From assembly GCA_934045905.1 (NCBI GenBank), contig OW203761.1, positions 34,088,964 to 34,152,963 of the forward strand: 64,000 nucleotides of DNA, read 5' to 3'. Below the pieces are notes generated by a model that was not told the origin of the DNA, did no database searches, and saw nothing but the letters and a program-made list of their open reading frames with translations. Below are positions 1 to 64,000 of this stretch, one piece after another. Numbering within the stretch: the stretch's first letter is position 1; each line of letters opens with the position of its first letter. The position numbers and the translations under genes are program-made. The stretch is from Leuctra nigra (lineage: Eukaryota; Arthropoda; Insecta; Plecoptera; Leuctridae).

Positions 1-3000
1 CGCGCACAGCTCGTGGTGGTCACGTGGACTTTGGGGCGGGCCGAAGCGTTTTACAGCAGATAGCGTTCACATTTTATTTGAGATGCAAGCGCTTTGGGGT
101 AACATATCCTAGATTTTCTTCTATGGCCAATGAATTTGGACTTGAGAAATCTTACGATCGTCTTGATCGATATATGTGAAATAAAAGCTGTTGCCTTTAT
201 TGAAATTATTTAAATTTCATTCACAAAATATCAGCCAATCAGAAAATAAGCAACCAGTATAATTTATCTGATAATATATGTTTTTAAAGGTGGCACCTAC
301 CTACTTGATTTATTTCGAAATAATCCCCACTATATTTTCACACGCAATAAAGTGCAAGATTAGTTTATATTTGGAATATTGGCAACTCTTACGTTATACA
401 CCAATCAGAAAACACTGTACTTGATTCTTAATTACTGTGACGGTGGCAAAGTCAGGACACAAGTTACAACACGAACAGTCGAAATTCAAATCTGTCTTTT
501 TACGTATCAGTAAGAAATCGTTCTCTCACAAAACAGCAGGTTTCTAAGTGCATTAGATTTTGAAGCTGCCTGCTCGAAACAATACAGTCGGTCCAAATCT
601 ATTTTAAAATAACGGCAACTTGCCACCTATCCTGAATCCAATTCCAAGGTCAGCTAATAAGACACAACATTGGCCTATTTTAGACTGAATTTGGACGCCC
701 TTATTTCAATTATGCCTTGCTGCCTGAAATGAGAGAGAGGAAGAGAGAAAGATATTCGCGCAAAATGTCTCTTGTCTCTGTTCTTCATATCTAGCTCGAG
801 GGCTTCATTTCGTCGTGTCTTCACGTCTGTTAAAGAATACCCATTCTTCTCTTTTCTTTGAAGGTGGCTTCGACGTACTGCTTTTCATCTTTGCGTATTG
901 AATATAGATATGAATCAATCGAATCACGAAGAAATTTGCATTGAATTCAGAGATCTCCTTTTTAGAAATAATATTTTTTTAAAAAGCTTTGCCAATAATA
1001 TTAAAATGTGGTGGAATGTGATTTCATTTCCTTTCTACTGGGATATGAATGGAGCTATTGAAATCGGCTTTGACTTTGAGAATTCACTGCACGAGAAATA
1101 TCTGACTTTGCGCGAATATTGAATCCAGTTTATTTTATTACATCCATTGAGAATGTCTGGATCCATTGTGTTTGAATATAATACGAATCAATTATTAGTG
1201 ATATATTGGTAAAACGTCAGAATATTTCGACTCCGAGAGTTATTAGAGCTAAAATGTCTGAATTCATTTCAGAGGAAAGCTCCCCAAAACAGTCAAATCA
1301 GATCACATCAGATCAGGCTAGTTGGGTAAATGTTAGCAGACTTTGTCTGACCCTCCTGACATTGGCATGGAGCCTAAGAACTTGGAGCACAACTGTTGCT
1401 GCCAACGGGCAAACTGTTGCTTCGCTCATTTGGTTAAGTCAATAACTTGAAGAAACTTTTAAATTATCAGTTTAACCAGATAATGCAATCGACATTATTA
1501 ACCATGTATTCCAATGAAACCTAATTCTCGGTAGTGCCTATATCCTATGTAATCATCGTTTTGCTTTCATTTTGCAGCTATGCTTTTTATGAAATTGCTT
1601 TTATTTCATTAATCCCAAACTGTGGCATTCTAACATTGTAGTTGTACAGACGATGGTTTTACTGAATAATTAATTAATTTGGTCATACACACGCGTGCAT
1701 CATGACTCCGAGTTCGTAAAAGTTTTAATCCGGTAGAGTGAACCACGTATATTTACCTATTTAACCCGAGATTTAGTTGGCGATTTAATCTCTTTGTCTT
1801 TAATAAAGTTCACTTGCTTGATTTGTGTGATAGGTATAAACTACAATAACAGCTCATTTTACGGAACAGATGCTATTCTACTTGTAGTTGGGTCGACCAA
1901 TCATGCCATTGTTTGACTCTGATGAATTATTGGCAGATTCACGTCAACAACGTCAAATATTGACTCTTCACTTCCGATAATTGAGCTGAAGGGCAATTCA
2001 AATAGAAGCGAGCTTCAGAGTCCCTCGGAAGAATTAAAAATATTTACTTAGTCATGTGGAATAATGTTCTACTCGCGATCGCTACGCTTTTACTATATGT
2101 CTGACTCTCCCACATCAGCTTTACCGTTGAAAAGTTAAACATTATCAACTATTTCGAAGTGCCAGTTATAATCATACATTATATCTATACGAGCACATTT
2201 TCATTTTCATTTTGTTGCAGTAAAAACGGGTTTTAATCCAGTTTCAATAATTAAAATTGTTTTTTATTTCTTCTAGTTTTCCTTTCACTATAAACATATC
2301 TTTTTCTCTGGTGTCCGCAACAAAATGTTAGGTGGGTGCAATTGCAGTAATCTTGTGAACAAATATGTAAAGAGCAAAATCTATCTTCTCAGTTGTTTGC
2401 TTTACTCAAAACACACACATTTATAATAATTATGACTGAATGTAGTAGGTACTAACTGTTGTACCTATGTCCTCTACAAAACAAATGTTTAGGAACGAAC
2501 AACGTACGTTCAATCAAATTTTATGACGATTTTAATCTTATACACGAATATGACTGTTACGCTTGCGCTATGTTTTTAGAGTCAACTTTTATTGTCTTAT
2601 AAATATCAGTTATTCAGTAAAGAGTATAATAATTTTTCAGTTATTGGATTAAAATGTATTACATTTGTCGTAGTGGACATCCTGGACGGGTAAAACGGGT
2701 AAAACGGCTTCAAATGCCGTTCCAATGCAAACGCAAACTTAATCATATACCTTTAGGTTCAGACTGATAACATTTGTTTAAGAAGTCAAAAAGTGTACGT
2801 CCAATGTATGTAGCATTGTAAAAATATCAGTGTAGTTTGTGAAAGAATCATTCTTACAACTTCTGTTTGCGACAATGTTGCATTGTGAAGTCGCCTTTGG
2901 CTGAAAGTGGAGATATTTCTACTTCGCGTCCAGTGTAAAAGTTCGTTGATCGTAATCCTTAGCCACCAAGAAGCTGCGATATGCAGGACGTGTGCTCCGC

Positions 3001-4863
3001 ATCAGCAGTGGACGCGAGACAAAGAGATGACGATTATTCCGAGCACACACGCACGTCATGCGTCGCGACGCACGTCCTCCGTCGCGACGTCACGATGAAC
3101 GGCAGATTTGTTGATACGTAAAATGAAACTCACTGATTTCTCATCGAGACGCAGCCAACTGTAATTTCCTCTCGGGAAATTGGATTTTTTCGTCTGGGAT
3201 TTGGGGACTGAAATTAGTATTCAGTCAACTCGTGCAAATAATTAAGGATTCTTGTACATTTTTCTTATTCTTATAAAAAATAGTTTCTTGAACCATGATC
3301 CATGCAACCATACGTTTCATGGTACCTTACCTTGAAACTTTATTATTTGAGTTCAGTGGCACTGTCAGGTTTTAGAGTTCCTTTAATTGATTTTAGAACT
3401 TGCTTTTGAGCGTTTTAAGCGTTTTGAGCGTTTATCAAAATGTTTTAAAGATAGTTTCGTGTTAAGACGAATCTATGGTTCATATTAGCTTACTTCAAAT
3501 TCAGTAACTCCACCGAAAATGCATTCAACTTACCAGTTAGTTCGAAAGAGTGCCGCAGTGACTTCGCTTCGCTGCCATCGCCAGCCTCGCGACTGTTATT
3601 GAAAGTGTGCCCTGTGTTCGTAAATGTCCGCGGTCCCGGGTTCCTACCTCTTGCACCGTGCCGCCTCGACTCACTAGCCGTGCGTCGTGGCGCGCTTCAT
3701 CCCCATCCCCTAGCGACGCCAGCGCTCACTCGCGGCATTTCCACCAAGCCGCACCTCACCTCACACCCGGTGCTATCTGGGTCAATACTGGCAATCCCGA
3801 CATCGAATTTCGTTTTACTTTTGACCCGTCTTAATTGTTGGATTCTGGGGATGATGAAAGCTGTCACGGCGGAATTTAATCCGTTTATTTTATCACTTAT
3901 GTCGACTTCGCTGTCAGGAACGGCTGTAAACTGTTTAGTTCAGTTTATTGCGTGCTTTAGGAACGTTAAACCCTTACGAGATGAACGCCTATAGACTTAG
4001 CGTCAGGACAGAAGAGCTACGTTTCCAGAGCACACAACTTAGTTTATGTTATGAATTTATCTGCTGTGTGCTGTTGATTGGAAACCCGGCACCTCCACTA
4101 TATCACACAACACAAACACAATACAGAGTTAGCGGTAAAACTAAAGCTGTGAAGGATCTGTTCTAAAAGGACGAGTCATAATAGATTGTAATTTTAAGCC
4201 TGAATGTGAGGTGAGGCATTATTTTATTTTCAATCAACTCAATTGATTACTTTCGAAAATCCATACACATTAAAATTGAAAAGGCAAACAATTACATTGA
4301 GCGTTATTTTGAATTGTGTAATTACTGTGTTTTGATAAAAAAAAATATATAGCCAATTGATTTTTAAACTACAGCATGTTTTAGTTTGCAACTTTGCATC
4401 AGTAATTAATTAGTTCGAGTTCTTCATTTTTGTATCACTCGTTTGTGTGAAAATGTTATATTGTTATGAAAAGCTCGCTAGAAATTAATTTGCATTCTAT
4501 TTGTTTATGCTCAATACGTCTGTCGATTGCAATGCAAAAAATAAAACCCCATCTGATGCCACAAGCCTCGAGCACATGTGATAAAATATTCATGAGGGGT
4601 CAGAAAAGAGGGGGCAGAGAAAGATACGCCATTGAAGTCATATCTCTCCGGCAAGAATTGAAACTTGCATGATGCATGGCTTCGGACGGATCGAGTTACC
4701 GCATGCGGCAAACAGGAACGAAATACAGGTCGCGTGGTTTGCGTAGGCGGTGTAAAAGTAGAACAGGTGCATTGTGATAGACCGGGACTTTGTGCTTATA
4801 ATATGTCGTATCTTGTTGATCCTTCGCTTGACTGCATTAGGAAACCACGCACTTCGGCTTTGA
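1..4863. other. Anonymous AT-rich DNA, no gene recognised
   Basis: No exon with convincing splice sites, no long open frame and no recognisable repeat was found in this stretch. A GC- and CpG-rich patch at about 3545-3800 could be a promoter or a lone exon, but its open frames (about 75 and 131 codons) have low-complexity composition and match no family I know. Missing 5' exons of the tectonic gene further right could lie here or before the window; I could not identify any. Confidence 0.5.
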
Positions 4864-5482
4864 TTTGAGCGAGCGTCTCTTTTTTCACTCTTTTGGCACG
4901 GACTTCTGTTTTTTGTTTGTTTTTTCTGTCCGTACCGCTATGTATACAGGTCGTACAGTTTCTCCGATCGAGTTGAAATTTTGCACACATATGTACTACA
5001 TCTCTGGAGTTTGCAGACAATATTTTTTGGGAAATCAATTGATTGGTTCAAATTAAAAAAAACATGAATTCCGATATATAATAATAATAATAATATATTA
5101 TTCTGATAATATATTCTGAGTGGTTGATCCAATCAATTTGAAATTTTGCAAGGTCATTAAGCTCAACATTTTGTCAAACTTTATTAATTGGTTTAATTTT
5201 AAATAATATCTTCTGATAGATGACAATCAAAATATTAATTTTGCATGGTACCAATATCTAATATTTTACACAATTCCATCCCCTATCAGTCAAGTATAAC
5301 TACAGACTTATGAATCTTGTATGAGTCAATTGTTTCAGAGTACCGATATAGATGGAAGGTTGCATGAAAATCGGTAATAACGTAATTAGTTATCTTTTAT
5401 TGAGTGGATCGTGTTCGGTTGGAGTTGTTGCGCGAATCGATGCTCGCTCATCAACGCGTTACACCGAGCGTTTTCTTAGCAT
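4864..5482 (+). mobile_element. Decayed Helitron-like element, copy 1
   Basis: It starts with a TTGAGCGAGCG-like end and finishes with the family's 3' signature: GCTCGCTCATCAACGCGTT, then ACACCGAGCGTTTTC, then TTAG (TTAG replaces the usual CTAG). The interior shares the degenerate blocks of the family (gatcgagttgaaattttgc, tgattggttcaaatt). There is no coding capacity. It is much diverged from the young copies at 41782-43266 and 48893-50374. Confidence 0.6.
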
Positions 5483-6559
5483 ATATATCTTAATATTCCA
5501 CCTATTGTGGAAACTTTCCAATGTTTTCCTCTTATCTCGCCCTCTGGGAGCGACGAGCCATTATCTCGAAGCCGAAGAGCTGTTCGCTTGGTTGCATAAT
5601 TAATCGTCTTCCTTGCTCTCAGCCTCCGTCGCCTCCGTCAGTCCTCCGATTATCCCGTAACTAATGCTCCTACAATTACACATCGCCCACAGCGTTACAA
5701 TTGCAGCCATTTATCTACCTGTGGTTGTAATCAATACTTCTGTGTTATCCGGATATTAAATTGCTTCCACACAGCTCTGATTTCACACCGAGTTATTACT
5801 GATTACTTAGTAACAACGGACTAAGAGGATTTACTTTTAAATCTTCTCATCAATTCTCCCTTTGTCCCCAAAGCGTGGTAATTAACAATGGTGTACTTTA
5901 AACCGAAGTATTGATTGGTTTCAATTCAGGGACAGAATTTCCAAACCGTTGATTGTTTCGTAATTATTTGCACTGCGACTCCCTAACATGTCATTATTCA
6001 TTTGTAAAAAGTTTTTAATGAAATCATTAAAATTCAGCGGACGTCAATATGCTCCTGTTAGATAACGAATCCATCCAATTTACTTGACTACCAGTTAGTT
6101 GCACGGGCGGATATCTGGTTGACACGAGGATTCATTGTCAATGCAATCGCCTCTATGTTTGTCTAAATTACATCAACCGAAAGTATAATGGATATGGATG
6201 GATTGCAATTATTATCACATTTCAAATCTGGAATAATGGAGCTCGGCTTGAATTGTAATCTAGGTTCCTATTGGCAGTGGGTGAGTGCACATTTAGATAT
6301 TGTGAAATTAGTTCAAAATGTGATCCAATGATAATTTCGAATGTTTTTTTATTGACACAATACAATACATTTAAATCATAACAAAACATATAAAACACCA
6401 CAAAGCCACGGGGGCTCATCTGTGGAACGCTGGATACAAAAGCAAAATATAGTCAAATCGTCAATGGTCTCGTGCACATAACAATAACATGATACGAAAA
6501 ACAAGCAAGAAAATAGTACAATTAAACTTAGTACAATTAAAGTAAAAATAATCTAACCA
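5483..6559. other. Anonymous intergenic DNA
   Basis: I see no gene here. A 65-codon minus-strand frame at 6222-6419 lacks splice context and family resemblance and is treated as chance. Confidence 0.4.
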
Positions 6560-6690
6560 GGGGCCGTATTCTGGAAAATTTAAATTCACAATTCTGATGG
6601 AATCTGATTCGGTGCAATGTTAATCCTTATGGCCGTGACCGGATTCCATCAGGAATGGAATTGGGAAAACGTTCTAGAATACGCCTCCGG
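6560..6690. mobile_element. Short inverted-repeat MITE
   Basis: The ends are imperfect inverted repeats (GGGGCCGTATTCTGGAA at the left; the reverse complement of the right end reads GAGGCGTATTCTAGAA). A second internal pair, GATGGAATC and GATTCCATC, nearly closes the hairpin. At about 130 bp with no coding potential, this is a small non-autonomous DNA transposon of unknown superfamily. No target duplication could be assigned. Confidence 0.5.
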
Positions 6691-7194
6691 GTGAATCATC
6701 AGCGGAAGAAATCACAAATTAACAAATTTACAGAAATAAGTTTGACTCAAAATAAAACACAAAAATGTACTTAAAAACTGCGTGAAAGGCGAACTCTTCC
6801 AATTTTTCACTTATAGCAATTTATACAATAATATGTAACACGGTTCCCTACATCATATTAAGGTAGCACAACGGTTAAGTCACATCTTGAAAATGAGCTT
6901 ATTTTTGGCAGAGGTATCAATAATCACTGTTTACACGATACTGTGAAATATGAACAACTTCTCGTGTCTAGATTTTGCAATATTGTAGTTATAAATTCCT
7001 ATTTATAACATGTAGTCTTTTCTAGGCTATTATAATCATGACGATTTCCATGCTATTTTTGAGTTTTTGAGTTTTGAATTTTACTGAGGTTTAACGTTTT
7101 TTCAAAAAACTGATTTTGAGATAGATAGTTGGACATTCTATTAGGAAAAAAATTTAAAACAATACCAACGTGTGCTATTTTAAGTTATCAACCA

Positions 7195-8180
7195 AAAACT
7201 AAGTGATCCCTATACCTCCTGTGTTACAGTTTAGTTCAACCGGAAGCCGCCATTTTGAAACCGGAAGTGACGTCATATCTCAAAAAATGGCAAGACCGAA
7301 CGAAATGAAACTAGCGCCAAACGATTCAGACGGTCATCTTTATGGAAAATCAATAGTTGTATTAGAAATGTACTTTTACCGAAACCAGAAATGACGTTAC
7401 AAAAATAAAGAATCGTATTTTAAGCACCTCTTACTACAATAACTACATAATCAGAAGGCTTTTAATGATACATTATAATCATAATTATAATAATAATTAT
7501 AATAATTATTATAATCATTATAATTATAATACATTATAATTTTAACCGCCATTTTATAAACCGGAAGTAATGCCATATCTTGAAAACGGCTGGACCGATT
7601 GGAACGAAGCTTTCGCTATTCTTCATTAAATATCATTTTTAAGCATTATTTAGTACCAAACGCAACTTTCCTTTGTATCCAAATAGGAAATGGCTTATTT
7701 TTTTAAAGGAATTAGTCATTGTTGCTCCGATTTGTGTTACAAGTGTGAGAATAATATAAAAAAATAGGTGATATCCCCATAAAAAAACACTCCGTGTAAA
7801 AAAACAGCCAAGTCTCTTCAACTAAAAAAAAAATTATGAAATCTAAAAATTCTGCACTGAAACGTAGTGATATCAAAAAATGAGCCAAGTCAAAACTTTA
7901 TTTGAAAATTAAAAAATACTTGGCGCATCGTTTTTTTAGGGCATTGTAGGTATACTATAAGTATATGTATTTATATCTAGCCTATACTTCTAAGCTATTT
8001 ATATACACGATGCGCCAAGTATTTTTTAATTTTCAAATAAAGTTTTGACTTGGCTCATTTTTTGATATCACTACGTTTCAGTGCTGAATTTTTTAGATTT
8101 CTTCCATTTTTTTTATAGTTGAAGAGACTTGGCTGGTATTTTTACACGGAGTGTTTTTATGGGGATATCATGATTATTCT
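7195..8180 (+). mobile_element. Partial foldback element, copy 1
   Basis: It carries the arm modules GCCGCCATTTTG-AAACCGGAAGTGACGTCA (7248 onward, repeated in weaker form at about 7381 and 7550) and then a palindromic core at 7770-8169. The same order of modules and core is seen at 32996-34808 and 45081-52034. The outer CTAGTGGAGCGGTCGCTCCAC end is absent, so this copy is truncated on the left and lacks a right arm. An AT-rich inverted microsatellite sits at about 7470-7540. Confidence 0.65.
7770..8169. repeat. Palindromic core of foldback element (copy 1)
   Basis: About 400 bp, nearly perfectly palindromic: it begins GATATCCCCATAAAAA and ends with the reverse complement. Each arm contains CTTGGCGCATCG and CCAAGTCAAAACTTTA blocks around a short AT-rich loop near 7930-8010. 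Sister cores lie at 34400-34806 and 50675-51103, and a degenerate relative at 36389-36598. RNA from it would fold into a long hairpin. Confidence 0.75.
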
Positions 8181-9607
8181 CGTTAAGATTCGAGTTTACA
8201 AAATCTGAAAATTTTATTAGGATATCGGACGTACTTTTTCCCTCTTTGAAAGCCAAACTGGTTATCACTAATAATTCTGTATTTTTCTAGGTATTCAACT
8301 AATTTATTAGCAATACAACGCTCCATTTAATTGAAGGCAACAATGAAATAGGTCTGTTAAGAATCCAACGCCGCATTAAATCTACTAGTAACTAGGTAGG
8401 TACTCGGTAGCTATGTTGTTTGGTAACTATGGAAGCTAGTAGCTCTTTTTTATCTACTGCCTTAGCAATTACCTATTCTGCCGAGATTTGACAAATGTAA
8501 CCACAGCAAACTTGGCGTGTTATTATAAATGTGCTTTGCACACCTTCTCATTTCCAAACTGACTTTCAAATTGAGATATGTATTTAAAAGATGTACGTTC
8601 GTTTTAAATTGGAATGTAAATTATGTAAACAAGTTAGTCTCTTAATTATCATCAACGTTTGCACAGTATACTGTTCCGCGTAAATAATATATTATTTGAT
8701 TTTCATCTCGTTTTCCGACTTTCCCGGATATAGTTTTGTATAGTGAGTATAGCATGATTTTCTCACTGCGATTTACTTCTGGAGGTGAAATTTCTTGCAA
8801 TATTGTCGGAGTGCGAGCTGTGTAAATAAAGTCGCGCATGATAGCTCGTAAGTCAACACGCCCCTGCACATCTTTCCGTCGCTTCGACAACAAACTAGCA
8901 CACAGACTTCTTCACTTCTTGCACAGTGCAACTCCTGTACTTTAGTTGGTAGTGAGTTTTTATCAAATTATGTATTCGTACCTCTGACATTATTACGAAG
9001 AGTGTCTGGAAAGCGTCGTCTGAACGTGCCAGTGTCTCCATGCGACTTCATTTTGTTCATCACGTACTTTTTACAACAACAACGTACACGTTTTGTCCTA
9101 AAGAAAAGTGTGCAACTCGACTTTTACAACTGGAGTTGTAATTGGTGAAAACCATATTTCAGTCAGATGAAATTTTATACAAAAAAAATATAGTGTGACT
9201 ATTTTATTTGATCTTCGTGTTTTTTTTTATATATATCTGAAATATAATTATTAAAATATTTTATTATTAAAATAAAATAATTTGTGTACCTAATAATATA
9301 TAATTTATTCGAGCCCCGGTTTCGGGGGGATATTTTTCACACCGCACATCCCATATTCTTTCATAAAATCTTATTATTCGCGTATGATTCTTCTATCATA
9401 TTCACTCCACTGGAAATATTCCATACACCCAGTTTCCATATTTTACATTTCTAATTTTTGTCTTAAAGAGCATTGCAACTAAAATGTCACCAACTCATGA
9501 AACTAATGCATATACTAGTATGAGATTACTCACTTGTACTCTGTAGTGCTCGAAGTGTTTATTGGGTAGAATATAATAATCTAAATGTTCGTCGCATTCG
9601 CTATTTG
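8181..9607. other. Anonymous intergenic DNA
   Basis: No gene or recognisable element. An 83-codon minus-strand frame at 8642-8893 has no visible domain and no convincing splice context. Confidence 0.4.
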
Positions 9608-10261
9608 TTGAGCGAGCGTAGCAAGCGTCACCACGGTGTTTTTGTCTGCACTGCCCAGGTCAAACCGCACAACCAAACGATCTGAAATTTTGCGCACATA
9701 CTAACGTATAATCCAACAGTCTCTGGGATCGTTTTTTAATCGGATCCTGTGATTGGTTCAAATTTAAAAAAAATATATCTTTCGATTGGTTGGTCCGATC
9801 TTTGACATTTTCTAAGTCATTGCAACCAACATTATCCCTAATCTTAAAAAGTTTCAGCCACATCCTCCTATATTTGTGATAATTTTAAACCATCTTTCCT
9901 GTGATTTTTAAAATTAAACTAGAACCGTTTGACCGATCAACTTAAAACTTCGCATGGTCATTGGAACCAACACTTTGGGTATTTTTGTCAATTTGAAGCA
10001 AAATCTGTTGTTATTTTTAAAGTTCTTGTCATTTTAAGGACATTTTATTCTTTAATCTTGAAATATTTGAAAAATGTATACTAAATTTTTATCCCTGCCT
10101 TCTTGATGCATCAGTTCCAAGTCCTGTTACTTGCACAGACCTGCAAGGTCTGATTGATGCAAGGTCTGTTGTCTGTTAGGTGCTGATACTTGCAAACGCA
10201 TATCTAATAGGATGCAGTACGAAGGCTCGCTCATCAACGCGTTACACTGAGCGTTTCCCAG
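9608..10261 (+). mobile_element. Decayed Helitron-like element, copy 2
   Basis: Begins TTGAGCGAGCGTAGC with the conserved CACCACGGT and TGCCCAGGTCAAACCGCAC blocks, and ends CTCGCTCATCAACGCGTTAC, ACTGAGCGTTTCC, then CAG followed by T. It is non-coding and internally deleted compared with the 1.48-kb copies. Confidence 0.65.
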
Positions 10262-11596
10262 TTATATTGAATGCATTTTGCACGTGTTCAAGCTGATGTC
10301 TGATTATTGTGTCAATAAAGGACTTTTATTCATAAGACGAGGACAATTATGCGATGTGTGCTAAGAATAGCAGATGATGGACTCTATATAAAATGAAGAT
10401 GGTGAACATGATGCAAATGCAACGGTGAATGGAAACTGATGAAACTTAGTTTCATGGGGTTGTAGGAACTTTGATTGGGCCAACCAAATACGTGGAGTTT
10501 GTAAACAAGTGTAGGCTATCTAGTCTGAATGCTATTTGGTTAAGAGAATCATAGAGTTTACATCACTCTTAAGATTGCCAAGTTATAGTTTATGTTTCTT
10601 GCATTCAGTCTAGAATTCAGTATGCTAGTGCGAGGGGTTATATTTTTTATACTCATTATATGTTTTGACAATGCTAATATATTTCCTAAAATTATTTCAT
10701 ACTGTCAAATGCTGGCATCATTTCCGTCACAATACGTTGAAAATATTAAAACCTACTTAATTTTGGGTTAATGACATTATTTATTACAAAGTTACAAATA
10801 ATATTCAATCATACTATGAAATATGACCATATTATCACATTATGAAGCAATTTTGATGTAATTTCGATTTTGAATTTCTGTTGCACCTAACTTTTCTTAG
10901 AGCGCTGTGAAAACTCTCATCTCTTTTTTAATCACTTCTAGCAAGAAAACTCTCGACATATTTCCCGCCGACCGTAAAGTGCCCACCATGTGTGTTGGTT
11001 TATATCACGCCGCTCTGATTTATAGCCCTAGGGGTAGTTCCAACCCCCATAAACCCACAGGTGTAATATTACTTAGAGTGCGCAAGAGAAGTAGCGTCTT
11101 CTTGCTTTTAACACTTAGAACGGAACAGATACCTTGGCACACAATACAGTGGTGGTATAGGAAGATACACCCATTATATGATAGTTTTTGACGCTAACAC
11201 CACTCTGGACAGGTCAGGCAGCGGAGAAACTGTCATTTATTTCAGCAATAAGAAGTGACATTGTCTCTAATAGCAACACACCTTTAAGCAATATTATTAA
11301 TGAAAGTCCTGTATATGCGGCCGTTGTAATTTTTACAAAGAAAATTATTGTAAATGAAAAATAAAGTCCCAAAAATTCGTTTTTTCGGAGTTATGAAAAT
11401 ATTGTGGCTCCGCCTTGAAAATGAAATGATCACAACCATAGACGCGCAAATAAAAGTTGTGATTGGCATATCAATTGGAAAAGTTATATTTCGTTAGAAT
11501 GAAATCGCGCAGAAGAATTTGGTAATAAAAGTTATGTTCAGTAGTATAGTTCATATGGTTTTCGTGTCTAAAAAGGTGTTTTTGAATGTGTTGCAG
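10262..11596. other. Presumed intron or intergenic DNA before the first visible tectonic exon
   Basis: Nothing convincing is seen. The exon beginning at 11597 needs an upstream exon ending one base into a codon, and no such exon with a good donor was recognised here. A frame at 10907-11191 (94 codons) lacks family resemblance. Confidence 0.4.
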
Positions 11597-11705
11597 GTAA
11601 TCTTGGTTGCCATGACACCACTCCAGTGACGTTCGGCTATGACGTCATCACAAGATGTTCTCTTCCACTGCAGCCATCGGACTTTGAAGACTGTTTCAGT
11701 CTGAG
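11597..11705 (+). CDS. Tectonic (TCTN family), internal exon a
   Basis: First of five exons for the C-terminal part of a tectonic protein, a secreted or membrane glycoprotein of the ciliary transition zone. Acceptor TTGCAG precedes it and donor CTGAG/GTAAGA follows. GT completes a codon from an unseen exon, then 35 codons, then AG (phase 2). The peptide includes TPVTFGYDVITRCSLPL and DFEDC. From memory, an FG-x-[ND]-x-x-x-x-C-x-L pattern followed by a C is typical of tectonics. The family call rests on this motif, on the later CERLPTSHVLHVMY block and on a final C-terminal membrane segment. It was made by eye, not by search. The donor is also the first unit of a 54-bp minisatellite. Confidence 0.72.
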
Positions 11706-12124
11706 GTAAGACCGACTTGCGAGAGGCAATGATTCCACCAACTCCTGTCAGTCTGAGGTATAAGACCGACTTGCGAGAGGCAATGATTCCACCAACTCCT
11801 GTCAGTCTGAGGTATAAGACCGACTTGCGAGAGGCAATGATTCCACCAACTCCTGTCAGTCTGAGGTATAAGACCGACTTGCGAGAGGCAATGATTCCAC
11901 CAACTCCTGTCAGTCTGAGGTATAAGACCGACTTGCGAGAGGCAATGATTCCACCAACTCCTGTCAGTCTGAGGTATAAGACCGACTTGCGAGAGGCAAT
12001 GATTCCACCAACTCCTGTCAGTCTGAGGTATAAGACCGACTTGCGAGAGGCAATGATTCCACCAACTCCTGTCAGTCTGAGGTATAAGACCGACTTGCGA
12101 GAGGCAATGATTCCACCAACTCCT
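11696..12124. repeat. 54-bp minisatellite at the 5' splice site of tectonic exon a, 8 copies
   Basis: Eight near-identical units. The first overlaps the exon's last 10 bases and carries the canonical donor CTGAG/GTAAGA. The later seven carry CTGAG/GTATAAG, a 2-bp insertion that weakens the donor. Because 54 is divisible by 3 and the later units lack stops in several frames, spurious repeat frames are open on both strands (11717-12148 +, 11551-12189 -, 11696-12130 -). Extending the exon through the true donor hits TAA at once in the tectonic frame, so the array is not coding for this protein. Confidence 0.9.
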
Positions 12125-12209
12125 TGCCACGATAGAACATCAACTTGATCGATAGGTCTGAGGCTAAGCATTAGATACATAGGAAACAAATTCTACATAG
12201 TACATAGTG

Positions 12210-12490
12210 AGTCTTAAAGAATAACTGATTACTTAATTAAGATTTCTTGCCCAGTTAAAATAAGAAACAATAGCTGATAAGTGATATGCTTTATTATTTT
12301 GACGCTTATTTTTAACTGGCAAGATATCTTAATTAACGGACAGGTTTTCAATACTCTACTAAATTTTAAGCAGTTACTATATTGTCATGGGAATAACCAA
12401 TGACATTCATTGAATGACCGTTTAAACTTAACTACTTCCTTAACTGAGTATTGCAAACAGGCTCTAAGTAATAAGTTATTCTTTACGACT
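12210..12490. mobile_element. Inverted-repeat MITE in tectonic intron
   Basis: The outer ends pair (GTCTTAAAGAATAACTGATT at the left, AATAAGTTATTCTTTACGAC at the right), and a strong inner pair lies at 12230-12340 (TTAATTAAGATTTCTTGCC with its complement). About 280 bp, non-coding. Superfamily and target duplication are undetermined. It sits in the 8.5-kb intron between the 54-bp and 115-bp arrays. Confidence 0.55.
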
Positions 12491-13585
12491 GACATACGAT
12501 GAAAGATGTGGCTTTGCTTGACGATAAATCGTCCCATTCTCTACTCGTCTGAATCGAGTTTTTAGAAAGAGGGATGCAGCCCTTGCACCGAGGAGCAGGT
12601 GCTTTCTTCTCGTGAATAGACACCGATTGAATGACATCACATATATCCTACAATTATTGAAACTCGTTTCATGGCTGAATTGTATTGGATGGACGTAAAC
12701 GTCCAAGACGAGCAATCGGAATCGTGGGTGAAATTAGATTGGAATAAACGTGTCAGCAGTATGGGTTTTTTAGACTCGGTCTGTACAATATTTCACGCGC
12801 TTGCGTCATGCACCTGCTCAAGATTCGCAGGCTGAAACGGCGCTTTATGGATTGCCAATAACATTTGCCGAGTCCTGAATCAAATAGATGTGAACGAATC
12901 GTGGGAAATTGTCATTTTCGAAGTGTATTTTTAAACTGTTCTTTTAACACTAAATGATTATGTTTATTACATTTATTTAATAGGGTCGTAAACATTGTAA
13001 AATGTAAAATTAAATTAAATTAAAAAAACAAAATAAAATTAGCGCAAAGTTTCCTCTCTATCAGATTTCTTTATTAACCGGGGATGACCCCGGGTGTATC
13101 CAAGTAGGTATTCAGTTTGTCTGTATATTTAATTATAAATATAATAATTTCATATCCATTTTAAACTTAAATCAAATTCTGTGATATTTCTGTAGCTATG
13201 CACATAATATTAATTATAAAAAGTTTTCATGAAATCGTTGAGGGATGCTTACTTTTCAAGAAAATAAATAACAATTCCTAGTTTATGCAAATCTTTTATT
13301 TACAGAATGGGAATCTCGTTATTTCAATTCTCCAGAAATCTATCTCTATGCAATTTAAGTCAAGATATTCACTTGGCAAGTAAATGACGAACAAGTATGA
13401 AGTGAAACTCTTTGAATGCTCTATAGAACTAATTATAATCAAGGAAGACTTTCCTGTTGCACAAGCTAGAACTTTCTAAGAGCACCTGAAAGTTTTACAA
13501 GTTCAATGAAGTTAATTACCAACATTTCATTGTTACAAAATGCAAACTTGTTAACAACTTTTCGCGAGTTTCTAAGCGCGCAAGA
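12491..13585. other. Tectonic intron sequence
   Basis: No exon or repeat is recognised. The 79-codon minus-strand frame at 12476-12715 is taken as chance. Confidence 0.45.
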
Positions 13586-16500
13586 ACATTGTGTAGCGAT
13601 TAGATTGACAGTCTTGTCGTGTGTGCCCAGGTCTCGGGTCCAGACACTGCAGGAGAGCTTGGTGTCCGGACACTTCCTGGCCGGTGGAGGTGCCGTGTGG
13701 ACATTGTATCGCGATTAGATTGACAGTCTTGTCGTGTGTGCCCAGGTCTCGGGTCCAGACACTGCAGGAGAGCTTGGTGTCCGGACACTTCCTGGCCGGT
13801 GGAGGTGCCGTGTGGACATTGTGTCGCGATTAGATTGACAGTCTTGTCGTGTGTGCCCAGGTCTCGGGTCCAGACACTGCAGGAGAGCTTGGTGTCCGGA
13901 CACTTCCTGGCCGGTGGAGGTGCCGTGTGGACATTGTATCGCGATTAGATTGACAGTCTTGTCGTGTGTGCCCAGGTCTCGGGTCCAGACACTGCAGGAG
14001 AGCTTGGTGTCCGGACACTTCCTGGCCGGTGGAGGTGCCGTGTGGACATTGTGTCGCGATTAGATTGACAGTCTTGTCGTGTGTGCCCAGGTCTCGGGTC
14101 CAGACACTGCAGGAGAGCTTGGTGTCCGGACACTTCCTGGCCGGTGGAGGTGCCGTGTGGACATTGTATCGCGATTAGATTGACAGTCTTGTCGTGTGTG
14201 CCCAAGTCTCGGGTCCAGACACTGCAGGAGAGCTTGGTGTCCGGACACTTCCTGGCCGGTGGAGGTGCCGTGTGGACATTGTGTCGCGATTAGATTGACA
14301 GTCTTGTCGTGTGTGCCCAGGTCTCGGGTCCAGACACTGCAGGAGAGCTTGGTGTCCGGACACTTCCTGGCCGGTGGAGGTGCCGTGTGGACATTGTATC
14401 GCGATTAGATTGACAGTCTTGTCGTGTGTGCCCAGGTCTCGGGTCCAGACACTGCAGGAGAGCTTGGTGTCCGGACACTTCCTGGCCGGTGGAGGTGCCG
14501 TGTGGACATTGTGTCGCGATTAGATTGACAGTCTTGTCGTGTGTGCCCAAGTCTCGGGTCCAGACACTGCAGGAGAGCTTGGTGTCCGGACACTTCCTGG
14601 CCGGTGGAGGTGCCGTGTGGACATTGTGTCGCGATTAGATTGACAGTCTTGTCGTGTGTGCCCAGGTCTCGGGTCCAGACACTGCAGGAGAGCTTGGTGT
14701 CCGGACACTTCCTGGCCGGTGGAGGTGCCGTGTGGACATTGTATCGCGATTAGATTGACAGTCTTGTCGTGTGTGCCCAGGTCTCGGGTCCAGACACTGC
14801 AGGAGAGCTTGGTGTCCGGACACTTCCTGGCCGGTGGAGGTGCCGTGTGGACATTGTGTCGCGATTAGATTGACAGTCTTGTCGTGTGTGCCCAGGTCTC
14901 GGGTCCAGACACTGCAGGAGAGCTTGGTGTCCGGACACTTCCTGGCCTGTGGAGGTGCCGTGTGGACATTGTGTCGCGATTAGATTGACAGTCTTGTCGT
15001 GTGTGCCCAGGTCTCGGGTCCAGACACTGCAGGAGAGCTTGGTGTCCGGACACTTCCTGGCCGGTGGAGGTGCCGTGTGGACATTGTATCGCGATTAGAT
15101 TGACAGTCTTGTCGTGTGTGCCCAGGTCTCGGGTCCAGACACTGCAGGAGAGCTTGGTGTCCGGACACTTCCTGGCCGGTGGAGGTGCCGTGTGGACATT
15201 GTGTCGCGATTAGATTGACAGTCTTGTCGTGTGTGCCCAGGTCTCGGGTCCAGACACTGCAGGAGAGCTTGGTGTCCGGACACTTCCTGGCCGGTGGAGG
15301 TGCCGTGTGGACATTGTGTCGCGATTAGATTGACAGTCTTGTCGTGTGTGCCCAGGTCTCGGGTCCAGACACTGCAGGAGAGCTTGGTGTCCGGACACTT
15401 CCTGGCCGGTGGAGGTGCCGTGTGGACATTGTATCGCGATTAGATTGACAGTCTTGTCGTGTGTGCCCAGGTCTCGGGTCCAGACACTGCAGGAGAGCTT
15501 GGTGTCCGGACACTTCCTGGCCGGTGGAGGTGCCGTGTGGACATTGTGTAGCGATTAGATTGACAGTCTTGTCATGTGTGCCCAGGTCTCGGGTCCAGAC
15601 ACTGCAGGAGAGCTTGGTGTCCGGACACTTCCTGGCCGGTGGAGGTGCCGTGTGGACATTGTGTCGCGATTAGATTGACAGTCTTGTCGTGTGTGCCCAG
15701 GTCTCGGGTCCAGACACTGCAGGAGAGCTTGGTGTCCGGACACTTCCTGGCCGGTGGAGGTGCCGTGTGGACATTGTATCGCGATTAGATTGACAGTCTT
15801 GTCGTGTGTGCCCAGGTCTCGGGTCCAGACACTGCAGGAGAGCTTGGTGTCCGGACACTTCCTGGCCGGTGGAGGTGCCGTGTGGACATTGTGTCGCGAT
15901 TAGATTGACAGTCTTGTCGTGTGTGCCCAGGTCTCGGGTCCAGACACTGCAGGAGAGCTTGGTGTCCGGACACTTCCTGGCCGGTGGAGGTGCCGTGTGG
16001 ACATTGTGTAGCGATTAGATTGACAGTCTTGTCGTGTGTGCCCAGGTCTCGGGTCCAGACACTGCAGGAGAGCTTGGTGTCCGGACACTTCCTGGCCGGT
16101 GGAGGTGCCGTGTGGACATTGTATCGCGATTAGATTGACAGTCTTGTCGTGTGTGCCCAGGTCTCGGGTCCAGACACTGCAGGAGAGCTTGGTGTCCGGA
16201 CACTTCCTGGCCGGTGGAGGTGCCGTGTGGACATTGTATCGCGATTAGATTGACAGTCTTGTCGTGTGTGCCCAGGTCTCGGGTCCAGACACTGCAGGAG
16301 AGCTTGGTGTCCGGACACTTCCTGGCCGGTGGAGGTGCCGTGTGGACATTGTGTCGCGATTAGATTGACAGTCTTGTCATGTGTGCCCAGGTCTCGGGTC
16401 CAGACACTGCAGGAGAGCTTGGTGTCCGGACACTTCCTGGCCGGTGGAGGTGCCGTGTGGACATTGTGTCGCGATTAGATTGACAGTCTTGTCGTGTGTG

Positions 16501-19500
16501 CCCAGGTCTCGGGTCCAGACACTGCAGGAGAGCTTGGTGTCCGGACACTTCCTGGCCGGTGGAGGTGCCGTGTGGACATTGTATCGCGATTAGATTGACA
16601 GTCTTGTCGTGTGTGCCCAGGTCTCGGGTCCAGACACTGCAGGAGAGCTTGGTGTCCGGACACTTCCTGGCCGGTGGAGGTGCCGTGTGGACATTGTGTC
16701 GCGATTAGATTGACAGTCTTGTCGTGTGTGCCCAGGTCTCGGGTCCAGACACTGCAGGAGAGCTTGGTGTCCGGACACTTCCTGGCCGGTGGAGGTGCCG
16801 TGTGGACATTGTGTAGCGATTAGATTGACAGTCTTGTCGTGTGTGCCCAGGTCTCGGGTCCAGACACTGCAGGAGAGCTTGGTGTCCGGACACTTCCTGG
16901 CCGGTGGAGGTGCCGTGTGGACATTGTATCGCGATTAGATTGACAGTCTTGTCGTGTGTGCCCAGGTCTCGGGTCCAGACACTGCAGGAGAGCTTGGTGT
17001 CCGGACACTTCCTGGCCGGTGGAGGTGCCGTGTGGACATTGTATCGCGATTAGATTGACAGTCTTGTCGTGTGTGCCCAGGTCTCGGGTCCAGACACTGC
17101 AGGAGAGCTTGGTGTCCGGACACTTCCTGGCCGGTGGAGGTGCCGTGTGGACATTGTGTCGCGATTAGATTGACAGTCTTGTCGTGTGTGCCCAGGTCTC
17201 GGGTCCAGACACTGCAGGAGAGCTTGGTGTCCGGACACTTCCTGGCCGGTGGAGGTGCCGTGTGGACATTGTGTAGCGATTAGATTGACAGTCTTGTCGT
17301 GTGTGCCCAGGTCTCGGGTCCAGACACTGCAGGAGAGCTTGGTGTCCGGACACTTCCTGGCCGGTGGAGGTGCCGTGTGGACATTGTGTCGCGATTAGAT
17401 TGACAGTCTTGTCGTGTGTGCCCAGGTCTCGGGTCCAGACACTGCAGGAGAGCTTGGTGTCCGGACACTTCCTGGCCGGTGGAGGTGCCGTGTGGACATT
17501 GTATCGCGATTAGATTGACAGTCTTGTCGTGTGTGCCCAGGTCTCGGGTCCAGACACTGCAGGAGAGCTTGGTGTCCGGACACTTCCTGGCCGGTGGAGG
17601 TGCCGTGTGGACATTGTGTAGCGATTAGATTGACAGTCTTGTCATGTGTGCCCAGGTCTCGGGTCCAGACACTGCAGGAGAGCTTGGTGTCCGGACACTT
17701 CCTGGCCGGTGGAGGTGCCGTGTGGACATTGTGTCGCGATTAGATTGACAGTCTTGTCGTGTGTGCCCAGGTCTCGGGTCCAGACACTGCAGGAGAGCTT
17801 GGTGTCCGGACACTTCCTGGCCGGTGGAGGTGCCGTGTGGACATTGTATCGCGATTAGATTGACAGTCTTGTCGTGTGTGCCCAGGTCTCGGGTCCAGAC
17901 ACTGCAGGAGAGCTTGGTGTCCGGACACTTCCTGGCCGGTGGAGGTGCCGTGTGGACATTGTGTCGCGATTAGATTGACAGTCTTGTCGTGTGTGCCCAG
18001 GTCTCGGGTCCAGACACTGCAGGAGAGCTTGGTGTCCGGACACTTCCTGGCCGGTGGAGGTGCCGTGTGGACATTGTATCGCGATTAGATTGACAGTCTT
18101 GTCGTGTGTGCCCAGGTCTCGGGTCCAGACACTGCAGGAGAGCTTGGTGTCCGGACACTTCCTGGCCGGTGGAGGTGCCGTGTGGACATTGTGTCGCGAT
18201 TAGATTGACAGTCTTGTCGTGTGTGCCCAGGTCTCGGGTCCAGACACTGCAGGAGAGCTTGGTGTCCGGACACTTCCTGGCCGGTGGAGGTGCCGTGTGG
18301 ACATTGTATCGCGATTAGATTGACAGTCTTGTCGTGTGTGCCCAGGTCTCGGGTCCAGACACTGCAGGAGAGCTTGGTGTCCGGACACTTCCTGGCCGGT
18401 GGAGGTGCCGGGTGGACATTGTGTGGCGATTAGATTGACAGTCTTGTCGTGTGTGCCCAGGTCTCGGGTCCAGACACTGCAGGAGAGCTTGGTGTCCGGA
18501 CACTTCCTGGCCGGTGGAGGTGCCGTGTGGACATTGTGTCGCGATTAGATTGACAGTCTTGTCGTGTGTGCCCAAGTCTCGGGTCCAGACACTGCAGGAG
18601 AGATTGGTGTCCGGACACTTCCTGGCCGGTGGAGGTGCCGTGTGGACATTGTGTAGCGATTAGATTGACAGTCTTGTCGTGTGTGCCCAGGTCTCGGGTC
18701 CAGACACTGCAGGAGAGCTTGGTGTCCGGACACTTCCTGGCCGGTGGAGGTGCCGTGTGGACATTGTGTAGCGATTAGATTGACAGTCTTGTCGTGTGTG
18801 CCCAGGTCTCGGGTCCAGACACTGCAGGAGAGCTTGGTGTCCGGACACTTCCTGGCCGGTGGAGGTGCCGTGTGGACATTGTGTCGCGATTAGATTGACA
18901 GTCTTGTCGTGTGTGCCCAGGTCTCGGGTCCAGACACTGCAGGAGAGCTTGGTGTCCGGACACTTCCTGGCCGGTGGAGGTGCCGTGTGGACATTGTGTC
19001 GCGATTAGATTGACAGTCTTGTCGTGTGTGCCCAGGTCTCGGGTCCAGACACTGCAGGAGAGCTTGGTGTCCGGACACTTCCTGGCCGGTGGAGGTGCCG
19101 TGTGGACATTGTATCGCGATTAGATTGACAGTCTTGTCGTGTGTGCCCAGGTCTCGGGTCCAGACACTGCAGGAGAGCTTGGTGTCCGGACACTTCCTGG
19201 CCGGTGGAGGTGCCGTGTGGACATTGTGTCGCGATTAGATTGACAGTCTTGTCGTGTGTGCCCAGGTCTCGGGTCCAGACACTGCAGGAGAGCTTGGTGT
19301 CCGGACACTTCCTGGCCGGTGGAGGTGCCGTGTGGACATTGTGTCGCGATTAGATTGACAGTCTTGTCGTGTGTGCCCAGGTCTCGGGTCCAGACACTGC
19401 AGGAGAGCTTGGTGTCCGGACACTTCCTGGCCGGTGGAGGTGCCGTGTGGACATTGTGTAGCGATTAGATTGACAGTCTTGTCGTGTGTGCCCAGGTCTC

Positions 19501-20255
19501 GGGTCCAGACACTGCAGGAGAGCTTGGTGTCCGGACACTTCCTGGCCGGTGGAGGTGCCGTGTGGACATTGTGTCGCGATTAGATTGACAGTCTTGTCGT
19601 GTGTGCCCAGGTCTCGGGTCCAGACACTGCAGGAGAGCTTGGTGTCCGGACACTTCCTGGCCGGTGGAGGTGCCGTGTGGACATTGTGTCGCGATTAGAT
19701 TGACAGTCTTGTCGTGTGTGCCCAGGTCTCGGGTCCAGACACTGCAGGAGAGCTTGGTGTCCGGACACTTCCTGGCCGGTGGAGGTGCCGTGTGGACATT
19801 GTATCGCGATTAGATTGACAGTCTTGTCGTGTGTGCCCAGGTCTCGGGTCCAGACACTGCAGGAGAGCTTGGTGTCCGGACACTTCCTGGCCGGTGGAGG
19901 TGCCGTGTGGACATTGTATCGCGATTAGATTGACAGTCTTGTCGTGTGTGCCCAGGTCTCGGGTCCAGACACTGCAGGAGAGCTTGGTGTCCGGACACTT
20001 CCTGGCCGGTGGAGGTGCCGTGTGGACATTGTGTCGCGATTAGATTGACAGTCTTGTCATGTGTGCCCAGGTCTCGGGTCCAGACACTGCAGGAGAGCTT
20101 GGTGTCCGGACACTTCCTGGCCGGTGGAGGTGCCGTGTGGACATTGTGTAGCGATTAGATTGACAGTCTTGTCGTGTGTGCCCAGGTCTCGGGTCCAGAC
20201 ACTGCAGGAGAGCTTGGTGTCCGGACACTTCCTGGCCGGTGGAGGTGCCGTGTGG
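13586..20255 (+). repeat. 115-bp satellite-like array, 58 copies, made of a 3' splice site plus exon start
   Basis: About 6.67 kb, 58 head-to-tail units of exactly 115 bp with very few substitutions. Each unit is 45 nt of intron end plus the first 70 nt of the next tectonic exon. The intron part has a branch-like TTGAC, a pyrimidine/GT tract and the acceptor GTGTGCCCAG. No unit contains a good donor; the only one lies in unique DNA after the last unit. Variant sites include GTATCGC / GTGTCGC / GTGTAGC, CCCAGGTC / CCCAAGTC, and GTCGTG / GTCATG. These show alternating and block-duplicated units, for instance the GTCATG-marked block recurring 2,070 bp (18 units) apart at about 15572 and 17642. 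Short overlapping frames in both directions are by-products. Confidence 0.97.
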
Positions 20256-20296
20256 AATCCGACGCAGAACGACACGAACTTAGTGCCTATCTTGAG
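20186..20296 (+). CDS. Tectonic, internal exon b (starts inside the last 115-bp unit)
   Basis: Acceptor GTGTGCCCAG, then 111 nt: one base completing AG/G (Arg), 36 codons, and AG before donor TTGAG/GTGAGC. The peptide includes LQESLVSGHFLAGGGAVW then NPTQNDTNLVPIL. I recall tectonics having a glycine-containing stretch and a W-V-P-[IV]-like segment at this place. The start was chosen because only this acceptor joins exon a in frame; the alternative CACTGCAG acceptor 20 nt further in would be out of phase. The first 70 nt are identical in the 57 upstream copies, each of which reads into TAG six codons past the end of its exon part. Confidence 0.68.
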
Positions 20297-23042
20297 GTGA
20301 GCTTTGTGACTTGATTACCTAATATCCGCTTTTTTCCAGTTCTATTATGTTCTACGAACACCAAATAAATGTTGATCGACAAATAAATGGATGCCATAAC
20401 ACTCTGGGTTAGGTCTCATAGCTCACATTTGTTCTTAGTTCTGTTCCTCAAACGCAGAAAGACTGATGTGTATTACAATGTTTTTGCGTTACACACTGTA
20501 AGAATCATGCAATCAATCTCTATTAATTCCAATTTGACTGAAGTCCACAAATACATTGAAGTATCTTTAAAAATAGCGGCTGACACAATTACAAATATTA
20601 ATTGATGAAAACAGAACTACAGGTTTTTGAGCTCTTCTCAAGAACCATGAACCAAGGACCATCAGGCCTGCGGCGTTTGAGGTACAGAGGGTTTGATCTA
20701 AGTTTGAATTCTACGAATTCTACATATTACGGGTTCGAATCCCGGAGGATATGAAAATCTTTTCGTCTTGCAGTTGGTATATTCACATCAACCTATCCTC
20801 ATAAGGAAAAGCCATATTTCAAAAGAATCTAAGGTATCTTTTGAATTATACAATTGAAATGGATGATCGATGCGTATATTCAATTTTTTTTAGAGACTCG
20901 GAGAAAATTCTCAGACATTCCTTTTTTGAGAATATTCTACAAAGCGTAATTTTGTTCATGTTTTAGAAACGGTATAAACTTATGTCTTGACATGGTAAAA
21001 TGTTGTCCAAGACTTGACTTGGTAATGAAACAAATCAATATCAATGGGATTCTTAACAAAACGTTCAGCTGGGTTGGTCGCGAAATGCAGACACACCTGT
21101 TTCATTGTTACGCAAGCAAGCTATTGAGAACGCGGTCTTTGGATCTCGACTACTTTTCTTTGTGTAGAAAAAGAAGCGAAATTCAATAAGTTTCTTCTGT
21201 ACCATTTTCTGCTTCCTTCCATGTCTTTTCTATCCACTCTACAGGTTTAATCGATGTCGGTATACATAGCTATAACCAGCTCAGATGTAGCTCACAAATC
21301 AAACAGTGGTAATGATACAAGTCGAGTCAACGACTTCCCAATATGTTTCAATCTATTTACACTGCATGCATGTTTATTTTGTCACAGTTGGTTTTGTAGA
21401 GTGGGGATATTGCTATGAAAGTGAACTGCTCAGATTATCACTTGCATTATGTGAGCGTGCCTCACATAATATAATGATTTTCGAAAAGAAAGTAATGATC
21501 GATTTGCATGCATCTACTTGCGAAACTTCTCTTTGACAGAGCTCAACTCAGCGGTTATTGCTCTTTTCCATAAAACTCGTTTTTCTTAAAAAAAATATAT
21601 ACCTCATAATATTAATAATCTGGCAAATAGAGAAGTATTGGCACTCTATCTTTTTTGCACGTCATTCAGGATACCAGAGTTCTATTTCCACTGACAAATT
21701 ACCTTAGATTTCGTTTACTTTCCTCCGTCGACATGCAAATGCTGTGACATTCTTAAAATAATAGTCCGTCATTCCCGCTTCTTTCCTAACAACCTTCTTC
21801 CAAGATCAAAATCAAGACCTCCTAATCAAAATAACTCGAAGTATAAAATGTATCAACTAGCTGCGAAGACATCAAGAAACACATTTTAATGATCGATCAA
21901 AAGAAGCATTAAACAGTTGTCTCTATTGTCCCAATCGGAAAGATCGTCTTTTCTGTAACATACTAATGACAAAAAGTATATTGTGTGGCGTTTGCGTATT
22001 AGGTTTTTCCGACGTCTCCTCCCACCTCTCTCCCACCGACGCCGCAACACCAGGACGCTGGAGCGTCGTCCTTAGTTGAACTCATTACGCCGTCCCGACG
22101 CTCACCGACGTCTTTATGGCGTCTGCCACGGGCATAAACCAGGATGTAATGCAACAAAGGCGCACGAAATAATCGCGACTGAGCTCCTAAGTCGCCGCGA
22201 GACGAACAAGTTTCAATGTATTTCTTTCTGACAAAGCGAGGGCAAATTAGATTCCCGCTGCTTTATATTGTGTGACTTACTCAATTAGGGGTGGAATTTG
22301 ATTTCGCCATTGAGTGGGGAAGAAATGTCACCGAATGTTTGAATTTTCTCTTCTAAATTAATTGGCTTCATTTGTACAGGCTTGAACCGACGAATCTATA
22401 CTCGATTATTCGCCGAGTAATTTCCAACAAAGTATCATTCTTACAGATCTAACTATATTTATTCACATTTAAAATAAGTATTGAGCTCATAGGAATACAT
22501 TTTATGGATAAAGTTTTCATTTTGAATAAAGTTTTGAAAAAGTATTATCTTTTTAATTCTCCCAGAACGGTGAAAACTAGTTTAAGATAATAGTGATTAT
22601 TGAGAAGCTGGAATTTTGGATCCAATTATTAATAATGAATTTACCCTGCTCTTGTCTTGGAATGCAGTAGCACGATATAAAAATAGATTTGATTTGATAA
22701 TTTTCACATTTGCTCACTTTTTCCCACACAAGTGGCCATCACGGTAAAGTCAAACTCAAATCTTGCGAGTCATCAATGCAAGATTGTTCCTCTACACATT
22801 TAGAGAAAACGAGACCTGTGTTGCCATGGAAACTAAGGGTTAGTCTTATGAAGGGCGGCCGTACTACCAACCCGTCACAAACGTTTTCCCTTTCACGGTT
22901 TTTTCATGCATGGCCTCATTGAAAATGATCTCGTTGGTGTAATGAAGAGAATAATCGATGTCAAATTGCCCATCCTAATATTTACACTCGAAAACCCTAG
23001 CATCTTGAAATACTGGAAATAAGACGTTATGGCGTTTTGTGC
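20297..23042. other. Tectonic intron b, left part
   Basis: Intron sequence with no exon candidate. It contains a decayed SINE at about 20690-20800. GC-richer patches near 22010-22130 show no domain or splice context. Confidence 0.45.
20690..20800 (+). repeat. Decayed tRNA-derived SINE fragment
   Basis: A pol III box B-like GGGTTCGAATCCC is followed by a tail block (AAAATCTTTTCGTCTTGCAG then TTGGTAT) resembling the tail of the SINEs at 31780-31930 and 32087-32245. The tRNA-like 5' half is not recognisable. Confidence 0.5.
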
Positions 23043-23174
23043 ATGCATCCTTATTTGAGTTCCTAAAATGCGTATAAAACCTCAAATTATGATACTTTTA
23101 AGCTTATTAGTTTCTTAAAAGTGTCTTTATTTGAGGTTTAAACGCTATTTTGCAACTCAAATAAGGATGCATCT
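23043..23174. mobile_element. Short MITE with ATGCATCC inverted ends
   Basis: A 130-bp inverted repeat beginning ATGCATCCTTATTTGAGTT and ending in its reverse complement. The second inner block (TAAAACCTCAAAT with ATTTGAGGTTTAAA) makes most of it a hairpin. Non-coding. Confidence 0.65.
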
Positions 23175-23747
23175 TTTAAGATGTTTAAAGATGTTTAGGT
23201 TTTAAAGTGCACGTATTATTTTCAAATCAGTTATACATTTTTACTATCGACATGATTTTCACAGTCGCGTTTAAAATAGAGCAGTACGAGAACGTATTAT
23301 ATTACACTTCTGAATAATGTTTCTCAATTATTTCTTGCTAACCGGCATGAGGGTTATGATGAGGGTATGTACTTCTAGCCAGCGGGTATAAGTGTAAGAA
23401 TATGTGAAGTTATGTTCGTGTTATAATAGTCTACTGTACTGCATCAGCTGAACGCTGCCTCCGGTCCCGTGAGAATATGAGATTATAATTAATATGCACT
23501 ATACAGCTACGACTTAAATTATGAATTTGATAAGTTGTTGAAATTAAAACAGAGATAACTGAGCACCGCTTACCCATTTAAGAGAGGCATTAACATTATC
23601 TATATAGGAAAACAAGTCTACTTGGAATAATCTAACTCTAAGTACAATCCTGCAGTACAATCCCAATATTTCTATATATAAAAATAAATTGAAATAATTT
23701 TTTTCCCTGTGAGGTATACTATTGACCCAAGAGAGACTTGGTATATA

Positions 23748-24383
23748 ACGGGTGGCGCAAAAAAAATCACCCTGATTGAGAGGTCACTATATCGAAACTA
23801 TTATCTAGATAGGATTCTGAAATTTGTACACATATTAGAAAGCATACCAAAATTTAAATGTGAAAATTTCAAACATATTCATTCATTAGGAAAAAAGTTA
23901 AATGATTGAAGTTACAGCTGAAAACAGATTAAACCAGACGAAATTAACGTGTTTGATGAATTGATTTGGAGTTACTCTGTAGGAATGAGGTGAATTTATG
24001 TTTATTTATACATTTCTAAATAAACATAATTTTATGTTTATTAAATCTATGCGAATTTGTCTTGGATTTCTTAAATAGTGTACGTGTGAATTTATGTAAC
24101 TTTCGTGACGACATTAAGCGGAGTTAACATTTCCAATTCATCGTTGGAAATTCCGCCACAATAACTTCTCCCTCCATATCTCTTCTTGAAACCACGTCTC
24201 TATGAGATATAGACTTCAAGTGCATGTAACTTTTTTCGCATTACCTACACATATATTTCTGAAAATTGAACATATTTAAATTTTGTTCTATAACATGTGA
24301 AAGTTTCAGCACTTTATCTTAAACTATAAATAGTTTTGGTGTAGTGACCTCTCAAACAGGGTGGATTTTTTTGCGCCACCCGG
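23748..24383. mobile_element. Mariner-type MITE (TA target), copy 1
   Basis: The ends are ACGGGTGGCGCAAAAAAAAT and, at the right, a segment ending TTGCGCCACCCGG. Long terminal inverted repeats include GAGAGGTCACTATATCGAAA. TA dinucleotides flank both ends, consistent with a Tc1/mariner-like target duplication. Partial frames inside are non-coding. A fuller copy lies at 27563-28386. Confidence 0.7.
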
Positions 24384-24702
24384 TAGATCATTGACCCTGG
24401 ATAAAGGGTGTTTTTTGATGACGAAAGAGCGTTTGATATTTAGATTATGCAATCAGCAATCATTGTTGTTCTGAGTTGTACATGTATTTTAATTGTTTTT
24501 TGGAAAAACAAAGCATTTCGTATAAATGAATTATGGACTACACATAGGATTTTTTTAGACAGAAGTAAATAAGCACATTACCTTGGTGTTGATTTTGTTT
24601 AATGTGTTTATTTAACTCAAATACATTGTATTTCTTTACCGTGCGATTGAAAACAAAATGTTTTGTGAAGAAATTACGTAACGAGCACGTATTGTGTCAC
24701 AG
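24384..24702. other. Tectonic intron b, right part
   Basis: Short AT-rich intron end leading to acceptor TTGTGTCACAG. Nothing else seen. Confidence 0.5.
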
Positions 24703-24879
24703 CGCGTCGCCATCGCAAGACGCCGCTAACTCCAGCGACGCCGCCAACTCCAGCGACGCCGCCGACGCCGCCGACGCCTGCGAGCGCCTGCCGACGTCGC
24801 ACGTGCTCCACGTCATGTACACGACGGCGACGTCCACCACCGGGCATCGCATCCACCGCGTCGTCGGCGCCAAGAGCAG
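24703..24879 (+). CDS. Tectonic, internal exon c
   Basis: GC-rich 177-nt exon between acceptor GTGTCACAG and donor AGCAG/GTAATC. One base completes AGC, then 58 codons, then AG. The peptide starts ASPSQD, runs through NSSDAANSSDAADAADA, then CERLPTSHVLHVMYTT and GHRIHRVVGAK. The latter part resembles what I recall of the tectonic block with a cysteine, a P-T/S-S-L/V-H segment and a short beta strand. The NSSDAA repeat comes from an 18-bp imperfect tandem (AACTCCAGCGACGCCGCC) and looks like a coding minisatellite insertion. It could add N-glycosylation sites (N-S-S twice). Confidence 0.72.
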
Positions 24880-26289
24880 GTAATCGAACGAGTAATCAAT
24901 ATCGACGAGTGAGATTTATAAATAGTTGGAGTGTCGGTGGTGAAGTTATGAGTATGAATTGTCACGAACACTGATGTTAGAAACTGATTCAGTGGAGACT
25001 TGAATGAGCACGAAGGGGAAAGGAAGGATCATTAGAAAATAAGATAAAATTGTGACATAAAGCGTTTCCAGGAACGTGAATTTCAGAATTCCAAAATAAG
25101 TAGTGAAGGAACTTCAGAACTTCGTGCTTCATTCAAATTACTTACACTTTAACCCAAACTCTTTTAGATTTTGTTGTTTGATCTCCCGATTCAAGTAGTG
25201 GCTCTTTTAGAGTAGAACTTTAAGCTTTTAATGAATGGTGTACTCTATAGTAATCCTCACTTACCCTTTCAAACTATTTTTCACTCATTTCAACGTATAC
25301 TTAAATCCCGTTTTTGTAAATTTTCTCCACTTGGAGCTTAAAACTGCATCGTCTTCAATTATATAACTCGTTCGAAATGTCAATAGTCGCGTGCGGTTTT
25401 GACATTTCATTCGGCTTCTTAAAAGCAGGCAAATCGTTTTCGCACATCAATCGCGTTTGGGTTTTCATACAATTTCTCGGTGAAAAAAAAAACTCTTCTC
25501 TTGTAATACTGCGTGAAATGTGAAATTTTATTTCAAATCCAATTCGTTTTGGCTGTTTTTCTCGTACCTGTCAGGATGAGTTGTGGGGCGAACGAGGTTC
25601 TAAGCGCGCTGGCGGAGTGTATCGGTGGTTCGAGATGCAAGTGGCGAGATGCACTCCGAGCACGTCGCTGCAGTCAATACTGATACACGTCCGTGCATCA
25701 CGTGCGGGGACGTGCACTCAACGTGATTACACATTAATGTGGGAACGTGGCTGTGTGAGAAGCATAGAATATGATGTTTTGGAAGTGACTTGACATTCCT
25801 AGCATCTAGTGTTTGGAGTTAAAATGCAACAAACCCCTATTTTCATTAGCAGTGTATAGGTAATTGATTTCAATGCATTAAGTATTTTGTAAACAGTGTC
25901 GTTAGTACGAAATTTTCAAATAATTCCAGATTGACATTTGAATTCTAAACGCTCTCAAACTGGCAGAGTTAAAAATTAAAATATTGTGTCCGATGGTGAA
26001 CGTAACTTGATGCCAGTATTGCATTTTAATTGCCAATATTTCTAATTTTCTATTGCCATGCTATTACCGTGATTAAACTCAAATTTTTATTTGTAAATTG
26101 GGATTTGTTCAATTACAAACATAAAGTTACTACTTGGTACTATAAGTTAATATAACTTAGAAATACGAGAATTGCATATTAATTGGCAATAAATAGCTCT
26201 AGCGGTCATAACGTTATACTTCTCTGCGTAGATAAGTCGCTTCATCACCAGAATAATAATTCTAGGACGGGGAAGAGTTTGAGTGAGAT
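24880..26289. other. Tectonic intron c
   Basis: No exon is needed here: exons c and d join in phase. A GC-rich open patch at 25581-25793 follows an AG acceptor-like site but has no phase-compatible donor and no family resemblance. Confidence 0.45.
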
Positions 26290-27019
26290 CAGGGCCGGCT
26301 TAAGGTACATTCTTGATGTACGCGAAAAATGATAATGCCGCCTATCAAGGGCGTACGCAGGATGACATTTCTATTGTGAGGAGGGGGGGGGGGGGCACGT
26401 TCTTAATAATTTGAAAACTTACAGACGAAATAGGGGGGTTCGGGGGCGCAGCCCCCGAGAAAATTTTGGTTCAATGTCATTCGATTTGGTGCAATTTTGA
26501 ATAGCAGATTAGTTATTTTTGGGAAATATAAATTACCAATGTCCAAAAATAATTCCAGTAAATTTGGTAAGTTTTCGACATGATCTGCCTCTTTCTTTTA
26601 CTTTTTTGTTCACATATTATTTTAAATGTGCTGCTTTCTTAGATGATGTTCTGATTTTGGGGGGGACGCTCCCGGATTTTTTACATTTCATGGTCATTTT
26701 GAAGTAAACCTACGCGTTTCTGGTAAAATTACTGCAACATTGAACTCAATTTTTCTTGGTAATTTTTCATGCGCAAACAAAAAGTTCAGGAACATATCTA
26801 GGTGAAGGTATTAACATAACATGAACGAGATTTGTTTGGATACATTACAAAACATCAGTCGTCGTTTCCCCAAAAATAATTTTATTTCTTCCGAGCTTGA
26901 ATATTGGTCAACATGATGACACAAAATAGTAAATTTTCAAAAAATGCTGAAAGTGCCGCCTATCCGAATGTGCCGCCGTACGCGGTCGCGTACGTCGCCT
27001 ATGCCTAAAGCCGGCCCTG
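26290..27019. mobile_element. hAT-type non-autonomous transposon
   Basis: Terminal inverted repeats CAGGGCCGGCTTAAGG and (reverse complement of the right end) CAGGGCCGGCTTTAGG, flanked by a perfect 8-bp duplication AGTGAGAT at 26282-26289 and 27020-27027. An 8-bp duplication with CAGGG ends is the hAT hallmark. Inside are a 13-G run (26383-26395) and a GC hairpin (GGGGGCGCAGCCCCCGA), possibly from a nested element starting near 26347. No transposase is encoded. The right end lies 20 bp before the next tectonic exon. Confidence 0.88.
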
Positions 27020-27047
27020 AGTGAGATGTACTCTTCTTCATTTCAAG

Positions 27048-27158
27048 CATGGAGACAGAACCCTGGCCGGATGTGACGTCACATGGCGGCCATCTTGTGC
27101 TGAGCTCATCAGTGGTATTCGTGCAGGTTCCGGTGGATGATGTCAAACCGAGATCGAG
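27048..27158 (+). CDS. Tectonic, internal exon d
   Basis: Acceptor CTTCTTCATTTCAAG, 111 nt (one base, 36 codons, AG), donor ATCGAG/GTACTG. One base completes AGC, then METEPWPDVTSHGGHLVLSS and SVVFVQVPVDDVKPRS. The alternation SSSVVFVQV suggests a beta strand. The Met is internal, not a start, because the frame continues from exon c. The exon contains TGACGTCA next to ATGGCGGCCATCTTG. The donor GTACTG is weaker than average. Confidence 0.7.
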
Positions 27159-27562
27159 GTACTGCACAAAATAGTTTTATTTATAAATTATCTACATTTC
27201 TCTCCAAGAGTTGGTACTGCGTTTTGCATTATAGACAAATTTTATTATTTAAACTTACCTATTAGTAGATAGTAGAAACTATAGTTGAAACTAATGCATG
27301 TTGTTATTTTCTTCTGCTTGTGTAAAATATGTGCTAAGTATTATTTTTGTTGTGTGAGTATTGAACTTTGAACTTTGAGGAGTTAGCTCTGTCTAACAAG
27401 TAAATAAGCAATTTACTAGTCTGATGTAATACATCTCTGACTAGAGAGAATCATCAGGGAGATGTGATGTGTAGGAGGAAGCAATACTCACTTTTCTCTC
27501 CAGAGTCTTGAAACTGCACCGTGGGATGATTCATCAACCCACTCATTTACATTGCACTTATA

Positions 27563-28386
27563 CCGGGTGGCGCAAAAAAAATCACCCTGTTTGAGAGGTC
27601 ACTATATCGAAGCTATTATATATAGGATTCTGAAATTTGTACACGTATTAGAAAACATACCAAAATTTAATATGTGCAAGTTTTAAAAACATTACTATTG
27701 TAGGAAAAAGTTACAGCTGTTCAAATTTGGTTGTCAAAAAATTGATTATACGGAGCTCAAATAGCGCGCGTCGAGAAAACTTCCAATGGCCGGGACGCTG
27801 TTTCTTCAAAACTACTTACGGTATCAAGCTGAAAATTTCAAATTATATTGAAAATATATTAAGATCGATTGTGTACAAATTTCAGTCAATTTGAATGAAT
27901 GGAACTAAAATTATGGAATCTTGCAGTTGAGCTTGGAAACTGAATAGATGGGAAAAGAGTCACTTTTATAACGTGTGTAATAAAAGTTTAGAAATAATTT
28001 TTCTTTTCTGATTTTACGCTCAACTTCAAGATTCCATAATTTTCGTTCCATTCATTCAAATTGACTGAAATTTTTACACAATCGATCTTAATATATTTTC
28101 AATATAATTTGAAATTTTCAGCTCGATATCGTACGTAGTTTTAAAGAAACAGCGGGCCATTGGAAGTTTTCTCGACTCGCGCTATTTGAGCTCCGTATAA
28201 TCAATTTTTTGACAACCAAATTTGAACAGCTGTAACTTTTTTCCTATAATAGTAATTTTTTTGAAACTTGCACATATTAAATTTTGGTATGTTTTCTAAT
28301 ATGTGTACAAATTTAAGAATCTTATCTATAATAGTTTCGATATAGTGACCTCTCAAACAGGGTGATTTTTTTTTTGCACCACCCGG
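27563..28386. mobile_element. Mariner-type MITE (TA target), copy 2
   Basis: An 824-bp element with ends CCGGGTGGCGCAAAAAAAAT and the inverse, flanked by TA on each side. The arms are long inverted repeats (about 300 bp each, including GAGAGGTCACTATATCGAAG and CTCGACTCGCGCTATTTGAG-type blocks) around a short unique centre near 27950-28010. Non-coding. It lies in tectonic intron d. Confidence 0.8.
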
Positions 28387-28854
28387 TATATCTAATAAAA
28401 CCACATTTACATGATGTGAAAATGTGTTTCATGATGTGTTTCATGATTTTCATGATGATGATTTTGACTAAAGTTTAAATAAACCCTATGACGGAGTTCA
28501 CATTACCCCCTTTCTCATGATTGAGAATTTATTATATTTATTTTTATTTTATGTAGAACGTAAAAACGTTTGGTATTTTAATGTTTAATTTTGAACATAA
28601 TTAATTTATATGTTTTCAAGTTAATATTTAGATTGTTTCATGTATTATTCGTATACAGTTTCGTACTGTGTACTGTTTCGTGTACTCTCTACTAGTCAAG
28701 TTTAGATGTTATGAATTATCTATTTAGGCGATGACAGCTGATTGAATCCGCATTTTGTAATTGAACTAAAATGTCGTTAACATGAGGGTCTCCATATCGG
28801 ATATCTCACAGACTACGCAATACTTCTTGTCCAAGTGTGTGTGTGTTTCAACAG
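28387..28854. other. Tectonic intron d, right part
   Basis: AT-rich with short ATGATG-like repeats at about 28410-28460 and a GT run in front of acceptor GTTTCAACAG. No other feature. Confidence 0.5.
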
Positions 28855-29026
28855 GTTCTGGCAAGGTGTGCTGGCGCCACATGGGTCCGCGTCAGCGTGG
28901 ATCAACATGTGGCAAGTGTTTGACGACGTCGTCTCCAGAGACGAGTTGATCGAGATATCAGTGTCATGCATCGTCGTCGTCTTGATGGCGGCAGTCCTGG
29001 GCTCGCTGCTGGCGACGCATCAATAA
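28855..29026 (+). CDS. Tectonic, terminal exon e with C-terminal membrane segment
   Basis: Acceptor TGTGTGTTTCAACAG; one base completes AGG (Arg), then 56 codons and TAA. The peptide reads FWQGVLAP, then SAWINMWQVFDDVVSRDELI, then a hydrophobic segment ISVSCIVVVLMAAVLGSLLA and THQ stop. A single C-terminal membrane helix with a very short tail fits the membrane-anchored tectonics (TCTN2/3-like). Immediately after the stop begins a tandem array whose units resemble the DNA coding for this helix. Spliced together, exons a-e give about 225 residues without a stop, which is the main evidence that they form one gene. Confidence 0.75.
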
Positions 29027-29815
29027 TCCCACCGCTGACACCAAGTAGACGACTACCAATCTCTGCCACCAGTTGTGAAGTTGCATGTCTCCATCTTTCT
29101 GACTGCAGTCATGGAATCTTTCCTGACGACGCATAATATATCCCACCTGCGCCACCAAGTAGACTCGTACTACCAATCTCTGCCACCAGTTGTGAAGTTG
29201 CATGTCTCCATCTTTCTGACTGCAGTCATGGAATCTTTCCTGACGACGCATAATATATCCCACCTCCGCCACCAAGTAGACGACTACCAATCTCTGCCAC
29301 CAGTTGTGAAGTTGCATGTCTCCATCTTTCTGACTGCAGTCATGGAATCTTTCCTGACGACGCATAATATATCCCACCTGCGCCACCAAGTAGACTCGTA
29401 CTACCAATCTCTGCCACCAGTTGTGAAGTTGCATGTCTCCATCTTTCTGACTGCAGTCATGGAATCTTTCCTGACGACGCATAATATATCCCACCTCCGC
29501 CACCAAGTAGACTCGTACTACCAATCTCTGCCACCAGTTGTGAAGTTGCATGTCTCCATCTTTCTGACTGCAGTCATGGAATCTTTCCTGACGACGCATA
29601 ATATATCCCACCTCCGCCACCAAGTAGACGACTACCAATCTCTGCCACCAGTTGTGAAGTTGCATGTCTCCATCTTTCTGACTGCAGTCATGGAATCTTT
29701 CCTGACGACGCATAATATATCCCACCTCCGCCACCAAGTAGACTCGTACTACCAATCTCTGCCACCAGTTGTGAATTTGCATGTCTCCATCGTGCAGACT
29801 GCTGATCTGAATTCT
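29027..29815 (+). repeat. 111/117-bp minisatellite in the tectonic 3' UTR
   Basis: About six and a half units alternating in length by a 6-bp TCGTAC indel (GACGACTACC versus GACTCGTACTACC) and by CCTGCGCC/CCTCCGCC. Each unit aligns with the last coding bases of exon e plus the first bases after the stop: GATGGCGGCAGTCCTGGGCT in the exon corresponds to GACTGCAGTCATGGAATCTT, and the exon's CATCAATAATCCCACC to CATAATATATCCCACC. Unit lengths divisible by three keep frames open on both strands (29075-29836 +, 28964-29953 -); I regard these as shadows. Confidence 0.88.
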
Positions 29816-29986
29816 TTGCCGCTGCTCATAATGTAATGTAAATCCCACATCTGCCACCATATGTAATCCTGAAGGTCGGTCGTTATTAATATTGAATTGC
29901 GTGATGCACTGACTGAATGTAACTTTCACAACTTTGAGTGAAATGTGATACACTTGCTAACACATAAGAATGAATGCACCTAGTCA

Positions 29987-29992
29987 AATAAA
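29987..29992 (+). promoter_or_regulatory. Candidate polyadenylation signal for tectonic
   Basis: AATAAA in CAAATAAAGC, about 960 nt after the stop. If used, the 111/117-bp array is inside the 3' UTR. Confidence 0.45.
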
Positions 29993-29999
29993 GCACAGT

Positions 30000-30453
30000 T
30001 TTAATTGTGAAGCTATAAAGCACAAGATGTGAACAAAAGAAGTATCGTGTAGTTTTCAATATTAAAACGCAAGAAGCGGAACGACGTTAGCATAATTCGA
30101 GAACTACAATATTAATAATATAAATATGGCGGTACACACTTTTGTGTGTATATAAACTATTGTAATTTTATTATTATAAACGATCACTTGCCTCCGACAG
30201 TTATTTTACAAATACAATCATGCTGATTTACACTCATATATGTTTTCTAATATTTAGTATATTGATTCTCCGGCCTGTTTTCCTGTAAAAATTCCTGTTC
30301 CAATAGCGATTGTGTAACTTTCATTTTGAGTTGCACTCCTGAATATATCAGCCAATAGCGGAAGAGTGTGCCTTTCCCTTGCTCCTCTACTAACTGAATA
30401 TCAAATTTTTAAAGTGGATGTGCCTCTTTTAATTTGCATTATATATTGAATAA
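30000..30453. other. Intergenic DNA
   Basis: AT-rich, no gene or recognised element. Confidence 0.45.
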
Positions 30454-30821
30454 CTAGGAAAACACTCATTGTACCGCGTTGATGAGCGAGCACAAGTATA
30501 CGTGCAAATTCTCGAACTGGAATTGCGTACACACAATGCACAGAAAACATATACATCCATATTGAATCGAAATATGATCCACTCAATCAACATAAAATAT
30601 ATGCTTTTCATTGAATCTTGAAAATAGTATCTTAACACTCTGGTACCTAAAGAAAATCAGATTCAGTTGCAGTGAAAAACATTCATTTCGACACTTCAAT
30701 TCGGACAGCTATTAAAAATGCCAATAAGTGCATACGTTCTTAACTGATTGGGATAAAAATTTGTAAAAGACCATGCAAAATATGAGTTTGATCAGATTTA
30801 TCAGAGGAAATTAGAGAAAGG

Positions 30822-31082
30822 ATGGAGAAGAAGGACACGGTGGTACAAGAGATTGAAGAACGAAGGTTAAAGTGGTACGGGAATATGAGAAGGATGGACG
30901 CGAACAGGTGGCCACAGAGGATGTGGGAGTGGGTGCCACCTGGACGGCGGTTTAGAGGGCGTCCGGCCAAGGAATGGCACTCCGAGGTTAAGGAGGCTAT
31001 GGAAAGTCATCAACTGGAAGAGGACGAATGGAGGGACAAGGATTCCTGGCGTCTAGGATGCGAGACACGGCCACGGCTGTAA
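30822..31082 (+). pseudogene. C-terminal fragment of a non-LTR retrotransposon ORF2
   Basis: 86 codons, including EERRLKWYGNMRRMDANRWP, then a Gly/Arg-rich GRRFRGRPAKEW and a final WRLGCETRPRL. This RRLKWYG-H/N-x-x-RM ... RGRPxxxW pattern is the usual C-terminal tail of insect LINE polymerases. The endonuclease and reverse transcriptase are missing, so it is a 5'-truncated dead copy. Its last ~70 bp begin the 118-bp tandem repeat. Confidence 0.8.
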
Positions 31083-31675
31083 ATCACTCGCAATATCCTA
31101 GACGCCAGGAATCCTCCCAGCAATATATAAACTGGAAGAGGACGAATGGAGGGACAAGGATTTCTGGCGTCTAGGATGCGAGACACGGCCACGGCTGTAA
31201 ATCACTCGCAATATCCTAGACGCCAGGAATCCTCCCAGCAATATATAAACTGGAAGAGGACGAATGGAGGGACAAGGATTTCTGGCGTCTAGGATGCGAG
31301 ACACGGCCACGGCTGTAAATCACTCGCAATATCCTAGACGCAAGGAATCCTCCCAGCAATATATAAACTGGAAGAGGACGAATGGAGGGACAAGGATTTC
31401 TGGCGTCTAGGATGCGAGACACGGCCACGGCTGTAAATCACTCGCAATATCCTAGACGCCAGGAATCCTCCCAGCAATATATAAACTGGAAGAGGACGAA
31501 TGGAGGGACAAGGATTTCTGGCGTCTAGGATGCGAGACACGGCCACGGCTGTAAATCACTCGCAATATCCTAGACGCCAGGAATCCTCCCAGCAATATAT
31601 ATATATTGCGAGTGATTTACAGCCGTGGCCGTGTCTCGCATCCTAGACGCCAGGAATCCTTGTCCCTCCATTCGT
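31012..31675 (+). repeat. 118-bp tandem repeat of the LINE 3' end (5 copies) plus an inverted copy
   Basis: Units start AACTGGAAGAGGACGAATGG and end AGCAATATAT. Five units (31012-31602) are nearly identical, with rare changes such as GATTCC to GATTTC. From 31606 to 31675 lies a perfect reverse complement of the first ~70 bp of a unit. The unit spans the end of the LINE ORF and its short 3' UTR. Confidence 0.9.
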
Positions 31676-31689
31676 ATATATATATATAT

Positions 31690-31930
31690 ATAATTAATAC
31701 CAACTGCAAATTGAAAAGATTTGCCTACTGTGGGGATCGAACCCACGTCCCTGAATTGCCGGTCCAGTGCTCTAACCAGATTGAATAGCCTGCTTAGCTT
31801 AGTGGTTAGAGCACTGGACCGGCAATTCAGGGACGTGGGTTCGATCCCCACAGTAGGCAAATCTTTTCAATTTGCAGTTGGTATTAATTATCATCACCCT
31901 CTCTGAGGTCATCAGAAAAAACCATGTTAG
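31690..31930. mobile_element. Head-to-head inverted pair of tRNA-derived SINEs
   Basis: The left copy is reversed (tail AATACCAACTGCAAATTG first) and the right copy is forward. The arms are reverse complements from about 31696-31782 and 31807-31893. The 24-nt loop (31783-31806) is the 5' head of the right copy, so the left copy lacks its own head. Box A-like TAGCTTAGTGG and box B-like GGTTCGATCCC are present. A cloverleaf can be drawn (GCCTGCT/AGTAGGC, GTGGG/CCCAC), but position 33 would be C, so it is not a working tRNA. Confidence 0.8.
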
Positions 31931-32086
31931 TCACCTATAAGTACTCATCGTATATGAGAAAAATCCATACGAGAAGGTGAATGTCAGTTGTCAAACGTGG
32001 AAAGGATTCCACGGTCTTCTGACCTCTTCATCACGCGTCTCGGACTGTAGAAATACAGTTTATATGGAACAAAACCACTGCAGATT

Positions 32087-32250
32087 GAATAGCCTGCTTA
32101 GCTTAGTGGTTAGAGCACTGGACCGGCAATTCAGGGACGTGGGTTCGATTCCCACAGTAGGCAAATCTTTTCAATTTGCAGTTGGTATTAATTATCATCA
32201 CCCTCTCTGAGGTCATCAGAAAAAACCATGTTAGTCATATATATATATAT
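32087..32250 (+). mobile_element. tRNA-derived SINE, third copy
   Basis: Same sequence as the forward arm at 31783-31930, with an exact box B GGTTCGATTCC, the tail AAATCTTTTCAATTTGCAG then TTGGTATTAATTATC, and a terminal (TA)n run ending at the right target duplication. Confidence 0.8.
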
Positions 32251-32489
32251 ATCAGATTTATCGAAGACCATTTTAATTTATCAACCTATCAGGAGATATT
32301 TATTTAAATTTTAACCAATGAACGAATTTCAAAAAAAATAAGGGTCTGCAAACAGAAATGATTGTTTTTACATGTGTGCAATATTTCAGATCGATCGGTG
32401 AAACAGTGCGACTTTTATTGCTCCAGGTAGCAGCAAAAAAAACGGAAAAAACAGAGGTTTGTGTCAAAAGAATAAAAAAGCCAAATAAG

Positions 32490-32995
32490 TGTATTGTTTT
32501 GTTTTGTCTGACGTCAGGCGGCCGTGAATCCGTATGATATTTGACTCGAACGATCTCGAAATAGGTCCCCTTTGGACCACTTAAGTGATTCTCGCTCATT
32601 ACACTGTTGAGTGCTGAATATGAAAATATAGGTAGGTATGTTCATACAACAATGTTTAGTAAATTAATAAAAAAAACTTTAGTAAACACATAAAGCACAT
32701 CAGTATTGAGAACTAAATCACCAGTATTGTGTTGCCATGAGTGATGCCAGTAGAGATGTCAGTTAAGAGAACACAACTCACCTGGGTGTCCATCAAGCCA
32801 TCTCAGCACCCAGCAGTCCAACACAGGGGCAGATCCACAGCGATCATTGAACCCTAGGCCTACATGAGCACGGAGCTCAGATCATTTACTGGAAATCAAG
32901 AAAAGGAAGGCAGTTCATTTTAAAGACCCAACAAATCAACATATCCCCTAAATCGTTTAACACTTTGGTCCAAACGTTTTGTAGTGTTGACTTAT
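32490..32995. other. Intergenic DNA
   Basis: Only anonymous sequence is seen; no gene. Confidence 0.4.
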
Positions 32996-34808
32996 CTAGT
33001 GGAGCGGTCGCTCCACGCCAGCCAAGTCGTACGGCGCGCAAACTCTCAAATAAAGGCTGGAGCAAACCCACTTTTACTGTAAGCATCAAAGTGGCATTTT
33101 CGGCCTACTGGATCTTAAAATTGGGAAATCTCACATTGTTGCGATATATCTTAATTTCGAGCTATGGCCCACCCTACAACATATACCAAATTTGGGAACA
33201 ATAGGTTACGCCCTTTGCACGCTAGAGGGCCGTGAAAACAGTGTTTTAGGGCGGTTTTCATAATAATAATCTCAGTAGTAGTAGTCTCCTGGAATTCAAA
33301 TCCGGTAACATGGCCACAGCCAAAACGGCTGAACCGATTGATCTCACATTTTTACCACGTGTGCACTTTTGGCGTCTGATTTAACCTTCACCCCATGAAT
33401 TTTTTGTGCCGCCATTTTGAAACCGGAAGTGACGTCATATCTCAACAACGGCTAGACCGATTGGAACGAAAATAGCGCCAAACGATTCGGACGGTCATCT
33501 ATATGGATAATCAATAGCAACAGACTAAAATTTATGTTAACGAAACCGGAAATGACGTCATGAAATTTAATTCATCGATTGGCATTTCGGCAACAAATTT
33601 GATCCAATTATTTTGATATTTATGTAACGTATGTTCTTTTGTGATATTATTTGACTTGATATAAAACCAACCGGAAGCCGCCATTTTGAAACCAGAAATG
33701 ACATCATATCTTAATAACGTCTTAATAGATTTAAACGAAACCAACGCTAAACAATTTAGACGGTCAACTTTATGTATTATCATCAATAATATTTGCAGTT
33801 TCCCATACTGAAACCGGAAATGACGTCACACATTTTAAAAATCGCACAAATTTACATTTTGATGCAATAAATATACTATTTGAGACTGCTTATAATAAAA
33901 TGAAATCATGTTTAAATTATAATTCAAGAGGTCAGTGATTTCAGCAGCCATTTTGAAATCGGAAGAAACGACGTAATATCTCGAAAACTGGTTGACAGAT
34001 CGGTATGAAACTAGTGCCAAACGATTCGGAAGGACATCTCTATGGAATAGGAACAGTCAAACTAGAATTTTCCTATTTATGAGGCCGGAAATGACGTCAT
34101 TCAAATTTATAAATCATTATAATCCCCTCCTATACAATAAATACATATTCAGAAAGCTAAAAATGATACACATCATTTATAGTTATAAATTCTATGTGGC
34201 AGTGCAGAAAGTTCAGCGGCCATTTTGAAAACCGACGTGTTGCCATATCTCGGAACTGGGTTGACCGATTGGAATGAAACCTTTGTTTTTTTCATGAGAA
34301 TAACCAAATTGTAAAGGGTAATTTTTTTTAAAGGATTTAGTAATTGTTCATGTGATATGTGTCACACGTAAGTTGTTAGAATAAACTAAAAAAAGTAGTG
34401 ATATCCCCATAAAAAACACTCCGTGTAAAAATACCAGCCAAGTCTCTTCAACTTAAAAAAAATAATGAAATCTAAAAATTCTGCACTGAAAAGTAGTGAT
34501 ATCAAAAAATTAGCCAAGTCAAAACTTTATTTGAAAATCAAAAAATACTTGGCGCATCGTTTTTTTAGGGCATTATAGGTATACTATGTATATGTATATT
34601 TCATGTATAATTTATAATTGGCTTATACTTCCAAGCTATTTATGTACACGATGCGCCAAGTATTTTTTGATTTTCAAATAAAGTTTTGACTTGGCTAATT
34701 TTTTGATATCACTACTTTTCAGTGCAGAATTTTTAGATTTCATTATTTTTTTTAAGTTGAAGAGACTTGGCTGGTATTTTTACACGGAGTGTTTTTTATG
34801 GGGTTATA
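32996..34808 (+). mobile_element. Foldback element, copy 2 (left arm and core)
   Basis: Starts CTAGTGGAGCGGTCGCTCCAC (itself a small hairpin), followed by the arm block AGCCAAGTCGTACGGCGCGC and the modules with GCCGCCATTTTG, CCGGAAGT and TGACGTCA at about 33405, 33540, 33675, 33805, 33945, 34083 and 34215. It ends with the palindromic core 34400-34806. The right arm is missing. A 79-codon frame at 32965-33204 is a by-product. Confidence 0.75.
34400..34806. repeat. Palindromic core of foldback element (copy 2)
   Basis: About 400-bp palindrome with GATATCCCCATAAAAAACAC at the left and the reverse at the right, loop near 34570-34650. Same place in the element as in the other two copies. Confidence 0.8.
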
Positions 34809-36388
34809 TGCTACAAACCCCTCTAACAAATGAGAAGGTACCATAGGTACTCCAAAATATTGTTCGAATAAAAATCAATAAAGAATCAATTGAGTCTTTG
34901 ACCCCAAAAAAGTAAGAACAAACCCTGTCGGAAGTCTGATGCGGTAGGTAATAGAATATGGTATACTATAGAGAGGAATAGCCTCTCTATGCTATGCTAT
35001 CGGGTCATTACTTCAACAAGCCTTACCTCGAACATGGGGCAGTCCCCGATTAAGCTTATACATACCAACCTCGAAGGATTAATTTGCCTATTTTCGGCAA
35101 AACATTGGCTAACCCAAAGGCTTGAGCGCCCCTGGGGTTCCAAGTCCTCGCCAAGAAGTGGTTCCAGCGGGGATCGAACAACCAGGATGGCCTGGTGCGT
35201 AGGAACTAAATTTTGCAAGAGGGGGAATAATATTGTAAAATAACTTGAGCTGGAGATACAAGTGTCCACGAAGACAATGGGGGTCTGAAAAAATTAATTT
35301 CAGCCATGAATTTGGTGTATTCCTTCGCTATTTTAACACTTTTAAGCATATTTTTATCTTGACATGTAAATGTATAAGAACATATGGAGGGGAATTGAAT
35401 CAGAGATTCAGAGATTGATTCCTACGCGCCTGGATGGCACACCCTGGAGTGATCACCTCACGAAAACATGGGCACGATCAAGAAACAGCATGCGCTCGCA
35501 CGGTTTTGTCAAGTACAACTTGAGGTAGTAACGTCCGCTCCGATCATTTACTGGACATCAAGAAAACCATATTATATTACCCATGGACTTTATATTAAAT
35601 GTTATCAATTCCCCTAACAAAATATGAAGGACATGATAAACCAGAATATCTTAAGTCCCAATTAACCCCCCAAAAGTATTTAACGCAATTGCCCAACCCC
35701 TGTAACCAAAAAAAGAAAAGCTATTGCCTACTCTAAAATATTGACAGAATAAAAGTAATTAAAAAAATCTATTGAGTTCTGACACAGAGAAGTAACAAGA
35801 CAATGTCCTCAGCCAGTTAGGTACAACAGGATGCTCGAGTCCCCTGCGTCGAACCCGGGTCTGCTGATCAGCTTGACAGAACCCTGCGCAAACTACAATA
35901 CTGGTAACAATTCTCAATACTGATTAATGTCGTCCATACAAATACACTCCATTTCCCCTTTTTCGAGTGGGGTTGATTTTAAAACAGTATAGATATTACT
36001 ATTTCTTACCTTTCTTTCCATAAGCTCCTCAAAAGTAGCGATGCCACAAAAAATAGCTACGGTATACAATAGGTATGTTATGTTCGTCAAGCTTGCTCTG
36101 AACTGCTCTAAGTTGCTCCAACTTGCACCAGCCCTATACTTCCTGTAGGCCGATGAACACAATCACCTGTTCCAAGCAGGTTCGAAACAGTCCGACGAAC
36201 AGACCTATTATATCTTTTGTATATGTAAATTTAAATTTTCCATAAAAGCATCAGCCAAATTTCGATCGTCAAACCCATAACAATGGAGCTGAAGCTTGAC
36301 AAATAGCTCAGAGAAGTAAGGATCGGTCAGAAGTGCTTGAAATGTAAAATCTTCGAGCAGTCTTCATGCAGTGTCCAGACTAGGAGTG
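34809..36388. other. Intergenic DNA
   Basis: No gene recognised. An 84/90-codon pair of opposite frames at about 34990-35265 follows a GC-richer patch (CGAAGGATTAATTTGCC, GGTTCCAGCGGGGATCGAAC) that may be an old SINE or LINE piece. An 82-codon minus-strand frame at 35914-36162 lacks a visible domain. Confidence 0.35.
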
Positions 36389-36598
36389 TATCCAAGAAAA
36401 AAAACTACGTGTATTAAAAAAACTCAACACCGAAAAGGAGTGATACCAAAAAAGGTGCCAAGTCAATGACATTTCCAAATATTTAATCTTATTATTGAAA
36501 TAAAATATAAACACCGAGAAATACTTAACAAACTTAAAAAACGATGGACTTGGCGCATCGTTATTTTCGTTTTACACGGAGTGTTTTTTTTTCCTAGG
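36389..36598. repeat. Degenerate palindromic MITE related to the foldback core
   Basis: Shares GGAGTGATACCAAAAAAGGT, GCCAAGTCAATGAC, CTTGGCGCATCG and TTTTACACGGAGTGTTTTTT with the cores, but is about half their length and has no foldback arms next to it. It may be an independent insertion of the core family. Confidence 0.55.
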
Positions 36599-36789
36599 AT
36601 CCCGAATACTCGATGAAGTAAATAATATATGAGGAGACTTCCCTATTCAGCACTGAATAGCAGTGATGTCACAAAAATGGTTAATGTGGTCTCATATGAT
36701 TAAAAAATGAAATAATTTGTGTCTTTTGAACAAAATAATAGTAAATTAAATTCATCCTCTCCTGCTTCCTGAGTAAATCTTTAACGCAA

Positions 36790-37735
36790 TCTAGGAAACG
36801 TCCAACGAGAAGGGTTTAACTAAAAGATGAAGAAGATAGGAGACATGACCCGATTGGTGTAGCAACATTAATATGAATCACACACAAATTATCCTGCGAA
36901 TTTAATTGTTTCACTCGCTGCTGAAACGCTGCCTCGACGGATCACTGTTCTGCAAGGAATTAGTGCTTCATATCATATATACGAAGCTGCTAAAAGAAAT
37001 GTGCGTTAGAGGGAGAACTAAACAGTATCTGATTGTTGTGCTAAACCGGTGACTACGGTGAACAAGTTAAGAAGTAAATATAGAAAAATCCCAAATAAAA
37101 TACAATCATACTGATACAATATTCATTCTATACTGAGCTAAAACAGCCAAGGCTAGAGCACATTAATGACTACTAGGTTAATAATGAATGATGAGGTACT
37201 TGTATTGCTGTTGTTTGCTGCTCGTGGGTCTGGATCATGTTAATGCAACTACCTGACAATGCCCTACGCTTGGTTCTGATGGAACTGTATCGGACATTGC
37301 CAGTGGAAGATCTCGCAGCTCCTCTCATCTTCAGTCTTGTCCCAGGATATTCTTGTATTCAAATCACACTGACGCCGATATAAACCAATGTAAGTATTTC
37401 AGTAGCTACCTATTAATTTTGTATGGATCAACTCAATGTGTTTTCATCGTAACATTTCAGAACCAGATATTTAATATAGGAATCCATTTCATGTTAAATA
37501 ACTGTTAGTGTAATGTTTCATTTGATGAATAATTACTTTATTGATCATTCAAAATTAAATATAATATGCTGAAAGTCAATTTATGATCTGGAGGAAAAAG
37601 AAACTGAAGTGAACTTTTAATGTTTTCAAATTATATTCAGGTTGTCTTGGATATTTAATTCTCCTTGTTGGGAAAATCAACATTTTTGCTTTTTTGTTGC
37701 ATTTTGTTGGCAAACAAAGCAAGTTCAGTACATTT
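36790..37735 (+). repeat. Duplicated block A
   Basis: Closely matches 43279-44185 in the same orientation, from TCTAGGAAACGTCC to TTTTGTTGGCAAACAAAGCAAG-type sequence, with small indels. It contains no recognised gene. It may be an unclassified interspersed repeat or a local duplication. Confidence 0.75.
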
Positions 37736-37754
37736 TTACTACTAGGTATTGTAA

Positions 37755-37913
37755 AGCCCCATTTACACGGTGCAATTTCTTGAACAACTTCTGTGTCACA
37801 GAAGTTCTGCACATGTGCAGATTCCCTTTATCATCTCAAAAGTGATACTGCGCACGAGCAGAACCTCTGTGGCACAGAAGTTGTACAAGAAGTTGCACCG
37901 TGTAACAGGGACT
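37755..37913. mobile_element. Harbinger-like MITE with TTTACACGG ends
   Basis: A 159-bp inverted repeat: AGCCCCATTTACACGGTGCA at the left and TTGCACCGTGTAACAGGGACT at the right in part, with inner AACTTCTGTGTCACAGAAG. Flanked by TAA on both sides, the 3-bp target type of PIF/Harbinger elements. Relatives lie at 56913-57110 and 63820 onward. Confidence 0.7.
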
Positions 37914-37997
37914 TAAGAAAGGTATGAGACCTTTCCTATAGATAGACTCTGTCTGCATGACATCAAGTATGCGGGGAGAATAATATGATGTGATTAA

Positions 37998-38340
37998 TTG
38001 AGCGAGCGTAGCGAGCGTCATCACGGTACTCTTATGGCACTTTCTCTGTTTTTTTTTGTTTTTTTTTTGTGGTCACACCCCAGGTCAAACCGCTCAAGCA
38101 ATCAATCTGAAATTTTGTACTCTATGCGGTCCCTGGGATCGTTTTTAAACGGGATCCCGTGATTGGTTCAAATTTAAAAAAATTATCTTTCGATTGGTTT
38201 GTTTTATCAATTTGAAATTTTGACAAGTCATTACCACTAACATTTTACTTAATCAACACCTCGAACCATAATTCCTTAAAAAGTCGGCAAAAATATACCT
38301 AAAACAACTGAAATCTAGAAGCACGATTCATTAAATTATA
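37998..38340 (+). mobile_element. Helitron-like element, 5' fragment
   Basis: Begins TTGAGCGAGCGTAGCGAGCG followed by the family's ACTCTTATGGCACTTTCTCT and the T-rich tract, then fades after about 340 bp without the 3' end. Confidence 0.65.
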
Positions 38341-38680
38341 TAAAAAAAATAGCTGAATTTGCTCTCATGTGTATTTATTTCAGTATTTAGTACTTAGTAT
38401 TTAGTACTATGGAATTATTATAAATAAAAAATACAGAGATTCAAACCACAAAATAGGCCCTTATCTAAGTGATAATTAGAGCAAACATAATTTCAGAAAC
38501 ATTATCCAAAGTTACTTGCCGTTCCGTAAAATAAACCATCATATTGCTTATACCTAACACAAACCTAACACATTGTATCTGATACAAATGAAATAAATAT
38601 TTCATAAACATAATTTCAATTATCAACCAACCAATCAATTTCTACAATCAAGCCTACAATCTCTACCTACAATGCTATTT

Positions 38681-38887
38681 ATATGGGAAAATACGTTTTT
38701 TTTTATTTGTGAACGGATCTTTCTCAAAAACTATACAGGTCTAAGTTAGTATGAGATGAAGGTGTGTGCAAAATTTCAGATCGATACATTGACCGGTGCG
38801 GCCTGGGTTGAACCAGCAAAAAAAAACACATACACACAGAGAAAGTGCCGCATGAGTCAAGTGGAGACGCTCGCTCCGCTCGTTTAA
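38681..38887 (-). mobile_element. Helitron-like element, 5' fragment on the minus strand
   Basis: The reverse complement shows the 5' end with GAGCGGAGCGAGCGTCTCC and GCACTTTCTCTGTGTGTATG, then matches the family body for about 200 bp. It faces away from the F-box gene. Confidence 0.6.
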
Positions 38888-39129
38888 TGAATTGAGAGAA
38901 GTACAATAGTAATAGGTCTGTTGTTGTGGTACGGACATATACGACGGATGGATCCCGACATCAAATCGGGAAAATGGCTTCCGACCCAAATATCAAATCG
39001 ACGAAAAATATTGTCAAAAACGCATAGATATGGTCCAAACTAGCACTTTTGAATTTTAACATTTTCCCGGGCCTGTGATGGCCCTGAAAAATACCAACAT
39101 TGGGATTTGGCTGACTTCTTTTGACTTAA

Positions 39130-39275
39130 AATTGTTTGACATCAACATAAAAGCATGATGATAAAAGTATGATTTTTCATTGAAACTTGAGAATGGCCAT
39201 CTTAACACTCTGGTACCTAAAGCAAACCGGATCCAGTTGCAGTGAAATCACTTTCATCTCGATACTAATCATCCT
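39130..39275 (-). mobile_element. Helitron-like body remnant in the F-box 5' flank
   Basis: The block around CTTAACACTCTGGTACCTAA and CAGTTGCAGTGAAA matches the minus-strand Helitron body at about 30575-30700 and 41225-41350. It ends about 100 bp before the F-box start codon. Confidence 0.6.
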
Positions 39276-39371
39276 GAGGTTGTTTATTTTGCGTTCATTT
39301 TGAGAAAGCGTCTACCGTGAGAGATCGTTTTTCAATCCACATTGTGTCACTTCAGTGGAATTCCAACAGAC

Positions 39372-40631
39372 ATGAAAAGAATGAATCAGCGAGGATACGA
39401 ACGACGGAAACGACGGAAGTCACGTTCGAACCTCCCCCCCGCTGCTACTTCACCATCACCGCCTCAGTACAACATATCGTCTCTGCCAACCGATCTGCTT
39501 TTCAACATCTTCAACTTCCTCGACGAGCAGACGAGAATAAATGTCTTGCCTCAAGTATGTCAACGTTGGCATGAACTCCTCACGAAGCCCACCCTCTACC
39601 ACGACGTGCACTTCGTCAACGACAACTCTACTCCGCAAGAAGCCATCCACGTCTTGAACCGAGCGTCTTCCCTCCGCTCTCTGACGCTGACCGATCGTGA
39701 GGACGTCAACGAACTTCTGTCGCACGCCATCGTGAACAACTACCGCACCATCGAGTCGGTCAGTGTGTTCAACAGTCCTGGAATGAAGTCACGATGCCTC
39801 GTCGGGTCTGTGCTGTGCAGACTGATCACGGAATGTCGAGGACTTCAGGAGTTAAGATTCAGTAACGTTCATACTAAAACCGAAAGGTTTTTCCCATCAA
39901 TAGGAAAGTATTTGATGGAACTGAAAAGCATTCAGCTTCCCAACGGATTGGAGGACTGTGGACCAAGTCTAAATTCCATCTCTCTCAACTCGAGCAACAA
40001 CGTGGAACATGTACGGATGCACCCTTTATCGTATGTACACGAAGAAGTTGTAAGGACACTTTGCTATCGTAAGAAAGCCTCTTTAAAGATTCTGGACCTA
40101 AACGCGAATGGGTTTACTGACATGACGATGAAGAGTATCTCCGGATGTAGTCAGTTGACGACACTTAGTCTCAACCACTTGGTACATATCCATAACGAAG
40201 GCTTGAATCATCTTTGTGATCTCCAAAACTTGAACAGTCTCACACTCACTGAGTGCAATCTCATCACGGAAATCGGTTGGAGTAACTTGTTAAACTCAGA
40301 GAACATGCAGGGACTTCAACATCTGATGATCATCAATTGTCTAGGTTTTGTCGATCTAAGCGTTGACTTCAATCTGGCGAACTTGGAGAGTTTGCGTTTA
40401 CAGCAGTGTTGTAACTTGTCGGTGACTGGATTTCGTCGGTTGTTTGGTGAGAATAAGTTTCAGAAGCTGGTGAAGTTAGAGATTGTTAACTGTCGTATGC
40501 TCAACGACGCCATCATGCGCGTGGTCCAGATGAATCTGCAATCCCTGAGCAGCGTTAAAGTGGGGAGATGTAAACGAGTAACGACCGTCGGGAAGAAAAT
40601 TATCAAGCAGATCAACGAGAAGAAGAAATAG
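39372..40631 (+). CDS. F-box and leucine-rich repeat protein (FBXL-like), intronless
   Basis: 419 aa. A basic N-terminus (ERRKRRKSRS) and a Pro/Ser linker precede an F-box at about residues 37-85 (ISSLPTDLLFNIFNFLDEQT, then LPQVCQRWHELLTKPTLYHD). The rest holds irregular leucine-rich repeats such as LNSLTLTECNLI, LQHLMIINCLGF and LESLRLQQCCNLS, and a Lys-rich end. By family, it would bind Skp1 through the F-box in an SCF ubiquitin ligase, with the repeats choosing the substrate, which is unknown. I took ATG at 39372 because the longer frame upstream (39342) opens with TTG. The sequence CACTTCAG 15 nt before the ATG could be the acceptor of a 5' UTR intron. No AATAAA is seen close after the stop. 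It may be a member of a lineage-expanded, possibly retroposed F-box family. Confidence 0.88.
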   Translation: MKRMNQRGYERRKRRKSRSNLPPAATSPSPPQYNISSLPTDLLFNIFNFLDEQTRINVLPQVCQRWHELLTKPTLYHDVHFVNDNSTPQEAIHVLNRASSLRSLTLTDREDVNELLSHAIVNNYRTIESVSVFNSPGMKSRCLVGSVLCRLITECRGLQELRFSNVHTKTERFFPSIGKYLMELKSIQLPNGLEDCGPSLNSISLNSSNNVEHVRMHPLSYVHEEVVRTLCYRKKASLKILDLNANGFTDMTMKSISGCSQLTTLSLNHLVHIHNEGLNHLCDLQNLNSLTLTECNLITEIGWSNLLNSENMQGLQHLMIINCLGFVDLSVDFNLANLESLRLQQCCNLSVTGFRRLFGENKFQKLVKLEIVNCRMLNDAIMRVVQMNLQSLSSVKVGRCKRVTTVGKKIIKQINEKKK

Positions 40632-41104
40632 ACTTTCCGACAAGTTTTAACTGTTCAACGCTTCCAGACTGACTAATCCTTTGTCGATAATATTTGGAGG
40701 AACTTTTATCATATAGAATTACACATTTTGTAGAAATTCTTGAAATATATATTTGGTACCCTACCTGCTATTAGTAGGTACCTACCTACGTAAACAAAGT
40801 GTGCTTTGTAACCTGTTTGTAACATTGTTTGTAACACTAGGTATACTTCTTTTACAAGACATTTTATTAGCAGAAGCACATTGTCTCAAGAGTCAAAGCA
40901 TTGAAAAAAATCATGATGACCAATAACTAATTACACAAAATTGCGACGATTGTGGCTCTTTTCCATTGTTTCTGAAACAATGGATTTATTGGTTAAGGTG
41001 GTGCAAGCGATCGGCCGTTTAAGCAAATTGAGAGAGAAAAATTGTTTCATGAGTGGGTGGTACTTTGATAGGATGTTCACATGATCAGTCTGATTATATA
41101 TATA
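40632..41104. other. F-box 3' flank
   Basis: Probable 3' UTR and short intergenic DNA; contains a GGTACCTAC direct repeat near 40755-40790. Confidence 0.4.
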
Positions 41105-41719
41105 CTAGGAAAACGCTCAGTGTAACGCGTTGATGAGCGAGCACGGCTACGTGCAAATTCTCGAACCGGAAATGCGTACACAACGCACAGAAAACATATA
41201 CATCCATATTGAATTGATTATGATATCAACTTAAAAGTATATGCTTTTCATCGAAACTTTTAAATAGCATCTAAGCACCTGGTTCATAAAGCAAATCAGA
41301 ATCAATTTTCAATTGGCACTGGAAAACATTCATTTCGATACTTCATTACTGACAGATATTAAAAATGTCAATAAGTTCATACGTTCTTAACTGATTGGGA
41401 TGAAATTTTGTAAAATAAGAGACAATATTGGTCTTAATGATCATGCAAAATATGAGTTTGATCAGAATTATCGAAGACCGTTATCATTTTTCAACCTATC
41501 AGGAGATGTTTATTTAAATTTAAACCAATGAATGAATTTCAAAAAAAATTAGGGTCTGCAAACAGAAATAGTTGTCTCTACATGTGTACACAATTTCAGC
41601 TCGATCGAAGAAAAACTGTGACCTGTACAGCGTCACCCAACAGAAAAAAAACATAAAAAAAAAAAAACAGAGGTCCGTGCCAAAAAAGCCAAAAGGAGAC
41701 GCTCGCTTCGCTCGCTCAA
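41105..41719 (-). mobile_element. Helitron-like element, short minus-strand copy
   Basis: Complete: on the minus strand it runs from TTGAGCGAGCGAAGCGAGCG to the hairpin and CTAG, with A before the 5' end and T after CTAG. At 615 bp it is shorter than the 1.48-kb type because of internal differences. Confidence 0.75.
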
Positions 41720-41781
41720 TTACCTACTATTAGTAGCACTTTTTATTTTTGCTTCATGCCTTGTTAATTAGGCACCGGTTA

Positions 41782-41834
41782 TTGAGCGAGCGTAGCGAGC
41801 GTCACCACGGTACTCTTATGGCACTTTCTCTGTG

Positions 41835-41881
<47 letters not shown>

Positions 41882-43266
41882 CTGCACTGCCCAGGTCAAA
41901 CCGCACAACCAATCGATCTGAAATTTTGTACACATACTAACGTAATCTATGCGATCCCTGGGATCTTTTCTGAACTGTATCCTGTGATTGGTTCAAATTT
42001 TATAAAAATTATCTTTCGATTGGTTGGTTCGATCAATTTGAAATTTAGCAAAGTCATTGCAACCAACATTGTACCCAATCAAAAAAAAATTCAGCCAAAT
42101 CCTCCAATTGGTTCAAATTTGAAACCATTTTTCCTGTGATTTTTGAAATTTAAACTGGAACCGATTGACCGACCAGCTAAAAACTTCGCATGGTCATTGG
42201 TACCAACATTTAAAGTATTTTTGCCAATTTTCACTCTAATCTGTCGTTATTTTCAAAAGTTTTTGTCATTTTAGGGACATTTTGCGTGTTGGCTGTCAAA
42301 TTCACGGCGACTTCGAATCTACAAGGCAAGGTAGTTAGAGCAGAAAGTTTTAAACGATATGAAACTAACAACAGATTGATCTGATATTGTGTACACACAC
42401 TACATCATATCATATGGGTGGTCCCAGGTATATTTTTTGAACGAGATCCTGTGATTTTTGAAAATTAACAAGGAACCGTTCAATCATAAAGGTTTAATCG
42501 ATCAACTTAAAACTTAGCAAGGATTGGCACCAATATTTTTCATTTGTATACTTAATTTAAAACGGCCTATAGCCACACCACCATTTGACCTATCAAATGG
42601 TCTTCGATTAATCTGATCAATCAAACTCATATTTTGCATGGTCGTTCAGACCAACATTGTCTCTTATTTTACAAATTTTCAGCCCTACCAGTCAAGAACA
42701 TAGATGCACTTATTGACAGTTTTAATAACTGTCAGAAATGACATTTCAAAACAGAAATTCCACTGCATTCTGGGTTGCTCTATGTAGCAAAGCAAAGTTT
42801 ATAGATGGCTATTCTCAATATCAAGTAAGACAGATTCTTTTCTTAGTTGATCATATTGCAATACATAATGTAGTCAAAATGTAATGTCGGTATTTCATAT
42901 ACATAGGTATAGGTAAACCTTATCTAAAATAATTTATTTTACGATATGGATTGTGTTTCACAGTTATGAAAACGACGTTTTGACTAGATAACATCATATT
43001 TTACTCATTTCCAGCCCAATCGGTCAAGAATTTACAGACTTATTGCTGTAAGTGTTTGAATATCTGTCCAAAGAGATTGATGGAAAAATATCAGTACAAT
43101 AATCTGTTATTTAATTGATCCAGAGTGTTTATGAAAAGTTGCAAGGAAAATTGGTAATAAATAATGTATAGTTAGTTATCTTTGATTGAATGGATCGTGC
43201 TATGATTGGCGATGTCGTGCGTGTCGGTGCTCGCTCATCAACGCGTTACACCGAGCGTTTTCCTAG
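41782..43266 (+). mobile_element. Helitron-like element, 1.49-kb copy
   Basis: Runs from A/TTGAGCGAGCGTAGCGAGCG to the stem CGCTC...GAGCG and CTAG/T. There is a 41-T run at 41839-41879. It is almost identical to 48893-50374, so both are young or recently exchanged. There is no open frame of substance: apparent frames through the T-run are artefacts. Helitron features are the 3' CTAG, a near-terminal hairpin, insertion between A and T, and no target duplication. The 5' TT instead of TC is unusual. Confidence 0.78.
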
Positions 43267-43278
43267 TTCTAGAAAACG

Positions 43279-44185
43279 TCTAGGAAACGTCCCAAACCAA
43301 AAGATGAAGAAGATAGGAGACATGACCCGATTGGTGTAGCAACTTTAATATGAATCACTCACAAATTATCATGCGAATTAAATTGTTTCACTGTCTGGTA
43401 TGCTGTTTCGACGGATCACTTGTCCTGCAAGGAATTAGTGCTTCATATCCTACGAAGTTTCTAAAAGAAATGTGCGTGAGAGGGAGAACTAAACAGTATC
43501 TGATTGTTGTGCTAAACCGGTGACTACGGTGAGCGAGTCAAGAAGCAAATACTTATAGAAACATCCCAAATAAAATACAATCATACTGATATAATGTTCA
43601 TTCTATACTGAACTCAAACAGCCAAGGCTAGAGCACATTAATGACTACTAGTTAATAGTAAATGATGAGGTACTTGTATTGCTGTTGTTTGCTGCTCGTG
43701 GGTCTGGATCATGTTAATGCAACTACCTGACAATGCCCTACGCTTGGTTCTGATGGAACTGTGTCGGACATTGTCAGTGGAAGATCTCGCAGATCCTCTC
43801 ATCTTCAGTCTTGTCCCAGGATATTCTTGTGTTCAAATCACACTGACGCCAATGTAAACCAATATAAGTATTTCAGTAGCTATTAATTTTGCATGGATCA
43901 ACTCAATGTGTTTTCATCGTAACATTTCAGAACCAGATATTTAATGTTGGAATCCATTTCTTGTTAAATAACTGTTAGTGTAATGTTTCATTTGATGAAT
44001 AATTACTTTGTTGATCATTCAAAATAAAATATATGCTGAAAGTTAATTTATGATCTGGAGGGAAAAGGAAACTGAAGTGAACTAAAAATATATTCAGGTT
44101 GTCTTGGATTTTAAATTTCATTCTCTTTATTGGGAAAATCAATTGCTGCATTTTTTGTATTTTGTTGGCAAACAAAGCAAGTGGC
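43279..44185 (+). repeat. Duplicated block B
   Basis: Second copy of the block at 36790-37735, starting only about a dozen bases after the Helitron-like element ends. Shared landmarks: GATGAAGAAGATAGGAGACA, GTGACTACGGTGA, GGTCTGGATCATGTTAATGC. Confidence 0.75.
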
Positions 44186-45080
44186 AAAGCAGTGGAATTC
44201 TACAAGGAATTTCTACAATACGTACAGTAGATACATTATATAACTGCTATTTGTTAGAAATGATAAAAAATTTCAACTATAGGGATAATAAATTTAAAAA
44301 TAATAATTAGTCTCTAATAACGAAGGTTTCTTATATACTCGTAGTACAGTTAGCTAGATCGATTTTAGGTCAGCTTATCAACATAGGCTACGGTGCAAAT
44401 CCAATGTTTACATACTTAAGGAAGTAGGGGGAGGTCAAATTTTGATTTTCAATAGTAGAATAAAAAGGGCGGAGTTAGTGATAGCAACTCAAAACTTTCA
44501 CAAAATACTCATTAAACTCATCTTCTAATAATCGGCCTTTGTGCATTTTAATTATTGGCACACAAATTAGGGGTTTGATGATAATCCCGTAAAAATTGCA
44601 CCATATACTCAGCAAAACTAGCTCATTAACATAGGTTACGATGCATATCAATTTTTTTCATATATTGAGAGGCAATTTTGGATTTTCGTAATTTTGATTT
44701 TCGTTGTTGGAATAAAAATGGCGGAAACTTAAAAAAAAATATGCACAAGGGCCGATTATTATAAGATGAGTTAAACGAGTATTTTGTGAAATTTGTACGT
44801 TTCCATCATTATATCCGCCATTTTATTATAATATTGAAAATCATGTCAGAAAGCCATGTCAAAAAATGTCAGCTTTGAAAATATACTTTTATGTTTGATA
44901 AGAAGAAGATCAATCAATGAATCAATGAACCTTTGTTGCTTCCAATCGACACTAAAAGTACCTAGAGAGTGCGCTAGTAAATATAAGATGGACGCTCCCG
45001 CGAGTACAATACCAGCGCGTGCGTACTTTTACATACAAGTCACTTAGATGTCAATCGTAACGAGTTCAGTAAAAAGTTAT
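44186..45080. other. Intergenic DNA
   Basis: AT-rich, no gene recognised. Weak internal repetition of AAAATGGCGGAA- and CATAGGTTACG-like phrases suggests old transposon sequence. Confidence 0.4.
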
Positions 45081-45169
45081 CTAGTGGAGCGGTCGCTCCA
45101 CGCCAGCCAAGTCGTACGGCGCGCGCACACTCTCATATAAAGGCTGGAGCAAACCCACTTTTACTGTAA

Positions 45170-45511
45170 AGCCCGTCTTCCATCATTGCGTTTTTTCATC
45201 GCAATGCGAATTCGCAGCCGCATCGTGGCTTCTCAGCCAATCAGCGCTCGAATCGCAGCATCGCGTGACGTCACGCGAATCGCTGCGGATCGCAGCTGAA
45301 AGTAGAACCAACTTCAATAATCAACGCAGCGATTTTCTAACGCAGCGTTGTGCGCATGCGCGGTTACCGCTGAACCACCTCTGGACAAATGGGGGAGTCG
45401 GAAATACATGACGCGACGGCGAAATCATCGCAGCCATGGAAGACGGTGACTGAAAAATCGTGCCGCAAAGCTACGTCGCGGCGAAAACATCGCAATGATG
45501 GAAGACGGGCT
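45170..45511. mobile_element. Harbinger-like MITE with proven empty site
   Basis: Ends AGCCCGTCTTCCATCATTGC and its inverse GCAATGATGGAAGACGGGCT, flanked by TAA (45167-45169, 45512-45514). The same host sequence without the insert reads CTGTAAGCATCAAAG at about 33078, so TAA was duplicated on insertion. 342 bp, GC-rich, non-coding. Confidence 0.9.
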
Positions 45512-45704
45512 TAAGCATCAAAGTGGCATTTTCGGCCTACTGGATCTTAAAATTGGGGAATCTCACATTGTTGGAAAATATATCAATTTCGAGCTATGGC
45601 CCACCCTACAATATATACCAAATTAGGGAACAATAGGTTACGCCCTTTGCGAGCTAGAGGGCCGTGAAAACCGTGTTTTAGGGCGGTTTTCATAATAATA
45701 ATAA

Positions 45705-46593
45705 TTGAGCGAGCGTAGCGAGCGTCACCACGGAACTCTTATGGCACTTTCTCTGTGTGTGTTTTTTTTTTTTTTTGTCCGCACAGCCCAGGTTAAACCG
45801 CAAATTCAATCGATCTGAAACTTTGCACATATGCTAACGTAATCTATGCGGTCCCTGGGATCGTTTTTGAACGGGCTCCTGTGATTGGTTCAAGTTTTAA
45901 AAAAAATATCTTTCGATTGGTTGCTCTGCTCAATTTGAAATTTAGCAAAGTCATTGCAACCAACATTTTACCCAATCATAAAAAGTTTCAGCAAAATTCT
46001 CCCATTGGTTTAAATTTGAAACCATTTTTCCTGTGATTTTTGAAATTTAAACTAGAACCGATTGACCGACCAACTTAAAACTTTGCATGGTCATTGGTAC
46101 CAACATTTAAGATATTTTTGCCAATTTCCAGTCATATCTGTCGTTATTTTCAAAAGTTTTTGTAATTCTAGGGACATTTTGCGTGTTGGCTGTCAAATTC
46201 ACGGCGACTTCGAATCTTCAGTTCAAGGCAAGGTAGTTAGAGCAGAAAGTTTCAAACGAAATGAAACTAATTCAACAGATTGATCTGATATTGTGTACAC
46301 ACTAATATCATATCATATGAGTGGTCCCAGGTATATTTTTTGAACGAGATCCTGTGATTTTTGAAAATTAACAAGGAACCGTTCAATCATAAAGGTTTAA
46401 TCGATCAACTTAAAACTTAGCAAGGTTATTGGGACCAATATTTTTGGAGATTTTGGAGATATTTATATAAGTCTGTGACGAAATTTAAGAATTATTGGCT
46501 TTTAATGCCATTTTCGATTGACATAATTTCGGTTCGAGGTGTTGCGTGTATCCGTGCTCGATCATCAACGCGTCACACAGAGCGTTTTCCTAG
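45705..46593 (+). mobile_element. Helitron-like element inside foldback copy 3
   Basis: Starts TTGAGCGAGCGTAGCGAGCG after ...ATAATAA and ends CTAG before TAATAATAAT. It is inserted in the ATA-rich stretch that is uninterrupted at about 33260. 889 bp, non-coding. Confidence 0.82.
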
Positions 46594-47475
46594 TAATAAT
46601 AATAATAATAATAATCTCAGTAGTAGTCTCCTGGAATTCAAATCCGGTAAACAGGCCACAGCCTAAACGGCTGAACCGATTGATCTCACATTTTTACCAC
46701 GTGTGCACTTTTGGCGTCTGATTTAACCTTCCCCCATGAATTTTTTGTGCCGCCATTTTGAAACCAGAAGTGACGTCATATCTCGTAAACAGCTAGACCG
46801 ATCGGAACGAAATTTGCGCCAAACGATTCAGACGGTCAACAATATGGATTATCAGTAGCAAAAAAATAAACATTATGTTAATGAAACCGAAAATGACGTC
46901 ATAAAATTTGGAATACATCGATTGGCATTTCGGCAACAAAGATTGATCCGATTATTTTGATATTTTTAAAACGTATGTACTTTTGATATCTCATTTGACT
47001 TATTATAAAACCAAGCGGAAGCCGCCATTTTGAAACCGGAAATGACATCATATCTCAATTACGGCTAAATAGATTTGAACGAAACCAGCGCTAAACAATT
47101 TAGACGGTCAACTTTATGTATTATCATTAATAATATTTGCAGTTTCCCATACCGAAACCGGAAATGACGTCACACATTTTAAAAATCTCACAAATTTACA
47201 TTTTGATACAATAAATATACTATTTGAGACAGCTTATAATAAAATTTTATCATGTTTAAATTATAATTCAAGGGGTCAGTGATTTCAGCAGCCATTTTGA
47301 AACCGGAAGTAACGTCATATCTTGAAAATTGGTTGACTGATCGGTATGAAACTACCGCCAAACGATTTGGAAGGTCATCTCTATGGAATAGGAAGAGTCA
47401 AACTAGAATTTTCCTATTTATGAGACCGGAAATGACGTCATTCAAATTTAAAAATTATTATAATCCCCTCCTTTA

Positions 47476-48885
47476 TTGAGCGAGCGTAGCGAGCGTCACC
47501 ACGGTACTCTTATGGCACTTTCTCTGTGTGTTTGTTTTTTTTTTGTTTGTTTGTTTGTTTGTTTTTTTTTGTCCGCACAGGCCAAGTCAAACCGCACAAC
47601 CAATCGATCTGAAATTTTGTACACATACTAACGTAATCTATGCGATCCCTGGGATCTTTTCTGAACGAGATCCTGTGATTGGTTCAAATTTTATAAAAAT
47701 TATCTTTCGATTGGTTGGTTCGATCAATTTGAAATTTAGCAAAGTCATTGCAACCAACATTGTACCCAATCAAAAAAAAATTCAGCCAAATCCTCCAATT
47801 GGTTCAAATTTGAAACCATTTTTCCTGTAATTTTTGAAATTTAAACTGGAACCGATTGACCGACCAACTAAAAACTTCGCATGGTCATTGGTACCAACAT
47901 TTAAGGTATTTTTGCCAATTTTCACTCTAATCTGTCGTTATTTTCAAAAGTTTTTGTCATTTTAGGGACATTTTGCGTGTTGGCTGTCAAATTCACGGCG
48001 ACTTCGAATCTACAAGGCAAGGTAGTTAGAGCAGAAAGTTTTAAACGATATGAAACTAACAACAGATTGATCTGATATTGTGTACACACACTACATCATA
48101 TCATATGGGTGGTCCCAGGTATATTTTTTGAACGAGATCCTGTGATTTTTGAAAATTAACAAGGAACCGTTCAATCATAAAGGTTTAATCGATCAACTTA
48201 AAACCTAGCAAGGATTGGCACCAATATTTTTCATTTGTATACTTAATTTAAAACGGCCTATAGCCACACCACCATTTGACCTATCAAATGGTCTTCGATT
48301 AATCTGATCAATCAAACTCATATTTTGCATGGTCGTTCAGACCAACATTGTCTCTTATTTTACAAATTTTCAGCCCTACCAGTCAAGAACATAGATGCAC
48401 TTATTGACAGTTTTAATAACTGTCAGAAATGACATTTCAAAACAGAAATTCCACTGCATTCTGGGTTGCTCTATGTAGCAAAGCAAAGTTTATAGATGGC
48501 TATTCTCAATATCAAGTAAGACAGATTCTTTTCTTAGTTGATCATATTGCAATACATAATGTAGTCAAAATGTAATGTAGGTATTTCATATACATAGGTA
48601 TAGGTATACCTTATCTAAAATAATTTATTTTACGATATGGATTGTGTTTCACAGTTATGAAAACGACGTTTTGACTAGATAACATCATATTTTACTCATT
48701 TCCAGCCCAATCGGTCAAGAATTTACAGACTTATTGCTTTAAGTGTTTGAATATCTGTCCAAAGAGATTGATGGAACAATATCAGTACAATAATCTGTTA
48801 TTTAATTGATTCAGAGTGTTTATGAAAAGTTGCAAGGAAAATTGGTAATAAATAATGTATAGTTAGTTATCTTTGATTGAATGGA
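47476..48885 (+). mobile_element. Helitron-like element, first half of a tandem pair (3'-truncated)
   Basis: Starts with the family 5' end and proceeds as in 41782-43266, but stops at TTGATTGAATGGA, about 75 bp before the normal 3' end, directly joined to a second copy. Its T-rich tract is interrupted by G (TTTGTTTGTTTG), unlike its neighbour. Confidence 0.8.
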
Positions 48886-48892
48886 CCGGTTA

Positions 48893-48945
48893 TTGAGCGA
48901 GCGTAGCGAGCGTCACCACGGTACTCTTATGGCACTTTCTCTGTG

Positions 48946-48989
<44 letters not shown>

Positions 48990-50374
48990 CTGCACTGCCC
49001 AGGTCAAACCGCACAACCAATCGATCTGAAATTTTGTACACATACTAACGTAATCTATGCGATCCCTGGGATCTTTTCTGAACTGTATCCTGTGATTGGT
49101 TCAAATTTTATAAAAATTATCTTTCGATTGGTTGGTTCGATCAATTTGAAATTTAGCAAAGTCATTGCAACCAACATTGTACCCAATCAAAAAAAAATTC
49201 AGCCAAATCCTCCAATTGGTTCAAATTTGAAACCATTTTTCCTGTGATTTTTGAAATTTAAACTGGAACCGATTGACCGACCAGCTAAAAACTTCGCATG
49301 GTCATTGGTACCAACATTTAAAGTATTTTTGCCAATTTTCACTCTAATCTGTCGTTATTTTCAAAAGTTTTTGTCATTTTAGGGACATTTTGCGTGTTGG
49401 CTGTCAAATTCACGGCGACTTCGAATCTACAAGGCAAGGTAGTTAGAGCAGAAAGTTTTAAACGATATGAAACTAACAACAGATTGATCTGATATTGTGT
49501 ACACACACTACATCATATCATATGGGTGGTCCCAGGTATATTTTTTGAACGAGATCCTGTGATTTTTGAAAATTAACAAGGAACCGTTCAATCATAAAGG
49601 TTTAATCGATCAACTTAAAACTTAGCAAGGATTGGCACCAATATTTTTCATTTGTATACTTAATTTAAAACGGCCTATAGCCACACCACCATTTGACCTA
49701 TCAAATGGTCTTCGATTAATCTGATCAATCAAACTCATATTTTGCATGGTCGTTCAGACCAACATTGTCTCTTATTTTACAAATTTTCAGCCCTACCAGT
49801 CAAGAACATAGATGCACTTATTGACAGTTTTAATAACTGTCAGAAATGACATTTCAAAACAGAAATTCCACTGCATTCTGGGTTGCTCTATGTAGCAAAG
49901 CAAAGTTTATAGATGGCTATTCTCAATATCAAGTAAGACAGATTCTTTTCTTAGTTGATCATATTGCAATACATAATGTAGTCAAAATGTAATGTCGGTA
50001 TTTCATATACATAGGTATAGGTAAACCTTATCTAAAATAATTTATTTTACGATATGGATTGTGTTTCACAGTTATGAAAACGACGTTTTGACTAGATAAC
50101 ATCATATTTTACTCATTTCCAGCCCAATCGGTCAAGAATTTACAGACTTATTGCTGTAAGTGTTTGAATATCTGTCCAAAGAGATTGATGGAAAAATATC
50201 AGTACAATAATCTGTTATTTAATTGATCCAGAGTGTTTATGAAAAGTTGCAAGGAAAATTGGTAATAAATAATGTATAGTTAGTTATCTTTGATTGAATG
50301 GATCGTGCTATGATTGGCGATGTCGTGCGTGTCGGTGCTCGCTCATCAACGCGTTACACCGAGCGTTTTCCTAG
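48893..50374 (+). mobile_element. Helitron-like element, second half of a tandem pair
   Basis: 1,482 bp, nearly identical to 41782-43266, with a 38-T run (48950-48987). It ends CTAG before TAATAAATACATATTCAG, which resumes the foldback host. The seven bases before it (CCGGTTA) match those preceding the copy at 41782. Confidence 0.82.
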
Positions 50375-50674
50375 TAATAAATACATATTCAGAAAGCTTA
50401 AAATGATACACATCATTTATAGATATACATTCTATATGGCAGTGCAGTAAGTTCAGCAGTAATTTTGACAACCGAAGTGTTGCCATATCTCGGAACTCGG
50501 TTGACTGATAGGAATGAAACCTTTGCTATTCTTCATGAAAGATCATTTAAAGCAAATATATAGTACCATACGCAGATTTTCATTAGTTAACCAAATTGTC
50601 AATGGCGACTTCTTTTAAAGGATTTAGTAATTGTTCAATCGATATGACGTCAAAAGTTTACTAAAAAAAGGAGT

Positions 50675-51103
50675 GATATCCCCATAAAAAACACTTCGTG
50701 TAAAAAAACAGCCAAGTCTCTTCAACTAAAAAAAAATTATGAAATCTAAAAAATTCTGCTCTGAAAAGTAGTGATATCAAAAAATGGGCCAAGTCAAAAC
50801 TTTATTTGAAAATCAAAAAATACTTGGCGCATCGTTTTTTTAGGACATTATTATATTATATATTAGGACTGTATATGTATTATGTATATTTGATGTATAT
50901 TTTCTATCTGGTCTATACTTCTAAACTATTTATATAGTATACGATGCGCCAAGTATTTTTTGATTTTCAAATAAAGTTTTGACTAGGCTCATTTTTTGAT
51001 ATCACTACTTTTCAGTGCTGATTTTTTAGATTCCATCTATTTTTTTTATAGTTGAAGAGACTTGGCTGGTATTTTTACACGGAGTGTTTTTTATGGGGAT
51101 ATC
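50675..51103. repeat. Palindromic core of foldback element (copy 3)
   Basis: About 430-bp palindrome with GATATCCCCATAAAAAACAC ends and CTTGGCGCATCG blocks, loop near 50850-50930. Confidence 0.8.
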
Positions 51104-52034
51104 ACAACTTTTTTTAGTTTATTTAAACAGCTTGTAACACATATCGAAGCAACAAAATGACTAATTCTTTGAAAAAAATAAGCTATTTCCAATTTGGTTA
51201 CTAAGAAAAGTTGTGTTTGGTAACAAAATATGCTTAAAGTGATATTCCATGAAGAAAAGCGAAAGATTCGTTCAAATCGGTCCAGCCGTTTTCGAGATAT
51301 GGCATCACTTCCGGTTAGCAAAATGGCGGCTGAAATCACTGCCACCTAGAATGTATTTATATAAATATTTTGTATCAGTATAAGCCTTCTGAATATGTAG
51401 TTATTGTAGTAAGAGGTGATTAAGACTGATTCCTCATGTTATAACGTCATTTCCGGTTTCGGTAATAGTACATTTATTTTTTGACCATTGCATTTTCATA
51501 TATAAGACCGTCTGAATCGTTTGACGCTAGTGTCGTTCAGATCGGTTTAGCCGGGTTCGAGATATGACGTCACTTCCGGTTTCAAAATGGCGACTACTGG
51601 TTGGTTTTATAAAAAGGCACCTCAGACGCCAAAAGTGCACATGTGGTAAAAATTTCAGATCGATCGGTTCAGCCGTTTAGGCTGTGGCGGTGATAGCAGT
51701 GTTTCCTGATATCATCATCATCTGAAGAAGAAGAAGAAGAAGAAGATGAAAGTGATGTAATTTCACGGTTTTCACGGCCCTCTAGTTTGCAAATGGTATA
51801 ACCTATTGTTGGCTCATTTGGAATATTTGGTAGTGTGGGCCATAGCTCAAAATTAAAATATTTCTCAACAATGTGATATTTCCCATTTTTGAGATCCAGT
51901 AGGCCGAAAATGCTATGTTGTTGCTTACAGTAAAAGTGTTTGGTCTGCTCCTCAGTATGTTAGGCATTTACGGTATGTTGAGTGTGTGTGAGTGTACGGT
52001 ACGACTTGGCTGGGTGGAGCGACCGCTCCACTAG

Positions 52035-55000
52035 ATTGTTTGTTCTTAATTGAAGTTCCAATTAAACTATGCCAACATAATTAATATTTGTAGTGCAACG
52101 TTGTCAGATTTATGGTAAATTTCTTACATTATACACATTTTCTTTCTTATTTGACCGGTGACCATATATTTTCAAACGGCAGTCTTTTTCTAAAAATTAT
52201 CTTTTATTTGAGACTATTTCGATATTTTGTCATTCCTCTTGCGGTCTTAGGAGCAATTTAAGGCCAATATTACTGGACGATTTCAAGTCTCCCTGTGTTA
52301 TCTTATGGGGGAAAAGTGATCTTCAATCAAGAATATCTAATTGTATCATACGGTAATGGGCATATATTTTTGCTTGTTTGCCTAATCTTTGGTATGAATT
52401 GCAACACATTCTCATTCCTTTGATGTACCCCTGGAACCCATTTAAGGAACAATATCTCGGACTTTGCCTCTCTGAAGTTCCTGGAGTAGACGTGGAGCTT
52501 GTGCTGCCTCCCTCGGGGTCCTAGCGAAACTAATTAACATTTGAAGACACCGTATTCATTTGGAACTTGATTACACAAAAGCGTCACAACTCAATGAGGC
52601 CAAAACGTAACTTAGCCATTCAGCTGATAGAACTGGAATGAGGATCTCTCGTTTGTTTTCTGATGTTTTTGAGGTAAATTTCATGTGAAGCTTCTGCAAA
52701 ATGTATTTTTCCGCTGTTTTCTTTTTTTCTTTATGGCACTGGCGCAATAACATCGTAGCTAGTCTGTTTTGCGCGTCTGTAGCGCGCAAAATTGTCGACT
52801 CTCGCGTGCCGTATCTTTTAGTATTGCAATATCTTCGCATTGGTCTCATTCTGCTCGTGAAACTTTCCTTCAGAACGCAAAGTGATCTCGTATTGTCCCT
52901 GCAGTGCCATTCCAGCTCGACCTTTTCAGAAAAATGTACCAAGTATAGAACAAAACTTTTATATTTTATTATCATTAGCAAATATTATTTTATGGTTTGC
53001 AATTCACGGTGCGTTTCTGGAAACATGCTTTGCCTCTTCCTTTATAAAATAAAACAGACAAATGCACATAATATTTCAAACTTTTTTTTTCCAAAAAAAT
53101 ACATACCTAGCTACGAAATAAAATAAAGCATTTTCCCGCTGCTGTCTGATTGGTTTAGAACGTGAATCTGGCGTCGTGACGCTGATTTGTATTCTGTGTA
53201 GCGCCGCGGCGCCACTTACCGACGTCCCCAGCGACGCCGGGTTGCGTCAACAATGTTTAGCTGCGTTCACCGTTCACGGGCTTAACGCGGAGAATAGCAA
53301 ACACAAGATATGATTGAATAACGTGCTAGGGAGAGAAGCAACATTCGAGAGAATCTTCTTGCGATACAGCACATACTGTTTTAAACCAGACTCTTTCAAC
53401 ACTGTTTACACTAACAATCGGATAAAAAGTCAACAACTAATAGCTCATTTCCATTAGCCGGAGATATTTCCCTCTTACGCCACTTTTTATTATTGTTTCA
53501 TGTACATAGACACCTCCCCGGTCAAAGATTGACTTGTCACTAAAATATTCTAAAACGATGCCTGTAAACGTTGCGAAGATGACCGTGTGAGACGAACGTT
53601 GTATAATAAAAAGATTATTATGGTATACTAGGTAGTTGCCAAAATTGGTCTATCAACAAATGCACCTTCATCATATACAACTTGTTGGTGTTTGTTTTCA
53701 ATCCCGAGTGTATAGATCAGCAACTCATCATTGATGTTATCTAGATATGCATGTGAAGGGTACAGGGGAAGAACGCTATGAATACATTTTTAAAAAATAT
53801 TAGTTTTAGGCGCCATCTTGCAGTGATTTTTATGAGCTTTCAGGATATTCCCTCGGTTTTTTAGAAAAAATGCCACAAAGTCTTGAAAAAAAGCAGTTGA
53901 AATATCGATCTGTATGGAAGATAGGTACAATTGTTTCAATAAAACTTCGTTTATCTCAGTTTCATCCGACTGTGACTTATAGCGTTCTTTCCCTGTACCT
54001 ACCCTTCACGTATGAAAATGGTTCGCTTTTTCAACGCGTTGCACAAAGCTATTTCCTAATTCCTAGATATTTTGTAAGTAGTCAAATCTCAGTCCAAACA
54101 CTCATTCGGGTGTTCAACTCTGGGCAGTCCATTCTGTCTCAAGTTTTTCGTAGGTTTTCTTAACTGTTCGTGCAAATTCTGTTTTATTTCCCAGCTCCCA
54201 CCTAATAGACCACGAAATATTCCATTCAATTATCCGTATTTGTCTTTACAAAACAAAATGGCGAACATTCAACAAGTAATACACTATAGTATCTGTTGAT
54301 CTTACATGTCGATTCTGGTCTGGTGTTGATGTTTATTCTGTTGATTCTGGAATCTGGATTCAGAATTTCAGAACATTTCAATTCAGCATTACAACTGTTT
54401 ACAGGCTGGAACCTGAGGGCCTTTCAAATCGGCTGCATTCACCATCTAAACGTTAAAGCGAATGAAATTTGAGTCAATGTTAACAAGTGTTGAACTTACA
54501 TAAGATTTGTATGTTCCATTTTTATCAATTTCTTAAATTATTTTTATTTGCAACCACATGCATTTTTGTATTATTATATATTATATAATTAGAGATTTAA
54601 AATAAATTGCATCATAAATCCGGCTTCAGCGGATTCGTACCTATGGTGGATTCCAGTATTTCCAGGCGGTGAGAAATAAGTGAAAATGTATACATTAGTT
54701 TGTTATACTTTGGTTATACTCTCTGTCTGTTTTTCACCACAGTTTCAGCCAGACATGAACTACGAGTACCATTTTTACAATATTCTCTATTTTTATCTCT
54801 CTGCAGACTTTAACATTTTCATAGTAATTAATCAACTGAATGTGCAGAATTGTCCATTGTATGAAACATTTTTCATTATTATGCTGCAATTACACCAACT
54901 GACGAAACGAAAACGAACAGCAACTGAATATTTTTCACTTTTGCTCTTTCTTAATACTCTTCTTGTGTATCTGTTTTGTTGTGCGTTTGGTTTGGTGTAG

Positions 55001-55628
55001 ACCTCGTCATTAGAAATGTCGGTTTGCAGATGTTTTGATCCTGAGGGTAACATTTGAAAGTAAAGTTTGAAATGTGCAAGATCATAAAAATTCAACTCGA
55101 CTCTAACGACGGTTTCAGATCATTTGCGTGGAACCCAATTACTTGGTAAGTAAGTGGATTGACTTTTGCACCTAACTTCGATACAACATTGATAATTCCT
55201 AAATACTGAATCATTTTTGGGAAACGAGACATATACGGATTTCACATAGATATCCGAAATACTAATTTCACATAGAAATTAGCAGAATCCAACTTTTTTG
55301 TTCAAATATTCTCTGTTTTGGCTTATTTTCTTCTCAACAATCCACAGAAGATGGGATTTTCGTATGTTCGTCCTCCGTCGACAGATTTCACAACTCATTC
55401 AAGAGGAAGCTGTATTAATATTCGACCCACGACTTGAAAGCGAGGGAATATTGTGATACCCGACACTTCGGTGCGGCGAAACGGCCCCATAGATTCTGCC
55501 ACTTGATCCTTGCGCAAGATTCGCCCCTTTGAACTCTGTACCGTTGCTATAGCAACCTCATCATGCAACACAGTTATTAGGTAAGCATATCGCTGAAAAT
55601 CAAGTGGAAAATAATTGTGTTTCATGAC
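52035..55628. other. Intergenic DNA, no gene supported
   Basis: Frames at 52701-53126 (+) and 52571-52981 (-) overlap each other, have no domain and are treated as chance. A CpG-rich patch at about 53160-53280 could be regulatory. A 106-codon hydrophobic frame at 54680-55000 is composition-driven. Confidence 0.4.
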
Positions 55629-55673
55629 AGGAAAGAGGGAGTTTTGGAGGTAACCTGCGAAATAAAAACGCGC

Positions 55674-55745
55674 ACCCCGACTGGGAATCGAACCCAGATC
55701 CTTCGGGTTTCCGGCCCTATGCTTTAACCATTAAGCTATCGGGAC
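55674..55745 (-). repeat. tRNA-like head of the left SINE copy
   Basis: Mirror image of the segment at 55989-56060, carrying the same pol III boxes on the minus strand. Confidence 0.7.
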
Positions 55746-55988
55746 GCATTCTTAATCAGCAGGTTGGGTTGCCATACAACTCTTGCGAGTCCGAGTATCT
55801 GACCTATACACGAAGACTGAAGCACTTCGACTTCATTTGACAACGTGAATACATCTCTCTCGATCTCATCTCGAGAGAGATGTATTCACGTTGTCAAATG
55901 AAGTCGAAGTGCTTCAGTCTTCGTGTATAGGTCAGATACTCGGACTCGCAAGAGTTGTATGGCAACCCAACCTGCTGATTAAGAATGC

Positions 55989-56060
55989 GTCCCGATAGCT
56001 TAATGGTTAAAGCATAGGGCCGGAAACCCGAAGGATCTGGGTTCGATTCCCAGTCGGGGT
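55989..56060 (+). repeat. tRNA-like head of the right SINE copy
   Basis: A 72-nt cloverleaf can be drawn: acceptor GTCCCGA with TCGGGGT, D stem GCTT/AAGC, T stem CTGGG/CCCAG with TTCGATT loop. The anticodon loop CCGGAAA has C at position 33 and the would-be GGA anticodon lacks the long serine variable arm. So it is tRNA-derived, not a working tRNA. Confidence 0.7.
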
Positions 56061-56592
56061 GCGCGTTTTTATTTCGCAGGTTACCTCCAAAACACCATCC
56101 CTAAGTGAGAGATTCACTAAATTTTCCATCATTATCAAGGAAAGAGGGAGTCTGTAACGATCAACACTCAATTAGTTCTAGGACGTTAATTGGCTGTTCT
56201 TTCTCTTGTGATATAATGATGTTTTCACCTTTATGCCATGACGTGTCACCTCTCCGTATAATTTACTTGAAAGTCACATAACAAACGCCTGTGAAAAAGT
56301 TTTTTTTATCTTCTGGCACTGCTTTTTATAATAGTGATCGTGTATTGTGACTTCATAAGTAATCAAAAATCATGATTTTTTATAATACCATTTTCTCACA
56401 GTCGTTCCTTCAAGGTGAAAACAGAAAACTGTTGTTATAAAAGGAGTTTATCCGCTTTGCCCAGCCAAAAAATGTCGAGAAAAAACAAATATGAAAATTC
56501 CTGGATATTTTCTGTACCGATACTTTCAAAATGAAAGTTGAAAATTGTATACACAAAAAGAATACATACAAATACTATACAACCTATATATT

Positions 56593-56598
56593 TTTATT
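56593..56598 (-). promoter_or_regulatory. Candidate polyadenylation signal of the SLC6 gene
   Basis: AATAAA on the minus strand, about 105 nt after the stop codon at 56703. Confidence 0.6.
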
Positions 56599-56702
56599 TC
56601 CAACATCTATATAACATATTTATAATTCAATACAATATATAATTATTATATCTTTGATTGTAATACTATATCTTTGTATATACAACGCATATAACATATA
56701 AC

Positions 56703-56840
56703 TTATTGACTTAGAAATGAGCTGTTTTTCGGCAGCAAACCAGCGCTGCTCTCCGACAGCGGAATCACAGAGGTATCGATGCCTTTTGGAAGGTTATTGG
56801 CCCTAGCGCGGATATTCGGTTTCAATCCGTTCCAGAAATT
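56703..56840 (-). CDS. SLC6 transporter, last exon (cytoplasmic tail)
   Basis: Acceptor GTTTCAG on the minus strand, then 45 codons and TAA. It reads NFWNGLKPNIRARANNLPKG, then a Ser-rich end finishing SSFLSQ. It joins the preceding exon in phase 0 after TIKE. A hydrophilic, basic C-terminal tail is normal for the family. No PDZ-type ending is evident. Confidence 0.8.
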   Translation of the reverse strand, partial: NFWNGLKPNIRARANNLPKGIDTSVIPLSESSAGLLPKNSSFLSQ

Positions 56841-56912
56841 CTGAAACAAACAAAGAAAATAGTACGGTTATCGATTACAAATCGTTATTATTAAAAATAA
56901 CAAAATTCGAGG

Positions 56913-57110
56913 GTCTTGTCCCATTTACACGGTAAATTTTCCTAAAATCTTTTTTTTAAGAAATTTTACCGTGTAAATAAGACAATTCGATGGTAAAATG
57001 TTTTGTAAAAGGGTTGTGTAAAATCATTTTTCATATAAAGCACGTTCTTTTTTCTTTAAAAGATTTTATAAAAGATTTTTCAGGGAATTTTACCGTGTAA
57101 ATGGGGCTTC
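56913..57110. mobile_element. MITE with TTTACACGG ends in the last SLC6 intron
   Basis: GTCCCATTTACACGGTAAA at the left and TTTTACCGTGTAAATGGGGC at the right, with a further inverted copy of the end at about 56955-56985, suggesting an internal rearrangement or nested copy. Same family as 37755-37913. Confidence 0.6.
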
Positions 57111-58034
57111 AGATCTTAATTTTTGGTGCAAAAATGAAGTTTCTTTTGTCTTCGAGTTGTTGACTGATTAAGGAAATGGTGCATGCAGCACCTTCTGTGA
57201 ATGCACTAGTTTTATCTCTCCAAAATGGAGACGATCTATTGATTTGAGTGTTTTTAAAAGCTCTGCTAGTGTGTTGTGTAGTCGACGCTAGGAAGGTTTC
57301 TTTTGCCTCATATCTGAGTAATTGACAGATATTCAACAAAAAGTTCTAAAATGTTTCAAGGGTATTCGTTTTCAACTAATGCCATACAAGGCACGAGCAA
57401 GCTTTTGACAAGAAATATTGTGAAGTATTTTCATCATTTGGGGTTGAATAAATCTCATATCTCATTCTGGCGTCACAAAGAACAAAGAATATAATTTCGT
57501 TGACTAAATCAAACATATCGCATCTTACTTTTCAATTTCTCGATATCGGCTTCCTCATACTTTGGCAAGCGACATCTGAAGAGCACACTATTTTAAAAGT
57601 TTAAAAGATCACTGACACTAACATGTCTCGATCATCATCCAATGATTCATGATTGATGAACTAACCATGCCTGGTGTACGGCCATCGTAAAGTAATTAAA
57701 CTTACTTGCCAATTATGTTATTTTGTTTAGGCCAAGGAGGTTATTCAGAACTTTGTGTAGGCTTTAGTGGTGTAAATGACCAAATATGTGATATTGAAAA
57801 TACAAATTTGAATTATTCAAAAAATAATGGAATATTCTGAAATTCCTGTTAAAACAATGTTTCGTTTAAATCTAGTGACAAAGAGATGATAATACTAGTC
57901 TCATAAATTAATCGCGTGAATGCTCTGCATAATTTAAACACCTTCACCGCATCAAGACTTATGCTAACACAGCGCAACTCGTAGTGTTCATGATTCAGAG
58001 GTTTATAAACCACTGTCACTTCCTCAGTGCTCAC
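57111..58034. other. SLC6 last intron
   Basis: Intron sequence without other features. The 76-codon frame at 57109-57339 is chance. Confidence 0.5.
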
Positions 58035-58205
58035 CTCCTTGATGGTCCCTGGTGACATCAGCACGTAATACAATGCGTAGCCAGGAATCCAGATCATCGA
58101 CGAGAAACTGAGTAGGAAACCAACTACTTCAGCCCAGCCGGGGTACTCGTACGTGTTGCCGTATTTGATAGGCTGGTACTGCACGCAGTAGAAGATAAAG
58201 ATGCT
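58035..58205 (-). CDS. SLC6 transporter, penultimate exon (membrane segments 11-12)
   Basis: 57 codons between acceptor TGTTTCAG/AGC and donor GAG/GTGAGC on the minus strand, phase 0 at both ends. It completes segment 11 (SIFIFYCVQYQPIKYG), then YEYPGWAEVVGFLLSFSSMI and WIPGYALYYVLM for segment 12, then SPGTIKE. The YPGWA...IP-Y pattern is a family signature and, from memory, closest to glycine and GABA transporters. Confidence 0.88.
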
Positions 58206-60554
58206 CTGAAACAGTTACACGATGTGCTAAGAGAACTTTGTTTGAGTTCGGATTATATTGTAAATTGTTTCATGAAATTACAGGGCAAAATATTCCGATA
58301 GTTAATATGGCAACGGCAATGAGCATCTAAGAGGATTTGTTTGAGTAAAATGATAAAATAAACTGATAGTTTAAATATAATGATAGTTTCTGTTTTATGT
58401 TAATTTCTATTTCCATTCCTACTTGTTTCTACTTTTTTCTTCTTGTCCATGTTGGTACCTGGATCCAGAGAACTAGTGCATTATGTGAACAATACGTATT
58501 GTGTTTTATACATTTATTTTGTGTTTAATAACAAAAATGCAAATTAAAATTAAATGCAATATAATGTATGTACATTATCACACAAGACACAAACTAGAAA
58601 TGTGCATTCTGACTTCAATATTGTTCTTTCCTTTGACAATTATTTTCTATCCTGGACTTTTATTTTATTTTCCCATTTGTGAATTATGCAGTCACAATAT
58701 TTTTCATTCTTATCATCTCGTTTGTATCTCCAACATCCTTTTCTCTTGCATAATCCTATTATTTACCCCCTGAATATCAGTAACCCACCGACATAAAAGA
58801 AAATAACAACACTGAGAGAATGTGAATTTCCAGCTTGTTCGTTTGTCCTAAATGTATGAATACATTATAGCATTTCATACACTTCTTAAAGTAACAACCA
58901 ATTTACATGTACAGTATAGTGTTTTCTCTGCCTCTGGTATTTCAAAGGAGTTTGTTTTTGTAACGATGAATAATGCTTCCTATGTGAATTCAAGCTTCTA
59001 AAAAGCAGTGAAACGAAGAAAGACATCGCTGAACTTCTGAGTCAAAGTCAATAACAGCTTTCTTGGTAAATGCGCGTTTGCTTTTATAGTGACCCAGATT
59101 TTCTTTTTACTAAAGAATTTTTAGTTACTAGATATTTATTATTGGAGATTCAGGAGGTTTGAGAAGAAAATGGGTATTCAAATGATTTCAAAATTGGCAA
59201 TGGAGACTTTGGAGAGGGTACAACAAGAGTGGAAGACCATGAACGAATTGGATTAAACTAATTGAGAAGATTTTTTAACTATCATAGGTAATACGAGACA
59301 AATGGCAGGAATAGCAACAAAGTTGAAAAGGACAAAGATAATTTATTTGTATTTCGATGTCTGATAGGCTGCCCGGTTGAGAGTACGTCACTATAGTAAT
59401 ATGATAACAATTGTTTTGCCGCTGGTGAGAATAGAGTAATAAATGACTGTATATCATTCTGAGAAAAGCGGGCAACTTGTGTTATGTGTAATGTATTCTT
59501 CAGTCCACACATAAACTTCGATTTCTGTAATTATGATGAAGTATAACATACAATTACGTCGTACATATGATTATTAATTAACCCCATAACTCGGTAATAG
59601 CTCTGCGGTACAAAATAATTTATTTCAGTTTGAGTGAGTCAAATATTTCCCAATGGATTGTAACCGATCCGCGTAGAATCATAATATAGACCACATCGCA
59701 AAAAACGCCGGTAGAAGTAGTATGTGGGTCAACCTGGCACACATGTGGCTTGAAAGGAAGCAAGTGGGCCGCAGTAAGTGGAATGTAGGGCATTCCAAAA
59801 CAAAACTTTTGGGTAAGTAGGGTTTTGGGGCATTTCTACACAAATAAAATGTACGATATACCGTAATTGTTTTCTGACGACGCCATTTTACTTGTGACTT
59901 CTCAGTAGGTACTTGAAAGTAATTAAGAAATTTGACCTACCACCATATTCTTCATGTAATCTCCCTATCATCATCATCATCATCATCATCATCATACTCA
60001 TTAATTCGTCATCATAAACTTAGTTGTAGAGTGCGACGTTAACAATAAATAATAAACGGTTTTTGAATCTAAAAATGTGTAGATACTTTGTAGACAAGAA
60101 AGCTTTCCAGACTCTCCACTATAGACGCTACTTTCATGTGTCTAATTTCATTATTTGTGTAGATAATTCATGGTCATGCGGCCTTTGATATTTCTCCGTC
60201 GTCTTTCAAGAGCAATTTTAGATATTGTTATGACAAAAATAATTATTTGCGCGTTTGATATACGCACAGACTATGTTTGTTTAATTTTGATAATATTATT
60301 ATAAGACATTTCGGCGTCCCGATTTTGGTTGTGGTCATTGGCTTTGCTCATTGGTCGTTCCTATTTATATTGAAGATATCTTTATCCGAACTTTGTAAAT
60401 CTAGGTTTCAATACTGCGTAGTTATTCTTGTGGGTCAAATTTATTTTAGAATAACATGTAAGCCAAGCTCTTAATTTTCCAGTGTTTTCAAACAACCACA
60501 GTATTCGACATTACTTGCATTGTTTATAAGAGAGACAGAGAGAGATGTACTCAC
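58206..60554. other. SLC6 intron with (CAT)n microsatellite
   Basis: A 2.35-kb intron. A CAT/ATC run lies at about 59966-59994. No exon or recognised element was found. Confidence 0.5.
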
Positions 60555-60758
60555 AAACATGACTGTGGGAGCAAGATAGACCCAGCAGATGTACCAGAAT
60601 TTGTTTATTCGTATGCCCATCATCTGATGCACGCAATCACTGAACTTCTGCGCCCCGAAGATCCAGGAGATGGCGATGGTTTGAAAGAAGCAGACCCACA
60701 GCAGCGACATTCCACTGGCCGAGTAGAAGTCCATGATTTGGAACAAATAGGCGCCGCC
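60555..60758 (-). CDS. SLC6 transporter exon (membrane segments 10-11)
   Basis: 68 codons between acceptor TGTTCCAG/GGC and donor TTT/GTGAGT, phase 0. It reads GGAYLFQIMDFYSASGMSLL, then WVCFFQTIAISWIFGAQKFS, then DCVHQMMGIRINKFWYICWV and YLAPTVMF. GG-x-Y...D-x-Y-x-AS and SW-x-x-GA are characteristic of the GABA/glycine/taurine branch of SLC6. The pyrimidine tract before the acceptor contains a short TTCCATG tandem. Confidence 0.9.
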
Positions 60759-62441
60759 CTGGAACATGGAACATGGCACATGGAACAAGCAGACAAATAA
60801 TGTGTATTATTTCTAGGAAGTGAGCTTTTGACTACTGCTTTTATGCGGAGTGCTGTTATGAGGATATATTTATATGTCATTCTTCAGAAGACCTGCTCTT
60901 GCAAGACGCGTTTGACTTTTTAATATTCCATTCTCAGAACATCTTCGTTTATCATCGTACTCTTTCCTGAGAACAGTATGCATATTTAATGAAGACCATT
61001 GGATCTACAACTCCAGAGTATACATATTCCGTAACTATATTCTCATTGGGGTTTCGGTTTATTTTATCCTGATGGCACTGATAAGTTTTTATATGAAAAG
61101 CTAAGGAAATCACTTACAGAATAGGGGCCCCTATAGCTATTTCGTATTATGTCAATTTCATCCATTTGTTCATAAACCATACCGTCATTCTACGTCATCT
61201 GGCAAATCATCTCGGTCTTTACAAAGTTGCGCGTAGATTCAAGAACTCACTCGTTGACAATTGACGAGACGAGACCAAAATACACACTGTTTGCATAACA
61301 GTTGCGTCCATTCCGATCTCTGCGCTAATACCTTGACCTTGGATAAGAAGAATCCTAACTTAAATTTAGCACTAGTGTGTGCCAATTTTCACGGCAATTC
61401 TCCGCTCGTAAGGTATCGTGGACTAGATCATCGTGATCCCCGAGTGAGTGATCGAAAGAAGCCTTCCAAATGACGTCTGATCCGATACTGAAGGGTTGAC
61501 AGGTGTGACCTAGACACACTGGCACAATCAGGTCAACAAGTTGAGATTACTTCGTCGGAGCTGAGGGAAACTTTCAAATTTCAAGACATTTTCTCTCTGG
61601 CAGTTGAGGAAAATAAATGGAATACTTCTTTACTTAGTAGATGTGATAAAATGGAAGGTAAAGGGCGAACTTATCAAGAAGGCGATAACTAAAATGACTA
61701 AACAAAATTGTGTTTAGTTTGGGTCTGCGGTATCTTCAATTATCTAAAGTTATAGCTTTGATAAAAGTTATAGTGAACTTTTGCATCTATTCAACCATAA
61801 TATCAAATTAAATAATTTATTTTCCACTCGTTGCTTTTACCTTTGATGTTCCATGCCTCTAGGAGATATATTAGCCACAACAATGTAACGTTATATTTTG
61901 TTTGTAATATTTAATTTGATCGTGTTCATCATTTTGATTGAATTAACCTAGTCCCCTCGGTGAACCTTCCTTTAAAAGGTGAACAGATCAATTGAAGAGA
62001 GTTACATCAACAATCATGGGTGCCGGTATGGAGGGTAAGGGTGGCGGGAAATCAGGCTAAAAAATAATTCTTTTTGCTTTTAGCTCTATTTAAAAAATAT
62101 GTATATATTACATCACACTTCAGACTGAAGATAGAAATTGGTATTTGACTGTCAATTCTTTATCACCAGACTCCCATTTTACAGTTCCTTACTACACATT
62201 ATTTACCGAAAACTTTACCATATTAGAGTCCCAAATAATTTACATTTACAAATTTAAATAACTTAATGCGTGCTGAAACAATGCTGAAACAATGATGCTC
62301 CAGACCCCGAACATTACCAACGAGGTAGTGTTTACTGAGCCCTACATTGACTCTCCGCTTCAGCATTGCATCTAGCATGACATATTTAGAAGCTCCTGTC
62401 AAGTTCCTGGCTGTGCGCACGACAATTCTCTGAGTACTCAC
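60759..62441. other. SLC6 intron
   Basis: 1.68-kb intron. A 70-codon plus-strand frame at 61261-61473 has no domain. Nothing else recognised. Confidence 0.5.
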
Positions 62442-62594
62442 GTGGGTGACCATGGGTATTCCCAAGGCGAACATGAGGAGGCAGATGCAGAAGGTGAACT
62501 TGCCCCTGTGTGGACGCAGCACTGCTGGCCAATTGTCCACCAAGCCAGTGACCAGAGACTCCACGATACAGAACTCGCTGTCGATCCCCAGGAT
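62442..62594 (-). CDS. SLC6 neurotransmitter symporter exon (segments 8-9), first visible exon
   Basis: 51 codons, acceptor TTTTCCTGTAG/ATC, donor CAC/GTGAGT, phase 0. It reads ILGIDSEFCIVESLVTGLVD, then NWPAVLRPHRGKFTFCICLL and MFALGIPMVTH. LGIDSEF is the end of segment 8, where an Asp-Ser pair belongs to the second sodium site. E-S-L-V-T-x-x-V-D and LGIP-x-x-T resemble glycine transporters. The protein uses Na+ and Cl- gradients to import a small neurotransmitter or amino acid across the plasma membrane; the substrate cannot be fixed because segments 1, 3 and 6 lie outside the window. The four exons give the last 221 residues of an expected ~600-650. Confidence 0.88.
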
Positions 62595-63819
62595 CTACAG
62601 GAAAACACGGGGATAAGTATAGAGAAACTTTAAATAATACGTTGATACTTCATTTGTATTAATTGGATGTTATTTCTCAATAAAACGCAGTTATTTAGCA
62701 CAATGCGTTTATACCTCTGCCAAGATTATATGCATTTCAAGCCTCCAATACCATGAGTTCTAAGACAAGAATAAACTGTCTGTAAACACATTTCAAACGC
62801 TTCTCGTATTTTCTACTTCTCCGCATGAAATGGAATATATTTATGTATACATTCTTATTTGTATTCACCCAGCGACTTCCCAGCGGAGATGGAATGTTTT
62901 CAAGAAGTTATGAAGTATGTCAAGAGCTTGAGTTGTATATTCAAACTCAGCATTGACAGGTATGACGTCAGTTCCGTTCAACTTCAATCGTCCAAACATC
63001 AGCTACAATGACTTGACTTCAAAACTGTGTTAATAACACAACACAATATAATTCTACACTGAAATAGAGATGATGTGAGATAATGGTAAATAGAGATATT
63101 TCGGTCGGATTCTTTAATTGGTAATGAGACGACTACAACTTGATATCTCATTATTACTTGTTATTTTACACTAGATCTATCTATAAACTAAAGCTGCAAT
63201 TATTATTTCAATTAAGTTTTTTCTCGTTCGGGGAATCGATTTAATGAAGACGCTTCCTCTGTTAGATGCCAACTTCGCCACCAGCAGCATCAACATCAAC
63301 ACCATCATCAACAACAACAACATGCTAAAATAGATCGCAATTACTTTTTTTTCTGCTCTAGGTATATCTAGGTGCTGATTTGTGTATATATCTCACTTTA
63401 AATACACATTGTATTAGAGGGATTTAGATCTTCTATTGTAGTTCATCGTGTCTGTTTACTGAATTGCGATGCTTTTAAGAACCTCGCGACATACAATGAG
63501 CGAATCACACTTATTGTCCAGGTGTGTCTGTGTGTAAACCTGTCACAAGTGCCAGCGCTCTAACACGAGGATTTCTTTCAAGATGGATGACTTGCCAACC
63601 CAATCAGATATTAAATTAGGCCTTCTGCTTTCAGTGAATAAATAAATAACAAAAAATCGTATAATAATATGAATTCCTTATACTCGTATATTTGTAGCAA
63701 AGCTTTGTAAAACAATACCCAATTCCAGGAACGAAAAGGATAAAAAGAAACCAAACATAAAAACGTTATTTTAGATATATTGTTCCTGCAGTACATTTCA
63801 AGCATAAATAGTGTGTTAA
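62595..63819. other. SLC6 upstream intron
   Basis: No further SLC6 exon is seen between here and the window edge. CAN-rich runs at about 63280-63325 are low complexity. Confidence 0.45.
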
Positions 63820-64000
63820 CCTCGATTTACACGGTACAATTTCTTGAACAACTTCTGTGTCACACTCCCAGTTTTCACACAATTTTGCATTTACACGAAG
63901 CAACTTCTGTCACCGAACTTAAAACATGTTCTAATTTCCTTCAAGAAATGTGACAAAGACTGTGCCAAAGACTGTGACACAGAAGTTGTTCAATAAATGT
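63820..64000. mobile_element. MITE with TTTACACGG ends, cut by the window edge
   Basis: Begins CCTCGATTTACACGGTACA after TTAA and carries the family block TTCTTGAACAACTTCTGTG, with its inverse CACAGAAGTTGTTCAA near the edge. The right end is not in the window. Confidence 0.6.

Follow-up and report, generated by a model that had tools for sequence, protein, structure and literature searches.

Exon-edge minisatellite arrays in a tectonic-like gene and at other exons of Leuctra nigra

The closest described counterparts of the arrays considered here are the 'mirages' of lancelets, in which an intron/exon boundary with its 5' or 3' splice site is repeated in tandem in the manner of a minisatellite; they are reported from Adh3, globin, troponin C and PGBD5 genes (PMC3087553, PMC3902484). 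According to the available text of these papers, the boundaries of the clusters escape homogenisation and splicing is undisturbed, and the mirage of the globin gene BflGb6 has 6 and 3 copies in two haplotypes. Human genes provide a second case, in which some internal tandem repeats of segmentally duplicated genes lie at exon-intron boundaries; gene-modifying repeats overall are described there with a mean 30-bp unit x 4, and with alternative splicing via novel introns (PMC2812944, available part). A preliminary description of the present locus, which knew of no such described case, must be corrected in the light of both, as mirages are of the same kind. Intron gain through tandem genomic duplication of AGGT segments, as set out in the accessible portion of PMC3443670, is also alike in being a local tandem duplication with splice signals, but its outcome is a new intron, formed within an exon between the two copies. 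Here, the extra copies lie in existing introns, and no new intron is indicated. A further study is reportedly concerned with intron gain by the same route, tandem genomic duplication of AGGT segments. Among the literature matches listed, with subscription journals outside the scope, such arrays were not reported from any insect, planthoppers included, and the available part of a Daphnia tandem-repeat paper (PMC3152781) contains none of four text terms looked for.

Within a 64,000-nucleotide stretch of Leuctra nigra DNA (the window; contig OW203761.1), four exons of a tectonic-like gene fit together in frame (Table 1). Joined, exons a, b, c and e match the Pfam tectonic family PF07773 with 22.8 bits (E 1.4e-4), a narrow margin over the cut-off of 22. 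The preliminary description had counted five visible exons; the candidate at 27127-27158, bordered by AG and GT, was rejected as a constitutive exon, as it would shift exon e out of frame. With the reading of this candidate in place of exon e the match amounts to 21.9 bits, and the PF07773 support of exon e by itself is therefore weak. The 18-bp repeat already seen in exon c proved to be an in-frame coding repeat. Motif and open reading frame listings identified no upstream exons, and searches for tectonic orthologues gave no match with a 73-residue query and, with a 189-residue query padded with X, no match at E <= 10 among 1610 candidates.

Table 1. Exons and tandem arrays of the window (position 1 is its first nucleotide; TRF, Tandem Repeats Finder).
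Feature	Positions	Strand	Description	Basis
Exon a	11597..11705	+	tectonic-like, ..FGYDVITRCSLPLQPSDFEDCFSLR, ends CTGAG, then GTAAGA	sequence, joined PF07773 match
Array a	11696..12124	+	over 5' splice site of exon a, extends into intron; 54 bp x 8.0, 99% matches	TRF, unit split
Array b	13586..20256	+	over 3' splice site of exon b; 115 bp x 58.0, 98% matches; 58 units of constant length	TRF, unit table
Exon b	20186..20296	+	RSRVQTLQESLVSGHFLAGGGAVWNPTQNDTNLVPILR, first residue split with exon a; last acceptor of array b	sequence, frame, joined PF07773 match
Exon c	24703..24879	+	with in-frame 18-bp coding repeat (DAANSS) at 24719-24778	TRF, sequence, joined PF07773 match
Exon e	28855..29026	+	C-terminal, hydrophobic stretch, TAA 29024-29026	sequence, frame, joined PF07773 match
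Array e	29009..29802	+	from coding end into 3' flank; 114/117 bp x 6.9 (TRF: 117 bp x 6.9, 95% matches)	TRF, unit split
Fourth array	31012..31601	.	118 bp x 5.0, outside exons a/b/c/e	TRF, unit split

The three arrays described as bordering exons (a, b and e) are all real by TRF, although unit splitting gives 114 and 117 bp for array e rather than the 111/117 bp first stated. Array a starts 10 bp inside its exon; copy 1 is 52 bp long and carries GTAAGA, while copies 2-8 carry GTATAAG. Each unit of array b joins 45 bp of intron end, including a CCCAG acceptor, to 70 bp of exon b, and the last copy runs on unbroken into the remainder of that exon. The units of array b fall into 11 types, and in copies 6, 9 and 44 the acceptor AG is lost (CCCAA). 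Block duplication was considered as the mode of expansion of this array; the longest block of unit types to recur spans 6 units, a length reached by 21.8% of 500 shuffles, and we therefore make no such claim. Array e, which starts 15 bp upstream of the TAA, covers the end of the coding sequence with its stop codon, not a splice site. The first copy is divergent in arrays a and e, as is the last in e; no such contrast between ends and interior is evident in array b, whose first and last units are each off the consensus at one position. The fourth array, left uncounted in the preliminary description, belongs to the same size class, and its unit holds an inverted repeat. Units this similar over 6.7 kb are difficult to assemble without error, and the sequence comes from a single assembly; false copy numbers or even false arrays were considered. 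We regard such an artefact as highly improbable, given a genome in 144 contigs, one of 68 Mb, the point variants scattered over the copies of array b, and the arrays at other loci, every one of them attached to an exon of its own.

Like mirages, arrays a and b have units that span an intron/exon boundary, at the 5' and 3' splice site respectively, and beside each array the exon is whole and has kept an intact splice site: GTAAGA is intact in the exon-proximal copy at exon a, and no break separates exon b from the last acceptor copy. The breakpoints at 12 loci, array a among them, agree with such a boundary span. Judged by this comparison, the exon-edge arrays here are of the kind already known from lancelets, and they share with the human repeats the overlap of minisatellites with exon-intron boundaries. 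In contrast to the lancelet cases, as far as the available text describes them, the host here is an insect and many unrelated genes are involved; array b has 58 copies against the 6 and 3 of BflGb6, and a single gene carries three arrays, of which one lies across the stop codon.

Reading beyond the first donor of array a leads to an immediate stop (..SLR-stop), and an upstream acceptor of array b would give ..AVWTLYRD-stop or ..AVWTLCRD-stop within the next unit. We therefore expect the spliceosome to use the exon-proximal sites, the first donor of array a and the last acceptor of array b, an expectation based on the reading frame and the lancelet reports. Whereas novel introns are described for the human repeats (PMC2812944, available part), the exon is expected to be unchanged here. 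A regulatory role of the arrays, for instance in control of host-gene splicing or expression, could be envisaged from the human boundary minisatellites reported to alter splicing and from the 58 acceptor-region units that array b sets ahead of exon b. However, the units of the arrays seen bear no sequence relation to one another, the acceptor AG is missing in 3 of 58 copies, and the lancelet arrays are reported without disturbance of splicing (PMC3087553, PMC3902484, in the text available), making this role highly improbable.

The property common to the arrays is their position at an exon edge, as the preliminary description held; the arrangement also recurs elsewhere in the genome, control motifs giving fewer arrays. 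The possibility that ordinary arrays merely happened on three exon edges of the tectonic-like gene was assessed by collapsing each array to one unit and placing seeds, with the eight edges of exons a, b, c and e as the target and edges up to 2 bp off. The probability that all three arrays cross an edge is 2.7e-4 with uniform seeds, 0.012 with seeds weighted 17.5:1 toward GC-rich segments, and 0.033 with seeds in GC-rich segments only. Even with GC weighting, the three window arrays thus have a chance of no more than 0.01-0.03, an observation that runs against a GC account. The GC-weighted values are not tiny, and the pattern was singled out from one window. Yet the same arrangement is found at homology-supported exons elsewhere, and control motifs yield significantly fewer arrays; a coincidence limited to this gene has very little probability.

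Exon-edge arrays have grown into introns at many places in the Leuctra nigra genome. In a spaced sample of 170 kb we found 10 array loci, 3 at exon edges and 7 without an exon tie. The three exons concerned have a GST theta match (L011:8751; PDB, E 7.7e-4), an STK32A match (L011:5687; PDB, E 0.0038; no Pfam family) or are coding-looking only (L012:63; no Pfam family). A chance figure of 0.0036 for this sample was set aside, having used n=12 instead of 10 loci and an exon-edge coverage of 2.7% that we had assumed from gene numbers. As the same arrangement is present in spaced samples, a gene-specific mechanism was dropped; a process peculiar to the gene, one option in the preliminary 'gene or genome' proposal, is unneeded.

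A donor test covered arrays with MAGGTRAGT x3 from C1 to C3:30.5 Mb (~156 Mb; about 155.6 Mb). This shared stretch holds 12 donor-motif arrays, compared with 3 for the reversed motif and 1 for the GT->GC motif, the single motifs numbering 12,709, 21,898 and 8,912, respectively, in the whole genome (Fisher p 8e-4 against reversed, 0.02 against GT->GC and 2e-4 against both together; 0.0018, 0.02 and 5e-4 when the last donor array listed is dropped). Raw motif matches, which are ruled by long arrays, show no donor excess (204 vs 237 reversed). Followed beyond the shared stretch, the control motifs have more arrays, at least 8 for GT->GC up to C6:32.6 Mb and at least 7 for the reversed motif up to C7:27.3 Mb. 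Seven of the 12 donor arrays begin in homology-supported exons, with Pfam matches above cut-off (ABC transporter, protein kinase, helicase, odorant receptor) or below it (ceramidase), or PDB matches (FLVCR1, Dpr-interacting protein); three others are coding-looking without a match and two lie without a recognised exon. On the acceptor side, C1 to 65.0 Mb has 9 acceptor-motif arrays vs 2 reversed (binomial p 0.05; local single counts 27 and 24), and of the 8 acceptor arrays inspected, half are coding-looking without a match and half lack a clear exon assignment. Units measure 54-117 bp in the tectonic-like gene and about 30-110 bp elsewhere, with short units (9-31 bp) in some arrays of both donor and control sets. 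Roughly extrapolated, exon-edge arrays might number hundreds to thousands genome-wide; the strict donor pattern, with 12 arrays in about 155.6 Mb, and the 3 arrays in 170 kb of spaced sample lead to estimates several-fold apart. This number also leans on donor-motif frequencies that we take as a basis.

In the spaced sample, arrays prefer GC-rich DNA: 8 of 10 have a unit GC of at least 0.5, vs 18.8% of 60-bp segments. Of the factors suggested at the outset, where slippage or replication restart was put forward as a possible mechanism, GC-rich exon edges in AT-rich DNA are the most favoured by the data, both by this proportion and by the rise of the chance from 2.7e-4 to 0.01-0.03 on GC weighting. 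Since arrays prefer GC-rich DNA and exons are GC-rich, the likeliest basis is GC-biased duplication together with survival of edge-crossing arrays. We thus favour, with a probability of about 0.72, mirage-type minisatellites that arise by GC-biased tandem duplication over exon edges and are tolerated through an intact exon-proximal splice copy. A short stretch straddling one exon edge has evidently undergone tandem duplication followed by expansion, and the same has happened at other exons of the genome. A GC preference would place many seeds on the GC-rich exons of an AT-rich genome; seeds confined to an exon interior would in most cases alter the protein and be eliminated, while those across one edge would leave a complete exon with its adjoining intact splice site. 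The extra copies would become intron or 3' flank, and with the spliceosome taking the exon-proximal copy the array would be tolerated. We see in the tectonic-like gene a rich instance of a general pattern, without special status.

Against the GC account, the GT->GC motif, although GC-richer, forms arrays in the shared stretch at a lower rate than the donor motif does. Seeding may instead be specific to boundaries and tied to splicing or transcription (e.g. R-loops, pausing or transcription-replication conflict), beyond base composition. Donor arrays outnumber those of this one-letter control by 12 to 1, the excess over reversed motifs appears on donor and acceptor sides alike, and all three window arrays at tectonic exons cross edges even though GC weighting leaves 0.01-0.03 for this. 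However, the control is imperfect because the donor motif picks out real exons, whose GC-rich stretch is wider than the motif itself; the GT->GC motif has 8 arrays over a longer stretch, most sampled arrays are GC-rich, and purifying selection would likewise leave edge-crossing arrays. We consider boundary-specific seeding unlikely, and similarly doubtful the wider proposal that seeding linked to splicing or transcription, beyond GC and selection, accounts for hundreds to thousands of exon-edge arrays.

Earlier boundary minisatellites came from scattered lancelet genes and human paralogs, as far as the available text of the reports goes (PMC3087553, PMC3902484, PMC2812944); here a single insect has them at the exons of genes unrelated to one another, in one case with 58 copies. 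Such a set of arrays lets one ask how tandem duplication begins, how splicing handles dozens of decoy sites and whether boundary arrays feed intron gain. Repeated splice sites may also mislead gene annotation in such genomes. If boundary-preferential seeding were true, Leuctra nigra would offer a natural system in which to measure how duplications at boundaries originate and how they feed into intron evolution.

In Leuctra nigra, minisatellites on exon edges are a recurrent feature of unrelated genes. The three arrays of the window were found again by Tandem Repeats Finder and their relation to exons was read from the sequence, which bears out the core observation of the preliminary description, that three arrays lie on exon edges. 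Array a, with 8 copies, starts 10 bp upstream of the exon a donor; its first copy is 52 bp long with GTAAGA, and the others, in the unit split, are 54 bp long with GTATAAG. In array b the 115-bp unit joins the last 45 bp of the intron, CCCAG acceptor included, to 70 bp of exon b; all 58 units are equal in length and fall into 11 types, copies 6, 9 and 44 lack the acceptor AG, and the last unit passes directly into the single-copy part of exon b. Array e is built of 114- and 117-bp units and begins 15 bp 5' of the stop codon; splitting it into units showed diverged first and last copies. A fourth array adjoins an ORF that is presumably retroelement-like, and for which a Pfam search gave no match.

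Positions and matches of features in the window and of arrays elsewhere in the genome (slash, splice junction)
Feature	Position or locus	Description	Evidence
Exon a	11597-11705	ends CTGAG/GTAAGA	sequence
Fifth exon candidate, rejected	27127-27158	out of frame with the other exons	
Related elements	23743-24388, 27559-28390	terminal inverted repeats start about CGGGTGGCGCAAAAAAAATCACCCTG; most of the second is palindromic, with arms 92-99% complementary	
ORF	30792-31082	fourth array begins at its end	
Fourth array	31012-31601	118 bp x 5, outside exons a, b, c and e	Tandem Repeats Finder
Fourth array, extended	31012-31676	inverted repeat within every unit; inverted partial copy then adjoins	
tRNA-Ala(ggc)- and tRNA-Ser(gga)-like sequences, paired	31788-31859, 32092-32163, 55672-55745, 55989-56062	perhaps parts of repeated elements	
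F-box/leucine-rich-repeat-like protein	39321-40628	one open frame	F-box-like E 5.5e-10
Dispersed repeat, + strand	41786-42139, 47480-47830, 48897-49247	three near-identical ORF-bearing copies	
GT-to-GC control arrays	G000:C5:12254696, C5:21369627	CAG/GCAAGT following coding-looking sequence; may be arrays at GC-AG introns	
66-bp array, about 5.8 kb	G000:C1:54065675-54071479	CAG/GTGAGC on opposite strand; may be another donor-edge array	reversed acceptor control
Donor array	L029	ceramidase exon	3.3e-4, below cut-off
Donor array	L031	FLVCR1 exon	2.3e-12
Donor array	L032	ABC transporter exon	9e-6
Donor array	L033	Dpr-interacting protein exon	3.5e-6
Donor array	L036	protein kinase exon	1e-8
Donor array	L038	helicase exon	1.6e-6
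Donor array	L039	odorant receptor exon	1.3e-8

Joined, exons a, b, c and e (189 residues) have in-frame junctions throughout and match the Pfam tectonic family PF07773 (E 1.4e-4; 22.8 bits, cut-off 22). When the reading of the fifth exon candidate replaces exon e the score is still 21.9 bits, which leaves exon e itself with weak support. The remaining exons of this tectonic-like gene were not found, and sequence searches found no orthologue.

Along the contig that holds the window, 17 samples of 10 kb, one every 2 Mb, contained 10 array loci (unit at least 30 bp, at least 2.8 copies, at least 85% matches), of which three lie on exon edges and seven were not tied to an exon. The array at L011:8751 lies over the donor of an exon with a match to GST theta (PDB E 7.7e-4 over the full sequence, no single stretch passing alone; Pfam GST_C_2 below cut-off), that at L011:5687 over the acceptor of an exon with a match to the kinase STK32A (PDB E 0.0038; no family in a Pfam search), and that at L012:63 over a donor preceded by coding-looking sequence, for which no family was found.

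An annotation-free test used three consecutive MAGGTRAGT motifs spaced 44-74 bp, with reversed and GT-to-GC motifs as controls. Raw matches (204 for the donor motif, 237 for the reversed) come mostly from a small number of long arrays, and arrays were therefore counted by hand within the span of the donor matches listed (C1 to C3:30.5 Mb, about 155.6 Mb), giving 12 donor, 3 reversed and 1 GT-to-GC arrays. Against whole-genome single-motif counts of 12,709, 21,898 and 8,912, respectively, which include copies within arrays and were scaled by 29%, Fisher p was 8e-4 (reversed), 0.02 (GT-to-GC) and 2e-4 (both), with odds ratios of 6.9-8.4; a donor array ends the span, a slight bias, and without it p was 0.0018, 0.02 and 5e-4. 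Among the matches listed, the GT-to-GC control had 8 arrays in all as far as C6:32.6 Mb, some of which look like live GC-AG donors judging by their sequence, and the reversed control 7 as far as C7:27.3 Mb.

Exons were looked for at each of the 12 donor-motif arrays and at two of the 3 with the reversed motif. Seven donor arrays start in homology-supported exons (table), among which the odorant receptor and Dpr-interacting protein matches point to an insect. L028 and L030 are coding-looking, with no usable match in searches; the unit of L037, where the inspected stretch begins about inside the array, is coding-looking too, and no exon was recognised at L034 (about 20-bp unit) or L035. At the edges of the reversed-motif arrays L040 and L041 no coding sequence was seen. 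A further donor array from the single-motif list (L053/L054) is coding-looking, and a Pfam search found no family. For the acceptor motif YTTKCAGG, matches numbered 628 versus 230 for its reverse, and C1 up to 65.0 Mb held 9 arrays versus 2 (p 0.05; local single counts 27 and 24). Eight of the nine on C1 were examined; L042, L044, L045 and L048 are coding-looking, and homology searches with L042, L044 and L048 gave no match; L043, L046, L049 and L051 showed no clear coding sequence.

Presented earlier as a case without description, the arrays belong to a described kind, boundary minisatellites such as the lancelet 'mirages' (PMC3087553, PMC3902484). The PGBD5 case comes from PMC3902484, which also cites those of Adh and troponin C; human tandem repeats at exon-intron boundaries are described in PMC2812944, and intron gain via tandem duplication is reviewed in PMC3443670.

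At 12 loci the donor arrays begin within the exon and extend into the intron, with 7-70 exon bases inside the array. Unit GC is at least 0.5 in 8 of 10 sampled arrays versus 18.8% of 60-bp segments, and the four window exons have a GC of 0.49-0.72 versus a sample mean of 0.39. The chance that all three window arrays cross exon edges is 2.7e-4, or 0.012-0.033 when weighted by GC, and GC therefore accounts for much, perhaps not all; a boundary-specific seeding process behind the arrays has, in our estimate, about one chance in five. Most likely, their basis is GC-biased duplication combined with survival: GC-rich exons would provide many duplication seeds, and selection would purge those that alter the protein, leaving seeds that cross an edge. 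If the first donor of array a is read through, TAA follows immediately, and use of an upstream acceptor of array b leads to TAG in the next unit; given such early stops from distal sites, the proximal splice sites alone would yield full-length protein.
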